Shown here: positions 1-64,000 of the stretch, piece after piece | Layout: each line of letters starts with the position of its first letter | Numbering within the stretch: the stretch's first letter is position 1 | DNA from: Sipunculus nudus | Lineage: Eukaryota; Annelida; Sipuncula; Golfingiida; Sipunculidae | Reading direction: 5' to 3' | NCBI GenBank assembly: GCA_026874595.1 | Contig: CM049322.1 | Span: forward strand, 30,505,340-30,569,339 | Length of the DNA: 64,000 nt | Made by a program: the position numbers and the translations under genes | Notes under the pieces: generated by a model | Told to the model about the DNA's origin: nothing | Databases searched by the model: none | Seen by the model: only the letters and a program-made list of their open reading frames with translations

Positions 1-1060
1 TAGAAATTAGTGTAAGACATAAGATGTAATAGTTTCAAAAGGATTCCATCAAAACTGTGGCCTACAGAATGCTATATGTGAGACGCAAGAGCCAACAAGC
101 AGGCGAATTTGAGGACAACTGACAAATAGACGAAAACACTGACAAAGTGACTCAAAATTGAGTCCAGATGACTTCTCCAGGTTATGGAGAAGACTCAAAG
201 GAAGAAAAAAGCTACAGTTTATGTAACTGAGGTTTATAGTTTTGGAGATATTGCCAAAGCATGATATGTTGGGAGAGGTTCGAGTTCAGCGCTCCCTAGC
301 GGCCATATCCGGAAAATGAAAAATTGGTTTCGAGATATTAGTGTAAGACTTAAGATGTAACAGTTTCAAAAGGATTCTTTCAAAACTGTGGCCTGTAGAA
401 TGCTATATGTTAGACGCAAGAGCAAGCAGGCGAATTTGAGGACAACTGACAAACAGACAGACACGCTGACAAAGTGTCACAAAATTGTGACCAGATGACT
501 ACACTAGGTTATGGAGAAGACTCAGAGGAAGAAAATAAGCTATAGTTTATGTAATTGAGGCTTATAATTTTGGAGATATTGCCAAAACATGATATGTTGG
601 GAGAGGTTCGAGTTCAGCGCCCCCTAGCGGCCATATCCGGAAAATGAAAAATTGGTTTCGAGATATTAGTGTAAGACTTAAGAAGTAACAGTTTCAAAAG
701 GATTCTTTCAAAACTGTGGCCTGTAGAATGCTATATGTTAGACGCAAGAGCAAGCAGGCGAATTTGAGGACAACTGACAAACAGACAGACACAATGACAA
801 AGTGACACAACACTGAGACCAGATGACATTATCAGTTTATGGAGAAGACTCAGAGGGAAAAAATAAGCTATAGTTTATGTAATTGAGGCTTTGGGTTTTA
901 GAGATATGGCCAATGTAATGATATCTGTGTGAGGGTCGTGTGCAGCGCCCCCTAGCAGCCATATTAAAAAAATGAAAAAACAATTTCGAGATACTAGTCT
1001 AGGACTTATGATATGTCAGTTTCAAAAAGATTCCTGCAATAATGTGGCCTTTGGCGCAAG
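1..1060 (+). repeat. 330-bp satellite, three degenerate units
   Basis: Three successive units share the same landmarks: a tttggagatat block at about 241, 569 and 893, then a CTCF-like core of the type CCCCCTAGCGGCC, then a tttcgagatattagtgtaagac block. The spacing is about 328 bp. This is the same family as the 331-bp subunits at 14-26 kb. The units are diverged from one another, so this is an old edge of the satellite. No coding frame is supported. Confidence 0.85.
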
Positions 1061-1509
1061 ATGAATGAAATCTCGAAATATCTCTATTCACAAGATATTT
1101 TACGAGATACTGCAAGACTTGTAATAAAATCTTGTAGTACTAGTTGAATGCTACCTGATGCAAAAACCTAGATCACTCTAGCTTTAAAACTGACAAAGTT
1201 AGAAAAATAAGATCCCTTTTTTTCGAATATCATGACTTTTCCCCAGAAATTTGTAACCATGGTTACGGCAAATTTGAGTCAGCTACACACCAGATGACAG
1301 GCCTTGGAATGACGATTAAAATGAGCTATTGTTGAAGTAGATACGACTAATAGTCACAAAGATATGAAGAAAAAAACGTTTTGAGAAGTTTTGACGACCT
1401 TGACCTTGACCTTTGACCTATTTTAACCAAAAACAATAGGGCACCTAGAAATTATGTTTTCGAACATCACTGTAAGTTTCAAGGTTATTGTGGCAAAATT
1501 GTGGCCAGG
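1061..1509 (+). repeat. cassette copy: inverted repeat, X-box-like palindrome, nuclear-receptor motif
   Basis: Follows the satellite directly. It holds a degenerate ATCTCG/CGAGAT inverted repeat (about 1070-1110), the perfect palindrome GTAACCATGGTTAC at 1253-1266, and a triple TGACC-type motif at 1396-1419 that reads AGGTCAAAGGTCA on the minus strand. The order and spacing match copies elsewhere in the window (for example 17738-18214). The function is unknown. Confidence 0.75.
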
Positions 1510-1715
1510 AGAGTGGTGACAAACAAACAAACAGACAAACAGACAAACAGACATACGCGACTGACCAATATGCTTGCCGAAATCTTTGATTCCGGCAAGC
1601 AACAAACAGACAAAGAGACAAACAGACATACGCAACTGACGAACATGCTTGCCGAAATCGAAGATTTCCGGCAAGCAACAAGATGACCAGAGGTCACGCG
1701 CTTGCCGGAAATGGA
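1510..1715 (+). repeat. hairpin minisatellite, two full units plus a half
   Basis: A CAGACAAACAAA-rich spacer separates inverted repeats of the form GCTTGCCGAAATC..GATTTCCGGCAAGC. Unit 1 (about 1571-1601) has a long left arm (GAAATC) but a short right arm (GATTC). Unit 2 (about 1647-1676) is fully paired apart from one bulge. A half hairpin ends the array near 1712. All open frames across this stretch are repeat translations rich in VCLFVCL on the minus strand. Confidence 0.85.
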
Positions 1716-2660
1716 AATAATACAGACAGATAAACAGAGAGTGCATGTAGAAACAGTCATATGAATGAGCAACATTGCGGGGGCAGCAGAAACGGATAAT
1801 ATGTTTATTTATGCATGCTGACGTTTAACAGCTGTGAAAAAGGGACCAAGTTCAAACATTTCCATGAAATTCCGTTAATCTCGTTTGACAAGAGGCAGTG
1901 AGACGTTTTCAGGTTTGTCATGTAAAGCTGGCAAAATGATATGAAATGCCGAAAACTGGACCTGTCTGGCTATAAAAGCCGCTGAGTTCTAAGCATTTGC
2001 ATGAAATCTCGTGTTTTCTCGTTTGACGGGAAATGGTGCGAGCTTTGGGGAGATTTCCAGTTTTGTCATGTCAGGTTTGTCAAATATTACAAAATGCCGA
2101 AAACTAGACCTGTCTAGCTGCAGAAGTCACTGTGTTATTAGCATTTCTGTGAAATCTCGTTTTTTATCGTTTGACGAGATATGGTGCGAGATTTGGCCAG
2201 TCTTGCAGGTTTGTCATGTCAAGCCGTCCAAATGTTATGAAATGCCAAAAACTAGACCTGTCTAGCCGTAAAAGTCGCCGACTTATATGCATTTCTGTGA
2301 AATCTTGTTTTTCCACATTTGATCAGATATAGTGCGAGATTTGGCCAGTTTCGCAGTTTTACTATGTCAAGTTGGCCAAATGTTACCAAATGCCGAAAAC
2401 TAGACCTGAGTTGCTGTAAAAGTCGCCTGGTTATAAGCATTTCCATGATATCTCGTTTTTTCTTGCTTGACGAGATATGGTGCGAGATTTGGCCTGATTT
2501 CTTTTCTGGCGTGTCAAGCCATCCAAATGTTATGAAATGCCGAAAACTAGACCTGTGTAGCTGTAAAAGTCGCCAAGTTATAAGCATTTCCTTGAAATCT
2601 CGTTTTTTCTCGTTTGATGATAAACCGAGCGAAATTTGACGAGACTTGCAATTGAATGAC
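1716..2660 (+). repeat. 148-bp tandem array
   Basis: Repeats of a unit containing gcatttctgtgaaatctcg, then a Y-rich run, then TTTGACGAGA..GTGCGAGATTTGG. Starts of the gcattt landmark fall at about 1856, 1993, 2141, 2289, 2438 and 2584, that is spacings of 137, 148, 148, 149 and 146 bp. The units have diverged by scattered substitutions. About 140 bp before the array (1716-1855) shows nothing recognisable. Confidence 0.85.
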
Positions 2661-3230
2661 TTAGAACCAAGGGGAGGCAGCCTTATGCAAAAAAACTAGA
2701 CCCTTGAAACATAAATATTAATATTTTTTCACGTTTGACCAGATCTAGTGCAAGATTTGGTGATACTTTTGGTTTTATTATGCCAAGCTGCCTATAAGCT
2801 ACATAATGACCAAAACCAGACGTCTGTAGCTTAAAAATTGACAAAGATAAAAAATGTAGCATGACTATTTTCAAATTATCAAGTTTAAACCCAAAAATGC
2901 GTAACCATGGTAACGGCAGATTTGAGTCAGGTACCCATCATATAAAAGGCCATGGAATGACGAATAAAACAAGCTATGGTTTAAGTGGCTACGACCATTT
3001 GTTACAAAGTTATGGAGCAAAAACTGTATTGTATACTTTCCATGACCTTGACCTTCACCATGATGCGATGTTGACCAAAAACAATAGGGTTCCAGGACTT
3101 TGGGTTGTCAATCATCCCTGTAAGTTTCAAGTCAATTGCTGCAAAACTGTGGCCAGGAGAGCACCGACAAACAAACTAGACGAACAGAGGTCGAACACTT
3201 GCCGGAAGCGGAAATAAGAAAGTCAAACTA
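2661..3230 (+). repeat. degenerate cassette copy
   Basis: Contains a weak CGTTTGACCAGAT remnant, the near-palindrome GTAACCATGGTAAC at 2901-2914, a TGACCTTGACC motif near 3047 and a half hairpin (CTTGCCGG) near 3198. These are in the same order as in the better preserved copies. It is heavily mutated, and no coding frame is supported. Confidence 0.7.
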
Positions 3231-3920
3231 GGAGACAACATACAGCAGACAGGCAGGTTACATTTGGAACTGGTCAAATGAAGTACCCTAATTACGGCGG
3301 AAACAGAAGCACAATTTTTTGTGGTTATGCTGATTTTCAAAAGTCGCAGATGAGTAGACAGACAAACAGACAGACAGACGGGAAAAAACTCCATGTGAAA
3401 GCCATATACTCCTGTCATGGAGAATGGAAAACAGTCTATTAGAATAAAACTCCATATTTTGAATTTCAAGCATAAGAAGAATTTTATTGTAACGTATGTT
3501 AGGTCACCATGGTAATGGAAGAATATGACAGAGTCCCTACGAGGATAAACACATTAAATCTATTTTCAGATGCTGCAATTAATGTTGTGACACTGTCTAT
3601 AGTTTTGGAGATATGGCACAATAATGATAGCTGCAGCGCCATCTGGTGGCTATTTTCTAAAAGGAAAAAAATAAGTTCCCAGATATTTATTTTATTATAT
3701 ATATTTGATGTATAATTAAATTAAACCCCTGCAGATGATGACAGAGTCCCCAGGAGGATAAACGCATTAAATCTAGAATCAGATGCTGCAATCAATGTTG
3801 TGACAATGTGTATAGTTTTTGGAGATATGGCTTAATAATGATTGCTGCAGCGCCAACTGGCGGCTATTTTCTAAAAGGAAAAAAATACGTTTCGAAATAT
3901 TTCATTTTTTATTATAAATA
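3231..3920 (+). repeat. 200-bp repeat family (GCAGCGCCATCTGG), two units
   Basis: Two units with gcagcgccatctggtgg at about 3633 and a variant at about 3847 are followed by attatatatatttgatgtataatta and a cccc(t)gcagaatacgac block. The same family is arrayed at 5700-7050. The first 200 bp is CAGACAGA-type simple sequence with a TTGATCAAATG-like block that recurs at 5990 and 26220. Confidence 0.8.
3634..3649 (-). promoter_or_regulatory. CTCF-like core motif
   Basis: On the minus strand this reads CCACCAGATGGCGCTG, which fits the consensus CCASYAGRKGGCRSY at every position. It lies in the 200-bp repeat family. Sister units carry CCGCCAGATGGCGCTG, one step from consensus. Binding is inference; only the motif match is seen. 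Confidence 0.5.
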
Positions 3921-4888
3921 TTTGATGTATAATTAAAATTTTACTCCTGCCCCCAACTGCTTAACCAGGGATCAGCCCATATTTTGACACCCCCAACTAC
4001 AAAATCTGGGATCCGTCCCTGGTTTTAAAGATTTGCCAGTGGTTCCTGGCAACACAAGTGGCCGCACAAGGGGACACAATAAAAATCACAGGTGTGTTCC
4101 CTCCACATTTAGCGGCTTTTGTCCTCCATTCAATGCTGCTTTGTGAGATTCATGGACAACCGCGCACGCCAACATGCAACTGTAATAGCCTTGCCGGCAC
4201 TTACCGGTCAACCCTGAAGCCACTTGTGCTCACGGCAATTGGATGTATTTTCATCATTTGATGAAAAACGAGGCAAGATTTGACGAGAATTGCAATAAAA
4301 TCACATGATGTGAATGAGAGTGTCAGACGCTGTCAAATGCTAAAAACTATATGTCTGTAGGGTATAAAATGACAGCATAATAGGCATTTGTTTAAATGGT
4401 CCACTGTTCTCGTTTGACGACAAATGGTGCGAGATATAACGAGATATTCATTTATATCACTTAACACTAATCAAATGATTGTTGAACAGTAGAAAAATAA
4501 AATCTCTAGCATAAAATTGAAAGAGATAAAGACATTTGTTGAATATTTTGTTCAAAATATCGAATATTCTCGTTTGGCGGTAGATGATGCGAGATTTGGC
4601 GAAATTTGCAGTTTTATCATGTTAAGCTTCCGAAAGGCTACCAGAGGCTGAAACCGTATACTCTTTAACCTAAAACGTGATCGAGTTATCAGCATTTCTG
4701 CGAAATCTCGTAATTTCTCGTTTGACGGAAAAACAGATCGAGATTCTACGAGACTTCCAATTGACTGGATTGGAGCCAAAGGAATGCTACCTCATGCAGA
4801 AAACTAGACCCTTGAAGTATAAATATCAACAGAGATAGAAGCAAAAAACTAATTATTTTCAGATTGTCAAGTTTTACCCCAAAATTTG

Positions 4889-4902
4889 GTTACCATGGTA
4901 AC
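4889..4902 (+). promoter_or_regulatory. X-box-like perfect palindrome
   Basis: GTTACCATGGTAAC is a 14-bp perfect palindrome and fits the RFX-factor X-box consensus GTNRCC-N(0-3)-RGYAAC at all positions. Identical copies lie at 8022-8035 and 31230-31243, always in the same repeat context. Factor binding is inference. Confidence 0.5.
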
Positions 4903-5035
4903 GGCAGCACAAAGCTACATGTACCCAGGAATAAGCCAATGATCCTAGTCTTAGATGCGACAAAAGAAATTGTTATATGCTTAATATTTTTTAAGATGTT
5001 GTGCAAAAATGATAAGTTGTAGTGTTACCAGTACC

Positions 5036-5049
5036 ACGCCCCCTGGTGG
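5036..5049 (-). promoter_or_regulatory. CTCF-like core motif
   Basis: Minus-strand CCACCAGGGGGCGT, matching CCASYAGRKGGCR. The same core recurs at 8170-8183, 31377-31390 and 35120-35133, each about 300 bp before an X-box-like palindrome. Only the motif is seen. Confidence 0.5.
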
Positions 5050-5630
5050 CTTTTTTAAAAAAATGAAAAAACAATTTCGAGATATTTATAAATAACACAA
5101 AATACATTAATTTCAAAGCCATTGTTAATAAAATGCAACCTGCAGGTCATATTTAATGAAATCTCGAAAACTCTCGTTTGACGAGAAATAGTGCGAGGTT
5201 TTGCGGGATTAACAATTCTATCATAAACAGCTCATGAAATACTACCTGATGCAGAAAACTAGAACTCTCTAGCTTTAAAAATGAAAAATTTAGAAAGAAA
5301 ATATCGAATTCTATCATTTCTTCCCAAAAATACGTTACTATGGTAACGAATGATCAGAGATATTTGCTAGCATGTGGAAAGGTAACATGATGAGGAATAA
5401 AATGAGCTAAAGATTAAGCCGCTACGATTATTTTTTACAAAGATATGAAGGAAAATCCGTTTTAAGGTTTTTCAGGGACCCTGACCTTGACCTTGAACCG
5501 TTCAAGGCCCAAAACAATAGGCACCCAGGGTTTTCGATTTTACACTTTTTCTATAAGTTTCAGGGCGATTGCTTCAGAATTGTGGCCTGTAGAGCACGGA
5601 CAAACAAACAGACAGACAAACAAACAAACT

Positions 5631-7053
5631 AGACGACCAGAGGTCGAACACTTGCCGGAAATGGCCGGTAATAAGACAGCGAAACAGACAGACAGTTACT
5701 AGGCAGACAGACAGGGAACGTATAACACTGTCTATAGTTTTGGAGATATGGCACAATGATGATTGCTGCAGCGCCATCTGGCGGCTATTTCTAAAAGGGC
5801 AAAAAATGTTTCGAGACATTTTATTTTTTTATTATATATATTTGATGTATAATTAAAATTTAACCCCCGCAGAATACGACAGAGTCCCCACAAGGTTAAA
5901 GGCATTAAATCTAGTTCCGGAAATGGCCGGAAATAAGACAGCAAAACAGACGGACAGTTACTAGTCAGGCAGACAGGGAACGTTTGGATTTGATCAAATG
6001 AACAACCGCTATCATGGTTAAAATGGAAGTACATTTTTATGTGATTTCGCTGATTTTCAATAGCCACAAATGAGTAGACAGACAGACGGAAAATAACTCC
6101 ATGTGTAGGCAATGTACTCCTGTCATGGAGAATGGAAAGCATGAATAAAATAAGCGTCAGTCAATTAGAATAAATCTTCATATTTTGAATTTCAGGAAAA
6201 AGAAGAATTTAATTGTAACCTATATTAGGCCCCCATGGTAACGGAAGAATATGACAGAGTCTTCACGAGGATAAACCCATTAAATCTAGTTTCAGATGCT
6301 GCAATCAATGTTGTGACACTATCTCTAGTTTTATAGATATGGCAAAAAAATGATTGCTGCAGTGCCATCTGGCGGCTATTATTAAAAGGACAAAAAGTAA
6401 GTTTCGAGATATTTTATTTTTTTATAATAAATATTTGATGTATAATTAAATTTAAACTTCTGCTGAATATGACAATGTCCCCACGAGGAAAACGCATTAA
6501 ATCTAGGTTCAGAAGCTGCAATCAATGTTGTGACACCGTCTATAGTTTTGGAGATATGGCACAATAATGATTACTGCAGCGCCATCTGAAAGGAAAAAAA
6601 AATAATTTCGAGATATTTTATTTTTAATTATATATATTTTATGTATAATTAAACTTTAACCCCCGCGCAATACGACAGTCCCCACGAGGTTAAACGCTTT
6701 AAATCTAGTTTCAGAAGCTGCAATCAATGTTGTGACACTGTCTATAGTTTTGGAGATATGGCACAATAATGATTGCTGCAGCGCCATCTGAAAGGGAAAA
6801 AAATAATTTCGAGATATTTTATTTTTAATTATATATATTTTATGTATAATTAAACTTTAACTCCCGCGGAATACGACAGTCCCCACGAGGTTAAACGCTT
6901 TAAATCTAGTTTCAGAAGCTGCAATCAATGTTGTGACACTGTCTATAGTTTTGGAGATATGGCACAATAATGATTGCTGCAGCGCCATCTGGGGGCTATT
7001 TTCTAAAAGGAAAAAAATTAAAAATTTCCAGATATTTTATTTTAATATATATA
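5631..7053 (+). repeat. 200-bp family array between the two duplication copies
   Basis: Begins with a hairpin-minisatellite remnant (about 5631-5710), then units with gcagcgccatctg at about 5767, 6358, 6574, 6778 and 6979. The last three are spaced 204 and 201 bp and are close in sequence. Some units lack the gcggctattttc half of the core. A CAGACAGACAGACGG tract at about 6070 sits in a block also found at 3340. No gene is seen. Confidence 0.85.
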
Positions 7054-8763
7054 TTTGATGTATAATTAAAATTTTACTCCTGCCCCCAACTGCTTAACCA
7101 GGGATCAGCCCATATTTTGACACCCCCAACTACAAAATCGGGGATCCGTCCCTGGTTTCAAAGATTTGCCAGTGGTTCCTGGCAACACAAGTGGCCGCAC
7201 AAGGGGACACAATAAAAATCACAGGTGTGTTCCCTCCAGATTTAGCGGCTTTTGTCCTCCATTCAATGCTGCTTTGTGAGATTCATGGACGACCGCGCAC
7301 GCCAACATGCAACTGTAATAGCCTTGCCGGCACTTACCGGTCAACCCTGAAGCCACTTGTGCTCACGGCAATTGGATGTATTTTCATCATTTGATGAAAA
7401 ACGAGGCAAGATTTGACGAGAATTGCAATAAAATCACATGATGTGAATGAGAGTGTCAGACGCTGTCAAATGCTAAAAACTATATGTCTGTAGGGTATAA
7501 AATGACAGCATAATAGGCATTTGTTTAAATGGTCCACTGTTCTCGTTTGACGACAAATGGTGCGAGATATAACGAGATATTCATTTATATCACTTAACAC
7601 TAATCAAATGATTGTTGAACAGTAGAAAAATAAAATCTCTAGCATAAAATTGAAAGAGATAAAGACATTTGTTGAATATTTTGTTCAAAATATCGAATAT
7701 TCTCGTTTGGCGGTAGATGATGCGAGATTTGGCGAAATTTGCAGTTTTATCATGTTAAGCTTCCGAAAGGCTACCAGAGGCTGAAACCGTATACTCTTTA
7801 ACCTAAAACGTGATCGAGTTATCAGCATTTCTGTGAAATCTCGTAATTTCTCGTTTGACGGAAAAACAGATCGAGATTCTACGAGACTTCCAATTGACTG
7901 GATTGGAGCCAAAGGAATGCTACCTCATGCAGAAAACTAGACCCTTGAAGTATAAATATCAACAGAGATAGAAGCAAAAAACTAATTATTTTCAGATTGT
8001 CAAGTTTTACCCCAAAATTTGGTTACCATGGTAACGGCAGCACAAAGCTACATGTACCCAGGAATAAGCCAATGATCCTAGTCTTAGATGCGACAAAAGA
8101 AATTGTTATATGCTTAATATTTTTTTAAGATGTTGTGCAAAAATGATAAGTTGTAGTGTTACCAGTACCACGCCCCCTGGTGGCTTTTTTAAAAAAATGA
8201 AAAAACAATTTCGAGATATTTATAAATAACACAAAATACATTAATTTCAAAGCCATTGTTAATAAAATGCAACCTGCAGGTCATATTTAATGAAATCTCG
8301 AAAACTCTCGTTTGACAAGAAATAGTGCGAGGTTTTGCGGGATTAACAATTCTATCATAAACAGCTCATGAAATACTACCTGATGCAGAAAACTAGAACT
8401 CTCTAGCTTTAAAAATGAAAAATTTAGAAAGAAAATATCGAATTCTATCATTTCTTCCCAAAAATACGTTACTATGGTAACGAATGATCAGAGATATTTG
8501 CTAGCATGTGGAAAGGTAACATGATGAGGAATAAAATGAGCTAAAGATTAAGCCGCTACGATTATTTTTTACAAAGATATGAAGGAAAATCCGTTTTAAG
8601 GTTTTTCAGGGACCCTGACCTTGACCTTGAACCGTTCAAGGCCCAAAACAATAGGCACCCAGGGTTTTCGATTTTACACTTTTTCTATAAGTTTCAGGGC
8701 GATTGCTTCAGAATTGTGGCCTGTAGAGCACCGACAAACAAACAGACAGACAAACAAACAAAC
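7054..8763 (+). repeat. segmental duplication, copy 2
   Basis: Near-identical repeat of 3921-5630. Differences are single bases, for example in the open frame at 7191-7394 against 4058-4261. It diverges from copy 1 inside the CAGACAAACAAA minisatellite at about 8763, where this copy keeps three more hairpin units. It contains GTTACCATGGTAAC at 8022-8035 and GTTACTATGGTAAC at about 8467-8480. Confidence 0.9.
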
Positions 8764-9087
8764 AAACATACGGAACTGACCAACATACTTGCGAAAATCG
8801 AAGATTTCCGGCAAGTAACAAACATAAGGAACTGACCAACATACTTGCGAAAATCGAAGATTTCCGGCAAGTAACAAACATACGGAACTGACCAACATGC
8901 TTGCGAAAATCGAAGATTTCCGGCAAGCAACAAACTATATGACCTGAGGTCACACGCTTGCCAGAATTGATGTAAAGTTATTCAGATGAACGAGCAGTGT
9001 CAAAGTGAAAGAAAATAACCCATAGTTTGTGAAGAAAGAACCAATATTAACAAAGTTCTAAAGAAAATAAGATTTTGATATATTTTT
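8764..9087 (+). repeat. hairpin minisatellite (three units) and flank
   Basis: Three units of about 60 bp, each with ACTTGCGAAAATC..GATTTCCGGCAAGT or a variant, separated by aacaaacatacggaactgacc. In the first two units both arm ends changed together (ACTTGC..GCAAGT instead of GCTTGC..GCAAGC). A half hairpin follows near 8956. The last 130 bp (gtaaagttattcagatgaac.. onward) is the standard flank also seen at about 15380, 16980 and 18380. Confidence 0.85.
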
Positions 9088-11669
9088 AGCTCAGCTGACT
9101 ATAAGTCATCTGAGCTATAGTCGTGGTCCATTGTCCGTCGTCCGTCCGTCTGTCCGTCCGTCCGTCCGTAGATGTGGCACGTTTTGAAACCGTAAGACCT
9201 AGGAATCCAAAATTCAGCATAATGTTAGATGTCCCCAAGATCTCCTACCAAGCCGAAAACTGGGTCTTTGCGACTTCATTCCTTTGAGAAATTAAGGAAA
9301 AACCTCAATTTTTTTATTAAAAACCTATATTCACACTTCAGGACTGCCTAATATCAAAACCACTCATCTGTTTTTCCTCATATTTCCTATAAATAATCCG
9401 CTATATAATTCCTATGTACATGCCAGAAATTAGGTCTGTATTATATAATTTAAAAAAGTTATGGACCCAAACATAATGCATTTTGTAAATAATCAGGAAA
9501 GAAATTTTATCACTTAACACAAAACTTGTTAAAGCTAAGCACTTTTTTTCCAGTAATATTACTTTTATTAATCAAAATTAAATTGTATACCCAAAATTAG
9601 ATCAAAATCTTTTAAATTTTTTAAAATATTAGCAAAAATAAAAAATTGGTACCTTAAATTTTGCCCAACTTTGACCATGGCACGTTTTTTTGCTGTAACT
9701 GCTGTGGATTTAATTTTCACAGCATGTTTTTATTTATCATTTCAACTGTTAACACCAAACATTTGAAACCAGTTGATCAAAAACTGTAGATTTTATTCAA
9801 GTTTTCAAGCACCATGTCACATATTGCTAGTGTTATGCAGTTTGCTAGAGCTCAGCTCCCGAGCTTCAGCTCTAAGTTCCTTAAATTTGGCATACAGTTA
9901 GATTTCTCCAAAATCCCCTACCATGCCAAGAATTTGGTCACTAGGACTTAATTCCTTCGAGATATCAATGAAAACTTCATTTTTCCATTGAAAACCCATT
10001 GTTACACTTTAAGACTGCCTAATATCAAAACCACTGATCTGACTTTAATCATAAATAATATACATATTTTTCTATACATTCGCTATGTATGATGTCAGTA
10101 TTGCATAATTGTTTTAAGTTATGGGCCCAAACATAATGCACTTTGTAAAAAATCAAGAAATATATTTACTCCCTAAACAAGGGCATTGCTGAAGCTAGAG
10201 ATTTTTTTGTCAGGGATGTAACATTATTTAATCAAGATTCAATTGAATACCCAAAATTAGTTCTAGATTTTTCATATTTTATAAGTTATTAGTATAAATA
10301 TAAAATTAGTACCTTAAATTTTGCCCAACTGTGACCATGGCACGTTTGTTTCCCGTGAGCACTGTTGATATAATTTTCATATCATGCACACATAAGGATT
10401 TCAGCTTTTTAGTTTAGAAAGCTGAAAGAAATTGGCCAAATATTGTAGCTTTTATTAATGTTTTTTATGAGACCCTGTCAGACTTTGGCTCTCTCCAGCC
10501 CCTCTTGAGTCACCTGTATGTTGACCTTGTTGACCTTTCATCAAATTATGCACGCTTGAGGCGAGAATCCAGGCAGCTTATGGCCAGCCACAGTTGATCC
10601 AGGTGTCCAACCCAACTCATCTAGTAGTTTTAATCAACAACATAACAATAAACAATAAATTAATAAATTTTTATTGGTTTTTAATAACAAATTAAAGAAA
10701 AATAGAAAAGGAATTTGTTAGTTTATAATAACAGGAAATTAACATGCAGTTACTGATGATATAAGAATCTTGTATTGATGGGTAGAATGTCACATATTCC
10801 AAATAACACCATGCAGTCACCTATGGCATTTTCAGTTCAATTTTAATGATAAAGAAGTAAATCATATTATTTATTACTAATAATTAGGGATTATATGAAG
10901 GAAATTAATGATAGACAAAGATGCAGTTGATAATATTAATCTAGATTCCTACTGTGTCTAGTGTGTACAGTGATGTGAAATAAGTCCAGAATGAATTTTT
11001 TACAGTTATTTTTTAATATAAATAAAAGCCATAAAACCAGGTACTTATGATCATTATTTAAATGTGTGACTTTTGTATATTCTGGATTCTCAACATCATT
11101 GTTTGGTGAAAACTGAATAAATACCAGACATGGTGCGAATACTTTGTAATTGTATTTAAATACGAATATGATTATGTACTCCATTAAATTTCTTGCATAA
11201 AGAATGGGAATTCAGGTAAAAATGGAAGTGCAAATACTTTCAAAATGTATTCATGAATGCATTCATGAATATATTCTTTAATATTATTTTGATAATCATA
11301 TCAGTTATATTTCATTTTAAAAAATCGTACGATTCTCTTATTATTTTTAATAAAAATTATATTTGGGACAATATTTGTAATTCTTTTAATAAATAGTTAA
11401 ACTCTTATATTATATGTTCTGCTTATAAGTTATATGGCCAAGTCAAAATCTGTGTGACAGTAGTACTCCATTTGTTAATAAAATAAATGAAATCAATCCT
11501 CTTCCCTGTCTCCAAAGGTACTATCAAAATCATACACAAGCTAAACAACAACAACTCATAATACAGCTTATATTTATTACCACACAAAACCAGCATGTGC
11601 CTCATTTCTAAATAATATTTTTTTATCATATATAACAGCTGAGCGTCGTGACCCATAGGTCCCTTGTTA
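9088..11669 (+). mobile_element. long Helentron-like non-autonomous element
   Basis: The left end is a hairpin (9088-9116), AGCTCAGCTGAC, loop TATAA, GTCATCTGAGCT. The right end is CAGCTGAGC followed by a short palindromic block (GACCCATAGGTC, GACCCATGGGTC in sister copies) and CCTTGT. The left GCTCAGCTGA and right (T/A)CAGCTGAGC are complementary. The host satellite supplies the empty site: tatattttgatcacc at 15485, 17066, 18486 and 20233 becomes tatattttt - element - tatcacc, with no target duplication. The body is AT-rich and without a coding frame I can support. No Rep-helicase is present, so this would be a passenger copy. The class call is inference from end structure. Confidence 0.6.
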
Positions 11670-12065
11670 TCACCTTGTCCTTGACCTTTGACTTATTTGA
11701 ATAATAAAAATAGGACTTCCAGATATCATCACAATATATGACAAGTGTAATTTACAAAACGATTCCTGCAAAACTGTGGCCAGTAGAATGCTACATGTGA
11801 GACGCGAGAACCAGGAAGCATGCGAAATTGAGGACAACTGACAAACAGACAAACATACTGACAAACTGACCCAAGATTGAGAACAGATGACTTAATCATG
11901 TTATGAAGAATCCTCAGAGGAAGATAATAAGCTATAGTTTATGTAAATGAGGTCAATAGTTTTGGAGGTATGGCCAAAAAATGATATTTTGTGCAAGTTT
12001 TAGTGCACCGCCCCCTAGCAGCCAATTCTGGAAAATGAAAAATCGGTTTTGAGATATTAGTGTAA
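11670..12065 (+). repeat. satellite flank resumed after the inserted element
   Basis: Continues the host sequence interrupted at 9087: TGACC-type motif (about 11672-11695), a block ending CATACTGACAAACTGACCCAAG, then most of a 330-bp subunit with its core near 12009. The series breaks off at about 12065 inside ttagtgtaagacaaaag. Confidence 0.8.
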
Positions 12066-12960
12066 GACAAAAGGCCTTATTTATTTAATAAAAAGTTTCT
12101 CGGACGAAGAAATGAAAAGTGGTGGAGAGGAGGAGGGAAAATAAAAATAAATATAATTCAAAATTTTTAAAATGAAAAGCGCCATTTTTTCCATATAAAT
12201 TTTAAAAATGATGAAATGAATATATAGGAACTATATGTGTCCTTCTACAATGTCAAGTGAACTAAATTATTTTCTGTATCTGCAGGATATCCTCAATACT
12301 TCCTGGAAGGGCTGGTAAAAAATCAACCTTTCTAAAAAATCATGATTTTTCTATTTTTTTAATTAACTTTTATCAATTTGAATTAACAATTAATAAATTA
12401 ATAATTTCCACTAAATTAACATTTTTGAAAAACCAATCAGTCCACTTTCTTACTTAAACAGCTGGAAAGTTTAAAATGACCTGTACAGGAGACTGGTTGC
12501 AAAATTAGCTGTTAATTTTTAAGTATATTATCTGGTCAGTGGAAATACGAAGCTTACAACAAATAAAGGAAAATTCAGGCAAATGAAAATAGCCATGAAA
12601 TATGTAATTCAAACACAAACAGGTTCATCAGGGTCACCTAGTCAGAAAATAAGCAAAGTCCTTTTTATTTAAAATATCACTGAAATCAGCTTTAAGATAT
12701 GATCTATCTGTTGTCAATCATTGAAAAAAAAAACCCTCAGAAACACAAAATAAAAAATTAAAAAATATCTGGTAAAAATATACCCATCAGAAATTTAATC
12801 AAATATATCAAATGAGGTAAAACTTTACCCCTCAGAAATGTAAACAATTGCAAGGTGGGGAAAAATCAAGCTAATATAAAAAAATATATCAGACGTAAGT
12901 ATATATTGTTGAACATCATTTCAGAATGTTTTGCAACAAGGTTCGTACATCTGTCACTTG
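12066..12960. other. AT-rich unique sequence, nothing recognised
   Basis: Low-complexity AT-rich DNA with runs of A and T and no repeat unit shared with the rest of the window that I can see. No exon with convincing splice signals and no long open frame. It marks the left boundary of a unique island that interrupts the satellite. Confidence 0.6.
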
Positions 12961-14020
12961 ATTAACGCTTCGGAGCCCTTAATATAGCGGTATAACGTGG
13001 TAGCGGTATTTAACGCAGTATTGGCCACTCTGTAAACAACACACAGGTGCCCAGTGCTATTTTTAGCGTTTCATCGCGCGAGTATTTGATTGAGAGTTAA
13101 GATTTTATTTGCATATGACGACCTGTCAGGGCTTCAACGCGATTGGCAGAAAGAGACCCCGCCCAGCAGCCCTAGAAAGAGAGCCAATCAGAGATTCATA
13201 GTATATTACACGCATGCGCGTTAAGTTTTATTCATGTGATTTCATGGCGGGAAATTGTCCGTGTGCAACAATTCCTGTGCTCTCAAATGCCATGGTACAA
13301 GCGTACACACAACGATCGGTTATCCAAATTATCGAAAGTAGCTGATTTCATCCAGAATTTCCATAATCACAACATCGTAGTCACATGTTCGCAGCCATTT
13401 TATCGAAAAGAATAAAATAAATCGACTTTTTCCGCCTTCGGCCTAATGATTCCACGCGATGTCAAGAATGTCACAATAGTTCGATCGTGACCCTGCGTTG
13501 AGGTGGCATCCGAAACTGAGTTCGGCAGAACCATTCAAAAGCCAGACTTTTCGGACACCTTGTGGAAAATATTACAATCCCTGCTGATATAATATATTAC
13601 AGTCAGCACTTTTAATGTTTTTACGAACGTAAGCGGTCCATCATTACAAGAATAACATAAAACTGAATTCGGATAAGATTGTGATGAAACGTGAAAGTAT
13701 GAAGGAGAACATTTGAAAGGTTTGACTTGAGGGAGATCTCCGACGAAAATCTTTTTATCTCCGCAAATTCTCAGATTTTAGATGATCATGAGAAAGACAA
13801 GGGAAATGTTTCACTTACCATAGGCACGGCAAATGCGGTGACTTAAAAAATGACCGATCAACTCTGTCATGTGGGTTGCATTTTCTAGGAGGTGACTGCG
13901 AGTTTACTTTTTTAAGGGGATTTATATCACGACTCATGGACACATTTTATAACGGCGGCAAAAAAAATAACGACAGGGACACTGTTATATTTATTTTCCA
14001 AATTGTCACAACTTAGGGTC
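12961..14020. promoter_or_regulatory. unique CpG-containing island, possible promoter
   Basis: A stretch clearly richer in CG dinucleotides than its surroundings and free of the repeat families. Within 100 bp it holds a GC box (CCCCGCCC, 13157-13164), a CCAAT box in GCCAATCA (13183-13190), an NRF1-like CGCATGCGCG (13211-13220) and an E2F-like GGCGGGAAA (13246-13254). A short frame starts at the ATG at 13244 and stops after about 32 codons. No downstream gene is recognised in either direction, so the island could also be an enhancer or a relic. Confidence 0.35.
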
Positions 14021-15347
14021 GGCGGGTCTGAGAAACGAAAAATTAAATAAGTATGACCTAAGATGTAATAGTTTTAAAAGGATTCTTTCAAAACTGTGGC
14101 CTGTAGAATGCTATTTGTGAGACGCAAGAACCGGCAAGCAAGCGAATTTGAGGACAACTGGGAAACAGAGGGACACACAGACAAAGTGACTCAAGATTGA
14201 GACCAAATGAATACACCAGGTTTTTGGAAAGACCCAGAGGAAGAAAATAAGCTATAGTTTATATAAATGAGGTTTATAGTTTTGGAGATATGGCCAAAAA
14301 AATGATATGTTGTGCAAGTTTGAGTGCAACGCCCCCTAGCGGCCAAATCTGGAAAATGAAAAATCAGTTTCGAGATTTTACTGTAAGACATAAGATGTAA
14401 TAGTTTTAAAAGGATTCTTTCAAAATTGTGACCTGTAGAATGCTATATGTGAGAAGCCAGAACCGGTAAGCAGGCGAATTTGATGAAAACTGAGAAACAG
14501 ACGGACACACTGACAGAGTGACTCAAGATTGAGTCGAAATGACTACACCAGGATTTAGAAAAGAATCAGAGGAAGAAAATAAGCTATAGTTTATGTAATT
14601 GAGGCTCACAGTTTTGGAGATATGGCCAAAACATGATATGTTGGGGAGGTTTGCATACAGCGCCACCTAGCGGCTGCATTAAAAAAAATGGAAAAACAAT
14701 TTCAAGATAATAGTATAGGACTTACGATATGTCAGTTTCAAAAAGATTCTTGCAAAACTGTGTCCTCCAGGGCAAGATTACTGAAATCAGGAATTGTCTC
14801 GTTTGACGAGACTTTATACGAGATATCGCGAGACCTGTAATAAAATCTTGCAGTACTTGTTAAATGCTACCTGATGCAAAAAACTAGACCTCTCTAGCTT
14901 TAAATATGACAAAGTTAGAAAAATAAGACCCCAGATTTTCGAATATCATGACTTTCCCCAAAAATTTGTTACCATTGTTACGGCCAATTAAAAACAGCTA
15001 CACACCAGAAGAAAGGCCTTGGAATGACGATTGAAATGAGCTATGTTTGAAGAAGATACGACTAATAGTGACATAGATATGAAGAAAAAAACGTTTTCAG
15101 AATTTTTGATGACCTTGACCTTGACCTTTGACCTATATTGCCCAAAAACAATAAGCCTTCAGGACTTTTGCTTGTCTACCAGCTGTTTAAGTTTAAAGAC
15201 AATTGCTGCAAAATTGTGGCCTGTAGAGAGTACTCAGACAGACAGACAGATAGACAGACAGACAGACAAACAGACATCCGTGACTGACCAACCTGCTTGC
15301 CAAAATCGGAGATTTCCGGCAAGCAACAAACAAACATACAAACTAGA
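14021..15347 (+). repeat. higher-order satellite, unit 1
   Basis: 331-bp subunits with cores near 14331 and 14662, then the cassette: a weak inverted repeat near 14795, a decayed palindrome near 14968 (GTTACCATTGTTAC), the nuclear-receptor-like motif at 15111-15134, a (CAGA)n tract and one hairpin (about 15294-15322). Ends where the next unit's flank starts. Confidence 0.85.
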
Positions 15348-16924
15348 TGACCTGAGGTCACGCGCTTGCCGGAAATGATGTAAAGTTAGTCAGATGAACA
15401 AGCAGTGTCAAAGTGAAAGAAAATAATCCATAGTTTGTGAAGAAAGAATCAATATTAACAAAGTTCTAAAGAAAATAAGATTTTGATATATTTTGATCAC
15501 CTTGACCTTGACCTTTGACTTATTTGAATAATAAACATAGGACTTCCAGATATCATCACGATATATGACAAGTGTAATTTACAAAACGATTCCTGCAAAA
15601 TTGTGGCCAGTAGAATGCTACATGTGAGAAGCAAGAACCAGGAAGCAGGCGAAATTGAGGACAACTGACAAACAGACAAACATACTGACAAACTGACCCA
15701 AGATTGAGAACAGATGACTTAATCATGTTATGGAGAAACCTCAGAAGAAGATAATAAGCTATATTTAAAAGGATTCTTTCAAAACTGTGGCCTGTAGAAT
15801 GCTATATGTGAGACGCAAGAATCGGCAAGCAAGCGAATTTGAGGACAACTGAGAAACAGACGGACACACAGACAAAGTGACTCAAGATTGAGACCAAATG
15901 AATACACCAGGTTTTTGGAAAGGCTCAGAGGACAAAAATAAGCTATAGTTTATGTAAATGAGGTTTATAGTTTTGGAGATATGGCCAAAAAATGATATGT
16001 TGTGCAAGTTTGAGTGCACCCCCCCCCAGCGGCCAATTCTGGAAATTGAAAAATCTGTTTCGAGATATTAGTGTAAGACATAAGATGTAATAGTTTTAAA
16101 AGGATTCTTTCAAAACTGTGGCCTGTAGAATGCTATATGTGAGACGCAAGAACCGGTAAGCAGGCGAATTTGAGGACAACTGAGAAACAGACGGACACAC
16201 TGACAAAGTGACTCAATATTGAGTCGAAATGACTCCACCAGGATTTTGAAAAGACCAAGAGGAAGAAAATAAGCTATAGTTTATGTAATTGAGGCTCACA
16301 GTTTTGGAGATATGGCCAAAACATGATATGTTGGGGAGGTTTTCATAGAGCGCCACCTAGTGGCTGCATTCAAAAAATGGAAAAATTGTTTCGAGATAAT
16401 AGTGTAGGACAGTTTCAAAAAGATTCCTGCAAAACTGTGGCCTTCAGGGCAAGGTTACTGAAATCTCAAAATATCTCGTTTGACGAGATATTGTACGAGA
16501 TATCGCGAGAATTTTAATAAAATCTTGCAGTACTTGTTAAATGCTACCTGATGCAAAAAACTAGACCTCTCTAGCTTTAAAACTGACAAAGTTAGAAAAA
16601 TAAGACCCCTTATTTCAGAATATCATGATTTTTTCCCCAAAATGCGTAACCATGGTTACGGCAAATTTGAAAGAGCTACACACCAGAAGAAAGGCCTGGG
16701 AATGACGTTCAAAATGAGCTATGTTTGAAGAAGATACCACTAAAAGTTACAAAGATATGAAGAAAAAACTGTTTTGAGAAGTTTTGATGACCTTGACCTT
16801 GACCTTGGACCTATGTCGCCTAATAATAATAGGCCTCGAGGACTTTGGCTTCTCTATCAGCTGTGTAAGTTTAAAAGCAATTGCTGCAAAATTTTGGCCT
16901 GTAGAGAGTACACAGACAGACAGA
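15348..16924 (+). repeat. higher-order satellite, unit 2 (about 1577 bp)
   Basis: Starts with the anchor gatgacctgaggtcacgcg, then a gattttgatatattttgatcacc block with a second TGACC-type motif, two 331-bp subunits (cores near 16018 and 16350), the inverted repeat near 16469, the palindrome GTAACCATGGTTAC at 16646-16659 and the motif near 16789. The minisatellite is reduced to a CAGACAGACAGA tract. The first subunit carries an internal deletion near 15763. Confidence 0.85.
16350..16363 (-). promoter_or_regulatory. CTCF-like core motif
   Basis: Minus-strand CCACTAGGTGGCGC, a full match to CCASYAGRKGGCRS, in the last 331-bp subunit before the cassette. Paralogous subunits have CCGCTAGGGGGCGC or similar. 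Only the motif is seen. Confidence 0.5.
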
Positions 16925-18345
16925 CTAGATGACCAGAGGTCACGCGCTTGCCGGAAATGACACTAAGTTAGACAGATGAACGAGCAGTGTCAAAGTGAAA
17001 GAAAATAATCCATAGTTTGTGAAGAAAGAACCAATATTAACAAAGTTCTAAAGAAAATAAGATTTTGATATATTTTGATCACCTTGACCTTGACCTTTGA
17101 CTTATTTGAATAATAAACATAGGACTTCCAGATATCATCACGATATATGACAAGTGTAATTTACAAAACGATTCCTTCAAAACTGTGGCCAGTAGAATGC
17201 TACATGTGAGACGCAAGAACCAGGAAGCAGGCGAAATTGAGGACAACTGACAAACAGGCAAACATACTGACCCAAGATTGAGAACAGATGACTTAATCAT
17301 GTTATGAAGAAACCTAAGAGGAAGATAATAAGCTATAATTTATGTAAATGAGGTTAATAGTTTTGGAGATATGGCCAAAAAATGACATGATGTGCAAGTT
17401 TGAGTGCACCGCCCCCTAGCGGCCAATTCTGTAAAATGAAAAGTCGGTTTCGAGATATAAGTGTAAGACATAAGATGTAATAGTTTTAAAAGGATTCTTT
17501 CAAAACTGTGGCCTGTAGAATGCTATATGTGAGACGCAAGAACCGGCAAGCAAGCGAATTTGAGGACAACTGAGAAACAGACGGACACACAGACAAAGTG
17601 ACTCAAGATTGAGACCAAATGAATACACCAGGATTTTGGAAAGACTCAGAGGAAGAAAATAAGCTATGGTTTATGTAATTGAGGCTTATAATTTTGAAGG
17701 TATTGCCAAAACATGATATGTTGGAGAGGTTTGCACCCAGCGCCCCCTAGCGGCCGAATTCAAAAAATGAAAAATTGATTTCGAGATAATAGTGTAGGAC
17801 TTACGATATGTCAGTTTCAAAAAGATTCCTGCAAAACTGTGGCCTCCAGGGCAAGATTACTGAAATCTCGAAATATCTCGTTTGACGAGATATTGTACGA
17901 GATATCGCGAGAATTTTAATAAAATCTTGCAGTACTTGTTAAATGCTACCTGATGCAAAAAACTAGACCTCTCTAGCTTTAAAACTGACAAAGTTAGAAA
18001 AATAAGACCCCTTATTTCAGAATATCATGACTTTTTCCCAAAAATTCGTAACCATGGTTACGGCAAATTTGAGTCAGCTACACACCAGATGACTGGCCTT
18101 GGAATGACGTTAAAAATGAGCTATGTTTGAAGAAGATACGACTAATAGTGACAAAGATATGAAGAAAAAACCGTTTTGAGAAGTTTTGATGACCTTGACC
18201 TTGACCTTTGACCTGTATTGCCCAAAAACAATAGGCCCCGAGGACTTTTGCTTGTCTACCAGCTGTATAAGTCATAAGGCAATTGCCTTAAAATTATGGC
18301 CTGTAGAGAGTACACAGACAGACAGACAGACAGACAAACAAACTA
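16925..18345 (+). repeat. higher-order satellite, unit 3 (about 1421 bp)
   Basis: Same anchor and order as unit 2. Subunit cores lie near 17410 and 17738-17753 (minus strand CCGCTAGGGGGCGCTG). It has the best preserved nested inverted repeat (17865-17903), GTAACCATGGTTAC (18048-18061) and the nuclear-receptor-like motif (18191-18214). The minisatellite is only a CAGA tract with no hairpin. Confidence 0.88.
17865..17903 (+). repeat. nested inverted repeat able to form a cruciform
   Basis: ATCTCG-AA-ATATCTCG, loop TTTGA, CGAGATAT-TGTA-CGAGAT. The inner stem is 8 bp perfect and the outer stem 6 bp perfect, separated by a small internal loop. The same structure recurs with few changes near 16469, 19620, 21367, 23453, 25660 and 33240. 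Confidence 0.8.
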
Positions 18346-20092
18346 GATGACCTGAGGTCACGCGCTTGCCGGAAATGATGTAAAGTTAGTCAGATGAACG
18401 AGCAGTGTCAAAGTGAAAGAAAATAATCCATAGTTTGTGAAGAAAGAAGCAATATTAACAAAGTTCTAAAGAAAATAAGATTTTGATATATTTTGATCAC
18501 CTTGACCTTGACCTTTAACTTATTTGAATAATAAACATAGGGCTTCCAGATATCATCACGATATATGACAAGTGTAATTTACAAAACGATTCCTGCAAAA
18601 CTGTGGCCAGTAGAATGCTACATGTGAGACGCAAGAACCAGGAAGCAGGCGAAATTGAGGACAACTGACAAACAGGCAACATACTGACAAACTGACCCAA
18701 GATTGTGAACAGATGACTTAATCATGTTATGAACAAACCTCAGAGGAAGAAAATAAGCTATAGTTTATGTAAATGAGGTTTATAGTTTTGGAGATATGGC
18801 CAAAAAATTATATGTCGTGCAAGTTTGAGTGCACTGCCCCCTAGCGGCCAATTCTGGAAAATGAAAAATCAGTTTCGAGATATTAGTGTAAGACATAAGA
18901 TGTAATAGTTTTATAAGGATTCTTTCAAAACTGTGGCCTGTAGAATGCTATATGTGAGACGCAAGAACCGGCAAGCAAGCGGATTTGAGGACAACTGAGA
19001 AACAGACGGACACACAGACAAAGTGACTCAAGATTGAGACCAAATGAATACACCCGGTTTTTTGAAAGACCCAGAGGAAGAAAATAAGCTATAGTTGATG
19101 TAAATGAGGTTTATAGTTTTGGAGATATGGCCAAAAAATGATATGTTGTGCAAGTTTGACTGCACCGCCCCCTAGCGGCCAATTCTGGAAAATGAAAAAT
19201 CAGTTTCGAGATATTAGTGTAAGACATAAGATGTAAAAGTTTTAAAAGGATTCTTTCAAAACTGTGACCTGTAGAATGCTGTATGTGAGACACCAGAACC
19301 GGTAAGCAGGCGAATTTGATGAAAACTGAGAAACAGACGGACACACTGACAAAGTGACTCAAAATTGAGTCGAAATGACTACACCAGGATTCAGAAAAGA
19401 CTCAGAGGATGAAAATAAGCTATAGTTTATGTAATTGAGGCTCACAGTTTTGGAGATATCGCCAAAACATGATATGTTGGGGAGCTTTGCATACAGCGCC
19501 ACCTAGCGGCTGCATTCAAAAAATGGAAAAATAGTTTCGAGATAATAGTGTAGGACTTACGATATGTCAGTTTCATAAAGATTCCTGCAAAACGGTGACC
19601 TCCAGGGCAAGATTACTGAAATCTCGAAATATCTCGTTTGACGAGATATTGTACGAGATATCGCGAGAGTTTTAATAAAATCTTGCAGTACTTGTTAAAT
19701 GCTACCTGATGCAAAAAACTAGACCTCTCTAGCTTTAAAACTGACAAAGTTAGAAAAATAAGACCCCTTATTTCAGAATATCATGACTTTTTCCCCAAAA
19801 TGCGTAACCATGGTTACGGCAAATTTGAAAGAGCTACACACAAGAAGAAAGGCCTGGGAATGACGTTTAAAATGAGCTATGTTTGAAGAAGATACCACTA
19901 ACAGTTACAAAGATATGAAGAAAAAACCGTTTTCAGAAGTTTTGATGACCTTGACCTTGACCTTGGACCTATGTCGCCCAATAACAATAGGCCTCGAGGA
20001 CTTTTACTTGTCTATCAGCTGTGTAAGTTTAAAAGCAATTGCTGCAAAATTGTGGCCTGTAGAGAGTACACAGACAGACAAACAGACAAACT
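18346..20092 (+). repeat. higher-order satellite, unit 4 (about 1747 bp)
   Basis: One 331-bp subunit more than unit 3: cores near 18835, 19164 and 19497. Then the inverted repeat near 19620, GTAACCATGGTTAC (19804-19817), the motif near 19946 and a CAGACAGACAAAC tract. The length difference from unit 3 is about one subunit (326 bp), as expected from unequal exchange. Confidence 0.88.
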
Positions 20093-21241
20093 AGATGACC
20101 TGAGGTCACGCGCTTGCCGGAAATGATGTAAAGTTAGTCAGATGAACGAGCAGTGTCAAAGTGAAAGAAAATAATACATAGTTTGTGAAGAAAGGACCAA
20201 TATTAACAAAGTTCTAAAGATAATAAGATTTTGATATATTTTGGTCACCTTGACCTTGACCTTTGACTTATTTGAATAATAAACATAGGACTTTCAGATA
20301 TCATCACTATATATGGCAAGTGTAATTTACAAAACGATTCCTGCAAAACTGTGGCCAGTAGAATGCTACATGTGAGACGCAAGAACCAGGAAGCAGGCGA
20401 AATTGAGGACAACTGACAAACAGACAAACATACTGACAAACTGACCCAAGATTGAGAACAGATGACTTAATCATGTTATGAAGAAACCTCAGAGGAAGAT
20501 AATAAGCTGTAGTTTATGTAAATGAGGTTTATAGTTTTGGAGATATGGCCAAAAAATGATATGTTGTGCAAGTTTGAGTGCAGCGCCCCCTAGCGGCCAA
20601 TTCTGGAAAATGAAAAATCCGTTTCGAGATATTAGTGTAAGACATAAGATGTAATAGTTTTAAAAGGATTCTTTCAAAACTGTGGCCTGTAGAATGCTAT
20701 ATGTGAGACGCAAGAACCGGCAAGCAAGCGGATTTGAGGACAACTGAGAAACAGACGGACACACAGACAAAGTGACTCAAGATTGAGACCAAATGAATAC
20801 ACCAGGTTTTTTGAAAGACCCAGAGGAAGAAAATAAGCTATAGTTTATGTAAATTAGGTTTATAGTTTTGGAGATATGGCCAAAAAATGATATGTTGTGC
20901 AAGTTTGAGTGCACCGCCCCCTAGCGGCCAATTCTGGAAAATGAAAAATCCGTTTCGAGATAATAGTGTAAGACATAAGATGTAATAGTTTGAAAAGGAT
21001 TCTTTCAAAACTGTGTCCTGTAGAATGCTATATGTGAGACGCAAGAACCGGCAAGCAAGCGGATTTGAGGACAACTGAGAAACAGACGGACACACTGACA
21101 AAGTGACTCAAGATTGAGTCGAAATGACTACTCCAGGATTCAGAAAGACTCAGAGGATGAAAATAAGCTATAGTTTATGTAATTGAGGCTCACAGTTTTT
21201 GAGATATTGCCAAAACATGATATGTTGGAGAGGTTTGCACC

Positions 21242-21257
21242 CAGCGCCCCCTAGTGG
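21242..21257 (-). promoter_or_regulatory. CTCF-like core motif
   Basis: Minus-strand CCACTAGGGGGCGCTG, a full match to CCASYAGRKGGCRSY, inside a 331-bp subunit. Neighbouring subunits mostly have CCGCTAGGGGGCGG, one or two steps away. Confidence 0.5.
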
Positions 21258-21799
21258 CCGAATTAAAAAAATGAAAAATTGATTTCGAGATAATAGTGTA
21301 GGACTTACGATATGTCAGTTTCAAAAAGATTCCTGCAAAACTGTAACCTCCAGGGCAAGATTACTGAAATCTCGAAATATCTCGTTTGACGAGATATTAT
21401 AAGAGATATCGCGAGACTTTTAATAAAATCTTGCAGTACTTGTTAAATGCTACTTGATGCAAAAAACTAGACCTCTCTAGCTTTAAAAATGACAAAGTTT
21501 GAAAAATAAGACCCCAGATTTTCGAATATCATGATTTTTTCCCAAAAATTCGTAACCATGATAACGGCCAATTTGAAAGAGCTACACACCAGAAGAAAGG
21601 CCTGGGAATGACCTTTAAAATGAGCTATATTTGAAGAAGATATCCCTAAAAGTAACAAAGATATGAAGAAAAAACCGTTTTGTATACTTTTGATGACCTT
21701 GACCTTTGACCTATATTGCCCAAAAACAATAGGCCTCCAGGACTTTTGCTTTTCTACCAGCTGTATAAGTTTGAAAGCAATTGCTGGAAAATTGTGGCT

Positions 21800-21811
21800 T
21801 GTAGAGAGTAC

Positions 21812-21850
<39 letters not shown>

Positions 21851-22195
21851 AACAGACATCCGCGACTGACCAACCTGCTTGCAGAAATCGAAGATTTCCG
21901 GCAAGCAACAAACAGACAAACAGACATCCGCGACTGACCAACCTGCTTGCAGAAATCGAAGATTTCCGGCAAGCAACAAACAGACAAACAGACATCCGCG
22001 ACTGACCAACCTGCTTGCAGAAATCGAAGATTTCCGGCAAGCAACAAACAAACAGACAAACAGACATCCGCGACTGACCAACCTGCTTGCAGAAATCGGA
22101 GATTTCCGGCAAGCAACAAACAGACAAACAGACATCCGCGACTGACCAACCTGCTTGCAGAAATCGAAGATTTCCGGCAAGCAACAAACATACTG
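21800..22195 (+). repeat. hairpin minisatellite, five units of 68 bp
   Basis: After a (CAGA)n tract, five units start their left arm at 21877, 21945, 22013, 22085 and 22153 (spacings 68, 68, 72, 68). Each has GCTTGCAGAAATC..GATTTCCGGCAAGC separated by GAA or GGA. The units are almost identical, so the array is young or homogenised. The long open frames here on both strands (up to 244 codons on the minus strand) are repeat translations: 68 is not a multiple of 3, so the frames rotate. Confidence 0.92.
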
Positions 22196-23879
22196 ACCCA
22201 AGATTGAGAACAGATGACTTAATCATGTTATGAAGAAACCTAAGAGGAAGATAATAAGCTATAATTTATGTAAATGAGGTTAATAGTTTTGGAGATATGG
22301 CCAAAAAATGATATGTTGTGCAAGTTTGAGTGCACCGCCCCCTAGCGGCCAATTCTGGAAAATGAAAAATAGGTTTCGAGATATTAGTGTAAGACATAAG
22401 ATGTAATAGTTTTAAAAGGATTCTTTCAAAACTGTGGCCTGTAGAATGCTATATGTGAGACGCAAGAACCGGCAAGCAAGCGAATTTGAGGACAACTGAG
22501 AAACAGACGGACACACAGACAAAGTGACTCAAGATTGAGACCAAATGAATACACCAGTTTTTTGGAAAGACCCAGAGGAAGAAAATAAGCTATAGTTTAT
22601 GTAAATGATGTTTATAGTATTGGAGATATGGCCAAAAAATGATATGTTGTGCAAGTTTGAGTGCACCGCCCCCTAGCGGCCAATTCTGGAAAATGAAAAA
22701 TCCGTTTCGAGATATTAGTGTAAGACATAAGATGTAATAGTTTTAAAAGGATTCTTTCAAAACTGAGGCCTGTAGAATGCTATATGTGAGACGCAAGAAC
22801 CGGCAAGCAAGCGAATTTGAGGACAACTGAGAAACAGACGGACACACAGACAAAGTGACTCAAGATTGAGACCAAATGAATACACCAGGTTTTTGGAAAG
22901 ACCCAGAGGAAGAAAATAAGCTATAGTTTATGTAAATGATGTTTATAGTTTTGGAGATATGGCCAAAAAATGATACGTTGTGCAAGTTTGAGTGCACCGC
23001 CCCCTAGCGGCCAATTCTGCAAAATGAAAAATCGGTTTCGAGCTATTCGTGTAAGACATAAGATGTAATAGTTTTAAAAAGATTCTTTTCAAAACTGTGT
23101 CCTGTAGAATGCTATATGTGAGACGCAAGAACCGGCAAGCAAGCGGATTTGAGGACAACTGAGAAACAGACGGACACACAGACAAAGTGACACAAGATTG
23201 AGACCAGATGACTAAACGAGTTCATGAAGAAGACTTAGAGGGAAAAAATACACTATAGTTTTTGTAATTGAGGCTTATAATTTTGGAGATATTGCCAAAA
23301 CATGATATGTTGGAGAGGTTTGCACCCAGCGCCCCCTAGCGGCCGAATTCAAAAAATGAAAAATTGATTTCGAGATAATAGTGTAGGACTTAAGATATGC
23401 CAGTTTCAAAAAGATTCCTGCAAAACTGTGGCCTCCAGGGCAAGATTACTGAAATCTCGAAATATCTCGTTTGACGAGATATTATAAGAGATATTGCGAG
23501 ACTCTTAATAGAATCTTGTAGTACTAGGTGAATGCTACCTGAAGCAAAAAACTAGACCTCTGTAGCTTTAAAACTGACAAATTTAGAAAAATATCAGCAC
23601 TTTTCCCCAAAAATGCGTTACCATGGTTACCGCAAATTTAGTCAGCTACACACCAGAAAACAGGCCTTGGAATGACGATTAAAATGAGCTACTGTTGAAG
23701 TAGATACGACCAACATTAACACAGATATGAACAAAAAACCGTTTTGTATACTTTTGATGACCTTGACCTTGACATTTGACCTATAATGCCCAAAAACAAT
23801 AGGCCTCCAGGACTTTTGCTTGTCTACCAGCTGTATAAGTTTGAAAGCAATTGCTGGAAAATTGTGGCCTGTAGAGAGT

Positions 23880-24052
23880 ACACAGACAGACAGACAAACA
23901 AACAAACAAACAGACAAACAGACATCCGCGACTGACCAACCTGCTTGCAGAAATCGAAGATTTACGGCAAGCAACAAACAGACAAACAGACATCCGCGAC
24001 TGACCAACCTGCTTGCAGAAATCGAAGATTTCCGGCAAGCAACAAACAAACT
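23880..24052 (+). repeat. hairpin minisatellite, two units
   Basis: Two 68-bp units with left arms at about 23942 and 24010, after a CAGACAAACAAACAAA tract. One right arm has TTTACGG in place of TTTCCGG, which breaks one base pair. A half hairpin ends the unit just after 24060. Confidence 0.88.
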
Positions 24053-26080
24053 AGATGACCTGAGGTCACGCGCTTGCCGGAAATGATGTAAAGTTAGTCA
24101 GATAAACGAGCAGTGTCAAAGTGAAAGAAAATAATCCATAGTTTGTGAAGAAAGAAGCAATATTAAAAAAGTTCTAAAGAAAATAAGATTTTGATATATT
24201 TTGATCACCTTGACCTTGATCTTTAACTTATTTGAGTAATAAACATAGGGCTTCCAGATATCATCACGATATATGACAAGTGTAATTTACAAAACGATTC
24301 CTGCAAAACTGTGGCCAGTAGAATGCAACATGTGAGACGCAAGAACCAGGAAGCAGGCGAAATTGAGGACAACTGACAAACAGACAAACATACTGACCCA
24401 AGATTGAGAACAAATGACTTAATCATGTTATGGAAAAACCTAAGAGGAAGATAATAAGCTATAATATATGTAAATGAGGTTAATAGTTTTGGAGATATGG
24501 CAAAAAAATGATATGTTGTGCAAGTTTGAGTGCACCGCCCCCTGGCGGCCAATTCTGGAAAATGAAAAATCGGTTTCGAAATATTAGTGTAAGACATAAG
24601 ATGTAATAGTTTTAAAAGGATTCTTTCAAAACTGTGGCCTGTAGAATGCTACATGTGAGATGCAAGAACCGGCAAGTAAGCGAATTTGAGTACAACTGAG
24701 AAACAGACGGACACACAGACAAAGTGACTCAAGATTGAGAGCAAATGAATACACCAGGTTTTTGGAAAGACCCAGAGGAAGAAAATAAGCTATAGTTTAT
24801 GTAAATGATGTTTATAGTTTTGGAGATATGGCCAAAAAATGATATGTTGTGCAAGTTTGAGTGCACCACCCCCTAGTGGCCAATTCTGGAAAATGAAAAA
24901 TCTGTTTCGAGATATTAGTGTAAGACATAAGATGTAATAGTTTTAAAAGGATTCTTTCAAAACTGTGGCCTGTAGAATGCTATATGTGAGACCCAAGAAC
25001 CGGCAAGCAAGCGAATTTGAGGACAACTGAGAAACAGACAGACACACAGACAAAGTGACTCAAGATTGAGACCAAATGAATACACCAGGTTTTTGGAAAG
25101 ACCCAGAGGAAGAAAATAAGCTATAGTTTATGTTAATGATGTTTATAGTTTTGGAGATATGGCCAAAAAATGATATGTTGTGCAAGTTTGAGTGCACCAC
25201 CCCCTAGCGGCCAATTCTGGAAAATGAAAAATCGGTTTCGAGATATTAGTGTAAGACATAAGATGTAATAGTTTTAAAAAGATTCTTTCAAAACTGTGTC
25301 CTGTAGAATGCTATATGTGAGACGCAAGAACCGGCAAGCAAGTGGATTTGAGGACAACTGAGAAACAGACGGACACACAGACAAAGTGACACAAGATTGA
25401 GACCAGATGACTAAACGAGTTCATGAAGAAGACTTAGAGGAAAAAAATACACTATAGTTTTTGTAATTGAGGCTTATAATTTTGGAGATATTGCCAGAAC
25501 ATGATATGTTGGAGAGGTTTGCACCCAGCGCCCCCTAGCGGCCGAATTAAAAATATGAAAAATTGATTTCGAGATAATAGTGTAGGACTTAAGATATGCC
25601 AGTTTCAAAAAGATTCCTGCAAAACTGTGGCCTCCAGGGCAAGATTACTGAAATCTCGAAATATCTCGTTTGACGAGATATTATACGAGATATTGCGAGA
25701 CTATTAATAGAATCTTGTATTACTAGGTGAATGCTACCTGAAGCAAAAAACTAGACCTCTGTAGCTTTAAAACTGACAAATTTAGAAAAATATCAGCACT
25801 TTTCCCCAAAAATGCGTTACCATGGTTACCGCAAATTTAGTCAGCTACACACCAGAAAACAGGCCTTGGAATGACGATTAAAATGAGCTACTGTTGAGGT
25901 AGATACGACCAATATTAACACAGATATGAACAAAAAACCGTTTTGTATACTTTTGATGACCTTGACCTTGACATTTGACCTATAATGCCGAAAAACAATA
26001 GGCCTCCAGGACTTTTGCTTGTCTACCAGCTGTATAAGTTTGAAAGCAACTGCTGGAAAATTGTGGCCTGTAGAGAGTAC

Positions 26081-26115
<35 letters not shown>

Positions 26116-26130
26116 AACTAGACGACCTGA
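24053..26130 (+). repeat. higher-order satellite, unit 7 and end of block
   Basis: Subunit cores near 24537, 24868, 25198 and 25530, the inverted repeat near 25660, GTTACCATGGTTAC (25816-25829), the motif near 25958 and a (CAGA)n tract. The last three subunits and the cassette closely match the second half of the preceding unit. The end anchor changes to gacgacctgaggtcgaacg, the form seen at about 5640, so the block joins the 200-bp family type of flank. Confidence 0.85.
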
Positions 26131-27369
26131 GGTCGAACGCTTGCCGGAAGTTACCAGAAATAAGACAGCGAAATAGATGGACAGTTACTAGGCAGACAGA
26201 CAGGAAACATTTGGATCTGATCAGATGAAAAACCTCTATCATGGGGAAAACAGTAGCACATATGAATAAGGTCTTGCTGATTTTCAAAAGTCAAAGAGGA
26301 GTAGACAGAGAGCCAGACAGAGAGACAGATGGACAGACGGATAGAGAGACATTAATAGTGTTATTATTAGTAGCCATCCTATACAGCATAATCCATTTTT
26401 GGACAGAAATAAAAATAATGGAAGTCCAACTGAATCCTTGGCAGTTCTCCTTTTCTTGAGTGCTGGAAATAAGAAAAGCACTGAAAAGAAACTTGAAGAG
26501 TTGAATGTCCAGAATGCCGAAATGCAAGCGAAGCCGCGTTCGTGTTAGACAGAGACCCGACCTCTGGGTAAGGGAGACGTGACCTTTCATTCCTGGACAA
26601 GCTAGGTGCCTATCTAGACCATCCTCTAAGGTCTCGGCTTAAATAAGGGCTTTCCTTGAAGAAAAAAGGTTAGCCGGTCAGCCTGCGTCCGGGAATTATA
26701 AAATTCCAAGAAGTCCTGCCCATCACAGATTAACTGTAATGTCCCCTTGGTGTAAGTTATCTGTAATGTGAAATTTAATATATGTTAAAAAATTGGAATC
26801 TTTGGTTAAAAAAGGAAAGCGGTGATTTTTAAGGAGTCTGAAGTGGTAAGTAATAAGATAAAAAATTGTGAGGCCCTAGTTCCGTGGTGGGTTTGGACTT
26901 GATATATAAAAATATATTCTGGCATCCGAAAGGGGTGCTGTCAAATTTTTTGGCGCCTGCCGCACGTTTGTGAATAATAACGGTACACTTGACACGGGCG
27001 CGATGGAAATTTAAGAGGAAAGGTGGTAATCCCAAGCCTTAGTTGAGTTGTTTTGACCCCAGAGTTTGCAGTCCTAGCTGAAATAGGCATGGGATGGGCT
27101 CTTTTTTAAACCCGGAACGCCAGCAGAGACTGGAGATTGAATGAAGGATTGGGCCATTTTTTTATCCGAAAAACCTGGGAATTGACAATTAAAAAAAATG
27201 ACAGGGACCTTCTTAGCCCGTTCCAGCTCAGGGAACGGTCATTAGAATATTGTCGGGAATCCATATTATCCTACCTGTGGGCTGGGACGGTCCAGAACAC
27301 CGCAATTATACGGGTATCCATAAAATTGTATGTCAATTTTTGCCATTAATAAATACATATACATCTATA
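26131..27369. other. family flank, then unique sequence, nothing recognised
   Basis: 26131-26350 matches the flank seen at 5660-6070 (aataagacagcgaa, gacagttactag, ttggat..gatca). From about 26440 the sequence is unique in the window, moderately GC-rich, with no exon or domain I can identify. Short frames occur on both strands, but none has splice signals or recognisable composition. A possible TATA-like taaataagg lies near 26641 without other promoter evidence. Confidence 0.5.
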
Positions 27370-27766
27370 ACGCGGACAGCTGGAGAATTCGCGGAGAATT
27401 CATCATGATGATATTATTAAATGTGAGCAAAGGTACAATTTATGTTTTGTATCATATTTCCTTAAGAACCTGTAAATGTGATATCCTGCATGGTTTTGTT
27501 ACGGTTTGCACAGTAAACTGTTGAAAAAATATATAGTGTTTAGCGTTTTCGTCTGATGTAAGATCGGTAGTCAATGTTAGTTGGTGATCCAGATTGGTGT
27601 TAGTGGCAGTCCCACATTGTTTGCGCTGGTTATTATTTCGGTAATTTAACAGTGAATAAATGTCTTTAGAGTAATATAGTGGTCGATTTTAAATGATTTT
27701 AACGTGTAATTAAAAGTATCATTGCATATAAAACCTCTCCGTGAATTCTCCGGGAATTCCCCGCGT
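27370..27766. mobile_element. possible MITE with imperfect terminal inverted repeats
   Basis: The left end ACGCGGACAGCTGGAGAATT and the reverse complement of the right end (ACGCGGGGAATTCCCGGAGA) share ACGCGG, AATTC and GGAGAATTCA with small gaps. The about 400-bp interior has no frame. I do not see a clear target-site duplication, so the end points are provisional. Confidence 0.4.
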
Positions 27767-28387
27767 TTACATATAAACGCATTTACCAGCCGTATGAAAG
27801 TTTTCGTCCGCTTTCATAATGTTTGCCGTGCCCCGGACACAAATTTAAGACGAGATGGAATAAACCCCGCCCCGGTAGGATTGTTTGGACTCTGAAGAAA
27901 CGAACCCTCGCAGGAAATGCGGTGGGACCGGCTCTTTCTTATTCGATGAACGCTCGAAAAGTGGTGAATGATTGAAAAAATAGGGTCATTTTCACTGTCA
28001 TCTTGAATAACGGAATAAATATTTTTTTTAAATTCATAGAGACTTGGTCTTCCAATAACAGCAGAAAAAAAATGTTCTTTCAAATGTTGTGTGGTGTCCA
28101 TTGTACCCTCGCCCACCGCCGGGATCCAAAGAGAAGCCTGGATTTTACTGCAAAAAAACACAACCACCCCCCCCCCCCCCCCCAAAAAAAAAAAAAAAAA
28201 AAAAAAAACTTTTATTCATTTTATTTTTATTTTTTATTACTGGATGTAGTTGAATATCATGGTTTATTTATTAAAAAAATAAGATGCAATTCATTGGATG
28301 AAAAGACATTTTATTAAATATATGGATACATGTTTATAACAGTTTGATATTTGATTTTTTTTTTAATTTATAGACAGACAATTTGTT
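27767..28387. other. unique sequence with a poly-C/poly-A tract
   Basis: About 400 bp of unique sequence, then a C run at 28167-28183 followed directly by an A run at 28184-28208, then AT-rich DNA. The C-A junction could be the degenerate tail of a retroposed sequence, but I see no pol III boxes or target duplication around it. Homopolymers of this size are also assembly-sensitive. Confidence 0.5.
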
Positions 28388-30180
28388 ACCTCAAATCTGT
28401 ACTCATGGTCCAACATGCATGTATTTGGTGTTCTCAGGCCCATTTTAGGGTGTATAACCATGAAAACAAGATAATATTACCTTGTTCCAACCAGCAAACA
28501 TTTCAAGCCCCCAGAAAGCTGATTTCAGCTGAGGACTTATGGCTTATTATACACAGGCAAATAGTGTTTTGGACCACCTCATCTCCACCAGACTCATCAC
28601 ACACACCTGGTTTGGCTATCATTGCAATCCATTTACACCCACTGGCTGGAATCTCAAAGCATTAGGTTCAAATCCCTCAGAAAAAAAAATTAGGGCCAGT
28701 TTGAATTTCCAAATCTGGACACAGTGGACATAGTGATATACAGAGAAAATCCACTTTTCCCCCTCAAATCTGTACTGATGGTCCCACAAACCTGGTTTTG
28801 GTGTCATTAGGCCCAGTTTAGGGTGTATATACAGGGAAACAAGATAATATTACCCTGTTACCACAAACAAAAATTTCATGCCCCCAGAAACCTGATTTCA
28901 GGCCAGTTTATGCTTATACACAGTCAAATAGGTTCTGGCCCCCCTCATCTCCACAAAACTCAACACACACTCCTGGTTTGGGTATCATTGCGATCCATTT
29001 ACACCCACTGGCTGGCATCACCAAGCATTTGGCTCAACTCCCTCAGAAAAAAAATTAGGGCCAGTTTGAATTTCCAAATCTGGACACAGTGAACATAGTG
29101 ATATACAGGGAAAATCCATTTTTTTTTACCTCAAATCTGTAATGATGGTCCCTAAAACATGGTTTAGGTGTCATTAGGCCCAGTTGAGGGTGTATATACA
29201 GGGAAACAAGATAATATTACCCTGCTAACACAAACAAGAATTTCAAGCCCCCAGAAACCTGATTTCAGGCCAGTTTATGCTTATACACAGTCAGATAGGT
29301 TCTGGCCCCCCTCATCTCCACAAAACTCAACACACACACCTGGTTTGGTATCATTGCAATCCATTTACACCCACTGGCTGGTATCTCAAAGCATTTGGCT
29401 CAACTCCATCAGAAAAAAAATTAGGGCCAGTTTGAATTTCCAAATCTGGACACAGTGAACATAGTGATATACAGATAAAATCCATTTTTTCCCCTCAAAT
29501 CTGTACTGATGGTCCCACAAACCTGGTTTTGGTGTCATTAGGCCCAGTTGAGGGTGTATATACAGGGAAACAAGATAATATTACCCTGCTAACACAAACA
29601 AGAATTTCAAGCCCCCAGAAACCTGATTTCAGGCCAGTTTATGCTTATACACAGTCAGATAGGTTCTGGCCCCCCTCATCTCCACAAAACTCAACACACA
29701 CACCTGGTTTGGTATCATTGCAATCCATTTACACCCACTGGCTGGTATCTCAAAGATTTGGCTCAACTCCATCAGAAAAAAAATTAGGGCCAGTTTGAAT
29801 TTCCAAATCTGGACACAGTGAACATAGTGATATACAGATAAAATCCATTTTTTCCCCTCAAATCTGTACTGATGGTCCCACAAACCTGGTTTTGGTGTCA
29901 TTAGGCCCAGTTAAGGGTGTATATACAGGGAAACAAGAAAATATTACCCTATTCCCACAAACAAAAATTTCATGCCCCCAGAAACCTGATTTCAGGCCAG
30001 TTTATGCTTATACACAGTCAAACAGGTTTTGGCCCCCTTCATCTCCACCAGACTCTTCACAAACACCTGGCTTGGGTTTCATTGCAATCCATTCACACCC
30101 ACTGGCTGGCATCTCCAAGCATATAGCTCAACTTCATCAGAAAAAAATATAGACCACTTTAAAGTTTATCAAATCTGGTC
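28388..30180 (+). repeat. 365-bp satellite, five units
   Basis: The landmark gataatattac (or gaaaatattac) falls at 28470, 28843, 29210, 29574 and 29937: spacings 373, 367, 364 and 363 bp. Units 3 and 4 are nearly identical; units 1 and 5 are more diverged, as expected at array edges. The unit ends gtgatatacag..aaatcca. Open frames of 86-96 codons recur in each unit but carry no known domain, and the first and last are disrupted. Confidence 0.92.
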
Positions 30181-30545
30181 ATAGTGGTTTATGCAGAAAT
30201 CAATTGTTCTGATCTCAAATCTGAAATAGTGGTCATATAACATTGGTTGGTTCTTGTATGATTTTATTCAATTTACAATCAATATGCAGGAAAACATGGC
30301 ATTTTATTTTACTTCAATACACCAACAATAAACAATCTAAGGACAAGTGAACAGGCTACCATACATATCTTAGGTAAAGGAAAACAGCAAGGGTTGTTTA
30401 TATTGAGGACACGTGGCATCCAGGTGGTTGGCGCTGGTCTGTGAAGCTTACGAAGCAACAACCAAAGGAAGACAATAACAACACAATAGAAGTCTTCTTC
30501 ATGGGCCATCGCACACCCATAGAACATGGCTCCAGCTGTCAAATG
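30181..30545. other. unique spacer, nothing recognised
   Basis: Degenerate tail of the 365-bp satellite for about 60 bp, then 300 bp of unique sequence. No exon, repeat or regulatory feature is supported. Confidence 0.5.
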
Positions 30546-31950
30546 TAATGCCCCTGCCGACATTTACTATCACATACTGCCGCCACTTATGGTCACGGCA
30601 ATGGGATGTACTTTTTTTATTTGAAGAAAAAACGATGCGAGATTTGACGAGAATTGCAATATAATCATATAATGTCACTGAGAGTGTCAGACGCTGTCAA
30701 ATGCTGAAAACTATATGTCTGCAGTGTCAAAAATTACAGCATAATACGCATTTCTTTTAATGGGGCACTGTTCTTGTTGACGTCAAACGGTGCGAGATAT
30801 AACGAGATATGCACTTATATCACTTAACACTAGTCAAATGATTCTTGAACAATAGAAAAATAAAATCCCTTGCATTAAAATGGCCGAGATCTAGACATTT
30901 GTTCAAAATCTCAAATATTCTCGTTTGGCGGGAGATGATACTAGATGTGTGTTATTATCATGTTAAGCTTCCAAAACGCAAGACATTGCTGAAAACTGCT
31001 CCTCTTTAGCCGAAAAGGTGACCAAGTTATAAGCATTTCTGTGAAATCTCGTAATTTCTCGTTTGACGATAAACCGAGCGAGACTTGACGGGATTTGCAA
31101 TTGAATGACTTAGAACCAAGGGAATGTTGCCTTACGCAAAAAAACTAGACCCTTGTAGCACAAATATTAACAGAGATAATAGAAGAAAACTCCATATTTT
31201 CAGATTGCCAAGTTTTACCCCAAAATTTGGTTACCATGGTAACAGCAGCACAAAGCTACATGTACGCAGGAATTAGCCAATGATCCCAGTTTCAGATAAG
31301 ACAAGAAACATTGTGTAACGTTTAATATTTTTTGAGATATTGCAGAAAAACGATATGTTACAGTGTTTCATGTACCACGCCCCCTGGTGGCTATTTCCAA
31401 AAAATGAAAAATTGATTTCGAGATATTTCTAAATAACACAAAATATGTCATTTTCAAAGTCATAGTTTAAAAAATGCGACCTGTAAGTCAGATTTAATGA
31501 AATCTCGAAAATTCTCGTTTGACGAGAAATGATGCAAGATTTTACGAGACTTTTACTTGTATGATAAAAAGCTTATTTAGTACTATCTGATGCAAAAAAC
31601 TAGAACTCTCTAGCTTTAAAAATGACAAAGTTAGAAAAAATAGTCATTTGATTTTCGATTTTCATCACTTTTACCCGAAAATACGTGACCATGGTGACAA
31701 CAAATTTGAATCAGCTACACACCAGGTGAAAGGCCTTGGAATGACGATTAAAATGAGCTACAGTTGAAGTAGGTACGCTTTATAGAAAAAAAGATATGAA
31801 GAAAAAACCGTTTTATGAACTTTTGATGTCCTTGACCTTGCCCTTTGACCGATCATGACCAAAAACAATAGGCTCCGGGGAGAACCGATTTTACACATTA
31901 TCTATAAGTTGCAGAGCGATTGGTGCAAAATTGTAGCCTGTAGAGTGCGG
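30546..31950 (+). repeat. cassette-bearing element, third copy
   Basis: Diverged relative of 4180-5600 and 7313-8735. It starts at a ctgccgccactt..cacggcaatggg block and runs through 148-bp family sequence, GTTACCATGGTAAC (31230-31243), a CTCF-like core (31377-31390), an inverted repeat near 31500, GTGACCATGGTGAC near 31686 and the nuclear-receptor-like motif near 31828. The element is therefore about 1.4 kb and dispersed, not only locally duplicated. Confidence 0.85.
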
Positions 31951-32220
31951 ACAGACAGACAGACAAACAAACAAACATACGGACTGATCAACATGCTTGC
32001 CGAATGTTTGATTCCGGCAAGCAACAAACAGACATCCGCGACTGACCAACCTGCTTGCAGAAATCGAAGATTTCCGGCAAGCAACAAACAAACAGACAAA
32101 CAGACATCCGCGACTGACCAACCTGCTTGCAGAAATCGAAGATTTCCGGCAAGCAATAAACAGACATTTGCGACTGGCCAACCTGCCTGCAGAAATGGAA
32201 GATTTCCGGCAAGCAATTAA
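31951..32220 (+). repeat. hairpin minisatellite, four units
   Basis: Unit 1 is the short form (GCTTGCCGAATGTTTGATTCCGGCAAGC, given as two arms GCTTGCCGAAT and ATTCCGGCAAGC). Units 2-3 are the 68-bp form, and unit 4 has CCTGCAGAAATGG with further changes. Spacer lengths vary because the CAGACAAACAGA part expands and contracts. The series ends in an A-run at 32218-32230. Confidence 0.88.
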
Positions 32221-32635
32221 AAAAAAAAACGGTTCGGGTCCTTTCCTGAAGGACTCACCGACCGAAACTTTGGACAGCAATCACCTGCATGCGCACAGAT
32301 GTGCAGGCACGCGCTTTAGGTCTGACCAGGTCTGACCAGGTCCAATGGTGACATTCCTATGGCCCTGAGAAAATGGTCAGCCCGTCCGGTATATTTATTC
32401 ACAAGTTTTTACCAGGAAATGGCCGTGGTCCCCGCTACGCCAATTAATTCATCCCGTCGGCTGCGGGCCTGAATTGGCATTTGGCCCGATTGACCCTACA
32501 CAAAACGAGCAAACTGCGCTGATTGTCGCTCATACCTACACGAGTCTTTGTCTTACTAAAACGCGTGTCATGGTGCATTCCTGCATGACTCTGTGCATTC
32601 AGGTTTCCCTCCGTTTATAAAGTTTATATGGACAT
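32221..32635. other. unique CG-richer insertion, nothing recognised
   Basis: About 400 bp of non-repetitive sequence between an A-run and a resumed satellite flank (tatggacatactgacaaag). It is richer in CG dinucleotides than its neighbours. A short direct repeat, ggtctgacca twice near 32320, is present. The A-run at one edge suggests retroposition, but no matching target duplication is visible. Confidence 0.45.
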
Positions 32636-33691
32636 ACTGACAAAGTGACACAAGACCGAGACCAGATGACTTAACCAGGTTATGGAGAAGACTCAGACGA
32701 AGAACATAAGCTATGGTTTATGTAATTGAGTCTTTGGGTTTTAGAGATATGGCCAATATGATGATATGTGTGTGAGGGTCATGTGTAGCGCCCCCTAGCG
32801 GCCAATTCTGGAAAATGAAAAATCGGTTTCGAGATATTCGTGTAAGACATAAGATGTAATAGTTTTAAAAGGATTCTTTCAAAACTGTGTCCTGTAGAAT
32901 GCTATATGTGAGCGCAAGAACCGGCAAGCAAGCGGATTTGAGGACAACTGAGAAACAGACAGACACACTGACAAAGTGACTCAAGATTGAGTCGAAATGA
33001 CTACACCAGGATTTTTAAAAGACTCAGAGGAAGAAAATAAGCTATGGTTTATGTAATTCAGGCTTATAATTTTGGAGATATTGCCAAAACATGATATGTT
33101 GGAGAGGTTTGCACCCAGCGCCCCCTTCCGGCCGAATTAAAAAAATGAAAAATTGATTTCGAGATAATAGTGTAGGACTTTCAATATGTCAGTTTCAAAA
33201 AGATTCCTGCAAAACTGTGGCCTCCAGGGCAAGATTACTGAAATCTCGAAATATCTCGTTTGACGAGATATTGTACGAGATATCGCGAGAATTTTAATAA
33301 AATCTTGCAGTACTTGTTAAATGCTACCTGATGCAAAAAACTAGACCTCTCTAGCTTTAAAACTGACAAAGTTAGAAAAATAAGACCCCTTATTTCAGAA
33401 TATCATGACTTTTTCCCAAAAATTCGTAACCATGGTTACGGCAAATTTGAGTCAGCTACACACCAGATGACTGGCCTTGGAATGACGTTTAAAATGAGCT
33501 TTGTTTGAAGAAGATACGACTAATAGTGACAAAGATATGAAGAAAAAACCGTTTTGAGAAGTTTTGATGACCTTGACCTTGACCTTTGACCTGTATTGCC
33601 CAAAAACAATAGGCCCCGAGGACTTTTGCTTGTCTACCAGCTGTATAAGTTATAAGGCAATTGCCTTAAAATTATGGCCTGTAGAGAGTAC

Positions 33692-33710
<19 letters not shown>
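32636..33710 (+). repeat. 331-bp satellite and cassette, isolated copy
   Basis: Two to three subunits (cores near 32788 and a damaged one near 33119, CCCCCTTCCGGCC), the inverted repeat near 33240, GTAACCATGGTTAC (33426-33439) and the nuclear-receptor-like motif (33569-33592). From 33180 on it is nearly identical to unit 3 at 17820-18310, including the shared TATAAGGCAATTGCCTTA variant. Confidence 0.87.
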
Positions 33711-33722
<12 letters not shown>

Positions 33723-34515
33723 TCCGCGACTGACCAACCTGCTTGCAGAAATCGAAGATTTCCGGCAAGCAACAAACAGACAAACAGACATCCACAACTG
33801 ACCAACCTGCTTGCAGAAATCGAAGATTTCCGGCAAGCAACAAACATACGCGGGTGATCAACATGCTTGCGAAAATCGAAGATTTCCGGCAGGCAACAAA
33901 CATACGGACTGATCAACATGCTTGCCAAATCTTTGATTCTGGCAAGCAACAAACAGACATCCGAGACTGACCAACCTTCTTGCCGAAATCGGAGATTTCC
34001 GGCAAGCAACAAACAGACATCCGCGACTGACCAACCTGCTTGCCGAAATCGAAGATTTCCGGCAAGCAACAAACAGACATCCGTGACTGACCAACCTGCT
34101 TGCAGAAATCAAAGATTTCCGGCAAGCAACAAACAGACAAACAGACATCCGCGACTGACCAACCTGCTTGCCGAAATTGAAGATTTCCGGCAAGCAACAA
34201 ACAAACAGACAGACATACGCGACTGACCAACCAACTTGCCAAAATCGAAGATTTCCGGCAAGCAACAAACAGACAGACAGACATACACAACTGACCAACC
34301 AACTTGCGGAAATCAAAGATTTCCGGCAAGCAACAAACAGACAAACAGACATCCGCAACTGACCAACCTGCTTGCCGAAATCGGAGATTTCCGGCAAGCA
34401 ACAAACATACGAACACATCAACATGCTTGCCGAATCTTTGATTCCGGCAAGCAACAAACAAACATACGCAAGTGACCAACATGCTCGTGAAAATCGAAGA
34501 TTTCTGGCAAGCAAT
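33711..34515 (+). repeat. hairpin minisatellite, thirteen units
   Basis: The largest hairpin array here. Left arms lie near 33739, 33807, 33863, 33918, 33972, 34037, 34097, 34165, 34233, 34302, 34368, 34421 and 34482. Both long-stem (GAAATC/GATTTC) and short-stem (GAATC/GATTC) forms occur, and one unit (33918) has G-to-A on the left arm with C-to-T on the right arm. Spacers are built from CAGACAAACAGACAT or CATACG blocks. The open frames of up to 249 codons are repeat translations. Confidence 0.92.
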
Positions 34516-35650
34516 ATAGTTGCGACTGTGCCTCCAACATGAATGATCATAGATAGGGCCCGGAAAGGCCGTCACGGACCGCTGCACACGCCGGCCGCCC
34601 ACTGTAAGGACCCTGCCGCCACTTGAGGCTACGGCACGTGACTTCGTGGTTTGGTGAAACACGGTGCGAGTTTTGACGAGACTTACAATGTGACCCCTGA
34701 ATGTGACTGCGAGTGTCGGACGCTATCCAGCGCTGCAAACCATGTGTCTGTAGCGTAAAAAATGACAGAATTACAGGCATTTCTTGAATGGTCATGTGTT
34801 CTCGTTTCATGGGAAACGGTGCGAGATATGACGAGACTTTCCACTGAATGACTTAGAACTCAACTAATGCTATCTAACGCCAAAAACCAGACCTTTCTAT
34901 CGCAAATATCAACAGAGATAGGGGCAGGTAAACTCCGTGTTTTCAGATTGTCAAGTTTTACCCCAAAATTTGGTAACCATGGTTACGTCAGCACAAGGCT
35001 AAATGTACGAAGGAACAAGGCAATGATCCTAGTTTTAGATGCGACAAAAAAAGTTGTTTTATGCTAAATATTTTTTTTTATATTGCGGAAAAATGGTAAG
35101 TTGTAGTGTTTCCAGTACCACGCCCCCTGGTGGCTAATTTCGAAAAATGAAAAAAACAAGTTCGAGATAATACAGAACAACAGAAAATATGTCACTTTCA
35201 GAACCGTAGCTGTAAAACTGCGACCTCTTAATCGTATTTAATGAAATCTCGAAAAGTCTCATTTGACGATAAATGGCACGAGATTTTGCGAGATGTGCAT
35301 TAATTTCACATAGAGCATTTTAAATACTACACAATGCAAAAAACTAGACCTCTCTAACTTCAAAAATGAGAAATTTGGAAATTTTTGAATTTTCTGATTT
35401 CCCCCAAAAATACATTACCATGGTAACCATTGACTGGAAAAATGTGCTAGCACTTGGAAAGCTAACATTAAGAGGAATAAGATCAGCTACAGATTATGCG
35501 GCTATGATTATTATTGACGAAGACATGAAGAAAATAAAGATTTTAGGTTTTTTGGTGACACTGACCTTGACCTTTGACTGATCATGACCAAAAACAATAG
35601 GCTCCGAGGAGAAAAGATCTTACACTTTATCTATAAGTATCAAGACAATT
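34516..35650 (+). repeat. cassette-bearing element, fourth copy
   Basis: Starts with a GC-rich 100 bp (cggaccgctgcacacgccgg) and the ctgccgccacttgagg block. It carries GTAACCATGGTTAC (34973-34986), a CTCF-like core (35120-35133), an inverted repeat near 35240, ATTACCATGGTAAC near 35414 and a shortened TGACC-type motif near 35560. It stops where a GT-rich minisatellite takes the place of the hairpin array. Confidence 0.85.
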
Positions 35651-35845
35651 GTAAGGGTGTGGGTGTCTGAGTGAGAGGGTGTGGGAGTGTGAGTGAGAGG
35701 GTGTCTGAGTGAGAGGGTGTGGGAGTGTGAGTGAGAGGGTGTCTGAGTGAGAGGGTGTGGGAGTGTGAGGGTGTGGGTGTCTGACTGAGAAGGTGTGGGA
35801 GTGTGAGGGTGTGGGTGTCTGAGTGAGAGGGTGTGTGGGAGGAAG
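35651..35845 (+). repeat. GT-rich minisatellite
   Basis: Irregular tandem repeats of gagtgagagggtgtctgagt and gtgggagtgtga, about 200 bp in total. The G-rich strand is the + strand. It does not have a telomere-like hexamer. No coding frame is supported; a proline-threonine-serine-rich minus-strand frame is the repeat read through. Confidence 0.88.
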
Positions 35846-36350
35846 AGGACGTATGAAAGGGAGAGGATGGCAGGTGTGAGTGGGTGGTTGAGGAAATGCC
35901 TCTGTCACAGAAAGAAACTGTGCCACATGGGTCGCTTCATGTATTTGTTTACAAATGCAAAGTCATCTAGTTTTACCTGTCCATGCTTCTTTGATGGCAT
36001 CTCGTTCACAAGACTGGTGGTGCCACCTACAATGACTTTTGCACAATGTATGTGCCTGCTTATTTCTCGGGAGGAATTTGATATATCAGCCTGAAATTGG
36101 GCATATGTTTACATCTTGGATAGCTACATCATATACAAGACTGATGGCGCCACCTACAATAATTTTGTTTTGTGTGCACCCATGCCAGTTTTTAAGCAGT
36201 GATGTTTTTGTAATTGGTTCTTGTACAAAATGTGTACTACTTGCATTGTTCATATAAATGTTTCACATGTAGGCCTGCTTTACAAGTAATGGTCCAGCAT
36301 TGAAGCATTATACCTGGTGTATAAACCATTGCAGAGGTTCACATTAGGCC
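35846..36350 (+). repeat. fragment of the GGTGGC(G/A)CCACC family
   Basis: Two units with actggtggtgccacctacaat near 36010 and actgatggcgccacctacaat near 36140, each preceded by tgatatatcagcctgaaattg-type sequence. A matching fragment lies at 55690-56000. The end (36290-36370, gcattgaagcattatacctgg) recurs at 58520-58570. Confidence 0.75.
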
Positions 36351-36581
36351 TGTCGGCCTTGCTGTAGAGCTATTAATAAAATGGAAAGAATATAGATGTA
36401 GTAGGTTTAATCTGTTTAAAAAAACAACTTTCACATCTTTAATCTAAATCAAAGATAAATTTTCATGGTTACACAATATTTACAAGCTAAGGTACATTTG
36501 GCAGCAGACCAGACTACAGTTAGATGATAAGACTGTTAAATTTTTGAAATGAGGTTCTAATATTTTTCCTTTTCTTTACAG

Positions 36582-36602
36582 CACCACCTTCTAATTCATC
36601 TG
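36582..36602 (+). CDS. 21-nt microexon, juxtamembrane linker (partial gene)
   Basis: A long pyrimidine tract ends in ctttacag just before the exon, and gtaagtaat follows it, so both splice sites are close to consensus. The exon is 21 nt and multiple-of-3. Read with 2 nt completing an upstream codon and 1 nt left over (phase 1-1), it is open and would encode PPSNSS flanked by split Ala/Gly codons, if the previous exon ends in G. NSS is an N-glycosylation sequon. One other frame hits TAA. The phase and the left-over G fit directly onto each of the three transmembrane exons downstream (GTG, GGT or GGG codon at the junction). The link to them, 12 kb away, is inference. Confidence 0.5.
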
Positions 36603-37985
36603 GTAAGTAATTATTATTCTTATTCTCTCACCTCACTCTTACTTTTTGTCCTTACATCTCATCCTTGTTTAAAAAGAAAAATTAAATCCCTTTATATATG
36701 TATTTAAATTTTTGTTAAGGAGAAGCTCAGACATACAAGATATGAAATATTAATGCATCTTACTGAAAATCCCTAAAAGTGTAGGGATTTCTCTTTGTAT
36801 GTACATCTTAGCATCTTTCTGTATGTGTTTATGTACATTTTAACCACAAAAGCCAAAAGACTTTCTGTTCGACAAATTGACTGGTCTGGAACAGAAATTC
36901 ATGTGAACATGATAATAGGTCACTCTGACTGTAATCCATGACAATGGACATTTTATCTTCCAGTGCACATTCCTAGTTCTTTCATGGCACTCTTCCTTGT
37001 TTGTATGTGTCTTAATAACTTGCGTTAAAAAATGAGTTTTAACAAGTGTCATTTGATAGCATTTTTACTGTAAACAGTACAGTCTTCTGGTGAAACTCAG
37101 TACCATGATAATTGAAATTTTCATATTGCAAATTACCTGTCTTATTATCTAAAACGAACATAAATGAAAACTGGCACCGCTTGACAAAAACTGACATCAT
37201 TGAGGGAATTCCTTAGTTATTAAAAGTGGATGGTGTCTAGGAACAAACTTAACTGGGCTTAAAGATGCTAAGACCAACCAGGCATTGTCCAGGCATTGAG
37301 GAGCCATCTGGTGTCAGAGCACCTATGCATGTGGGGATGTAGCTTTTATGTTCTTACTATTCATTGGCATGAAGTGTGTACAACAAATTATTGCCTGTTA
37401 TCTAAAACCATGATTGATTTGGCCTGTAATGTGCTGTTATGGTTTCCTTGGACCTTGACTATATCACCATGTCAGTGACCTTCTCCATCAGGTGAAAAGG
37501 AGCATTGACCCAGTTGTTGTCTTAATTTTGCCAGTGTGTGTTGAACCCTGTTCTTCCTGGCTTCCAAAACCTGAAGTTGAGTACTGGGAACTGAGTATTT
37601 TGCTGACAGGTGAAACAGTCCCTGTATGTGGACCCCATAATTTGTCAATATATGTGAAAAGCCGTGGGTGTGCCGTCCATTCCTACTTGTGGTTTTGACA
37701 GCTGAGAAGGTCAGCATGTGTTTTAACTGGTCACCAAATAGCATGCTGAGATTTCTGCATTTATGTGGTCATCTTTTTTCCCAGTAGCTTTTGGCAATTT
37801 AGTCAACTGTGGACTTTAACACCCTCCATGATTGATATATGTCAAAGCAGTAAAGTTGTCAGTCACCATTTGAACAGCCTTTTACCTGGTCATGTGGTGA
37901 TATGATCAATGCTAACAAAGCAATTAGTTTGTAATTTTGACTCTTGAAAGTCCTGTGTATGACAGGAGGTATTATGGTATAACCA
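36603..37985. other. intron-like unique sequence, nothing recognised
   Basis: Non-repetitive, AT-rich sequence between the microexon and the next repeats. I see no further exon with paired splice sites and an open frame in phase 1. The frames of 60-90 codons on either strand have no recognisable domain. Confidence 0.5.
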
Positions 37986-38310
37986 CGATCTGTACATCCG
38001 TCCATTAACTTTTAGTGTCACCATGATAACCTAACAGGTCTTCGATGGATTTTCACAAAAAACACCATAACTAGTCTACTTAGCAATAGGTTATCTTGTC
38101 TGAGTTTGATTATAGGCAAATTCCATGCATATTTAATGAGATCAGAGGTCACAAGGCAACTTTGTGCTGTCACTACGATGACTTATCAGAAATATGATGG
38201 ATTTTGATGAAACTCAACAGAAATACTAACCAATATTATATCTCACCTACATTCAATTCCTGGCAATCCATGCATAATTAATGAGGTCAGAGGTCACAGA
38301 TATAAGACAG
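37986..38310 (+). repeat. two-unit repeat of about 150 bp
   Basis: Two related blocks contain gatggattttcacaaa or gatggattttgatgaaactc, then ccatgcat(a)attaatgaggtcagaggtcaca. The second ends near 38300. The shared aggtcagaggtcaca contains two AGGTCA-like half-sites with a 2-bp spacer. Confidence 0.65.
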
Positions 38311-39850
38311 GCATATTTTGCATTTATGTGGTGCGTTGTGTGTATTACATGTGGTGTTCAAAAACTCAGAGCTTCAAAGTCTGTGCAGACTTCCAGTTAC
38401 CAGAGGGGCTTGCTTCAGTAAGAGTTTGGGTCTTTGGAACAAGTAGTAAGATTCAGAAATCATTCTAACCATCTATGGATTTCACCCGCCATGTGAGGTC
38501 CTTTCAAGCTGCTTGTGTAATGAAAAGTTCACTATTCCAGTCTTTTTTTTAACATAATAAACTGTATTCAAGACGCCGCATAATTTTTCCTGTTCAAGAA
38601 TTCATACTAGTATATGACTGAAACACATTGATTCACAGCATGGGTGAGCACTTTTGAAGATACTGATTCCAGCCTTGGGAGATGTCTTCTATTAACTTCT
38701 GACACTTAGAGGATCGCAGCCAGTCAGGATTTACCCCAATTTACAGTTTACATTCCCGGGGCAGCGGAAATCTTGCGCTTTTAAAGAAGCAACTGATTTT
38801 CACGCTGCCTGCTTTGACCGTTTATGATATATTTAGATACCAGATGGCGGTTTGTTGTCCGCTGAATAAAACGTGCGTATGATGTGAAAAGCAGCCAACC
38901 AGATGTCAATAAACAAACACTCGACAGGCAGCCTGGCTCCACCCATAGCTGCGCTTCAAGCGCCGCGTGATGACAGTCTTTGGTTGAATTTTAATTGCTC
39001 CCTCTGCATTTTCGCATCATTGACCGATTCGATTATGACATTATGACTGTGTTAGTGTAGCCATATAACTGTTGTCTGCAGAACTTAAACCAGCCAGCAA
39101 GGTCTGCACTCAGCTTTTGTTGTTACGTTTCTTTTGAATTACAGCTCACTGACTGGGCATCCTATGGGCCCAAGGCCCTAAGCAAACCACGTCTGGGGCA
39201 ATTCTCTCTGAGCCTGTGGCCTGTTTAGACGGTTGCCGGGGCGATGAGCTGTCACTCAAAATGAAATGAACATGATTGGCTCTGTGTATTCCTCGCTTGG
39301 CTGTGTCTTCCAGCACAAGGTCTCATCTGATTGGACAAAAATACAGTGCTCCCCTCTGGTGTAGCAATTCAGGATACGAGGTCATAACAAACAGTGCTTG
39401 TGATATAGGTAGAAGGCCTATAGTTAAAGCGCTGTGTAAAGAGCGTATTTACAGTTCAGCCAAACCCAGTTGTTTGATGGTAGTATCTCTATGTTTTAGT
39501 ATATTTAGTATTAGAAAATAGTCTTCAAATAACATAATTCAGAAACCACATGACATGAGACAAGTGATTATAGGTTTTAAATACTTGCAAAAATCTATGG
39601 ACTGCAAGACAGACCAAAGGTAACACTCACCATCTATAAAACAGTCCACACTGCTGAAACTCTAGATAATCATGATCAAGTTCAACAGTGTTTACATGAT
39701 GAAAACAATTCTTTATATAAAGAATTACCATGTGATCACGAGGCTGAATAAGTGTAGAAACCAATCTTATGTCCTCATGCTGGATACAAATTTTCTTGCA
39801 ACAATCATTGTTTACGAAGGTCATGAATTAGTCTTTGAGTGTTTAACTCT
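38311..39850. other. unique sequence, CG-richer centre, nothing recognised
   Basis: 38750-39000 is richer in CG than its surroundings and contains a YY1-like cAGATGGCGGt (about 38841) and AATAAAACG. 39060-39530 has an acceptor-like ttcttttgaattacag near 39145 but no donor in a compatible open frame that I can support. It could hold an unrecognised exon or a regulatory element. Confidence 0.4.
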
Positions 39851-40499
39851 GACTTGGGTCATTTGAGCTATAGGGATCACCCTTTGTTCATAGTCTGTTC
39901 AGTTGCTCAGGAGTCCAGATGTTCATTAACAGGGCACAAAAACAGTTGAACCTAAAAGTTGCTAAGTTTACATCCAGTGAGGTTTCATGCATATGCAGTC
40001 TCCTTTGAAACCATAAATTGGGTCACCATGACCCATATTCTGTGAGCTATAAACCAAAAACATCACTTTGAGCAGCCTAGAAGTCAGACATGGCTAAAAT
40101 CTTATTCATTGGACCTAGAAACTCATTACTTAATATCAATTAAGGTTACAGGCCAGTTTTCTTGGAAACCTGAAATCATGTCACTGTGGCCAAAGAAAAT
40201 TAAACTAGCACATATTGTAGCCATATGTTTGCATACTGCCAAATATGCAAATTATTTTAAGGAAAAATGGTTACAATTTTTAACTTGGGTGATTGAAAGT
40301 CATCTGAGCTATAGAGTTCATGCTTTGTCCTTTGTCGATCTGTCTGTCTGTCCCCTGTCTTGGGCTGGTAATTAAAATTTGATACAAAAACTCCAGTATA
40401 TGAATAACCAATATATTGATCACCATGGTTCTTTGCATGCACATTGATCTTGGAGTCTTTCATAAGTTCCTGCAGACTGTTGGCACCACCTGTATTTTT
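39851..40499 (+). repeat. diverged fragments of the AGCTCAGCTGA family
   Basis: Contains gagctataggg..ttgttcatagtctgttcagt, aacagggcacaaaa, acccatattctgtgagctat and a second start-like block near 40300 (gtcatctgagctatag, then CTGTCTGTCTGTCC). It ends with ctgcagactgttggcaccacctg. It appears to be stacked partial copies. Confidence 0.65.
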
Positions 40500-41009
40500 A
40501 GCTCAGCTGATTGTAGGTCATCTGAGCTATAGTCGTGGTCCTTCGTCCATCGTCCGTCTGTCTGGCCATCCAGCCGGCCGTCCCTCAGTCCGTTAACAGG
40601 GCATGTTTTGAAACATGTTTTTTTGGATCTATAAATCCAAAATTTTGCATACAGGTAGATGTCCCTAAAATTTCCTACCATACCAAAAATTGGAAAAACC
40701 TCTGTTTTCCCTAAAAAAGTCATTGTTACGCTTCAGTATTCTTCCATACATTTTCTGTTAACATACCAAAATTATTAGGTCAGTATTGAATATTGTTTTG
40801 AAGTTATGGGCCCAAATATAATGCAATTTTTTTAAATCAGAAAATATATTTACTCACCTAACATAAGAATTGCTGAAGCTGGAGACTTTATTAAATCAAG
40901 ATTCAATTTTACCTTAAATTTTGTCCAACTTTGGCTACGGCACATTTTTTTCCCTGTAAGCACTGTTGATTTAGTTTAACAGCATTTATACATAAGGATT
41001 TAATTTTTT
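40500..41009 (+). mobile_element. Helentron-like element, right-truncated copy
   Basis: Starts at AGCTCAGCTGATTGTAGGTC with the hairpin partner GTCATCTGAGCT, a ccgtctgtctgg tract and a gttaacagggcacgtttt-type block. It follows the family body for about 500 bp, then is replaced at 41010 by a second start. Confidence 0.7.
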
Positions 41010-42425
41010 AGCTCAGCTGACTGTAAGTCATCTGAGCTATAGTGATCACTCTTTGTCCGCTGTCCGTCTGTCTGTCCATCTGTCTGTTAACCTGGGACAA
41101 ATCGTAACCGCTGGACCTAGAATCTTGTAACTTTACATTCTGAGAGGTCCATGAAAAATCTCCTTGGAAACCAGAAATGAGGTCTCTGTTACCCATATCC
41201 TTTGAGCTATGGGGCCCCAAAGTACCCCCCAGAATAGTCACAAATTTCATACAAAAACTTCAATATCTCATAAACTACATCACTGATGGTCATGATTTTT
41301 GGCATACACATTGATCATGAGATGTTCCATCAGTTCCTGCAGACTGGTGGCGCCACCTGTATTTTTCAGTTTTTACCAATTTTTTTCTCTATTTTTTAGA
41401 CCTTTAAAAATGTGAACATCTGTTAACAGGGCACAAACCTTAAAGACTGGACCTAGAATCTTCATTCTTGACACACTGAGAGACCTATGAAAAGTCTCCA
41501 TGGAAACAAGAAATTAGGTCTCTTTTACCCATATCCTTCAAGCTATGGGGCCCCAAAGTACCCCCCCCCCCCCCCCCCCCCCCAGAATAATCAAAAAGTT
41601 CATACAAAAACTTTAATATCTCATAAACTACATCACTGATGGTCATGATTTCTTGCATACATATTGATCATGAGAAGTTTCATTAGTTCCTGCAGACTGG
41701 TACGTGGCACCACCAATATTTTTAAAATTTTTTTACGAATTGTTTTCTCTATATTTTTTGAGACCTTTAAAAATGAGATCATCTGTCAAGAGGGTACAAA
41801 TTGTTACAACAGGACCTAGAATCTTCATTCTTGTCATGCAAGGAGGCCCATGAAAAGTATCTGTGGAAACCTGAAATTAGGTCTCTGTTACCCATATCCA
41901 TCAAGCTATAGGACTCTGAAGTATCCCTCAGAATAATGGACAATTTGATACAAAAGCTGAAGTACCTGAACAACTAATGCAGAGATCACCATGATTCTTT
42001 GCATACATATTGATTATGGAGTGTTTCAACAGTTTCTGCAGACTGGTGGCACCACCTGTATTTGTTCGGTTTTTTTACGAATATTTTTCTCTATTTTTGA
42101 GACCTTTAAGGATGCTGTCATCTGTTAACATGGCACAAATTGTAACAACAGGACCTAGAATCTTCATTCTTGTCATGCAAGGAGGCCCATGAAAAGTATC
42201 TGTGGAAACCTGAAATTAGGTCTCTGTTACCCATATCCTTCAAGCTATAGGACTCCAAAGTACCCCTCAGAATAATGGAAAATTTGATACAAAAGCTGAA
42301 GTATTTGAACAACTAATGCAGAGATCACCATGATTATTTGCTTGGATATTGACCATAAAGTGTTTTTATTAGTTTCTGCAGACTGATGGAACCACCTGTA
42401 TTTTTTTTAAAGTTTATGCATTTTT
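41010..42425 (+). repeat. element start plus three 343-354-bp tandem units
   Basis: AGCTCAGCTGACTGTAAGTC at 41010 begins a subfamily with internal tandem repeats: actggtggcgccacctg-type landmarks at about 41343, 41697, 42040 and 42383 (spacings 354, 343, 343). Each unit has ggacctagaatcttcattctt and acccatatccttcaagctat. A C-run at 41562-41583 interrupts the first unit. The first landmark has the perfect palindrome GGTGGCGCCACC. Confidence 0.8.
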
Positions 42426-44801
42426 AGCTCAGCTGACTGTAAGTCATCTGAGCTATAGTCGTGGTCCTTTGTCCTTTGTCTGTCCGTCCGTCCGGCCGTT
42501 AACAGGGCACGTTTTAAAACCGTTGGACCTATGAATCCAAAATTCTGCATACCATTAGATGTCCCCAAAATCTCCTACCATACCGAAAATTTGGTCATTA
42601 GAACTTCGTTCCTTCGAGATATTAAGGAAAAACCTCCGTTTCCATAAAAAAGCAATTGTTACACTTCAAGTCTGCCTAATATCAAAACCACTGATCTGTT
42701 TTTGATCATATTTAGTATTCATATTCTTCCATATATTTTCGGTGCACATACCAAAAATTAAGTCAGTATTGGGTATTATTTTGAAGTTATAGGCCCAAAT
42801 ATAATGCAATTTTTTAAAAATCAGGAAATATATTTGCTCACTTAACATGAGAATTGCTGAAGCTGAAGACTTTTTTTCAGGAATATAACTTTATTTAATC
42901 AAAATTCAACTGTTTGCCCAAAATTGGATCTGAATTTTGCAAATTTTTCAAGTTATTAGCATAAATAAAAAATTAATACCTTAAATTTTGTCCAACTTTG
43001 GCAGTGGCAGGTTTTTTCCCTGTAAGTACTGTTGTTTCAATTTTCACAGCATATATACATAAGGATTTAATCTTTTCAAATCTGAAATTTCAAAGAAATT
43101 GTTTGAAAAGAGTAGCTTTTATTCAAGTTTTCATACACCATGTCAAGTGTTGTTTATATCTGGCCCACCTAGTAGTACAGCCTTCACTTGCATTATGTAA
43201 CCCACCCCAGGCAGCTTGCCTTGACCCAGCTTGGCCACTACTAGCAGGCTTCTCCTCTGCCCTGCACTCAACCCCGCCCCCTCCCCCAGCTGGTGCATAA
43301 ACTAGATGAATGTTATAATTTTCTGTATTTTATTTTATTCTTGGACATGCTACATTTTAGATTTTGGATTGTACTACAAGGGTTACAATGATTAAAGTGC
43401 ACATTTAATTGTGTCCACAAAGTGATGTATTGCTATGAAAGTATGGATGCATAATGATATTGTTTGTCCCTCATTCAACCAACAGTGTGTATACTTTATT
43501 TGAAAAGATGTTTTTATTTTATCAAATTTACTGAATCTTTTATTTTATTTCGGTGAATAAAATTAAGCTTGTCCTGAAAACTCCAATGTGCAAAACTTTT
43601 TTTATAGGAATTCAAGGAATAATTTTGTAGATGCCATGTTGTGGCATTATTTTCTTTTACATTCAGTTTAAATATTTGATTTAAAAATAATAATATATAT
43701 GTGTATGCATAATATGACCCAATGTGAGCTACAATCTGGATATATAATGATTGCAACTTAGAATTCTAATATTTTAACTTAAATTTCACTTTTATATTAC
43801 AAATTTATAACACTTGTAAATAAAAAAAAATGAATCAGATAAAAACTATTAATGAAAAAAGTGGATATGCTAAAAAAAAGGCTTATATATAAACTTAAAT
43901 GCATTATTCCTTTGAAAGTGAATGAAGGTATTAGTCCATTCTGTCCACTTGCCTGTCCATCTGTAAATTTTTCATATGCATCACAGTATCTCAAAACTTT
44001 TACTGTTTTTCTTCATGACAGTCTTGTCAGAGTATTAGTTTGCAATCATATATTGAGAACTTTACTATAACCAAGTAGGAAGGCCCTTTCCTCTTAGCTT
44101 CTCATATGCTTATATAAATATAAAACATTACAATAGAATATTTTTCATATTTTGCATTTGCAAAAATTTCAAACTTTTGTCATGACCCATGGGTCCTTTG
44201 TTTATATTCTGGATTCTCAACATCATTGTTTGGCTAAAACTGAATAAATACCAGACATGATGCAAATACTTTGCAAATGTATATGAATATGAATATGAAT
44301 ATGTACTCCATTATAAAATTTCTTGCATAAGAATGGGAATTCAGGTAAAAATGAAAGTATTTGAATACCAGTGCAAATACTTTCAAAATGTATTCATGAA
44401 TGCATATATTCTATAATATTAATTTAATAATTAGTTCAGTTATATTTTATTAAAAAAATCATATGATTCTCTTGTTATTTTTAATAAATATTATATAGGC
44501 ACAACATTTGTTATTTAATTTTAATAAATAGTTAAACTATTTTATTTTATGTGCTGCTTATAAGTTATATGGCCAGGTCAAAGTCTGTGTGACAATAGCA
44601 CTCCATTTGTTAATAAAAAAAATGAAATCAATCCTTTTCCCTGTCTCCAAAAATACTATCAAAATCATACATAAGCTAAACACCAACAACTCATAATAAA
44701 GCTCATGTTTATTACCACACAAAACCAGCATATGCCTCTTTCCCAAATCATATTTTTTATCATATATAACAGCTGAGCGCCGTGGCCCATGGGTCCCTTG
44801 T
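42426..44801 (+). mobile_element. Helentron-like element, long copy
   Basis: The left end AGCTCAGCTGACTGTAAGTC, hairpin and ccgtccgtccgg tract begin at 42426. The right end is CAGCTGAGC..GGCCCATGGGTCCCTTGT at 44770-44801, with T on both flanks. The interior up to about 44180 is shared with 51443-53233. A second right-end-like block (catgacccatgggtcctttgt) at about 44183-44203 suggests that a further 600 bp, shared with 11070-11669, was captured or nested beyond an older end. No transposase frame is present. Confidence 0.6.
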
Positions 44802-45998
44802 TTCTCTATTTTTGAGATATACAAATACAGTCACAATCTTGGCCTGTTGGTTAATCTGTTTGATGCTTCAGTTGAATGGGTATATACTACCATTCAGATG
44901 ATAAAATTTCCTTTGGCGAATCTCTTCCCAGTCAGCTGAGCATCATGACCCATGGGTCACTTGATTAAATCTGAAATTTCAAAGGAATTGATTGAAAAGA
45001 GAAGCTTTTATTCAAGTTTTCATACACCATGTCAAGTGTTGTTTACATCAAGCCCACCTGATAGTACAGCCTTCACTTGTGTTATGTAACCCTCTCCAGG
45101 CAGCTTTCCCTTGGGTTAGATTGGCCACTACTAGCAGGCTTCCCCTCTGCCCTGCTCCCCTCTCCCCCCCCCCCCCCCCCCAGCTGGTGGATTAACTAGA
45201 TTTATGTTATAATTTTCTGTATTTGATTCATTCTTAATCTAGGCTATGCTACATTTTAAATTTTGTTTTGTACCACCAGGGTTAAAATGATTAAAGTGCA
45301 CATTTAATTGTGTCCACAAAGTTCATCAGATAAGTAATTATTTTCTTTAGGAGAGTAAAAACTTCACCAGATGTGAAATTAACTACTAATTCCAGTAATC
45401 AATTATAGCTGAGATAGTAACCAGAACAATGATGTTGTTTGTCCCTCATTCAACCAACAGTGTGTATACTTTATTTGAAAAGATGTTTTTATTTTATCAA
45501 ATTTACTGAATCTTTTATTTCATTTCGGTGAACAAAATCAAGCATGTACTGAAAACTCCAATGTACAAAACTTTTTACTAGTGATTCAAGGAACAATCTT
45601 GAAGATGCCATGTTGTGGCATTATTTTCTTTTAAATTCAGTTAAAACATTTGTGATTTAAAAATAAATCATTATACATGTATGCATTATATGACCCGATA
45701 TGAGCTACACTCTGGATAAATAATGATTACAACTTAGAATCTGATATTTTAACTTTTATTTTCAGATTTTTTTATTACAAATTTAAATAAATTGTAAATA
45801 AAAAAAAATGAATCTGATAAAAACTATGAATGGAAAAAGTGGATATGCTAAAATAAGGCCTTAATATAAACTTAAATGCATTATTCCCTTGAAAGTGAAA
45901 TAAAGGTATCAGTCCTTTCTGTCCATTTGCCTGTCCATCTGTAAATTGTCATATGCATCACAGTATCTCAAAACTTTCACTGTTTTACTTCAAGATAG
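44802..45998 (+). mobile_element. Helentron-like element, left-truncated copy (first part)
   Basis: A short piece ends with agctgagcatcatgacccatgggtcacttg near 44963. From 44966 a left-truncated body (aaatctgaaatttcaaagg) follows the interior of 42426-44801. A C-run at 45164-45181 matches a C-run at the same place in 51443-53233. The copy is interrupted by an LTR at 45999 and resumes at 46703. Confidence 0.65.
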
Positions 45999-46698
45999 TG
46001 TAGTATAGCTAATGCCCTGGAAGAGGTCAGGTGTCCATAGCCCAGTGCCTGAGTCCAGTGTATACTAGGTATTAGCATGGCATTTGTGTGTTTCTGGTAA
46101 ATGTTTAGTAGTTAATATCTTTGCACTCAGAGATCAGAAAACATTCATATAAACATAATTCTAAAGTTCATCATCTCTTTTATTATACCTCTAAATATCA
46201 GAAATTTACAATCAGGTTAATTATCAGAATTTAGGGTCAACAAATGATTTTAAGATTAATTGGGACATAGATTCTGTTAAATTACTAAGAATTTGTTAGT
46301 AAGTTCTATACAAGATGAAGTCATTTCTATACTATAAGGTGTCTCTAAATGTGTTCATTGTTATGTCATAAATTTGAGTGAGATATCCTCAATAGTTAAT
46401 GAGTAATTAAAAAGTTTGATATAGAGAAGAAACACACAATCTGGGAACTGACCAGATCAGCCTAGCCAGCCTCTCTCAGCAACTGACCAATAACAGACCA
46501 GCTGTGCACTGATTGGTTGATCAGTGGCTGAGGGGGAAGCTTGGGCTGTTTGAATCAGTCCTACACAGATTCCCCAACTGGCATGTCATATCTGTAGCAA
46601 ACTAGAATAAAGGACTTACATTATGAACAAGAACTGGGTTACTTATTTATATGGATACAGCAGGATGCCTAAAAGAAGCATTGCCAACATTTACAACA
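45999..46698. mobile_element. solo LTR, 700 bp
   Basis: Begins TGTAGTATAGC and ends TTTACAACA (TGT..ACA termini). It is flanked by ATAG at 45995-45998 and 46699-46702. The paralogous body at about 44010-44030 (cttcatgacagtcttgtcag) lacks it, which gives an empty site. Inside are AATAAA at 46606-46611 and CCAAT near 46487. No internal region, primer-binding site or second LTR is adjacent, so this looks like the product of LTR-LTR recombination. The superfamily is not assigned. Confidence 0.75.
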
Positions 46699-46894
46699 AT
46701 AGTCTTGTCAGAGTATTAGTTTTGTAATCATATATTTAGAACTTTACTATAACCAAGTGGGAGGGCCCCTTCCCTCTTAGCTTCTCATATGCTTATATAT
46801 ATGAAAAACATTGCAATAGAATATTTTTGCATATTCTGCATTTGCTTAAATTTCAAACTTCAGCTGAGCGCCGTGACCCATGGGTCTTTTGTTT
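46699..46894 (+). mobile_element. Helentron-like element, left-truncated copy (end)
   Basis: Continues 45998 after the LTR: agtcttgtcagagtattag through cagctgagcgccgtgaccc and ATGGGTCTTTTGT near 46861-46891, followed by T. Confidence 0.7.
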
Positions 46895-47797
46895 TTATAT
46901 GCGTTGTTTTTTTCTCTATTTTTGAGACCTTCAAATGAAGCTGTCTGGCTGTTAATAGGACACAAACTGTTTCCGTCGAGCGTCCGTTAACTTTTACCTT
47001 GTGAGCAGGATATCTTGAAAAGGATTCACCGTCAGAATTTTATTTCCTCGGTAAAGATGTATATCGACAAAATCTCGGTCAAGTTCGAAGATGGGTGACC
47101 TTGACCTATTTTTCTACATTTTAGAGCTGATTATAGAAAAACACTTAGATGCTTATTACTCCGGAACCATTTGGTGGATTTTCACAAAACTTACTATGAT
47201 TATTGGGACTGATAATCTGTACCTGCTACACAAGTTTGGTGGCCCACCAACAATATCTGATTTTTAATGAATTTTTATCAAATTTTTCAACTTTGGGCTT
47301 GTGAGCGGGAAATCTCTAAAAGGATTCATAATAGGAATTTTATTTTTTCAGTGAAGATGTATATTGCCAGAATCTCAGTCAAGTTTGAAGATGGGTGACC
47401 TTGACCTATTTTTCTACGTTTTAGAGCTGATTATAGAAAAAACATTTAGAAGCTTATTTCTCAGGAACCATTGGCTGGATTTTCACAATACTTACTAGGA
47501 TCATAGGGAATGATGGTCTGTAACTGTTGCACAAGTTTGGGGGTGCCACCTGCAATTTCTGATTTTAAATGAATATTTCTTGGATTTTTCAACTTTGGCC
47601 TGTGAGCTGGATATCTCTTAAAGGATTCACAATAGGAATTTGATTTCTTTGGTGAAGATGTATATCGACAAAATTTAGGTCAAGTTCGAAGATGGGTGAC
47701 CTTGACCTACTTTTCAAGGTCACAGAACTGATAATAGAATAAAACTTAGCTTTTTTTAGGAAGCATTTGGTGGATTGTTATGAATCATGGAACATAT
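46895..47797 (+). repeat. 300-bp tandem repeat, three units
   Basis: The landmark gatgggtgaccttgacct occurs near 47090, 47390 and 47690 (period about 300 bp), with ggattttcaca..cttacta and tttcaactttggcctgtgagc between. Each unit carries a TGACCTTGACCTA motif. The third unit is cut by the SINE that follows. Confidence 0.85.
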
Positions 47798-47809
47798 CTC
47801 TCCATTTTA
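47798..47809 (+). repeat. SINE target-site duplication, left copy
   Basis: CTCTCCATTTTA, repeated exactly at 48237-48248 after the A-rich tail. The length and position are those of an LINE-type insertion. Confidence 0.85.
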
Positions 47810-48236
47810 CCGGCTTCTGTGGCTCAGGGGTAGAGCGCAGGACTCAAAGCCGGGAGATCGTGGGTTCGAATCTCAGCCGAGGCGGTGAGATTTTTCACGG
47901 TCGGCCCCTATCCAGGGTGAGCTCTCTGCAGGCTTAATGTGCCCTACAGCAGTGTATCACTCACATATGAGTGCGTCTTTGGGGGGTTCCTCGGTGTTAT
48001 GACCCAGCAATGGGGATGATTATACACCCAGGACCCGCAGGTGCGGTAGACACCGGGCCTGGGTGACACCAGGATATAAAAATGATAGGAAGCGAGTGCT
48101 ACCGCCCTGTCAAGTAGTCCCAAACCGAAATGGAATCTCTGCAGATGTACATACTTAGTTAAGACTTAGTTAAGTCAGCATTAAAAAAATGGAGGCGGTT
48201 ACCTCCACCAAAAAAATTAAAAAAAAAAAAAAATAC
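47810..48236 (+). mobile_element. tRNA-derived SINE with target-site duplication
   Basis: A tRNA-like head carries an A box TGGCTCAGGGG (47820-47830) and a B box GGTTCGAATCT (47863-47873), 33 bp apart as in pol III type 2 promoters. The D-arm GCTC..GAGC pairs; the anticodon arm is degenerate, so no amino-acid identity is assigned. A body of about 330 bp follows, then a GGAGG..CCTCC hairpin and an A-rich tail. CTCTCCATTTTA occurs immediately before (47798-47809) and after (48237-48248) as a 12-bp target duplication, extended to 16 with one mismatch. It needs LINE machinery in trans. Confidence 0.88.
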
Positions 48237-48248
48237 CTCTCCATTTTA

Positions 48249-48567
48249 AATTTGTAACTGAGACATGTACAGATATAAATCCATGTGAGAACAGATATTT
48301 AGTACTTGTTACTGTTACCACCTCTGAACACTGTTCTTTTGGCTGAGGGTTTTTGTCAGCTTCTGCTGATATTCTAGTTGACATGAGTGGCTGCAGGAAT
48401 TGATAACTTACATAAGGTGTAAGTTGATGAGGCTGTACAGTTTTATGAATGTTCACCTGTGTTTTTAATTCCCTTTTAACATCACAAATTTAAAAACCAG
48501 AGTATCAGGTGATATTGCACCATTTTACAAATTTAATGTGTACAATTATGCTCCTTAAATCTTTCAG
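48249..48567 (+). other. intron sequence with duplicated flank upstream of transmembrane exon 1
   Basis: From about 48420 the sequence (gtacagttttatgaatgttcac.. to ttaaatctttcag) is homologous to 49945-50089 and 59490-59596, so the duplicated unit includes at least 140 bp of upstream intron. A weak branch-point-like sequence and a short pyrimidine run (aaatctttcag) precede the exon. Confidence 0.6.
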
Positions 48568-48660
48568 TGTGCCTGTCTGGTGGGGAAACTGCAGGCATTG
48601 TGATTGGATTTGTTGCTGGAGGCGTTCTAATTGTTTGCCTCATTGTATTTGCTGTCAAAA
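48568..48660 (+). CDS. transmembrane exon 1 of a type I membrane protein (partial gene)
   Basis: 93 nt between ctttcag and gtaagtact. In phase 1-1 (2 nt, 30 codons, 1 nt) it is fully open. It encodes CLSGGET, then a hydrophobic helix with AGIVIGFVAGGVLIVCLIVF, then AVK. The helix is about 21 residues, ends next to a Lys and contains two overlapping GxxxG steps (G-IVI-G-FVA-G), a helix-packing motif. With the SGG linker on one side and the basic residue on the other, the N-terminal side should be extracellular. No family can be named from this exon alone. Two homologues lie downstream in the same orientation and phase. Confidence 0.72.
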
Positions 48661-48979
48661 GTAAGTACTGTAAATTTTCAAAATGAATATTTCACCTTAA
48701 AATAATGTATCACAGCTATGAAAAAAACATAGGTCACTGTAGGTAAAGGTTTAATTAAGACACACACATTGTGATTAAGAAACATCAGTGGTCTCATGTA
48801 CTGTGATGTGCAGTAATACCATGTCAGATGTTAGCATAAATATTTCTTACAAACTGTCCAACACCATGCACCACCAGAGTGCAAGATTAAATCAGACAGG
48901 AATTTATTACCATCACTGTTACTAAAGCAACTTTTTAGGCCAAGAAGTAATTTAACACCAACAACAAGTGCACATTTTT
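48661..48979 (+). other. conserved intronic flank after transmembrane exon 1
   Basis: About 300 bp (gtaagtact.. through accaacaaca) closely matches 59696-59995 after exon 3, including the gaaacatcagtggtctcatg block. Exon 2's flank matches only over its first 130 bp. It is part of the duplication unit and may carry splicing signals. Confidence 0.6.
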
Positions 48980-49162
48980 AGCTCAGCTGAGCTATAACAG
49001 TTGTCCTTTGTTCATCGTCCATCCATCTGGTTGTCACTCGACTCTGCATGTCTTGTAGCAGTTTGAATGCAAGTATATATAAAAACAAAAGAAACAGGTA
49101 TATTATGCAAAAATTTCCAAAATGAAAATTCTGCTGAGCAACACAACCTATGGGTCCTTTGT
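48980..49162 (+). mobile_element. Helentron-like element, 183-bp internally deleted copy
   Basis: The left end AGCTCAGCTGAGCTATA (loop part of the hairpin deleted) and the right end TCTGCTGAGCAACACAACC then TATGGGTCCTTTGT are joined by about 120 bp, with T on both flanks. It shows that the two ends define the mobile unit, since almost the whole interior is missing. Confidence 0.6.
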
Positions 49163-50089
49163 TAATGCTAGTGGTACAATCCAGGTAAATAAATTCTATT
49201 TGTTCATAATCTTTACGAAATCAGTACATGTTTAGAGGCTAACAACATTATGCTGTAGCTATGATTTCCTTTAAAAGGATATGTTTATGCATGTTGGCAT
49301 CACATTCTGTTGAGTGGGAATGAGGTTATCCATACCATATAGATGAAATGTAAATAGAAAGACATTACAGCAAATCTTTTGGGTTCTGGTAAGACTTCAC
49401 CATTATGCCATTGAGACATCAACAGGGTTCTAACCAGGTACCTGCTACTGCAAGGCCCAACACATAAACCACTAGGGTACGTCCTAGCCTAGACTGGCCA
49501 AGGAGATGCAAGTTTTAATACATAATTCCTCCTACTAACAGAGCTCCATCAATCTTGCTCTTGTTGTATCGCAATGCTTAGAACAGGCACTGCCACCTTG
49601 TGGCAAATCATTAACTAAAGTACGGCTCTTTGACAATTTCATAGTGATTTTTAGCTCAGCTGACCATAGGTCATCTGAGAAATACAGCAATCACCCTTTT
49701 CCATCTGTCTGTTAACAAAGCACATATCGTAACTGTTTGACCTAGACACTTTTTTTACGGTAAGGCCATGGTAAATCTCCTTGCATTCCTAAAAGTAGGT
49801 CACTGTGACCAACATTTTGTGAGTTACAAATACTTTTATGTGTTTGTAGAACTTAGAAAATGAGACTTGTTGTTATTACAGTATTTAAAATATGAATCTT
49901 GGACCTGCTATGCTGCAAGAAGGGGTAATTTAGATAAGATGTCAGTTGAAGTGTCTGTACAGTATGAATGTTCACCACGGTATGTATTTTCCCTTTCACA
50001 TACATTACAAATTTGAAACCACAGTTTCAGATGATATTGCAGTAATTTACCAGTTTAATGTGTACCATGATGCTCCATAAATCTTTCAG
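49163..50089 (+). other. intron with one element fragment and duplicated exon flank
   Basis: Unique sequence to about 49645, then a fragment starting AGCTCAGCTGACCATAGGTC (49653) that follows the family for about 200 bp without a right end. From about 49930 the sequence is homologous to the upstream flank of transmembrane exon 1. No other exon with paired splice sites is seen in the 1.43 kb between transmembrane exons 1 and 2. Confidence 0.6.
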
Positions 50090-50185
50090 GTCAGTCCCTG
50101 TCTGGTGGGGAATTTGCAGGCATTGTGATTGGATGTCTTGTTGGACTGGCTGTATTTATTGGCCTGACTGTATTTCCCATCATAA
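50090..50185 (+). CDS. transmembrane exon 2 of a type I membrane protein (partial gene)
   Basis: 96 nt between atctttcag and gtaagtaat, phase 1-1 (2 nt, 31 codons, 1 nt), fully open. It begins QSLSGGEF and continues AGIVIGCLVGLAVFIGLTVF, then PII. The first half is close to exon 1; the second half has diverged strongly, and the Lys/Arg at the cytoplasmic edge is absent. The GxxxGxxxG pattern is retained (G-IVI-G-CLV-G). A second AG at 50093-50094 is present, but using it would shift the frame. Confidence 0.7.
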
Positions 50186-51442
50186 GTAAGTAATGCAAAT
50201 TTTCAAAATGAATATTTCATCTAAAAGTAAGTTTCATAGCTATTTGCTTTGTTTACTGAAAAAAGTGACTGAGCCAACAGATAAAATTAAGACACACCCC
50301 ATACATTCAGAAACATCAGAGGTAATAGGCTTAAAACATGAATCTGGACAGATGGTGAAAAATAAGTCAAAACCATATAATCAGTCCAAAATTTGATTTT
50401 TAGCTCGGCTGACTGTATGCTAGTCAGCTGAGCTATAGTGATCCATCAGTGTCTGTCATCCATTGCTTAATCTACAAATCTGAAATTCAGCATAAAGACC
50501 TAAAATTAGGACACTATGAATTTGTTTCATCATGAAATTAAGGTTAAAACTTAAACTTTTCATTAAAAAAATGTTGTTACACTTCAGGGCTGCTTTTCTT
50601 TAAAACCACTTGTTAATTTGTTCATATTTGACAGACATGGTCCTTAATATATATCCTATGCATATGCCAGAAATTAGGTCAATATTGTGTAATTTTTAGT
50701 TCAACTTACTATAAGTTATCTAAGCTATAGTCATGGTCCATCGTCCGTTGTGCCGTCCGCCTGTCCACTCGTCTGTCCATCTGTTGGACTGGCACATATT
50801 GAAACCGTTATCCCTAGGAATCCAAAATGTGGCATACTAATAGATGTCCTCAAGATCAGAGTCCTACCAAACCGAAAACTGGTTTACTGCGACTTTGTTC
50901 CTTTGAGAAATTAAGGAAAAACCTCAATTGTGTAATTGTTAGTTCAGCTTACTATAAGTGATCTAAGGTATAGTCGTGGTCCACTGTCTGTCTGTCCATC
51001 TGTTAGACCAGTATGTATTAAAACCGTTAGACCTACAAATAAAAAATTTGGCATACTGTTAGATGTCCCAAAGATATCCTACCAAACCAAAAACTGGGTC
51101 ACTGTGAATTCAATAATTTGAGAAATAAAGAAAAAACCTCAATTTTCCATTAAACACATATTATCACACTTCAGGATTGCCTAATATAAAAACCACTCAT
51201 CTGTTATTCTTCATATTTACCATAAATGTTCCCCTATATAGTTCCTATGTACTTGTCAGAAATTCAGTCAGTATTACTTAATTGTATCCACCAAAACAGA
51301 GTTTTGTGGATACTATGTTTTCAGTCGGACGCTGCTTGTAGCTGCTCGATGAGTGTATTTTTTGGCTTTTTGGCTTTGGCTTGGCTGCCATCGCCACATA
51401 GGTTTCCAGAGAACTCCTCCATAACCAATGGGCCAAATTTTT
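50186..51442 (+). repeat. intron with three decayed element starts
   Basis: About 130 bp of exon-2 flank, then fragments starting near 50402 (agctcggctgactg), 50698 (agttcaacttactataag) and 50941 (agttcagcttactataag). Each is followed by part of the ccgtc tract and the agatgtcc..ccta(c/a)caaac body. None has a right end. The last runs into unique sequence near 51290-51430. Confidence 0.7.
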
Positions 51443-53233
51443 AGCTCAGCTGACTATAAGTCATCTGAGCTATAGTCGTGGTCCTTTGTCCGTCGTCTGT
51501 CTGTCCATCTGGCCGTCCGTCCGTTAACAGGGCACGTTTTAAAACCATTGGACCTACCATTCCAAAATTTTGCATACCATTAGATGTCCCCAAAATCTCC
51601 TACCATACAGAAAATTGGGTCATTAGGACTTTGTTCCTTTGAGATATTAAGGAAAAACCTCCATTTTCCATGAAAAAGCCATTGTTACACTTCAAGTCTG
51701 CCTAATATCAAAACCACTGATCTGTGTTTGATCATATTTAGTATTCATATTCTTCCATACATTTTCTATGAACATACAAAAAATTAGGTCATTGTTGGGT
51801 CTTATTTTGAAGTTATGGGCCAAAATATAATGCAATTTTTAAAAAATCAGGAAATATATTTACTCACCGAACATGAGAATTGCTGAAGCTAGAGACTTTT
51901 TTTCAGGAATATAACTTTATTTAATCAAGATTCAATTGTTTACCCAAAATTAGATTTGAATTTTGCAAAGTTTTCAAGTTATTAGCTTAAATAAAAAATC
52001 AATACCTTAAATTTTGTCCAACTTTGGCAATGGCACATTTTTTCCCTCTAAGCACTGTTGAATTTATTTTCACAGCATATATAAATAAGGATTTAATCTT
52101 TTAAAACCTGAAATTTCAAAGGAATTGATTTAAAAGGGTAGCTTTTATTCAAGTTTTTATACACAATGCCAAGAGTTGTTTACATCTGGCCCACCTAGTA
52201 GTACAGCCTTCACTTGCATTATGTAACCCACCCCAGGCAGCTTGCCTTGGCTCAGCTTGGAACTACCAGCAGGCTTCCCCTCTGCCCTGCACTCCCCCCC
52301 CCCCCCCACCAGGTGGTGCATAAACATAAATTTTGTATTGTACCACCAGGGTTACAATGATAAAAGTGCACATTTAATTGTGTCCACAAAGTGGTGTATT
52401 GCTATGAAAGTGTGGATGTTCATCAGATAAGTAATTCCTTACTTCAGAAGAGTAAAAACTTCACCAGGTGTGAAATTGACTATTAATTTCAGTAATAAAT
52501 TAAAACTGAGATAGTAATTAGCACAATGATATTGTTTGTCCCTCATTCAACCAACAGTGTGTATACTTTATTTGAAAAGATGTTTTATTTGATCAAATTT
52601 ACTGAATCTTTTATTTTATTTCAGTGAATAAAATTAAGCATGTACTGAAAACTCCAATGTGCAAAACTTTAGTGATTCAAGGAATAATCTTGTAGATCCC
52701 ATGTTGTGGCATTATTTTCTTTTAAATTTTGTTTAAACATTTGTGATTTAAAAATAATAAAATATATGTGTATGCATAATATGACCCAATATGAGCTACA
52801 CCCTGGATATATAATGATTGCAACAATTCTAATATTTTAACTTATATTTCAGTTTTTTCACTATTGATATTTAATGATTGCAACTTTTGCAACAATTTTA
52901 ATATTTTAACTTGTATTTTCAGTTTTTTTATTTAAAATTTAAAAAACTTATAAATAAAAAAAATGATTCAGATAAAAACTTTTAATGGAAAAAGTGGATA
53001 TGCTAAAAAAATAGACTTATATATAAACTTAAATGCATTATTCCCATGAAAGTGCTATAAAGGTGCTATAAAGTCCATTCTGTCCCATTGCCTGTCCATC
53101 TGTAAATTTTCATAACCAAGTAGGAGGGCCCCTTTCCTCATAGCTTCTCATATTCTTATATATACAATAGAATATTTTGCATTTGCAAAAATTTCAAACT
53201 TCAGCTGAGCGCTGTGACCCATGGGTCCCTTGT
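51443..53233 (+). mobile_element. Helentron-like element, complete 1.79-kb copy
   Basis: The left end AGCTCAGCTGACTATAAGTC forms a hairpin with GTCATCTGAGCT. Left GCTCAGCTGA (51444-51453) is the exact reverse complement of right TCAGCTGAGC (53201-53210). The palindrome GACCCATGGGTC lies at 53216-53227 and the end is CCTTGT at 53233, with T on each side and no target duplication. The body has a C-run near 52292-52307 and no coding capacity. It is the best type copy of the family in this window. Confidence 0.68.
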
Positions 53234-54305
53234 TTAAAATTTGGAATTATGCTCGGGTCACATGTGAAATGCTGTGCCCTCATTTTTAGTTGACCTCTGA
53301 CCTTTCCTCTCTGCCCAGTGTCCATTTGTGCATCTGTTTCCACACATAAACCCACATATCTTGGAAACAGTTTGATCAGTGGCTAAAAATTTTGCACAAA
53401 TGTATCCCTTGGATAGCTTTATAACATACACTAAAAATAGTGGCGCCACCTGCAACCATTTTTGTACAGCGTCCATCTGTTCATCTGCCTTGGGATAAAA
53501 TCACTCATATCTCTGCATTGGTTGGACTTATCCGCCAGAAATTTTGCATGTGTATACATCCTGGATAGCTTTCTTGATTTTGTTACAGGTGGCGCCACCT
53601 ACATTCTTGTTCAGACTGCAGACATACAGGCTTATATCTCAAGACTGGTTTGACATATCCTTTTGAAATTTTGCATGTGTACAGATCTCACATAGCTCTT
53701 TATCATAGGCAAAACTTGTGGCACCACCTGCAACCATTTTTGCACAGCATCAGTCTGTTTGTATGCCGTTGGATAAAATCACCATGTCAAGGCAGTGGTT
53801 TGACTTATATGCCTAAAATTTTGCAGGTTTATACATCTTGGATAGCTTTCTGGATTTTATGGCAGGTGGCGCTACCTACATTTATGTTTACGCTGCACAC
53901 ATCCAGGCTTATATCTTAGGGCTGGTTTGCTGTATCCTCCTGAAATTTTGCATGTGTATAGATCTCACATGGCTCTTTATCGCAAAACTGGAGGTGCTAC
54001 CTACAACCATTTTTGCACAGTGTCTGTCTGTTTGTCTGCCGTTGCATAAAATCAATTATATACAAGTAGTGGTTTGACCTATCTGCCTAAATTTTTGCAT
54101 ATGTATACAACTTGGATTGCTCTTTGGACTTTGTGGTAGGTGGCACCACCTACATGCATATTTCTGCTGCAGACATCCATAGAAATATGCAACGCACCTC
54201 ACTCCATTTCCCCTTACCACTCAATCCATGCCTCACTTCACCTGTCTCACTCTGATTTCGGTGGATACACGTAGTTGCTTGTTGACTATCCATATTCTAG
54301 TTTAT
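53234..54305 (+). repeat. 277-bp dimeric satellite element, copy 1 (three dimers)
   Basis: Type A monomers (ggtggc(g/a)ccacctgcaacc) at about 53439, 53719 and 53991 alternate with type B (ggtggc(g/a)ccacctacat) at about 53588, 53866 and 54138. The dimer period is 272-280 bp. Most monomers have the palindrome GGTGGCGCCACC or a one-base variant. It starts with a gctgtgccctcatttttagt block and ends ttgttgactatccatattctag, both shared with copy 2. Confidence 0.88.
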
Positions 54306-55150
54306 TAAAGTTATAGGCCAAAATATAATGCATTTTGTAAAAATTTTTACTCGCTTAACTTGATAAGTGTTGAAGCTGGAGACTCTTTTTAAGGAATGTA
54401 AATTTATTTAATCAAGATTTAGTTGTATACACAACATGGATCAACCAATTTGAAGCTTATGAACATAACCGTAATGGGGTCTCGAAAAAAAACATTCCAC
54501 CAATCAGTCAAACAAAACAGTTCATTGTATTAATTTGGGGTAAGGTAAGGAGCGTGATGATTAATTAATTAAACCACTTATCGCTTGCGCCGGTAGAGTG
54601 AAATACATTATCTGTTCATTCCAAATGAAGGTTCATTTACCCACCGGTACTGATCGAGGGAGCAACAGAACGCACCTGCCAGGCAAGACAAATTTAACAA
54701 AATATTATGTTAATATTATATCATTTGACAATCTTACCTCCAATACATTCTGGTTTTTGGTCTATGACTTGCGAGGACGACAAAACGTGCATGAAGGCCC
54801 TCGTGAAAAAAGTACAAATTCTTGCGATGTGCTGTTCAGTGGCATGGCGCAAGAGAAAAGACTGATTATCCCAAGTGGAACCCTGCCTAGGAATTCTGCA
54901 CATGCACAGTGGAGAACTAACAATGTGTGATAAATTGATAACCAATCAGATTCCGTTTTCTCTACACCTTCTGTATATGATAGATCACTAAATATACAAG
55001 TTACACATGAGAAATCTTGAATGCATGTGTGGTGCTAAATAAATACTTTAATGGTCCTTCAACCCTGAAACGTCATTTAGGCAAAGTCTTTAAGTATATG
55101 CAAACAGATTTACCAACAGCCCAAGATTGTGTCTGTATCTTTAAATAGTT
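54306..55150. other. element fragment, then unique sequence with an unassigned open frame
   Basis: 54306-54440 is a piece of the AGCTCAG-family body. 54440-55150 is unique. An open frame of 110 codons runs 54598-54930 (+), and an overlapping one of 74 codons runs on the minus strand. Neither has a domain, signal peptide or splice context I recognise. The CCAAT-type motifs aaccaatcag (54939) and caccaatcag (54498) bracket the frame. Confidence 0.35.
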
Positions 55151-55620
55151 TTAGAAACTACCAACTGTTTCAGATTTGGCAACAGATCAAGAGTTCATTC
55201 AGTGCAGCCAGATATAGGTCAAGAGTTCAGTCAGTGCAGCCAAGCACAAGGCATGTGATCACCTCATGGGTGACATGTGAACACCTCATGGGCACCATGT
55301 GATCACCTCATGGGTGTCATGCCCCTCAGGGCTGCATGTTGAGCCAATCTGTGAGCTTATGCAATGGTGTGGCTACTATTTCAGATTTGGCAACAGACAA
55401 AAGTTCAGTCTGGATCTATTTATAGCTTTGGCAGCCTGTCAACTGTGTCAGATTATGCAACAGGTCAAGAGTTCACTCAGTGCAGCCAGGTACAGGTCAA
55501 AAGTTCACTCAGTCTAGCCAGGTGGAGGTCATGAGTTCACTCAGTGCAGTAGCCTAAGCCAGCAAATTTGACACAGTTCACTCGGGGCAACTGTCTTTCT
55601 CACCTAAGCCTGGTCAGCCC
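55151..55620 (+). repeat. short tandem repeats (30 bp and 23 bp)
   Basis: About five copies of a ggtcaagagttcactcagtg-type unit with gcagcca between, and three copies of a unit starting catgtgatcacctcatggg (55251-55320). The first carries AGGTCAAGAGTTCA, an AGGTCA-type direct repeat with a 2-bp spacer. No coding frame is supported. Confidence 0.75.
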
Positions 55621-56832
55621 CATGCATCAGCCTGAAGGTAAGTTTGATGTATTGGCCTGATATTTTGACCTTTATGTGACTTTGATGGCTTTATCGTTCA
55701 CAAGACAGGTGTCGCCACCTACAATGACTTTTGCACAGTGTATGTGCATGCTTATTTCTACAGAGGAATTTGATATATCAGCCTGAAATTGGGCATATTT
55801 ATACATATTGAATAGCTTTGTCATATACAAGACTGGAGGTGCCAACTACAATAATTTTTACAAAGTGTGTGTCCCTGCTTATTTCTGAGGAGGGGTTTGA
55901 TATATCAGTCTGAAATTGGGCATATGTAAAATAACTGATATCTTCGTTGTATACAAGACTGGTGATGCCAGCTACAATCATTGTTGTGTTTTGTGCATTC
56001 ATGCCAGAATTTCAGCAGTGATGTTTGTGTAATTGTTAGCGAACCTGTGAGCTTATGCGATGGCGCAGCGTCTTCCGTCTGTCGTTCGCCATCCGCCGTC
56101 CAGGGCTGGCTTTCCGCCATCCATGGCTGTAAGTCAGAAACTGTGGGAGCTAGCAGCTCCAAATTACATGTAAAAATTAGTCACATGTGAAACTTGGTGC
56201 CCTGGAGCTTATTATTGGGTATCTGCATTAATTTAGATTTTATAGAGAAAAAGCTGAAAAACCTTTAAAAATCTTCTTCTCTGAAACTGTCCAGCCAAAT
56301 TGTCCAATATTTCACAGAAATGTTCCTTGGAACAATCTCTCTCAAGTTTGTTCGAATGGTTTCAGTTCAGAGATTTTTGGCCGAGTCAATGGAAGTTGAA
56401 CTTAGTCATCTGTGCAAAAACTTAACTTAAAATCTCATAAACGGCTAGAGTTATAATCACCAAATTTTATACCAATGTTTGTCACATATGTCATGTCTGA
56501 TTTTGAGGTATTGGTGGCACCACATACATTAATGTGTTTTTTATAAGCGAAAATGTAGTTTTAAACTCTTCAAGCTTATACACTGATTTATGATGAAACT
56601 GTTAAGCTGATTGGTTTAAACTTTACAATAATTATTCTATGGTAGGGTTCCGCCAGTTTTATAAGAATATATTGGGTAAATACAACTTTAAAAAAGCATT
56701 GTAGCCAATTGAAAAAGGCTTTCTGTATTTGAAAACAGATTTGACAACTTGCTGAGTTTCAGCAGCCAAGTCAAGAGGTCACTCAGTACAAACAGGTGGG
56801 GTCCAGATATCACCATGGCAACTGACCTGGCT
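55621..56832 (+). repeat. GGTGGCGCCACC-family fragment, then diverged repeats
   Basis: 55690-56000 matches 36000-36190 (tgtcgccacctacaatgac, tatatcagcctgaaattggg). 56030-56160 is a CG-richer stretch unique here (gtcgttcgccatccgccg). 56160-56830 resembles diverged invertebrate repeats with tggtggcaccacatacatt near 56512. No gene is seen. Confidence 0.6.
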
Positions 56833-56900
56833 GGGGGGGGGGGTGTCTAGACAATGTGTCTAGACGTCTAGACGCTGTGTCTAGATGTCTAGACACAATG
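56833..56900. repeat. G-run and TCTAGA palindrome cluster
   Basis: A G-run (56833-56843) is followed by GTCTAGACGTCTAGAC, a 16-bp perfect palindrome (56858-56873), and a 22-bp near-perfect palindrome (TGTGTCTAGATGTCTAGACACA, given in two parts TGTGTCTAGAT and GTCTAGACACA; 56876-56897). It is absent elsewhere in the window. Confidence 0.8.
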
Positions 56901-58295
56901 TTTAGATGCAGAATTCCCAGATTATTGGAACTATATCTTTCAACTGTTTGAAAAAACTTGGTTTATTATCAAGTCACATATGAACTGCTGTGCCCTCATT
57001 TTTGGTTGACCTCTGACCTTTCCTCGCTGCCCAGCGTCCATTTTTGCATCTGTTTCCACACATAAACCCGCATATCTTGGGAACTGTTTGACCAATCAGG
57101 CTAAAAATTTTGCACAAATGTAGCCCTTTGATAGCTTTATAATATACACGAAAAATGGTGGCGCCACCCAAAATCATTTTTGCACAGTGTCCATCTGTTC
57201 ATCTGCCTTGGGATAATAGCACTTATATCTCAGCAGTGGTTTAACTTATCCACCTGAAATTATGCAGGTTTATACATCCTGGACAGTTCCTTTGATTATG
57301 ACAGGTGGCGCCACTACATTCACCTTTACTCTGCAGACATCCAAGCTCAAATCTCTGGAACTGTTTGACCGATTGGGCCAAAATTTTGCATGTGTACAGA
57401 TCTCAGATAGCCCTTCATGATAGGCAAAACTGGTGGCGCCACCTGCAACCATTTATGCACAGCACCCATCTGTTCATCTGCCTTTGGATAAAATCACTCA
57501 TATCTCAGCAGTGGTTGTTTGACTTATCTACCTGAAATTTTGCAGGTTTATACATCCTGGACAGCTTTCTTGATTTTATGACAGGTGGCGCCACCTACAT
57601 TCACCTTTACTGTGCATACATCCAAGGTCATATCTCGGGAATCGTTCAAACGATTTGGCCAAAATTTTGCATGTGTATAGATCTCAGGTACCCCTACATC
57701 ATAGGCAAAACTGGTGGCGCAATCTGCAACCATTTATGCACAGCACCCATCTGTTCATCTGCCTTTGGATAAAATCACTCATATCTCAGCAGTGGTTTGA
57801 CTTATCCAACCTGAAATTTTGCAGGTTTATACATCCTGGACTGTTTTCTCGATTTTATGACAGGTGGCGCCACCTACATTCACATTTACTGTGCATACAT
57901 CCAAGCTCATATCTTGGGAACAGTTTGACCGATTTGGCCAAAATTTTGCATGTGTATAGATCTCATATAGCTCTTCAGCATGGGTAAAACTGGTGGCGCC
58001 ACCTGCAACCATTTATGCACAGCTTCCATCTGTTCATCTGTTTGGGATAAAATTGCTCATATCTCAGCAGTGGTTTGACTTATTCACCTTTTTTGCAGGT
58101 TTATACATCCTGGACATTTTCTCGATTTTATGACAGGTGGCACCACCTACATTCACTTTTATGCTGCAGACATCCATGCTAATATGAAACACACCTCATT
58201 CTATTACCCTTACCACTTAATCCATGCCTCACTTCAACTGTATCATTCTGATTTCTGCAGATACACAGTCGCTTGTCGACTACCCATATTCTAGT
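56901..58295 (+). repeat. 277-bp dimeric satellite element, copy 2 (four dimers)
   Basis: Same borders as copy 1. Type A monomers at about 57161, 57433, 57714 and 57991; type B at about 57303, 57586, 57862 and 58138 (dimer spacing 272-283 bp). Most carry GGTGGCGCCACC. It has one dimer more than copy 1, so the number varies between otherwise equivalent elements. Several open frames of 60-110 codons are repeat translations. Confidence 0.88.
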
Positions 58296-59475
58296 TTTAA
58301 AATGTCCTAGTCTGAAACTTGCAGGTCTGAAATGTCAATTTTGCTGAAATCATTATGACTAAGGGACATATGCAGGACTTACAAGGATCAATATTAAATT
58401 TTAAAAATAAACCTCCATTCATACTCCCAAACTTTGCACAGGTTCGCATTAGGCCTGTAGGCCTTGTTTCTTATTTAGAATGTTTAGTACTTGCATTGTT
58501 CATATACATGAAAAGTAATGGTCCAGCATTGAAGCATTATACCTGGTGTATTCCCAATGCTCAGGTTTGCATTAGGCCTGTAGGCCTTTTCGCTATTTTT
58601 TTTACCTTTAAAGATATGAACATCTGTTAACAGGGCACAAAACATAACAACTGGACCTAGAATCTTCATTCTTGACACACAGGGAGACCCATGAAAAGCC
58701 TCCATGGAAACCTGAAATTAGGTCTCTGTTACCCATATCTTTCAAGCTGTAGGACTCCGAAGTATCCCCTCTCTATTTTAGAGACCTCTTAAGATGTGTT
58801 CATCTGTTATCAGAGCACTAATTGTAACCATTGGTCCTAGAATCTTCTAACTTGACATCCAGGGGGGTCTGTGAAAAATATCCTTGGAAACTTTAAATTA
58901 TGTCTCTGTTACCCATATTCTCTGAGCTATGGGGCTTATAAGCACCCCCAGCATAATTAAAAATTTGAAATCAAGCAGGTCACAAATCATAACCATTAGA
59001 TCTGAAATCTTCTAACTTAAAATAAAGAGAGGTCCATGAAAAGTATCCTGAAAACGTGAAATGAGGTCTCTGTTACCCATATTTTCTGAGCTATTGGGCT
59101 TATAAGCACCCCTCAGAATAACTGAAAATTTGAAACCAAAGTAGGGCACAAATCATAACAATTGGGCCCAGAATCTTCTAACTTGATATCTTGAGAATTC
59201 CTTAAAAGTTCTCCCCAGAAACCTGAAATTTGGTCATTGTGACCTATATTCTCAGGGTTTTAGGGTATGTTTGAGCACCCCAGGAATAATGCAAAATACA
59301 CAAAAATTGCCAGATTCCTCAGGAAAGGCTGGTTGGATTGTCATCAAATTTGTTGAGCTTATGGGTCTTGATGAACTTAAGCTAATATACATGAACAATG
59401 ATCCCACCTACATTATCATTATTAGTTGCCTGTGCAAGGACATATTGTCACATGTCAGTCTGCTGAGCGTCACAA
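58296..59475 (+). repeat. tandem fragments of the AGCTCAG-family interior
   Basis: 58300-58600 has gcattaggcctgtaggcc twice (also at 36340). From 58630 come four diverged units with cctagaatcttc, gaaacctgaaat and acccatatt(t/c)tctgagctat, spaced about 180-250 bp, as in 41010-42425. It ends with a right-end-like block, tgctgagcgtcacaaccc and atgggtcac, near 59460-59487. Confidence 0.65.
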
Positions 59476-59596
59476 CCCATGGGTCACTTAATATTTTCCC
59501 TTTCACATACATCACAAATTTAAAACCACAGTATCAGATGATATTGCACCAATTTACCAATTTAATGTGTACCATGATGCTCCATAAATCTTTCAG
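59476..59596 (+). other. duplicated flank upstream of transmembrane exon 3
   Basis: From about 59490 (ttaatattttccctttcac) to aaatctttcag the sequence is close to 49985-50089 and clearly homologous to 48460-48567. It supplies the acceptor site of exon 3. Confidence 0.65.
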
Positions 59597-59695
59597 GGCA
59601 GTGCCTGTCTGGTGGGCAAATTGCAGGCCTTGTGATCGGATGTGTTGCCGGATGTGTACTAATTGTTTGCCTCATTGTAATTGCTGCTGTCAGAA
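59597..59695 (+). CDS. transmembrane exon 3 of a type I membrane protein (partial gene)
   Basis: 99 nt between ctttcag and gtaagtact, phase 1-1 (2 nt, 32 codons, 1 nt), fully open. It begins QCLSGGQI and continues AGLVIGCVAGCVLIVCLIVI, then AAVR. It is closer to exon 1 than to exon 2 in both coding and flanking sequence, although exon 2 lies between them. GxxxGxxxG is retained (G-LVI-G-CVA-G), and an Arg follows the helix. Downstream cytoplasmic exons are not recognised before 64000. Confidence 0.72.
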
Positions 59696-60395
59696 GTAAG
59701 TACTGCAATTTTTTTTAATGAATATTCACCTAAAAGTAAGTATCATAGCTATGAAAAAAGCATAGGTCACTGTAGGTAAAAGGTTTAATTAAGACACACA
59801 CATTATGAATCAGAAACATCAGTGGTCTCATGTACTGTGATGTATAGTATGCCATGTCAGATGTTAGCATGAATATTTCTTATAAACAATCCAACCATGC
59901 ACCACCACAGTTCAAGATTAAATTGGACAGGAACTTAATACCATCTTTGTTATTAAAGCAACTTTTCAGACCAAGAAGTCATTGAACACCAACCACCAGC
60001 TGATATTGAGCTGTAACAATGGTCCTTTGTTCATTGGCTATCCTCCTGTCAATTAATAGGGCACCCTTAGAAAATGTTAGACCTACAAATTCAAAATTTG
60101 ACATACAGTTAAATGTCCCTAGTTCTCCTACCAAACCCAAAAGTGGGTCATTGTAACTTTGATTTTTAGAACCTGTTTTCCATTAAAAACCTTTGCATAC
60201 ACTTCTAGACTGCCTACTCTCAAAACCACTGTTGTTGTTTTATTCATATTGGGCATTGATATTCCTCTATTTATTTCCTACATGCCAGAAATTTTGTAAG
60301 TTATGCGTAATTATGTCTCCCCTCCTCCAGAGGAGACATGTTGTTTTCAGTGCCATCATGTGTTGTGTTCATTATCAGCTGTATCGTCTGTAGGA
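59696..60395 (+). other. intron: conserved exon flank, then a decayed element fragment
   Basis: 59696-59995 closely matches 48661-48965. 60000-60330 is a degraded AGCTCAG-family fragment (gagctgtaacaatggtcc, aatagggcaccctt, aaatgtccc). Nothing else is recognised. Confidence 0.6.
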
Positions 60396-60632
60396 AATCT
60401 TGTGAAAGCGATAACTTTTGAAGGGCTGCATATTTTCCTCCCAAATTTGAAACACCCAAATCTTGGATGAGATTGAAATCTGGTCATCTTGTTCTTCATC
60501 TTCAAGGTCAATTCTGCAGAAATGTATAATTCTTGTGAACCTCATAACTTTTGAAGAGCTTCACATTTTGTTCTCAATTTGGTACACAAATTGTTCCTAC
60601 CAAGTTCTTGGCCGAGTTAAAAAACCAGTTAC
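60396..60632 (+). repeat. 130-bp tandem repeat interrupted by an LTR element (left part)
   Basis: Units contain ttttgaagggctgcatattt, then ctggtcatcttgttcttcat and cttcaaggtca..tctgcagaaatg. Starts lie near 60405 and 60538, and resume at about 61290, 61428 and 61547 beyond the insertion. Confidence 0.75.
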
Positions 60633-61235
60633 TGTAATATCCTTAATTAAATAACCCCAACTTGACCTAGTACCATGTACTGCAACCACCGTGTAATCAG
60701 AGAACCACAACCTGTGAAAAATGATGATCCTCCCTCCATGCTAGAGAGTCCAGCAGCAGAGCCACAAGATGAGCCTCTGAAATCATGTGAATCAAATACT
60801 GGACAATATTATACTCGGTATGGCAGACCTGTTTGCAGAACCAAAGAAGTTAAATATGTAATGAAATGCAACTTCTTTATTCACTGGACTTACAGTTTAT
60901 AATGTAGTTTATATATCCGTATTTATCAACATTATCCTTGAGTGGTTAACCTGCTATAACCATTAAAGCTTACCTCTATTTTAAAATATTTAATCATTTA
61001 TATTTTGCTTAGGAAGGAGGATGTAATATCCATACTTAAATTACCCCAACTTGAACTTGTACCAAGTAAGCCACTTGATGGCAGCATAGGTATGTATACA
61101 AAAAATAGTCCCTTCTGTACCCATAGCATAAAAAGTAGCCCTATATTTTCTTGAGCCTATACAATGGAGCTGTAACAGAAAAGCAATGTGTTAGCAAAGA
61201 CCAGTCTTAATTTTTACTTCAAACAGAACATTACA
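60633..61235 (+). mobile_element. 603-bp miniature LTR retroelement
   Basis: A purine tract AGGAAGGAGGA (61011-61021) is followed by a 3' LTR that starts TGTAATATCC (61022) and ends CATTACA (61235): 214 bp with TGTAAT..ATTACA ends. The first 43 bp of the element (60633-60675) repeat the LTR start (TGTAATATCC..ACCCCAACTTGA), so the 5' LTR is truncated. Flanks GTTAC (60628-60632) and GTGAA (61236-61240) each differ by one base from GTGAC found at this place in sister 130-bp repeats, which fits a decayed 5-bp target duplication. It is a deletion derivative that keeps only the 3' end of pol. Ty3-like is my best guess. Confidence 0.65.
60675..60902 (+). pseudogene. C-terminal tail of a retroelement Pol-like frame (fragment)
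   Basis: A 75-codon open stretch stops 110 bp before the purine tract, the usual place for the end of pol. It has an acidic, Pro-rich part (DDPPSMLESPAAEPQDEP) and then YYTRYGRPVCRTKEV, which resembles the basic TRxGR-type tail after integrase in Ty3-like elements. No protease, reverse transcriptase or integrase core remains. The resemblance is from memory of the family, without a search. Confidence 0.4.
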
Positions 61236-61640
61236 GTGAATTTGACCCTCATCTTCAAGGACAAATCTGCAAAAATTGAAAATTTTAGGAACCACATAAG
61301 TTTTGAACTGCTTCACATTTTGTCTCCAAATTTGGTACACAGATTGTTCCTACCAAGTTTTTTCATGATTTTGTAAACTGGTGACCTTGACCAGGATCTT
61401 CAAGGTCAAAGCAGCCAAATTATAGTTCATGCCTTGTGAACGTTAAAACATTTAAAGGGCTGCATATTTTCCTCCAAAATTTTAAATCCCTCGGTGTTCC
61501 TACCAAAAACTCGGACAAGTTCGAAATCTGGTGATCTTTACTTTCATCTTCAAGGTCAAATCTGCAGAAATGTAAAATTTTTGGGAACCTCATAACTTTT
61601 GAACTTTGAACCGCTTCACATTTCTCACCATGTCTTTATT
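61236..61640 (+). repeat. 130-bp tandem repeat (right part)
   Basis: Units near 61290, 61428 and 61547 continue the array cut at 60632, with ctcatcttcaagg(t/a)ca, tctgca(g/a)aaa and ttttgaac(t/c)gcttcac. One unit has ggtgaccttgaccagg. Confidence 0.75.
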
Positions 61641-62359
61641 GATACAACATATATGGAAGTGTGAAAACAAGCCATTTTAGTTTGTTGAAGTAATGGGCCC
61701 CAAGATCATGTGCTTTGTAAAAAAATCAGGAAAGATTTTTACTCATTTAACATGATAATTGATAAAGCTAAAGAGCTTATTTCAAGCATATAACTATATA
61801 TAGTTTAGTTTATATTGTATACTAGAAATTAGATAAAAAAGTTGAAAATTTTAGTATTTTGTTATTTGCATAAACGAAAAAATATTACTTTAAATTTTGC
61901 CCAACTTTGAATATGGCACATTTTTTCCCTGTAAATACATTTTTTATTTCATACGCAATGAACAGTTAATGTGATAAGCCTATAAAATCTTATATTTGAA
62001 AGCAATTAAAAGAAAAATAAGTTATATTAATGTTTTTGAAGACCAGGTCAGGTATTGTTTACAACAAGCCTTGTTACACTTCAAGACTGCCCACCATGAA
62101 AGCCATGGGTGTTTTTTTTGGTGCAAATTTTTGCATAACTACATTTTCCATGAACATGATAGAAAATTAGGTCAATAAAGACTTATTTGTTATAGTTATT
62201 GAGCCAAACACAATATACCTTGTAGAAACATCAGTATAAAGATATTTACCCACTTTACATGGTTACTCTGGAAGCTAGAGAGTGTTTTTATAAGTGTTTA
62301 CCTATATTTGATATAGATTTAATTGTATACCAGAAATTTATCAGAATTTGTAAATTTTT
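61641..62359 (+). repeat. interior fragments of the AGCTCAG family
   Basis: Matches the element body (aagttatgggcccaa, aacatgataattg..aagctagag, ttaaattttgcccaactttg..atggcacattttttcc), with two joined fragments. It has no left end of its own. Nothing else is seen. Confidence 0.65.
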
Positions 62360-64000
62360 AGCTCAGCTGACTATAAGTCATCTGAGCTATAGTTGTGGTC
62401 CATTGTCCGTCGTCCGTCCGTCCGTCCGTCCGTCCGTCGATGTGGCACGTTTTGAAACCGTAAGACCTAGGGATCCAAAATTCAGCATAATGTTAGATGT
62501 CCCCAAGATCTCCTACCAAGCCGAAAACTGGGTCTTTGCGACTTCATTCCTTTGAGAAATTAAGGAAAAACCTCAATTTTTTATTAAAAACCTATTTTCA
62601 CACTTCAGGACTGCCTAATATCAAAACCACTCATCTGTTTTTCCTCATATTTCCTATAAATAATCCTCTATATAATTCCTATGTACATGCCAGAAATTAG
62701 GTCTGTATTATATAATTTAAAAAAGTTATGGGCCCAAACATAATGCATTTTGTAAATAATCAGGAAAGAAATTTTATCACTTAACACCAAACTTGTTAAA
62801 GCTAAGCACTTTTTTCCAGTAATATTACTTTTATTAATCAAAATTAAATTGTATACCCAAAATTAGATCAAAATCTTTTAAATTTTTTAAAATATTAGCA
62901 AAAATAAAAAATTGGTACCTTAAATTTTGCCCAACTTTGACCATGGCACGTTTTTTTGCTGTAACTGCTGTGGATTTAATTTTCACAGCATGTTTTTGTT
63001 AGCATTTCAACTGTAAACACCAAAAATTTGAAACCAGTTGATCAAAAACTGTAGATTTTATTCAAGTTTTCAAGCACCATGTCACATATTGCTAGTGTTA
63101 TGCAGTTTGCCAGAGCTCAGCTCCCGAGCTTCAGCTCTAAGTTCCTTAAATTTGGCATACAGTTAGATTTCTCCAAAATCCCCTACCATGCCAAGAATTT
63201 GGTCACTAGGACTTAATTCCTTCGAGATATCAATGAAAAACTTCATTTTTCCATTAAAAACCCATTGTTACACTTTAAGACTGCCTAATATCAAAACCAC
63301 TGATCTGACTTTGATCATATATAAAATACATATTTTTCTATACATTCGCTATGCACATGCCAGAAATGATGTCAGTATTGTGTATTTTTTTTAAGTTATG
63401 GGCCCAAACATAATGCACTTTGTAAAAAATCAAGAAATATATTTACTCCCTTAACAAGGGCATTGCTGAAGCTAGAGATTTTATTGTCAGGGATGTAACA
63501 TTATTTAATCAAGATTCAATTGAATACCCAAAATTAGTTCTGAATTTTTCAAATTTTATAAGCTATTAGTATAAATATAAAATTAGTACCTTAAATTTTG
63601 CCCAACTGTGACCATGGCACGTTTGTTTCCTGAGAGCACTGTTGATATAATTTTCATATCATGCACACATAAGGATTTCAGCTTTTTAGTTTAGAAAGCT
63701 GAAAGAAATTGGCCAAATATTGTAGCTTTTATTAATGTTTTTTATGAGGCCCTGTCAGACTTTGGCTCTCTCCAGCCCCTCTTGAGTCACCTGTATGTTG
63801 ACCTTGTTGACCTTTCATCAAATTATGCACGCTTGAGGCGAGAATCCAGGCAGCTTATGGCCAGCCACAGTTGATCCAGGTGTCCAACCCAACTCATCTA
63901 GTAGTTTTAACCAACAACATAACAATAAACAATAAATTAATAAATTTTTCTTGGTTTTTAATAACAAATTAAAGAAAAATAGAAAAGGAATTTGTTAGTT
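62360..64000 (+). mobile_element. long Helentron-like element, second copy, cut by window end
   Basis: Starts at AGCTCAGCTGACTATAAGTC and is nearly identical to 9088-10740 across 1.64 kb, with small indels (for example in the CCGT tract) and rare substitutions. The right end lies beyond the window. The sharp left border at AGCTCAG in both copies, in unrelated contexts, supports a mobile unit. Confidence 0.7.

Follow-up and report, generated by a model that had tools for sequence, protein, structure and literature searches.

Three tandem membrane-helix exons, possible alternative anchors of a V-type immunoglobulin receptor in Sipunculus nudus

Splicing alternatives in recognition domains are well studied; to our knowledge, alternative membrane anchors are known mainly from Dscam1. 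In that gene the choice of a membrane exon as such is already known, since excerpts of two papers describe mutually exclusive splicing of its membrane exon, exon 17 (PMC3364881, PMC8787164). Passages of two reviews deal with the two Dscam1 membrane domains: according to one, these target the protein to dendrites or axons (PMC9880076); according to the other, they seem to function in subcellular localisation (PMC8787164). The original prediction made on the DNA studied here stated that mutually exclusive splicing is mostly described for extracellular or pore regions; in view of exon 17 this is incomplete.

The locus considered here lies in a stretch of 64,000 nucleotides of S. nudus DNA, hereafter the window. 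As in Drosophila Dscam1 exon 17 (17.1/17.2), it shows tandem homologous exons, each encoding a whole helix, which would share common ectodomain exons of the Ig superfamily; here, the splicing is putative. Dscam1 has two membrane exons whereas this locus has three, 1.4 and 9.4 kb apart, and while three of the four Dscam1 clusters are made of ectodomain exons, the duplicated unit here is a membrane helix. The ectodomain is also unlike that of Dscam1. A motif scan of 284 kb recognised two Ig exons, one V-type and one C2/I-type, and a coarse motif scan of 204 kb gave no FN3 match, where the Dscam layout comprises ten Ig and six FN3 domains; orthology to Dscam1 was supported by none of the tests made. 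A second likeness, drawn by description only, is to a chromosomal Ig-gene cluster of the oyster, a mollusc. In the excerpts at hand this cluster comprises numerous genes with Ig domains, frequently combined with a membrane domain, and varies in copy number between haplotypes; these excerpts make no mention of a choice between membrane exons. The oyster proteins often carry FN3, for which no match was found here. Finally, phase 1-1, lengths divisible by three and homologous flanks are shared with symmetric tandem exon duplications and mutually exclusive clusters.

Table 1. Features of the locus and of two paralogous units. Positions of exon copies and blocks are those of the window; all others are chromosomal.
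Feature	Position	Strand	Length, phase and remarks	Sequence
Membrane-helix exon copy 1	48568..48660	+	93 nt, phase 1-1	CLSGGETAGIVIGFVAGGVLIVCLIVFAVK
Membrane-helix exon copy 2	50090..50185	+	96 nt, phase 1-1; most diverged	QSLSGGEFAGIVIGCLVGLAVFIGLTVFPII
Membrane-helix exon copy 3	59597..59695	+	99 nt, phase 1-1; mosaic	QCLSGGQIAGLVIGCVAGCVLIVCLIVIAAVR
Duplicated block around copy 1 (exon and flanking intron)	48390..49024	+	self-comparison: 78.9% to block 2, 83.7% to block 3	
Duplicated block around copy 2	49912..50323	+	self-comparison	
Duplicated block around copy 3	59492..60043	+	self-comparison	
V-type Ig exon	C17:30410854-30411162	same as copies	phase 1-1; acceptor 8.3, donor 10.3	
Second Ig exon (C2/I-type)	C17:30423508-30423783	same as copies	phase 1-1; Pfam Ig_3 4.7e-10, above cut-off	
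Paralogue 1 unit	V 31024252; Ig 31026099; membrane exon 31027563-31027652		membrane exon 90 nt, phase 1-1	
Paralogue 2 unit	V 31272893; Ig 31274206; membrane exon 31276873-31276962		membrane exon 90 nt, phase 1-1; acceptor 5.7, donor 8.7	

The three homologous, same-strand exons that had been predicted were recovered as described (Table 1), at 30553.9, 30555.4 and 30564.9 kb of chromosome C17. Their borders are identical (...CTTTCAG before the exon, GTAAGTA after it), and their splice sites are good, as had been claimed. With a position weight matrix of generic metazoan frequencies, the acceptors of copies 1, 2 and 3 score 5.2, 7.4 and 7.4 and the donors 8.0, 6.4 and 7.8, that is, at about the 90th to 99th percentile of the 3,908 AG and 3,219 GT of the window. 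Each copy encodes one strongly hydrophobic helix, in agreement with the prediction (best 19-residue hydropathy 3.01, 2.59 and 3.19). A GxxxGxxxG pattern is kept in all three helices, the inner half being the most variable part. The exons had also been said to be open only as 2 nt, codons and 1 nt. This did not hold: the frame that begins at the second base of the exon has no stop codon in any of the three copies either, and gives a Trp/Cys-rich, non-membrane peptide. For the three short helices Pfam returned only sub-threshold matches, and for frame 1 of window positions 36001-64000 no match.

By DNA, protein and pattern searches, only these three copies occur in the 1.43-Gb genome, the sole extra match, in one genome search, being 38 nt of intron on C1. 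Could such a triplet be a chance exon-like pattern inside a non-coding low-copy repeat? Single exon-like segments are indeed no rarity, one strand of the window containing 188 candidates, and between copies 1 and 3 the divergence of the exon is similar to that of the flanking intron. Against this, hydropathy sets the copies apart. A survey of both strands of 204 kb of genomic DNA, with splice limits set post hoc, just under the observed scores, yielded 28 exon-like segments that are 75-150 nt long and in phase 1-1; four of the 28 reached a hydropathy of at least 2.5, and three of these four are the copies themselves. In a Markov control of ten 64-kb simulations, one of 26 phase-1-1 segments reached 2.2. 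Since such outliers are rare in real and simulated controls, the exon triplet exceeds chance expectation. The hydropathy control, together with homology to membrane exons that lie where one would expect them in two Ig paralogues, led us to reject a chance pattern, which we regard as very improbable.

That homology rests on two paralogous units, in which the membrane exon follows the second Ig exon by 1.2 and 2.4 kb. The membrane exon of paralogue 1 was chosen by eye among 11 listed candidates, and that of paralogue 2 was found by a search with the first (DNA E 4.1e-29). Their helices are less hydrophobic than those of the copies (2.19 and 2.29), and paralogue 2 may be a pseudogene because its V-type match contains a stop codon. 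Aligned as DNA to the membrane exon of paralogue 1, copies 1, 2 and 3 score 234, 212 and 238; shuffled maxima are 205, 185 and 182, so that none of 1,000 shuffles reaches the observed score of any copy, and the best of 1,530 control alignment windows from the plus strand of the window reaches 176. Among 7,096 alignment windows on both strands of 284 kb, the copies take ranks 1 to 3 with paralogue 1 (246, 242 and 232; next 216). With paralogue 2 they take ranks 1, 1 (tied) and 7 (224, 224 and 201; best other 215), the seventh being copy 3. An unrelated minus-strand alignment window scored 232 against copy 1. The runner-up at 122001, third or fourth with the paralogue exons, was discarded, its alignment being gappy and without a helix frame. 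At the protein level, copies 1 and 3 resemble the paralogue 1 helix well (3 and 11 of 1,000 shuffles reach the same similarity) and copy 2 does not (461 of 1,000). Two further Ig pairs gave no membrane exon in the roughly 9 and 7.5 kb that follow them, and the homologous 1.8 kb that follows both paralogue membrane exons contains no convincing cytoplasmic exon. Altogether, these comparisons argue strongly that the copies belong to the family of V-type plus C2/I-type Ig receptors clustered on C17.

As predicted, the flanking introns are homologous too: self-comparison gave 84% for 48469-49024 versus 59496-60043 and 79% for 48390-48719 versus 49912-50243. Copy 3 is a mosaic that resembles copy 2 upstream and copy 1 downstream (Fisher p 1.4e-5, for a breakpoint picked after looking), and the branch of copy 2 carries an estimated 16.5 of 28.5 substitutions. 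Copies 2 and 3 agree at 74% in the exon versus 94% upstream (p 7e-5). Positive selection, with the exon evolving faster than the intron, was considered for this pair and dropped, because copy 3 is a mosaic. It may also be imagined that these are tandem duplicates of which one is used, the other two being recent functionless copies still in frame and with splice sites. In favor of disuse, no purifying selection is visible between the copies (dN/dS 2.56, 0.77 and 1.37, none significant), open frames would be likely to survive neutrally (0.90, 0.65 and 0.81 for copies 1, 2 and 3), and copy 2, which has diverged most in the inner half of its helix, is devoid of a basic residue at the exon end. Yet all three copies keep their splice sites, phase and high hydropathy, and both exon indels measure 3 nt whereas the intron gaps are of 1, 2 and 8 nt; under neutral simulation the three stay jointly open and hydrophobic with a probability of 0.067, which is suggestive only. 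On balance, the use of a single copy appears rather unlikely.

The Ig exons nearest upstream lie 143 kb (V-type) and 130 kb (second Ig) before the copies. Both are intact. They were missed by earlier splice-plus-coding and motif scans, which covered 124-204 kb, because they are located 21-34 kb beyond. The V-type exon scores 9.6e-4 against Pfam V-set, below cut-off; its best PDB match is a T-cell receptor V-delta chain (2.9e-3), and it shares 42-46% identity with two paralogue exons, the two cysteines and the core Trp never varying. The second Ig exon is 45-48% identical to three paralogue exons. In genome searches at E<=0.001, all 22 matches of the V-type exon and 35 of the 36 of the second Ig exon (queries included) are on C17, where both exons sit in a large cluster of Ig-receptor genes.

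The family being a multigene cluster, one could think of three separate complete receptor genes. Among the best candidates scored, however, there is no V-type match between 30411161 and 30859533 and no second-Ig match between 30423782 and 30716382, and only 1,429 nt separate copies 1 and 2. Three complete genes had been considered unlikely in the original prediction; since these searches revealed no related Ig exon in the neighbourhood of the copies, we hold them to be extremely improbable.

A different view is that the copies are relics, left from receptor genes whose Ig exons have not survived and unconnected to the Ig exons 130 kb upstream. The intervening 130 kb, to be compared with 1.2 and 2.4 kb in the two paralogues, is mostly repetitive and includes a BEL/Pao-like retroelement (the self-repetitive share is 64% over 284 kb). 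In up to 124 kb following copy 3 no exon could be recognised as cytoplasmic or terminal, and some members of the cluster look degraded, two of the 24 V-type matches and three of the 67 second-Ig ones (one of these three on C12) being interrupted by stop codons. All this would suit relics. On the other hand, the phase-1-1 candidates that come after the second Ig exon and before copy 1 number 83, and none of them resembles the family helix, the Ig-Ig-membrane order fits that of the paralogues, and the local Ig exons are intact, which makes relics fairly improbable. Weak hydrophobic candidates with other phases or weaker sites are present between the upstream Ig pair and copy 1. The per-codon coding score is similar for the Ig exons (0.06 and 0.04) and the membrane exons (0.08, 0.04 and 0.09). 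Under this coding model, trained on eight GPCR open reading frames, true Ig exons reach only about 0.05 per codon, so that low scores here are no evidence of non-coding sequence.

The reading that we favor is that of one gene for a cell-surface receptor, with an N-terminal V-type and a C2/I-type Ig domain, in which a single-pass membrane exon was triplicated and the copies serve as alternative anchors; to this we give an even chance. The copies would then belong to the same gene as the Ig exons that lie 130-143 kb upstream. In the two paralogous units with a membrane exon, a single one of phase 1-1 follows the second Ig exon by about 1-2 kb; at this locus, the membrane exon with a few hundred bases of flanking intron would have been duplicated twice in tandem, and copy 3 would have arisen by recombination between the other two types. 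Any of the copies could be spliced between the second Ig exon and a downstream exon of phase 1 without loss of frame, and receptors with a common ectodomain and different membrane helices could result. By analogy with the two Dscam1 membrane exons, the choice might be expected to affect helix-helix association, membrane partition or trafficking.

The copies are tandem, homologous, of the same phase and interchangeable, and more than one of them may be used, perhaps exclusively. Nothing seen in the sequence enforces exclusivity. All three copies are symmetric, hence a transcript with two of them spliced in succession would stay in frame. The introns measure 1.43 and 9.4 kb, which is not the short spacing that a device based on too short an intron would need. 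Among the 25 listed of 33 inverted-repeat pairs (71-89% complementary), no arm set is common to the three exons.

It is tempting to imagine, though tentatively, that one locus of an expanded V-type Ig receptor cluster gained a set of three interchangeable helices, which owe their diversity to duplication and recombination. If so, a fixed binding head would be given different anchors by splicing, and what would be diversified in such an immune-type receptor is signalling or trafficking, not recognition. This would be a second, apparently independent case of anchor choice, with three anchors and in a V-type Ig receptor cluster. Should the copies be unused, the locus would still illustrate clearly the duplication of a membrane exon, the third copy being recombinant; should they be used, it would mean that the choice of a membrane helix can evolve in receptor families that look immune-related.

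The three membrane-helix exons (copies 1, 2 and 3) are confirmed in their size (93, 96 and 99 nt), plus-strand orientation and phase 1-1 helix, but not in the original claim that two nucleotides, codons and one nucleotide form their sole open frame: the frame one base in is also free of stops in all three. Read in the predicted way, each copy encodes one helix preceded by LSGG, between an acceptor side ending in ...AAATCTTTCAG and a donor side reading GTAAGTA. Gly10, Gly14 and Gly18 (copy 3 numbering) are kept in every copy, giving the GxxxGxxxG pattern, which is tied to helix dimerisation. When the 1.43-Gb genome was searched by DNA, protein and pattern, with scoring confined to the best candidates, these three places alone came back; under the same restriction, the DNA of copy 3 gave one further match, a 38-nt intron fragment on C1. 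Splice limits placed post hoc just under the copies' own scores admit 215 exon-like segments in the 204 kb around the copies (both strands). Twenty-eight are of phase 1-1, and hydropathy is at least 2.5 in four of these, three being copies 1-3. Ten 64-kb Markov simulations produced 26 phase 1-1 segments, one of them reaching hydropathy 2.2.

Scanning these 204 kb revealed retroelements and repeats alone. After extension to 284 kb (C17:30405340-30689339, C17 being the chromosome that holds the window), two Ig exons of phase 1-1 were found 143 and 130 kb before the copies. The second (276 nt) matches Ig_3 at 4.7e-10. The first (309 nt) matches Pfam V-set at 9.6e-4, under the curated cut-off, and its top PDB matches are TCR delta V chains (2.9e-3). 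Pfam matches at 0.001 are found in three paralogous second Ig exons and are absent from two paralogous V-type exons. Thus, the label "V-type" rests on the C...W...C pattern conserved in these exons, together with the V-set and TCR matches.

Features at the locus and in related units
Feature	Position	Strand	Remarks
V-type Ig exon	C17:30410854-30411162
Second Ig exon	C17:30423508-30423783
Copy 1	window 48568-48660	+
Copy 2	window 50090-50185	+
Copy 3	window 59597-59695	+
First paralogue membrane exon	C17:31027563-31027652		90 nt, phase 1-1, NLPRQGLPGWAISLVIGSIAVGVLLSSFA
Second paralogue membrane exon	C17:31276873-31276962		NPLSLGLPSWPILIVIGSIGVGVLVSSIA
Retroelement pol fragment	L006:239-805 (C17, about 20 kb before window)		Integrase_H2C2 7.3e-11; presumably BEL/Pao-like; between Ig and membrane exons
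Recent 2.1-kb duplication	window 3522-5629, 6669-8763		96.5% identical
Dispersed repeat, two 1.66-kb copies	window 9067-10723, 62340-64000		96.7% identical, about 52 kb apart
Repeat arrays, related units of about 330 bp	window 14000-26000, 32600-34500		shorter subrepeats inside; long Cys-rich pseudo-ORFs are open when the minus strand is translated
Open frame with ...YYTRYGRPV...	window 60666-60902		taken to resemble a retroelement polyprotein C-terminal end
Long retroelement open frames	about 169-174 kb, window coordinates (L025, L026)	+	taken to be gypsy-like

Both Ig exons belong to a family concentrated on C17. For the V-type exon, itself counted, the matches number 24 at E<=10 (23 on C17) and 22 at E<=0.001 (all on C17); for the second Ig exon they number 67 (48 on C17) and, at E<=0.001, 36 with itself counted (35 on C17). 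The C17 matches form two groups, at 14.99-15.19 Mb and 29.4-32.5 Mb, the latter including the window. Cluster exons near the window lie for the most part on the plus strand. In the genome searches, which score the best candidates, V-type matches are missing from 30411161 to 30859533 and second-Ig matches from 30423782 to 30716382; hence no ectodomain exons of the family were found beside the copies.

The link between copies and family comes from two paralogous units. In the first (31024252/31026099), a membrane exon, chosen by eye among 11 candidates listed in 20 kb, lies 1.2 kb past the second Ig exon. Searches with it returned one relative (protein E 0.019, DNA E 4.1e-29), 2.4 kb past the second Ig exon of the other unit (31272893/31274206), which may be a pseudogene since its V-type match contains a stop codon. 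With splice flanks, the first paralogue exon scores 234, 212 and 238 against copies 1, 2 and 3, the shuffled maxima being 205, 185 and 182 (1,000 shuffles each) and the control maximum 176 (1,530 windows, plus strand of the window). Against the first paralogue, the copies are the three top-scoring of 7,096 windows (246, 242, 232; next 216) taken from both strands of the 284 kb. Against the second, two copies share the top (224 each) and the remaining one is seventh (201); the best non-copy window there (215, at 122001) has no helix frame. In a similar scan an unrelated minus-strand window scored 232 against copy 1, so that a lone score of this size is unconvincing by itself. Compared as proteins, copies 1 and 3 match the first paralogue well (equalled by 3 and 11 of 1,000 shuffles), but copy 2 shows no match (461 of 1,000). 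The donor side GTAAGTACTGTAAATTT is common to copy 1 and the second paralogue. Judged from these sequence comparisons, the copies are very probably membrane exons of the C17 V-type Ig receptor family. For two other Ig pairs, the 9 and 7.5 kb or so that follow them revealed no similar exon; one of these pieces carries Ig-V-Ig exons inside 2.4 kb, so the cluster may include longer multi-Ig proteins or arrays of exons.

Exon identity is 77% (copies 1-2), 87% (1-3) and 74% (2-3). Copy 3 is a mosaic, because its informative sites switch partner: its upstream intron and first exon half are closer to copy 2 (23 vs 9 sites), and the sequence beyond to copy 1 (35 vs 9). Fisher's test gives p 1.4e-5 for a dividing point picked once the sites had been inspected. 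Over the initial 60 nt of downstream intron, the sites do not decide between the two (7 vs 6). Both exon indels are of 3 nt; the flanking introns have gaps of other sizes. Among the copies, dN/dS is 2.56, 0.77 and 1.37 (nonsynonymous against synonymous change, Fisher p 0.16, 0.74 and 0.80), and in 6.7% of neutral simulation runs, started from the inferred node, all three stay open with hydropathy of at least 2.59. These values therefore suggest, rather than establish, selection for a working helix.

The simplest account would be a single gene encoding a V-type Ig domain, a second Ig domain, one of three membrane helices and a tail. The copies and the upstream Ig pair probably belong to one gene. 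The introns of this gene would be unusually large, with 12.3 kb from the first Ig exon to the second and 130 kb ahead of copy 1, the corresponding spacings in the two paralogues being about 1-1.6 kb and 1.2-2.4 kb. From the second Ig exon to copy 1 there are 83 phase 1-1 candidates (60-150 nt), none of them resembling the family helix. No tail exon was recognised at the locus or in the 1.8 kb past the paralogue membrane exons. These 1.8 kb (L033:1705-3530, L035:1268-3084) are 76% identical between the paralogues, most strongly near the 3' end (58/60 and 53/60), and contain no evident open exon. Since their splice environments are homologous, the copies would be interchangeable; their symmetric phase allows exclusive choice as well as the inclusion of two copies together, and no device enforcing exclusivity was identified.

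The precedent is exon 17 of Dscam1, where, according to PMC3364881, each mRNA carries one of two membrane exons; dendrite/axon targeting is reported in PMC9880076. The present locus is alike in anatomy, a likeness that does not identify it as Dscam, since two Ig exons alone and no FN3 were seen in the DNA scanned. Within the literature searched, no paper was seen that describes a molluscan Ig receptor with alternative membrane exons; for a pearl oyster, PMC9646362 describes a cluster of Ig genes that frequently encode membrane domains and vary in copy number between haplotypes. Taken as a whole, the proposal that Sipunculus nudus has here one Ig receptor gene using more than one membrane exon would stand at about even chances.
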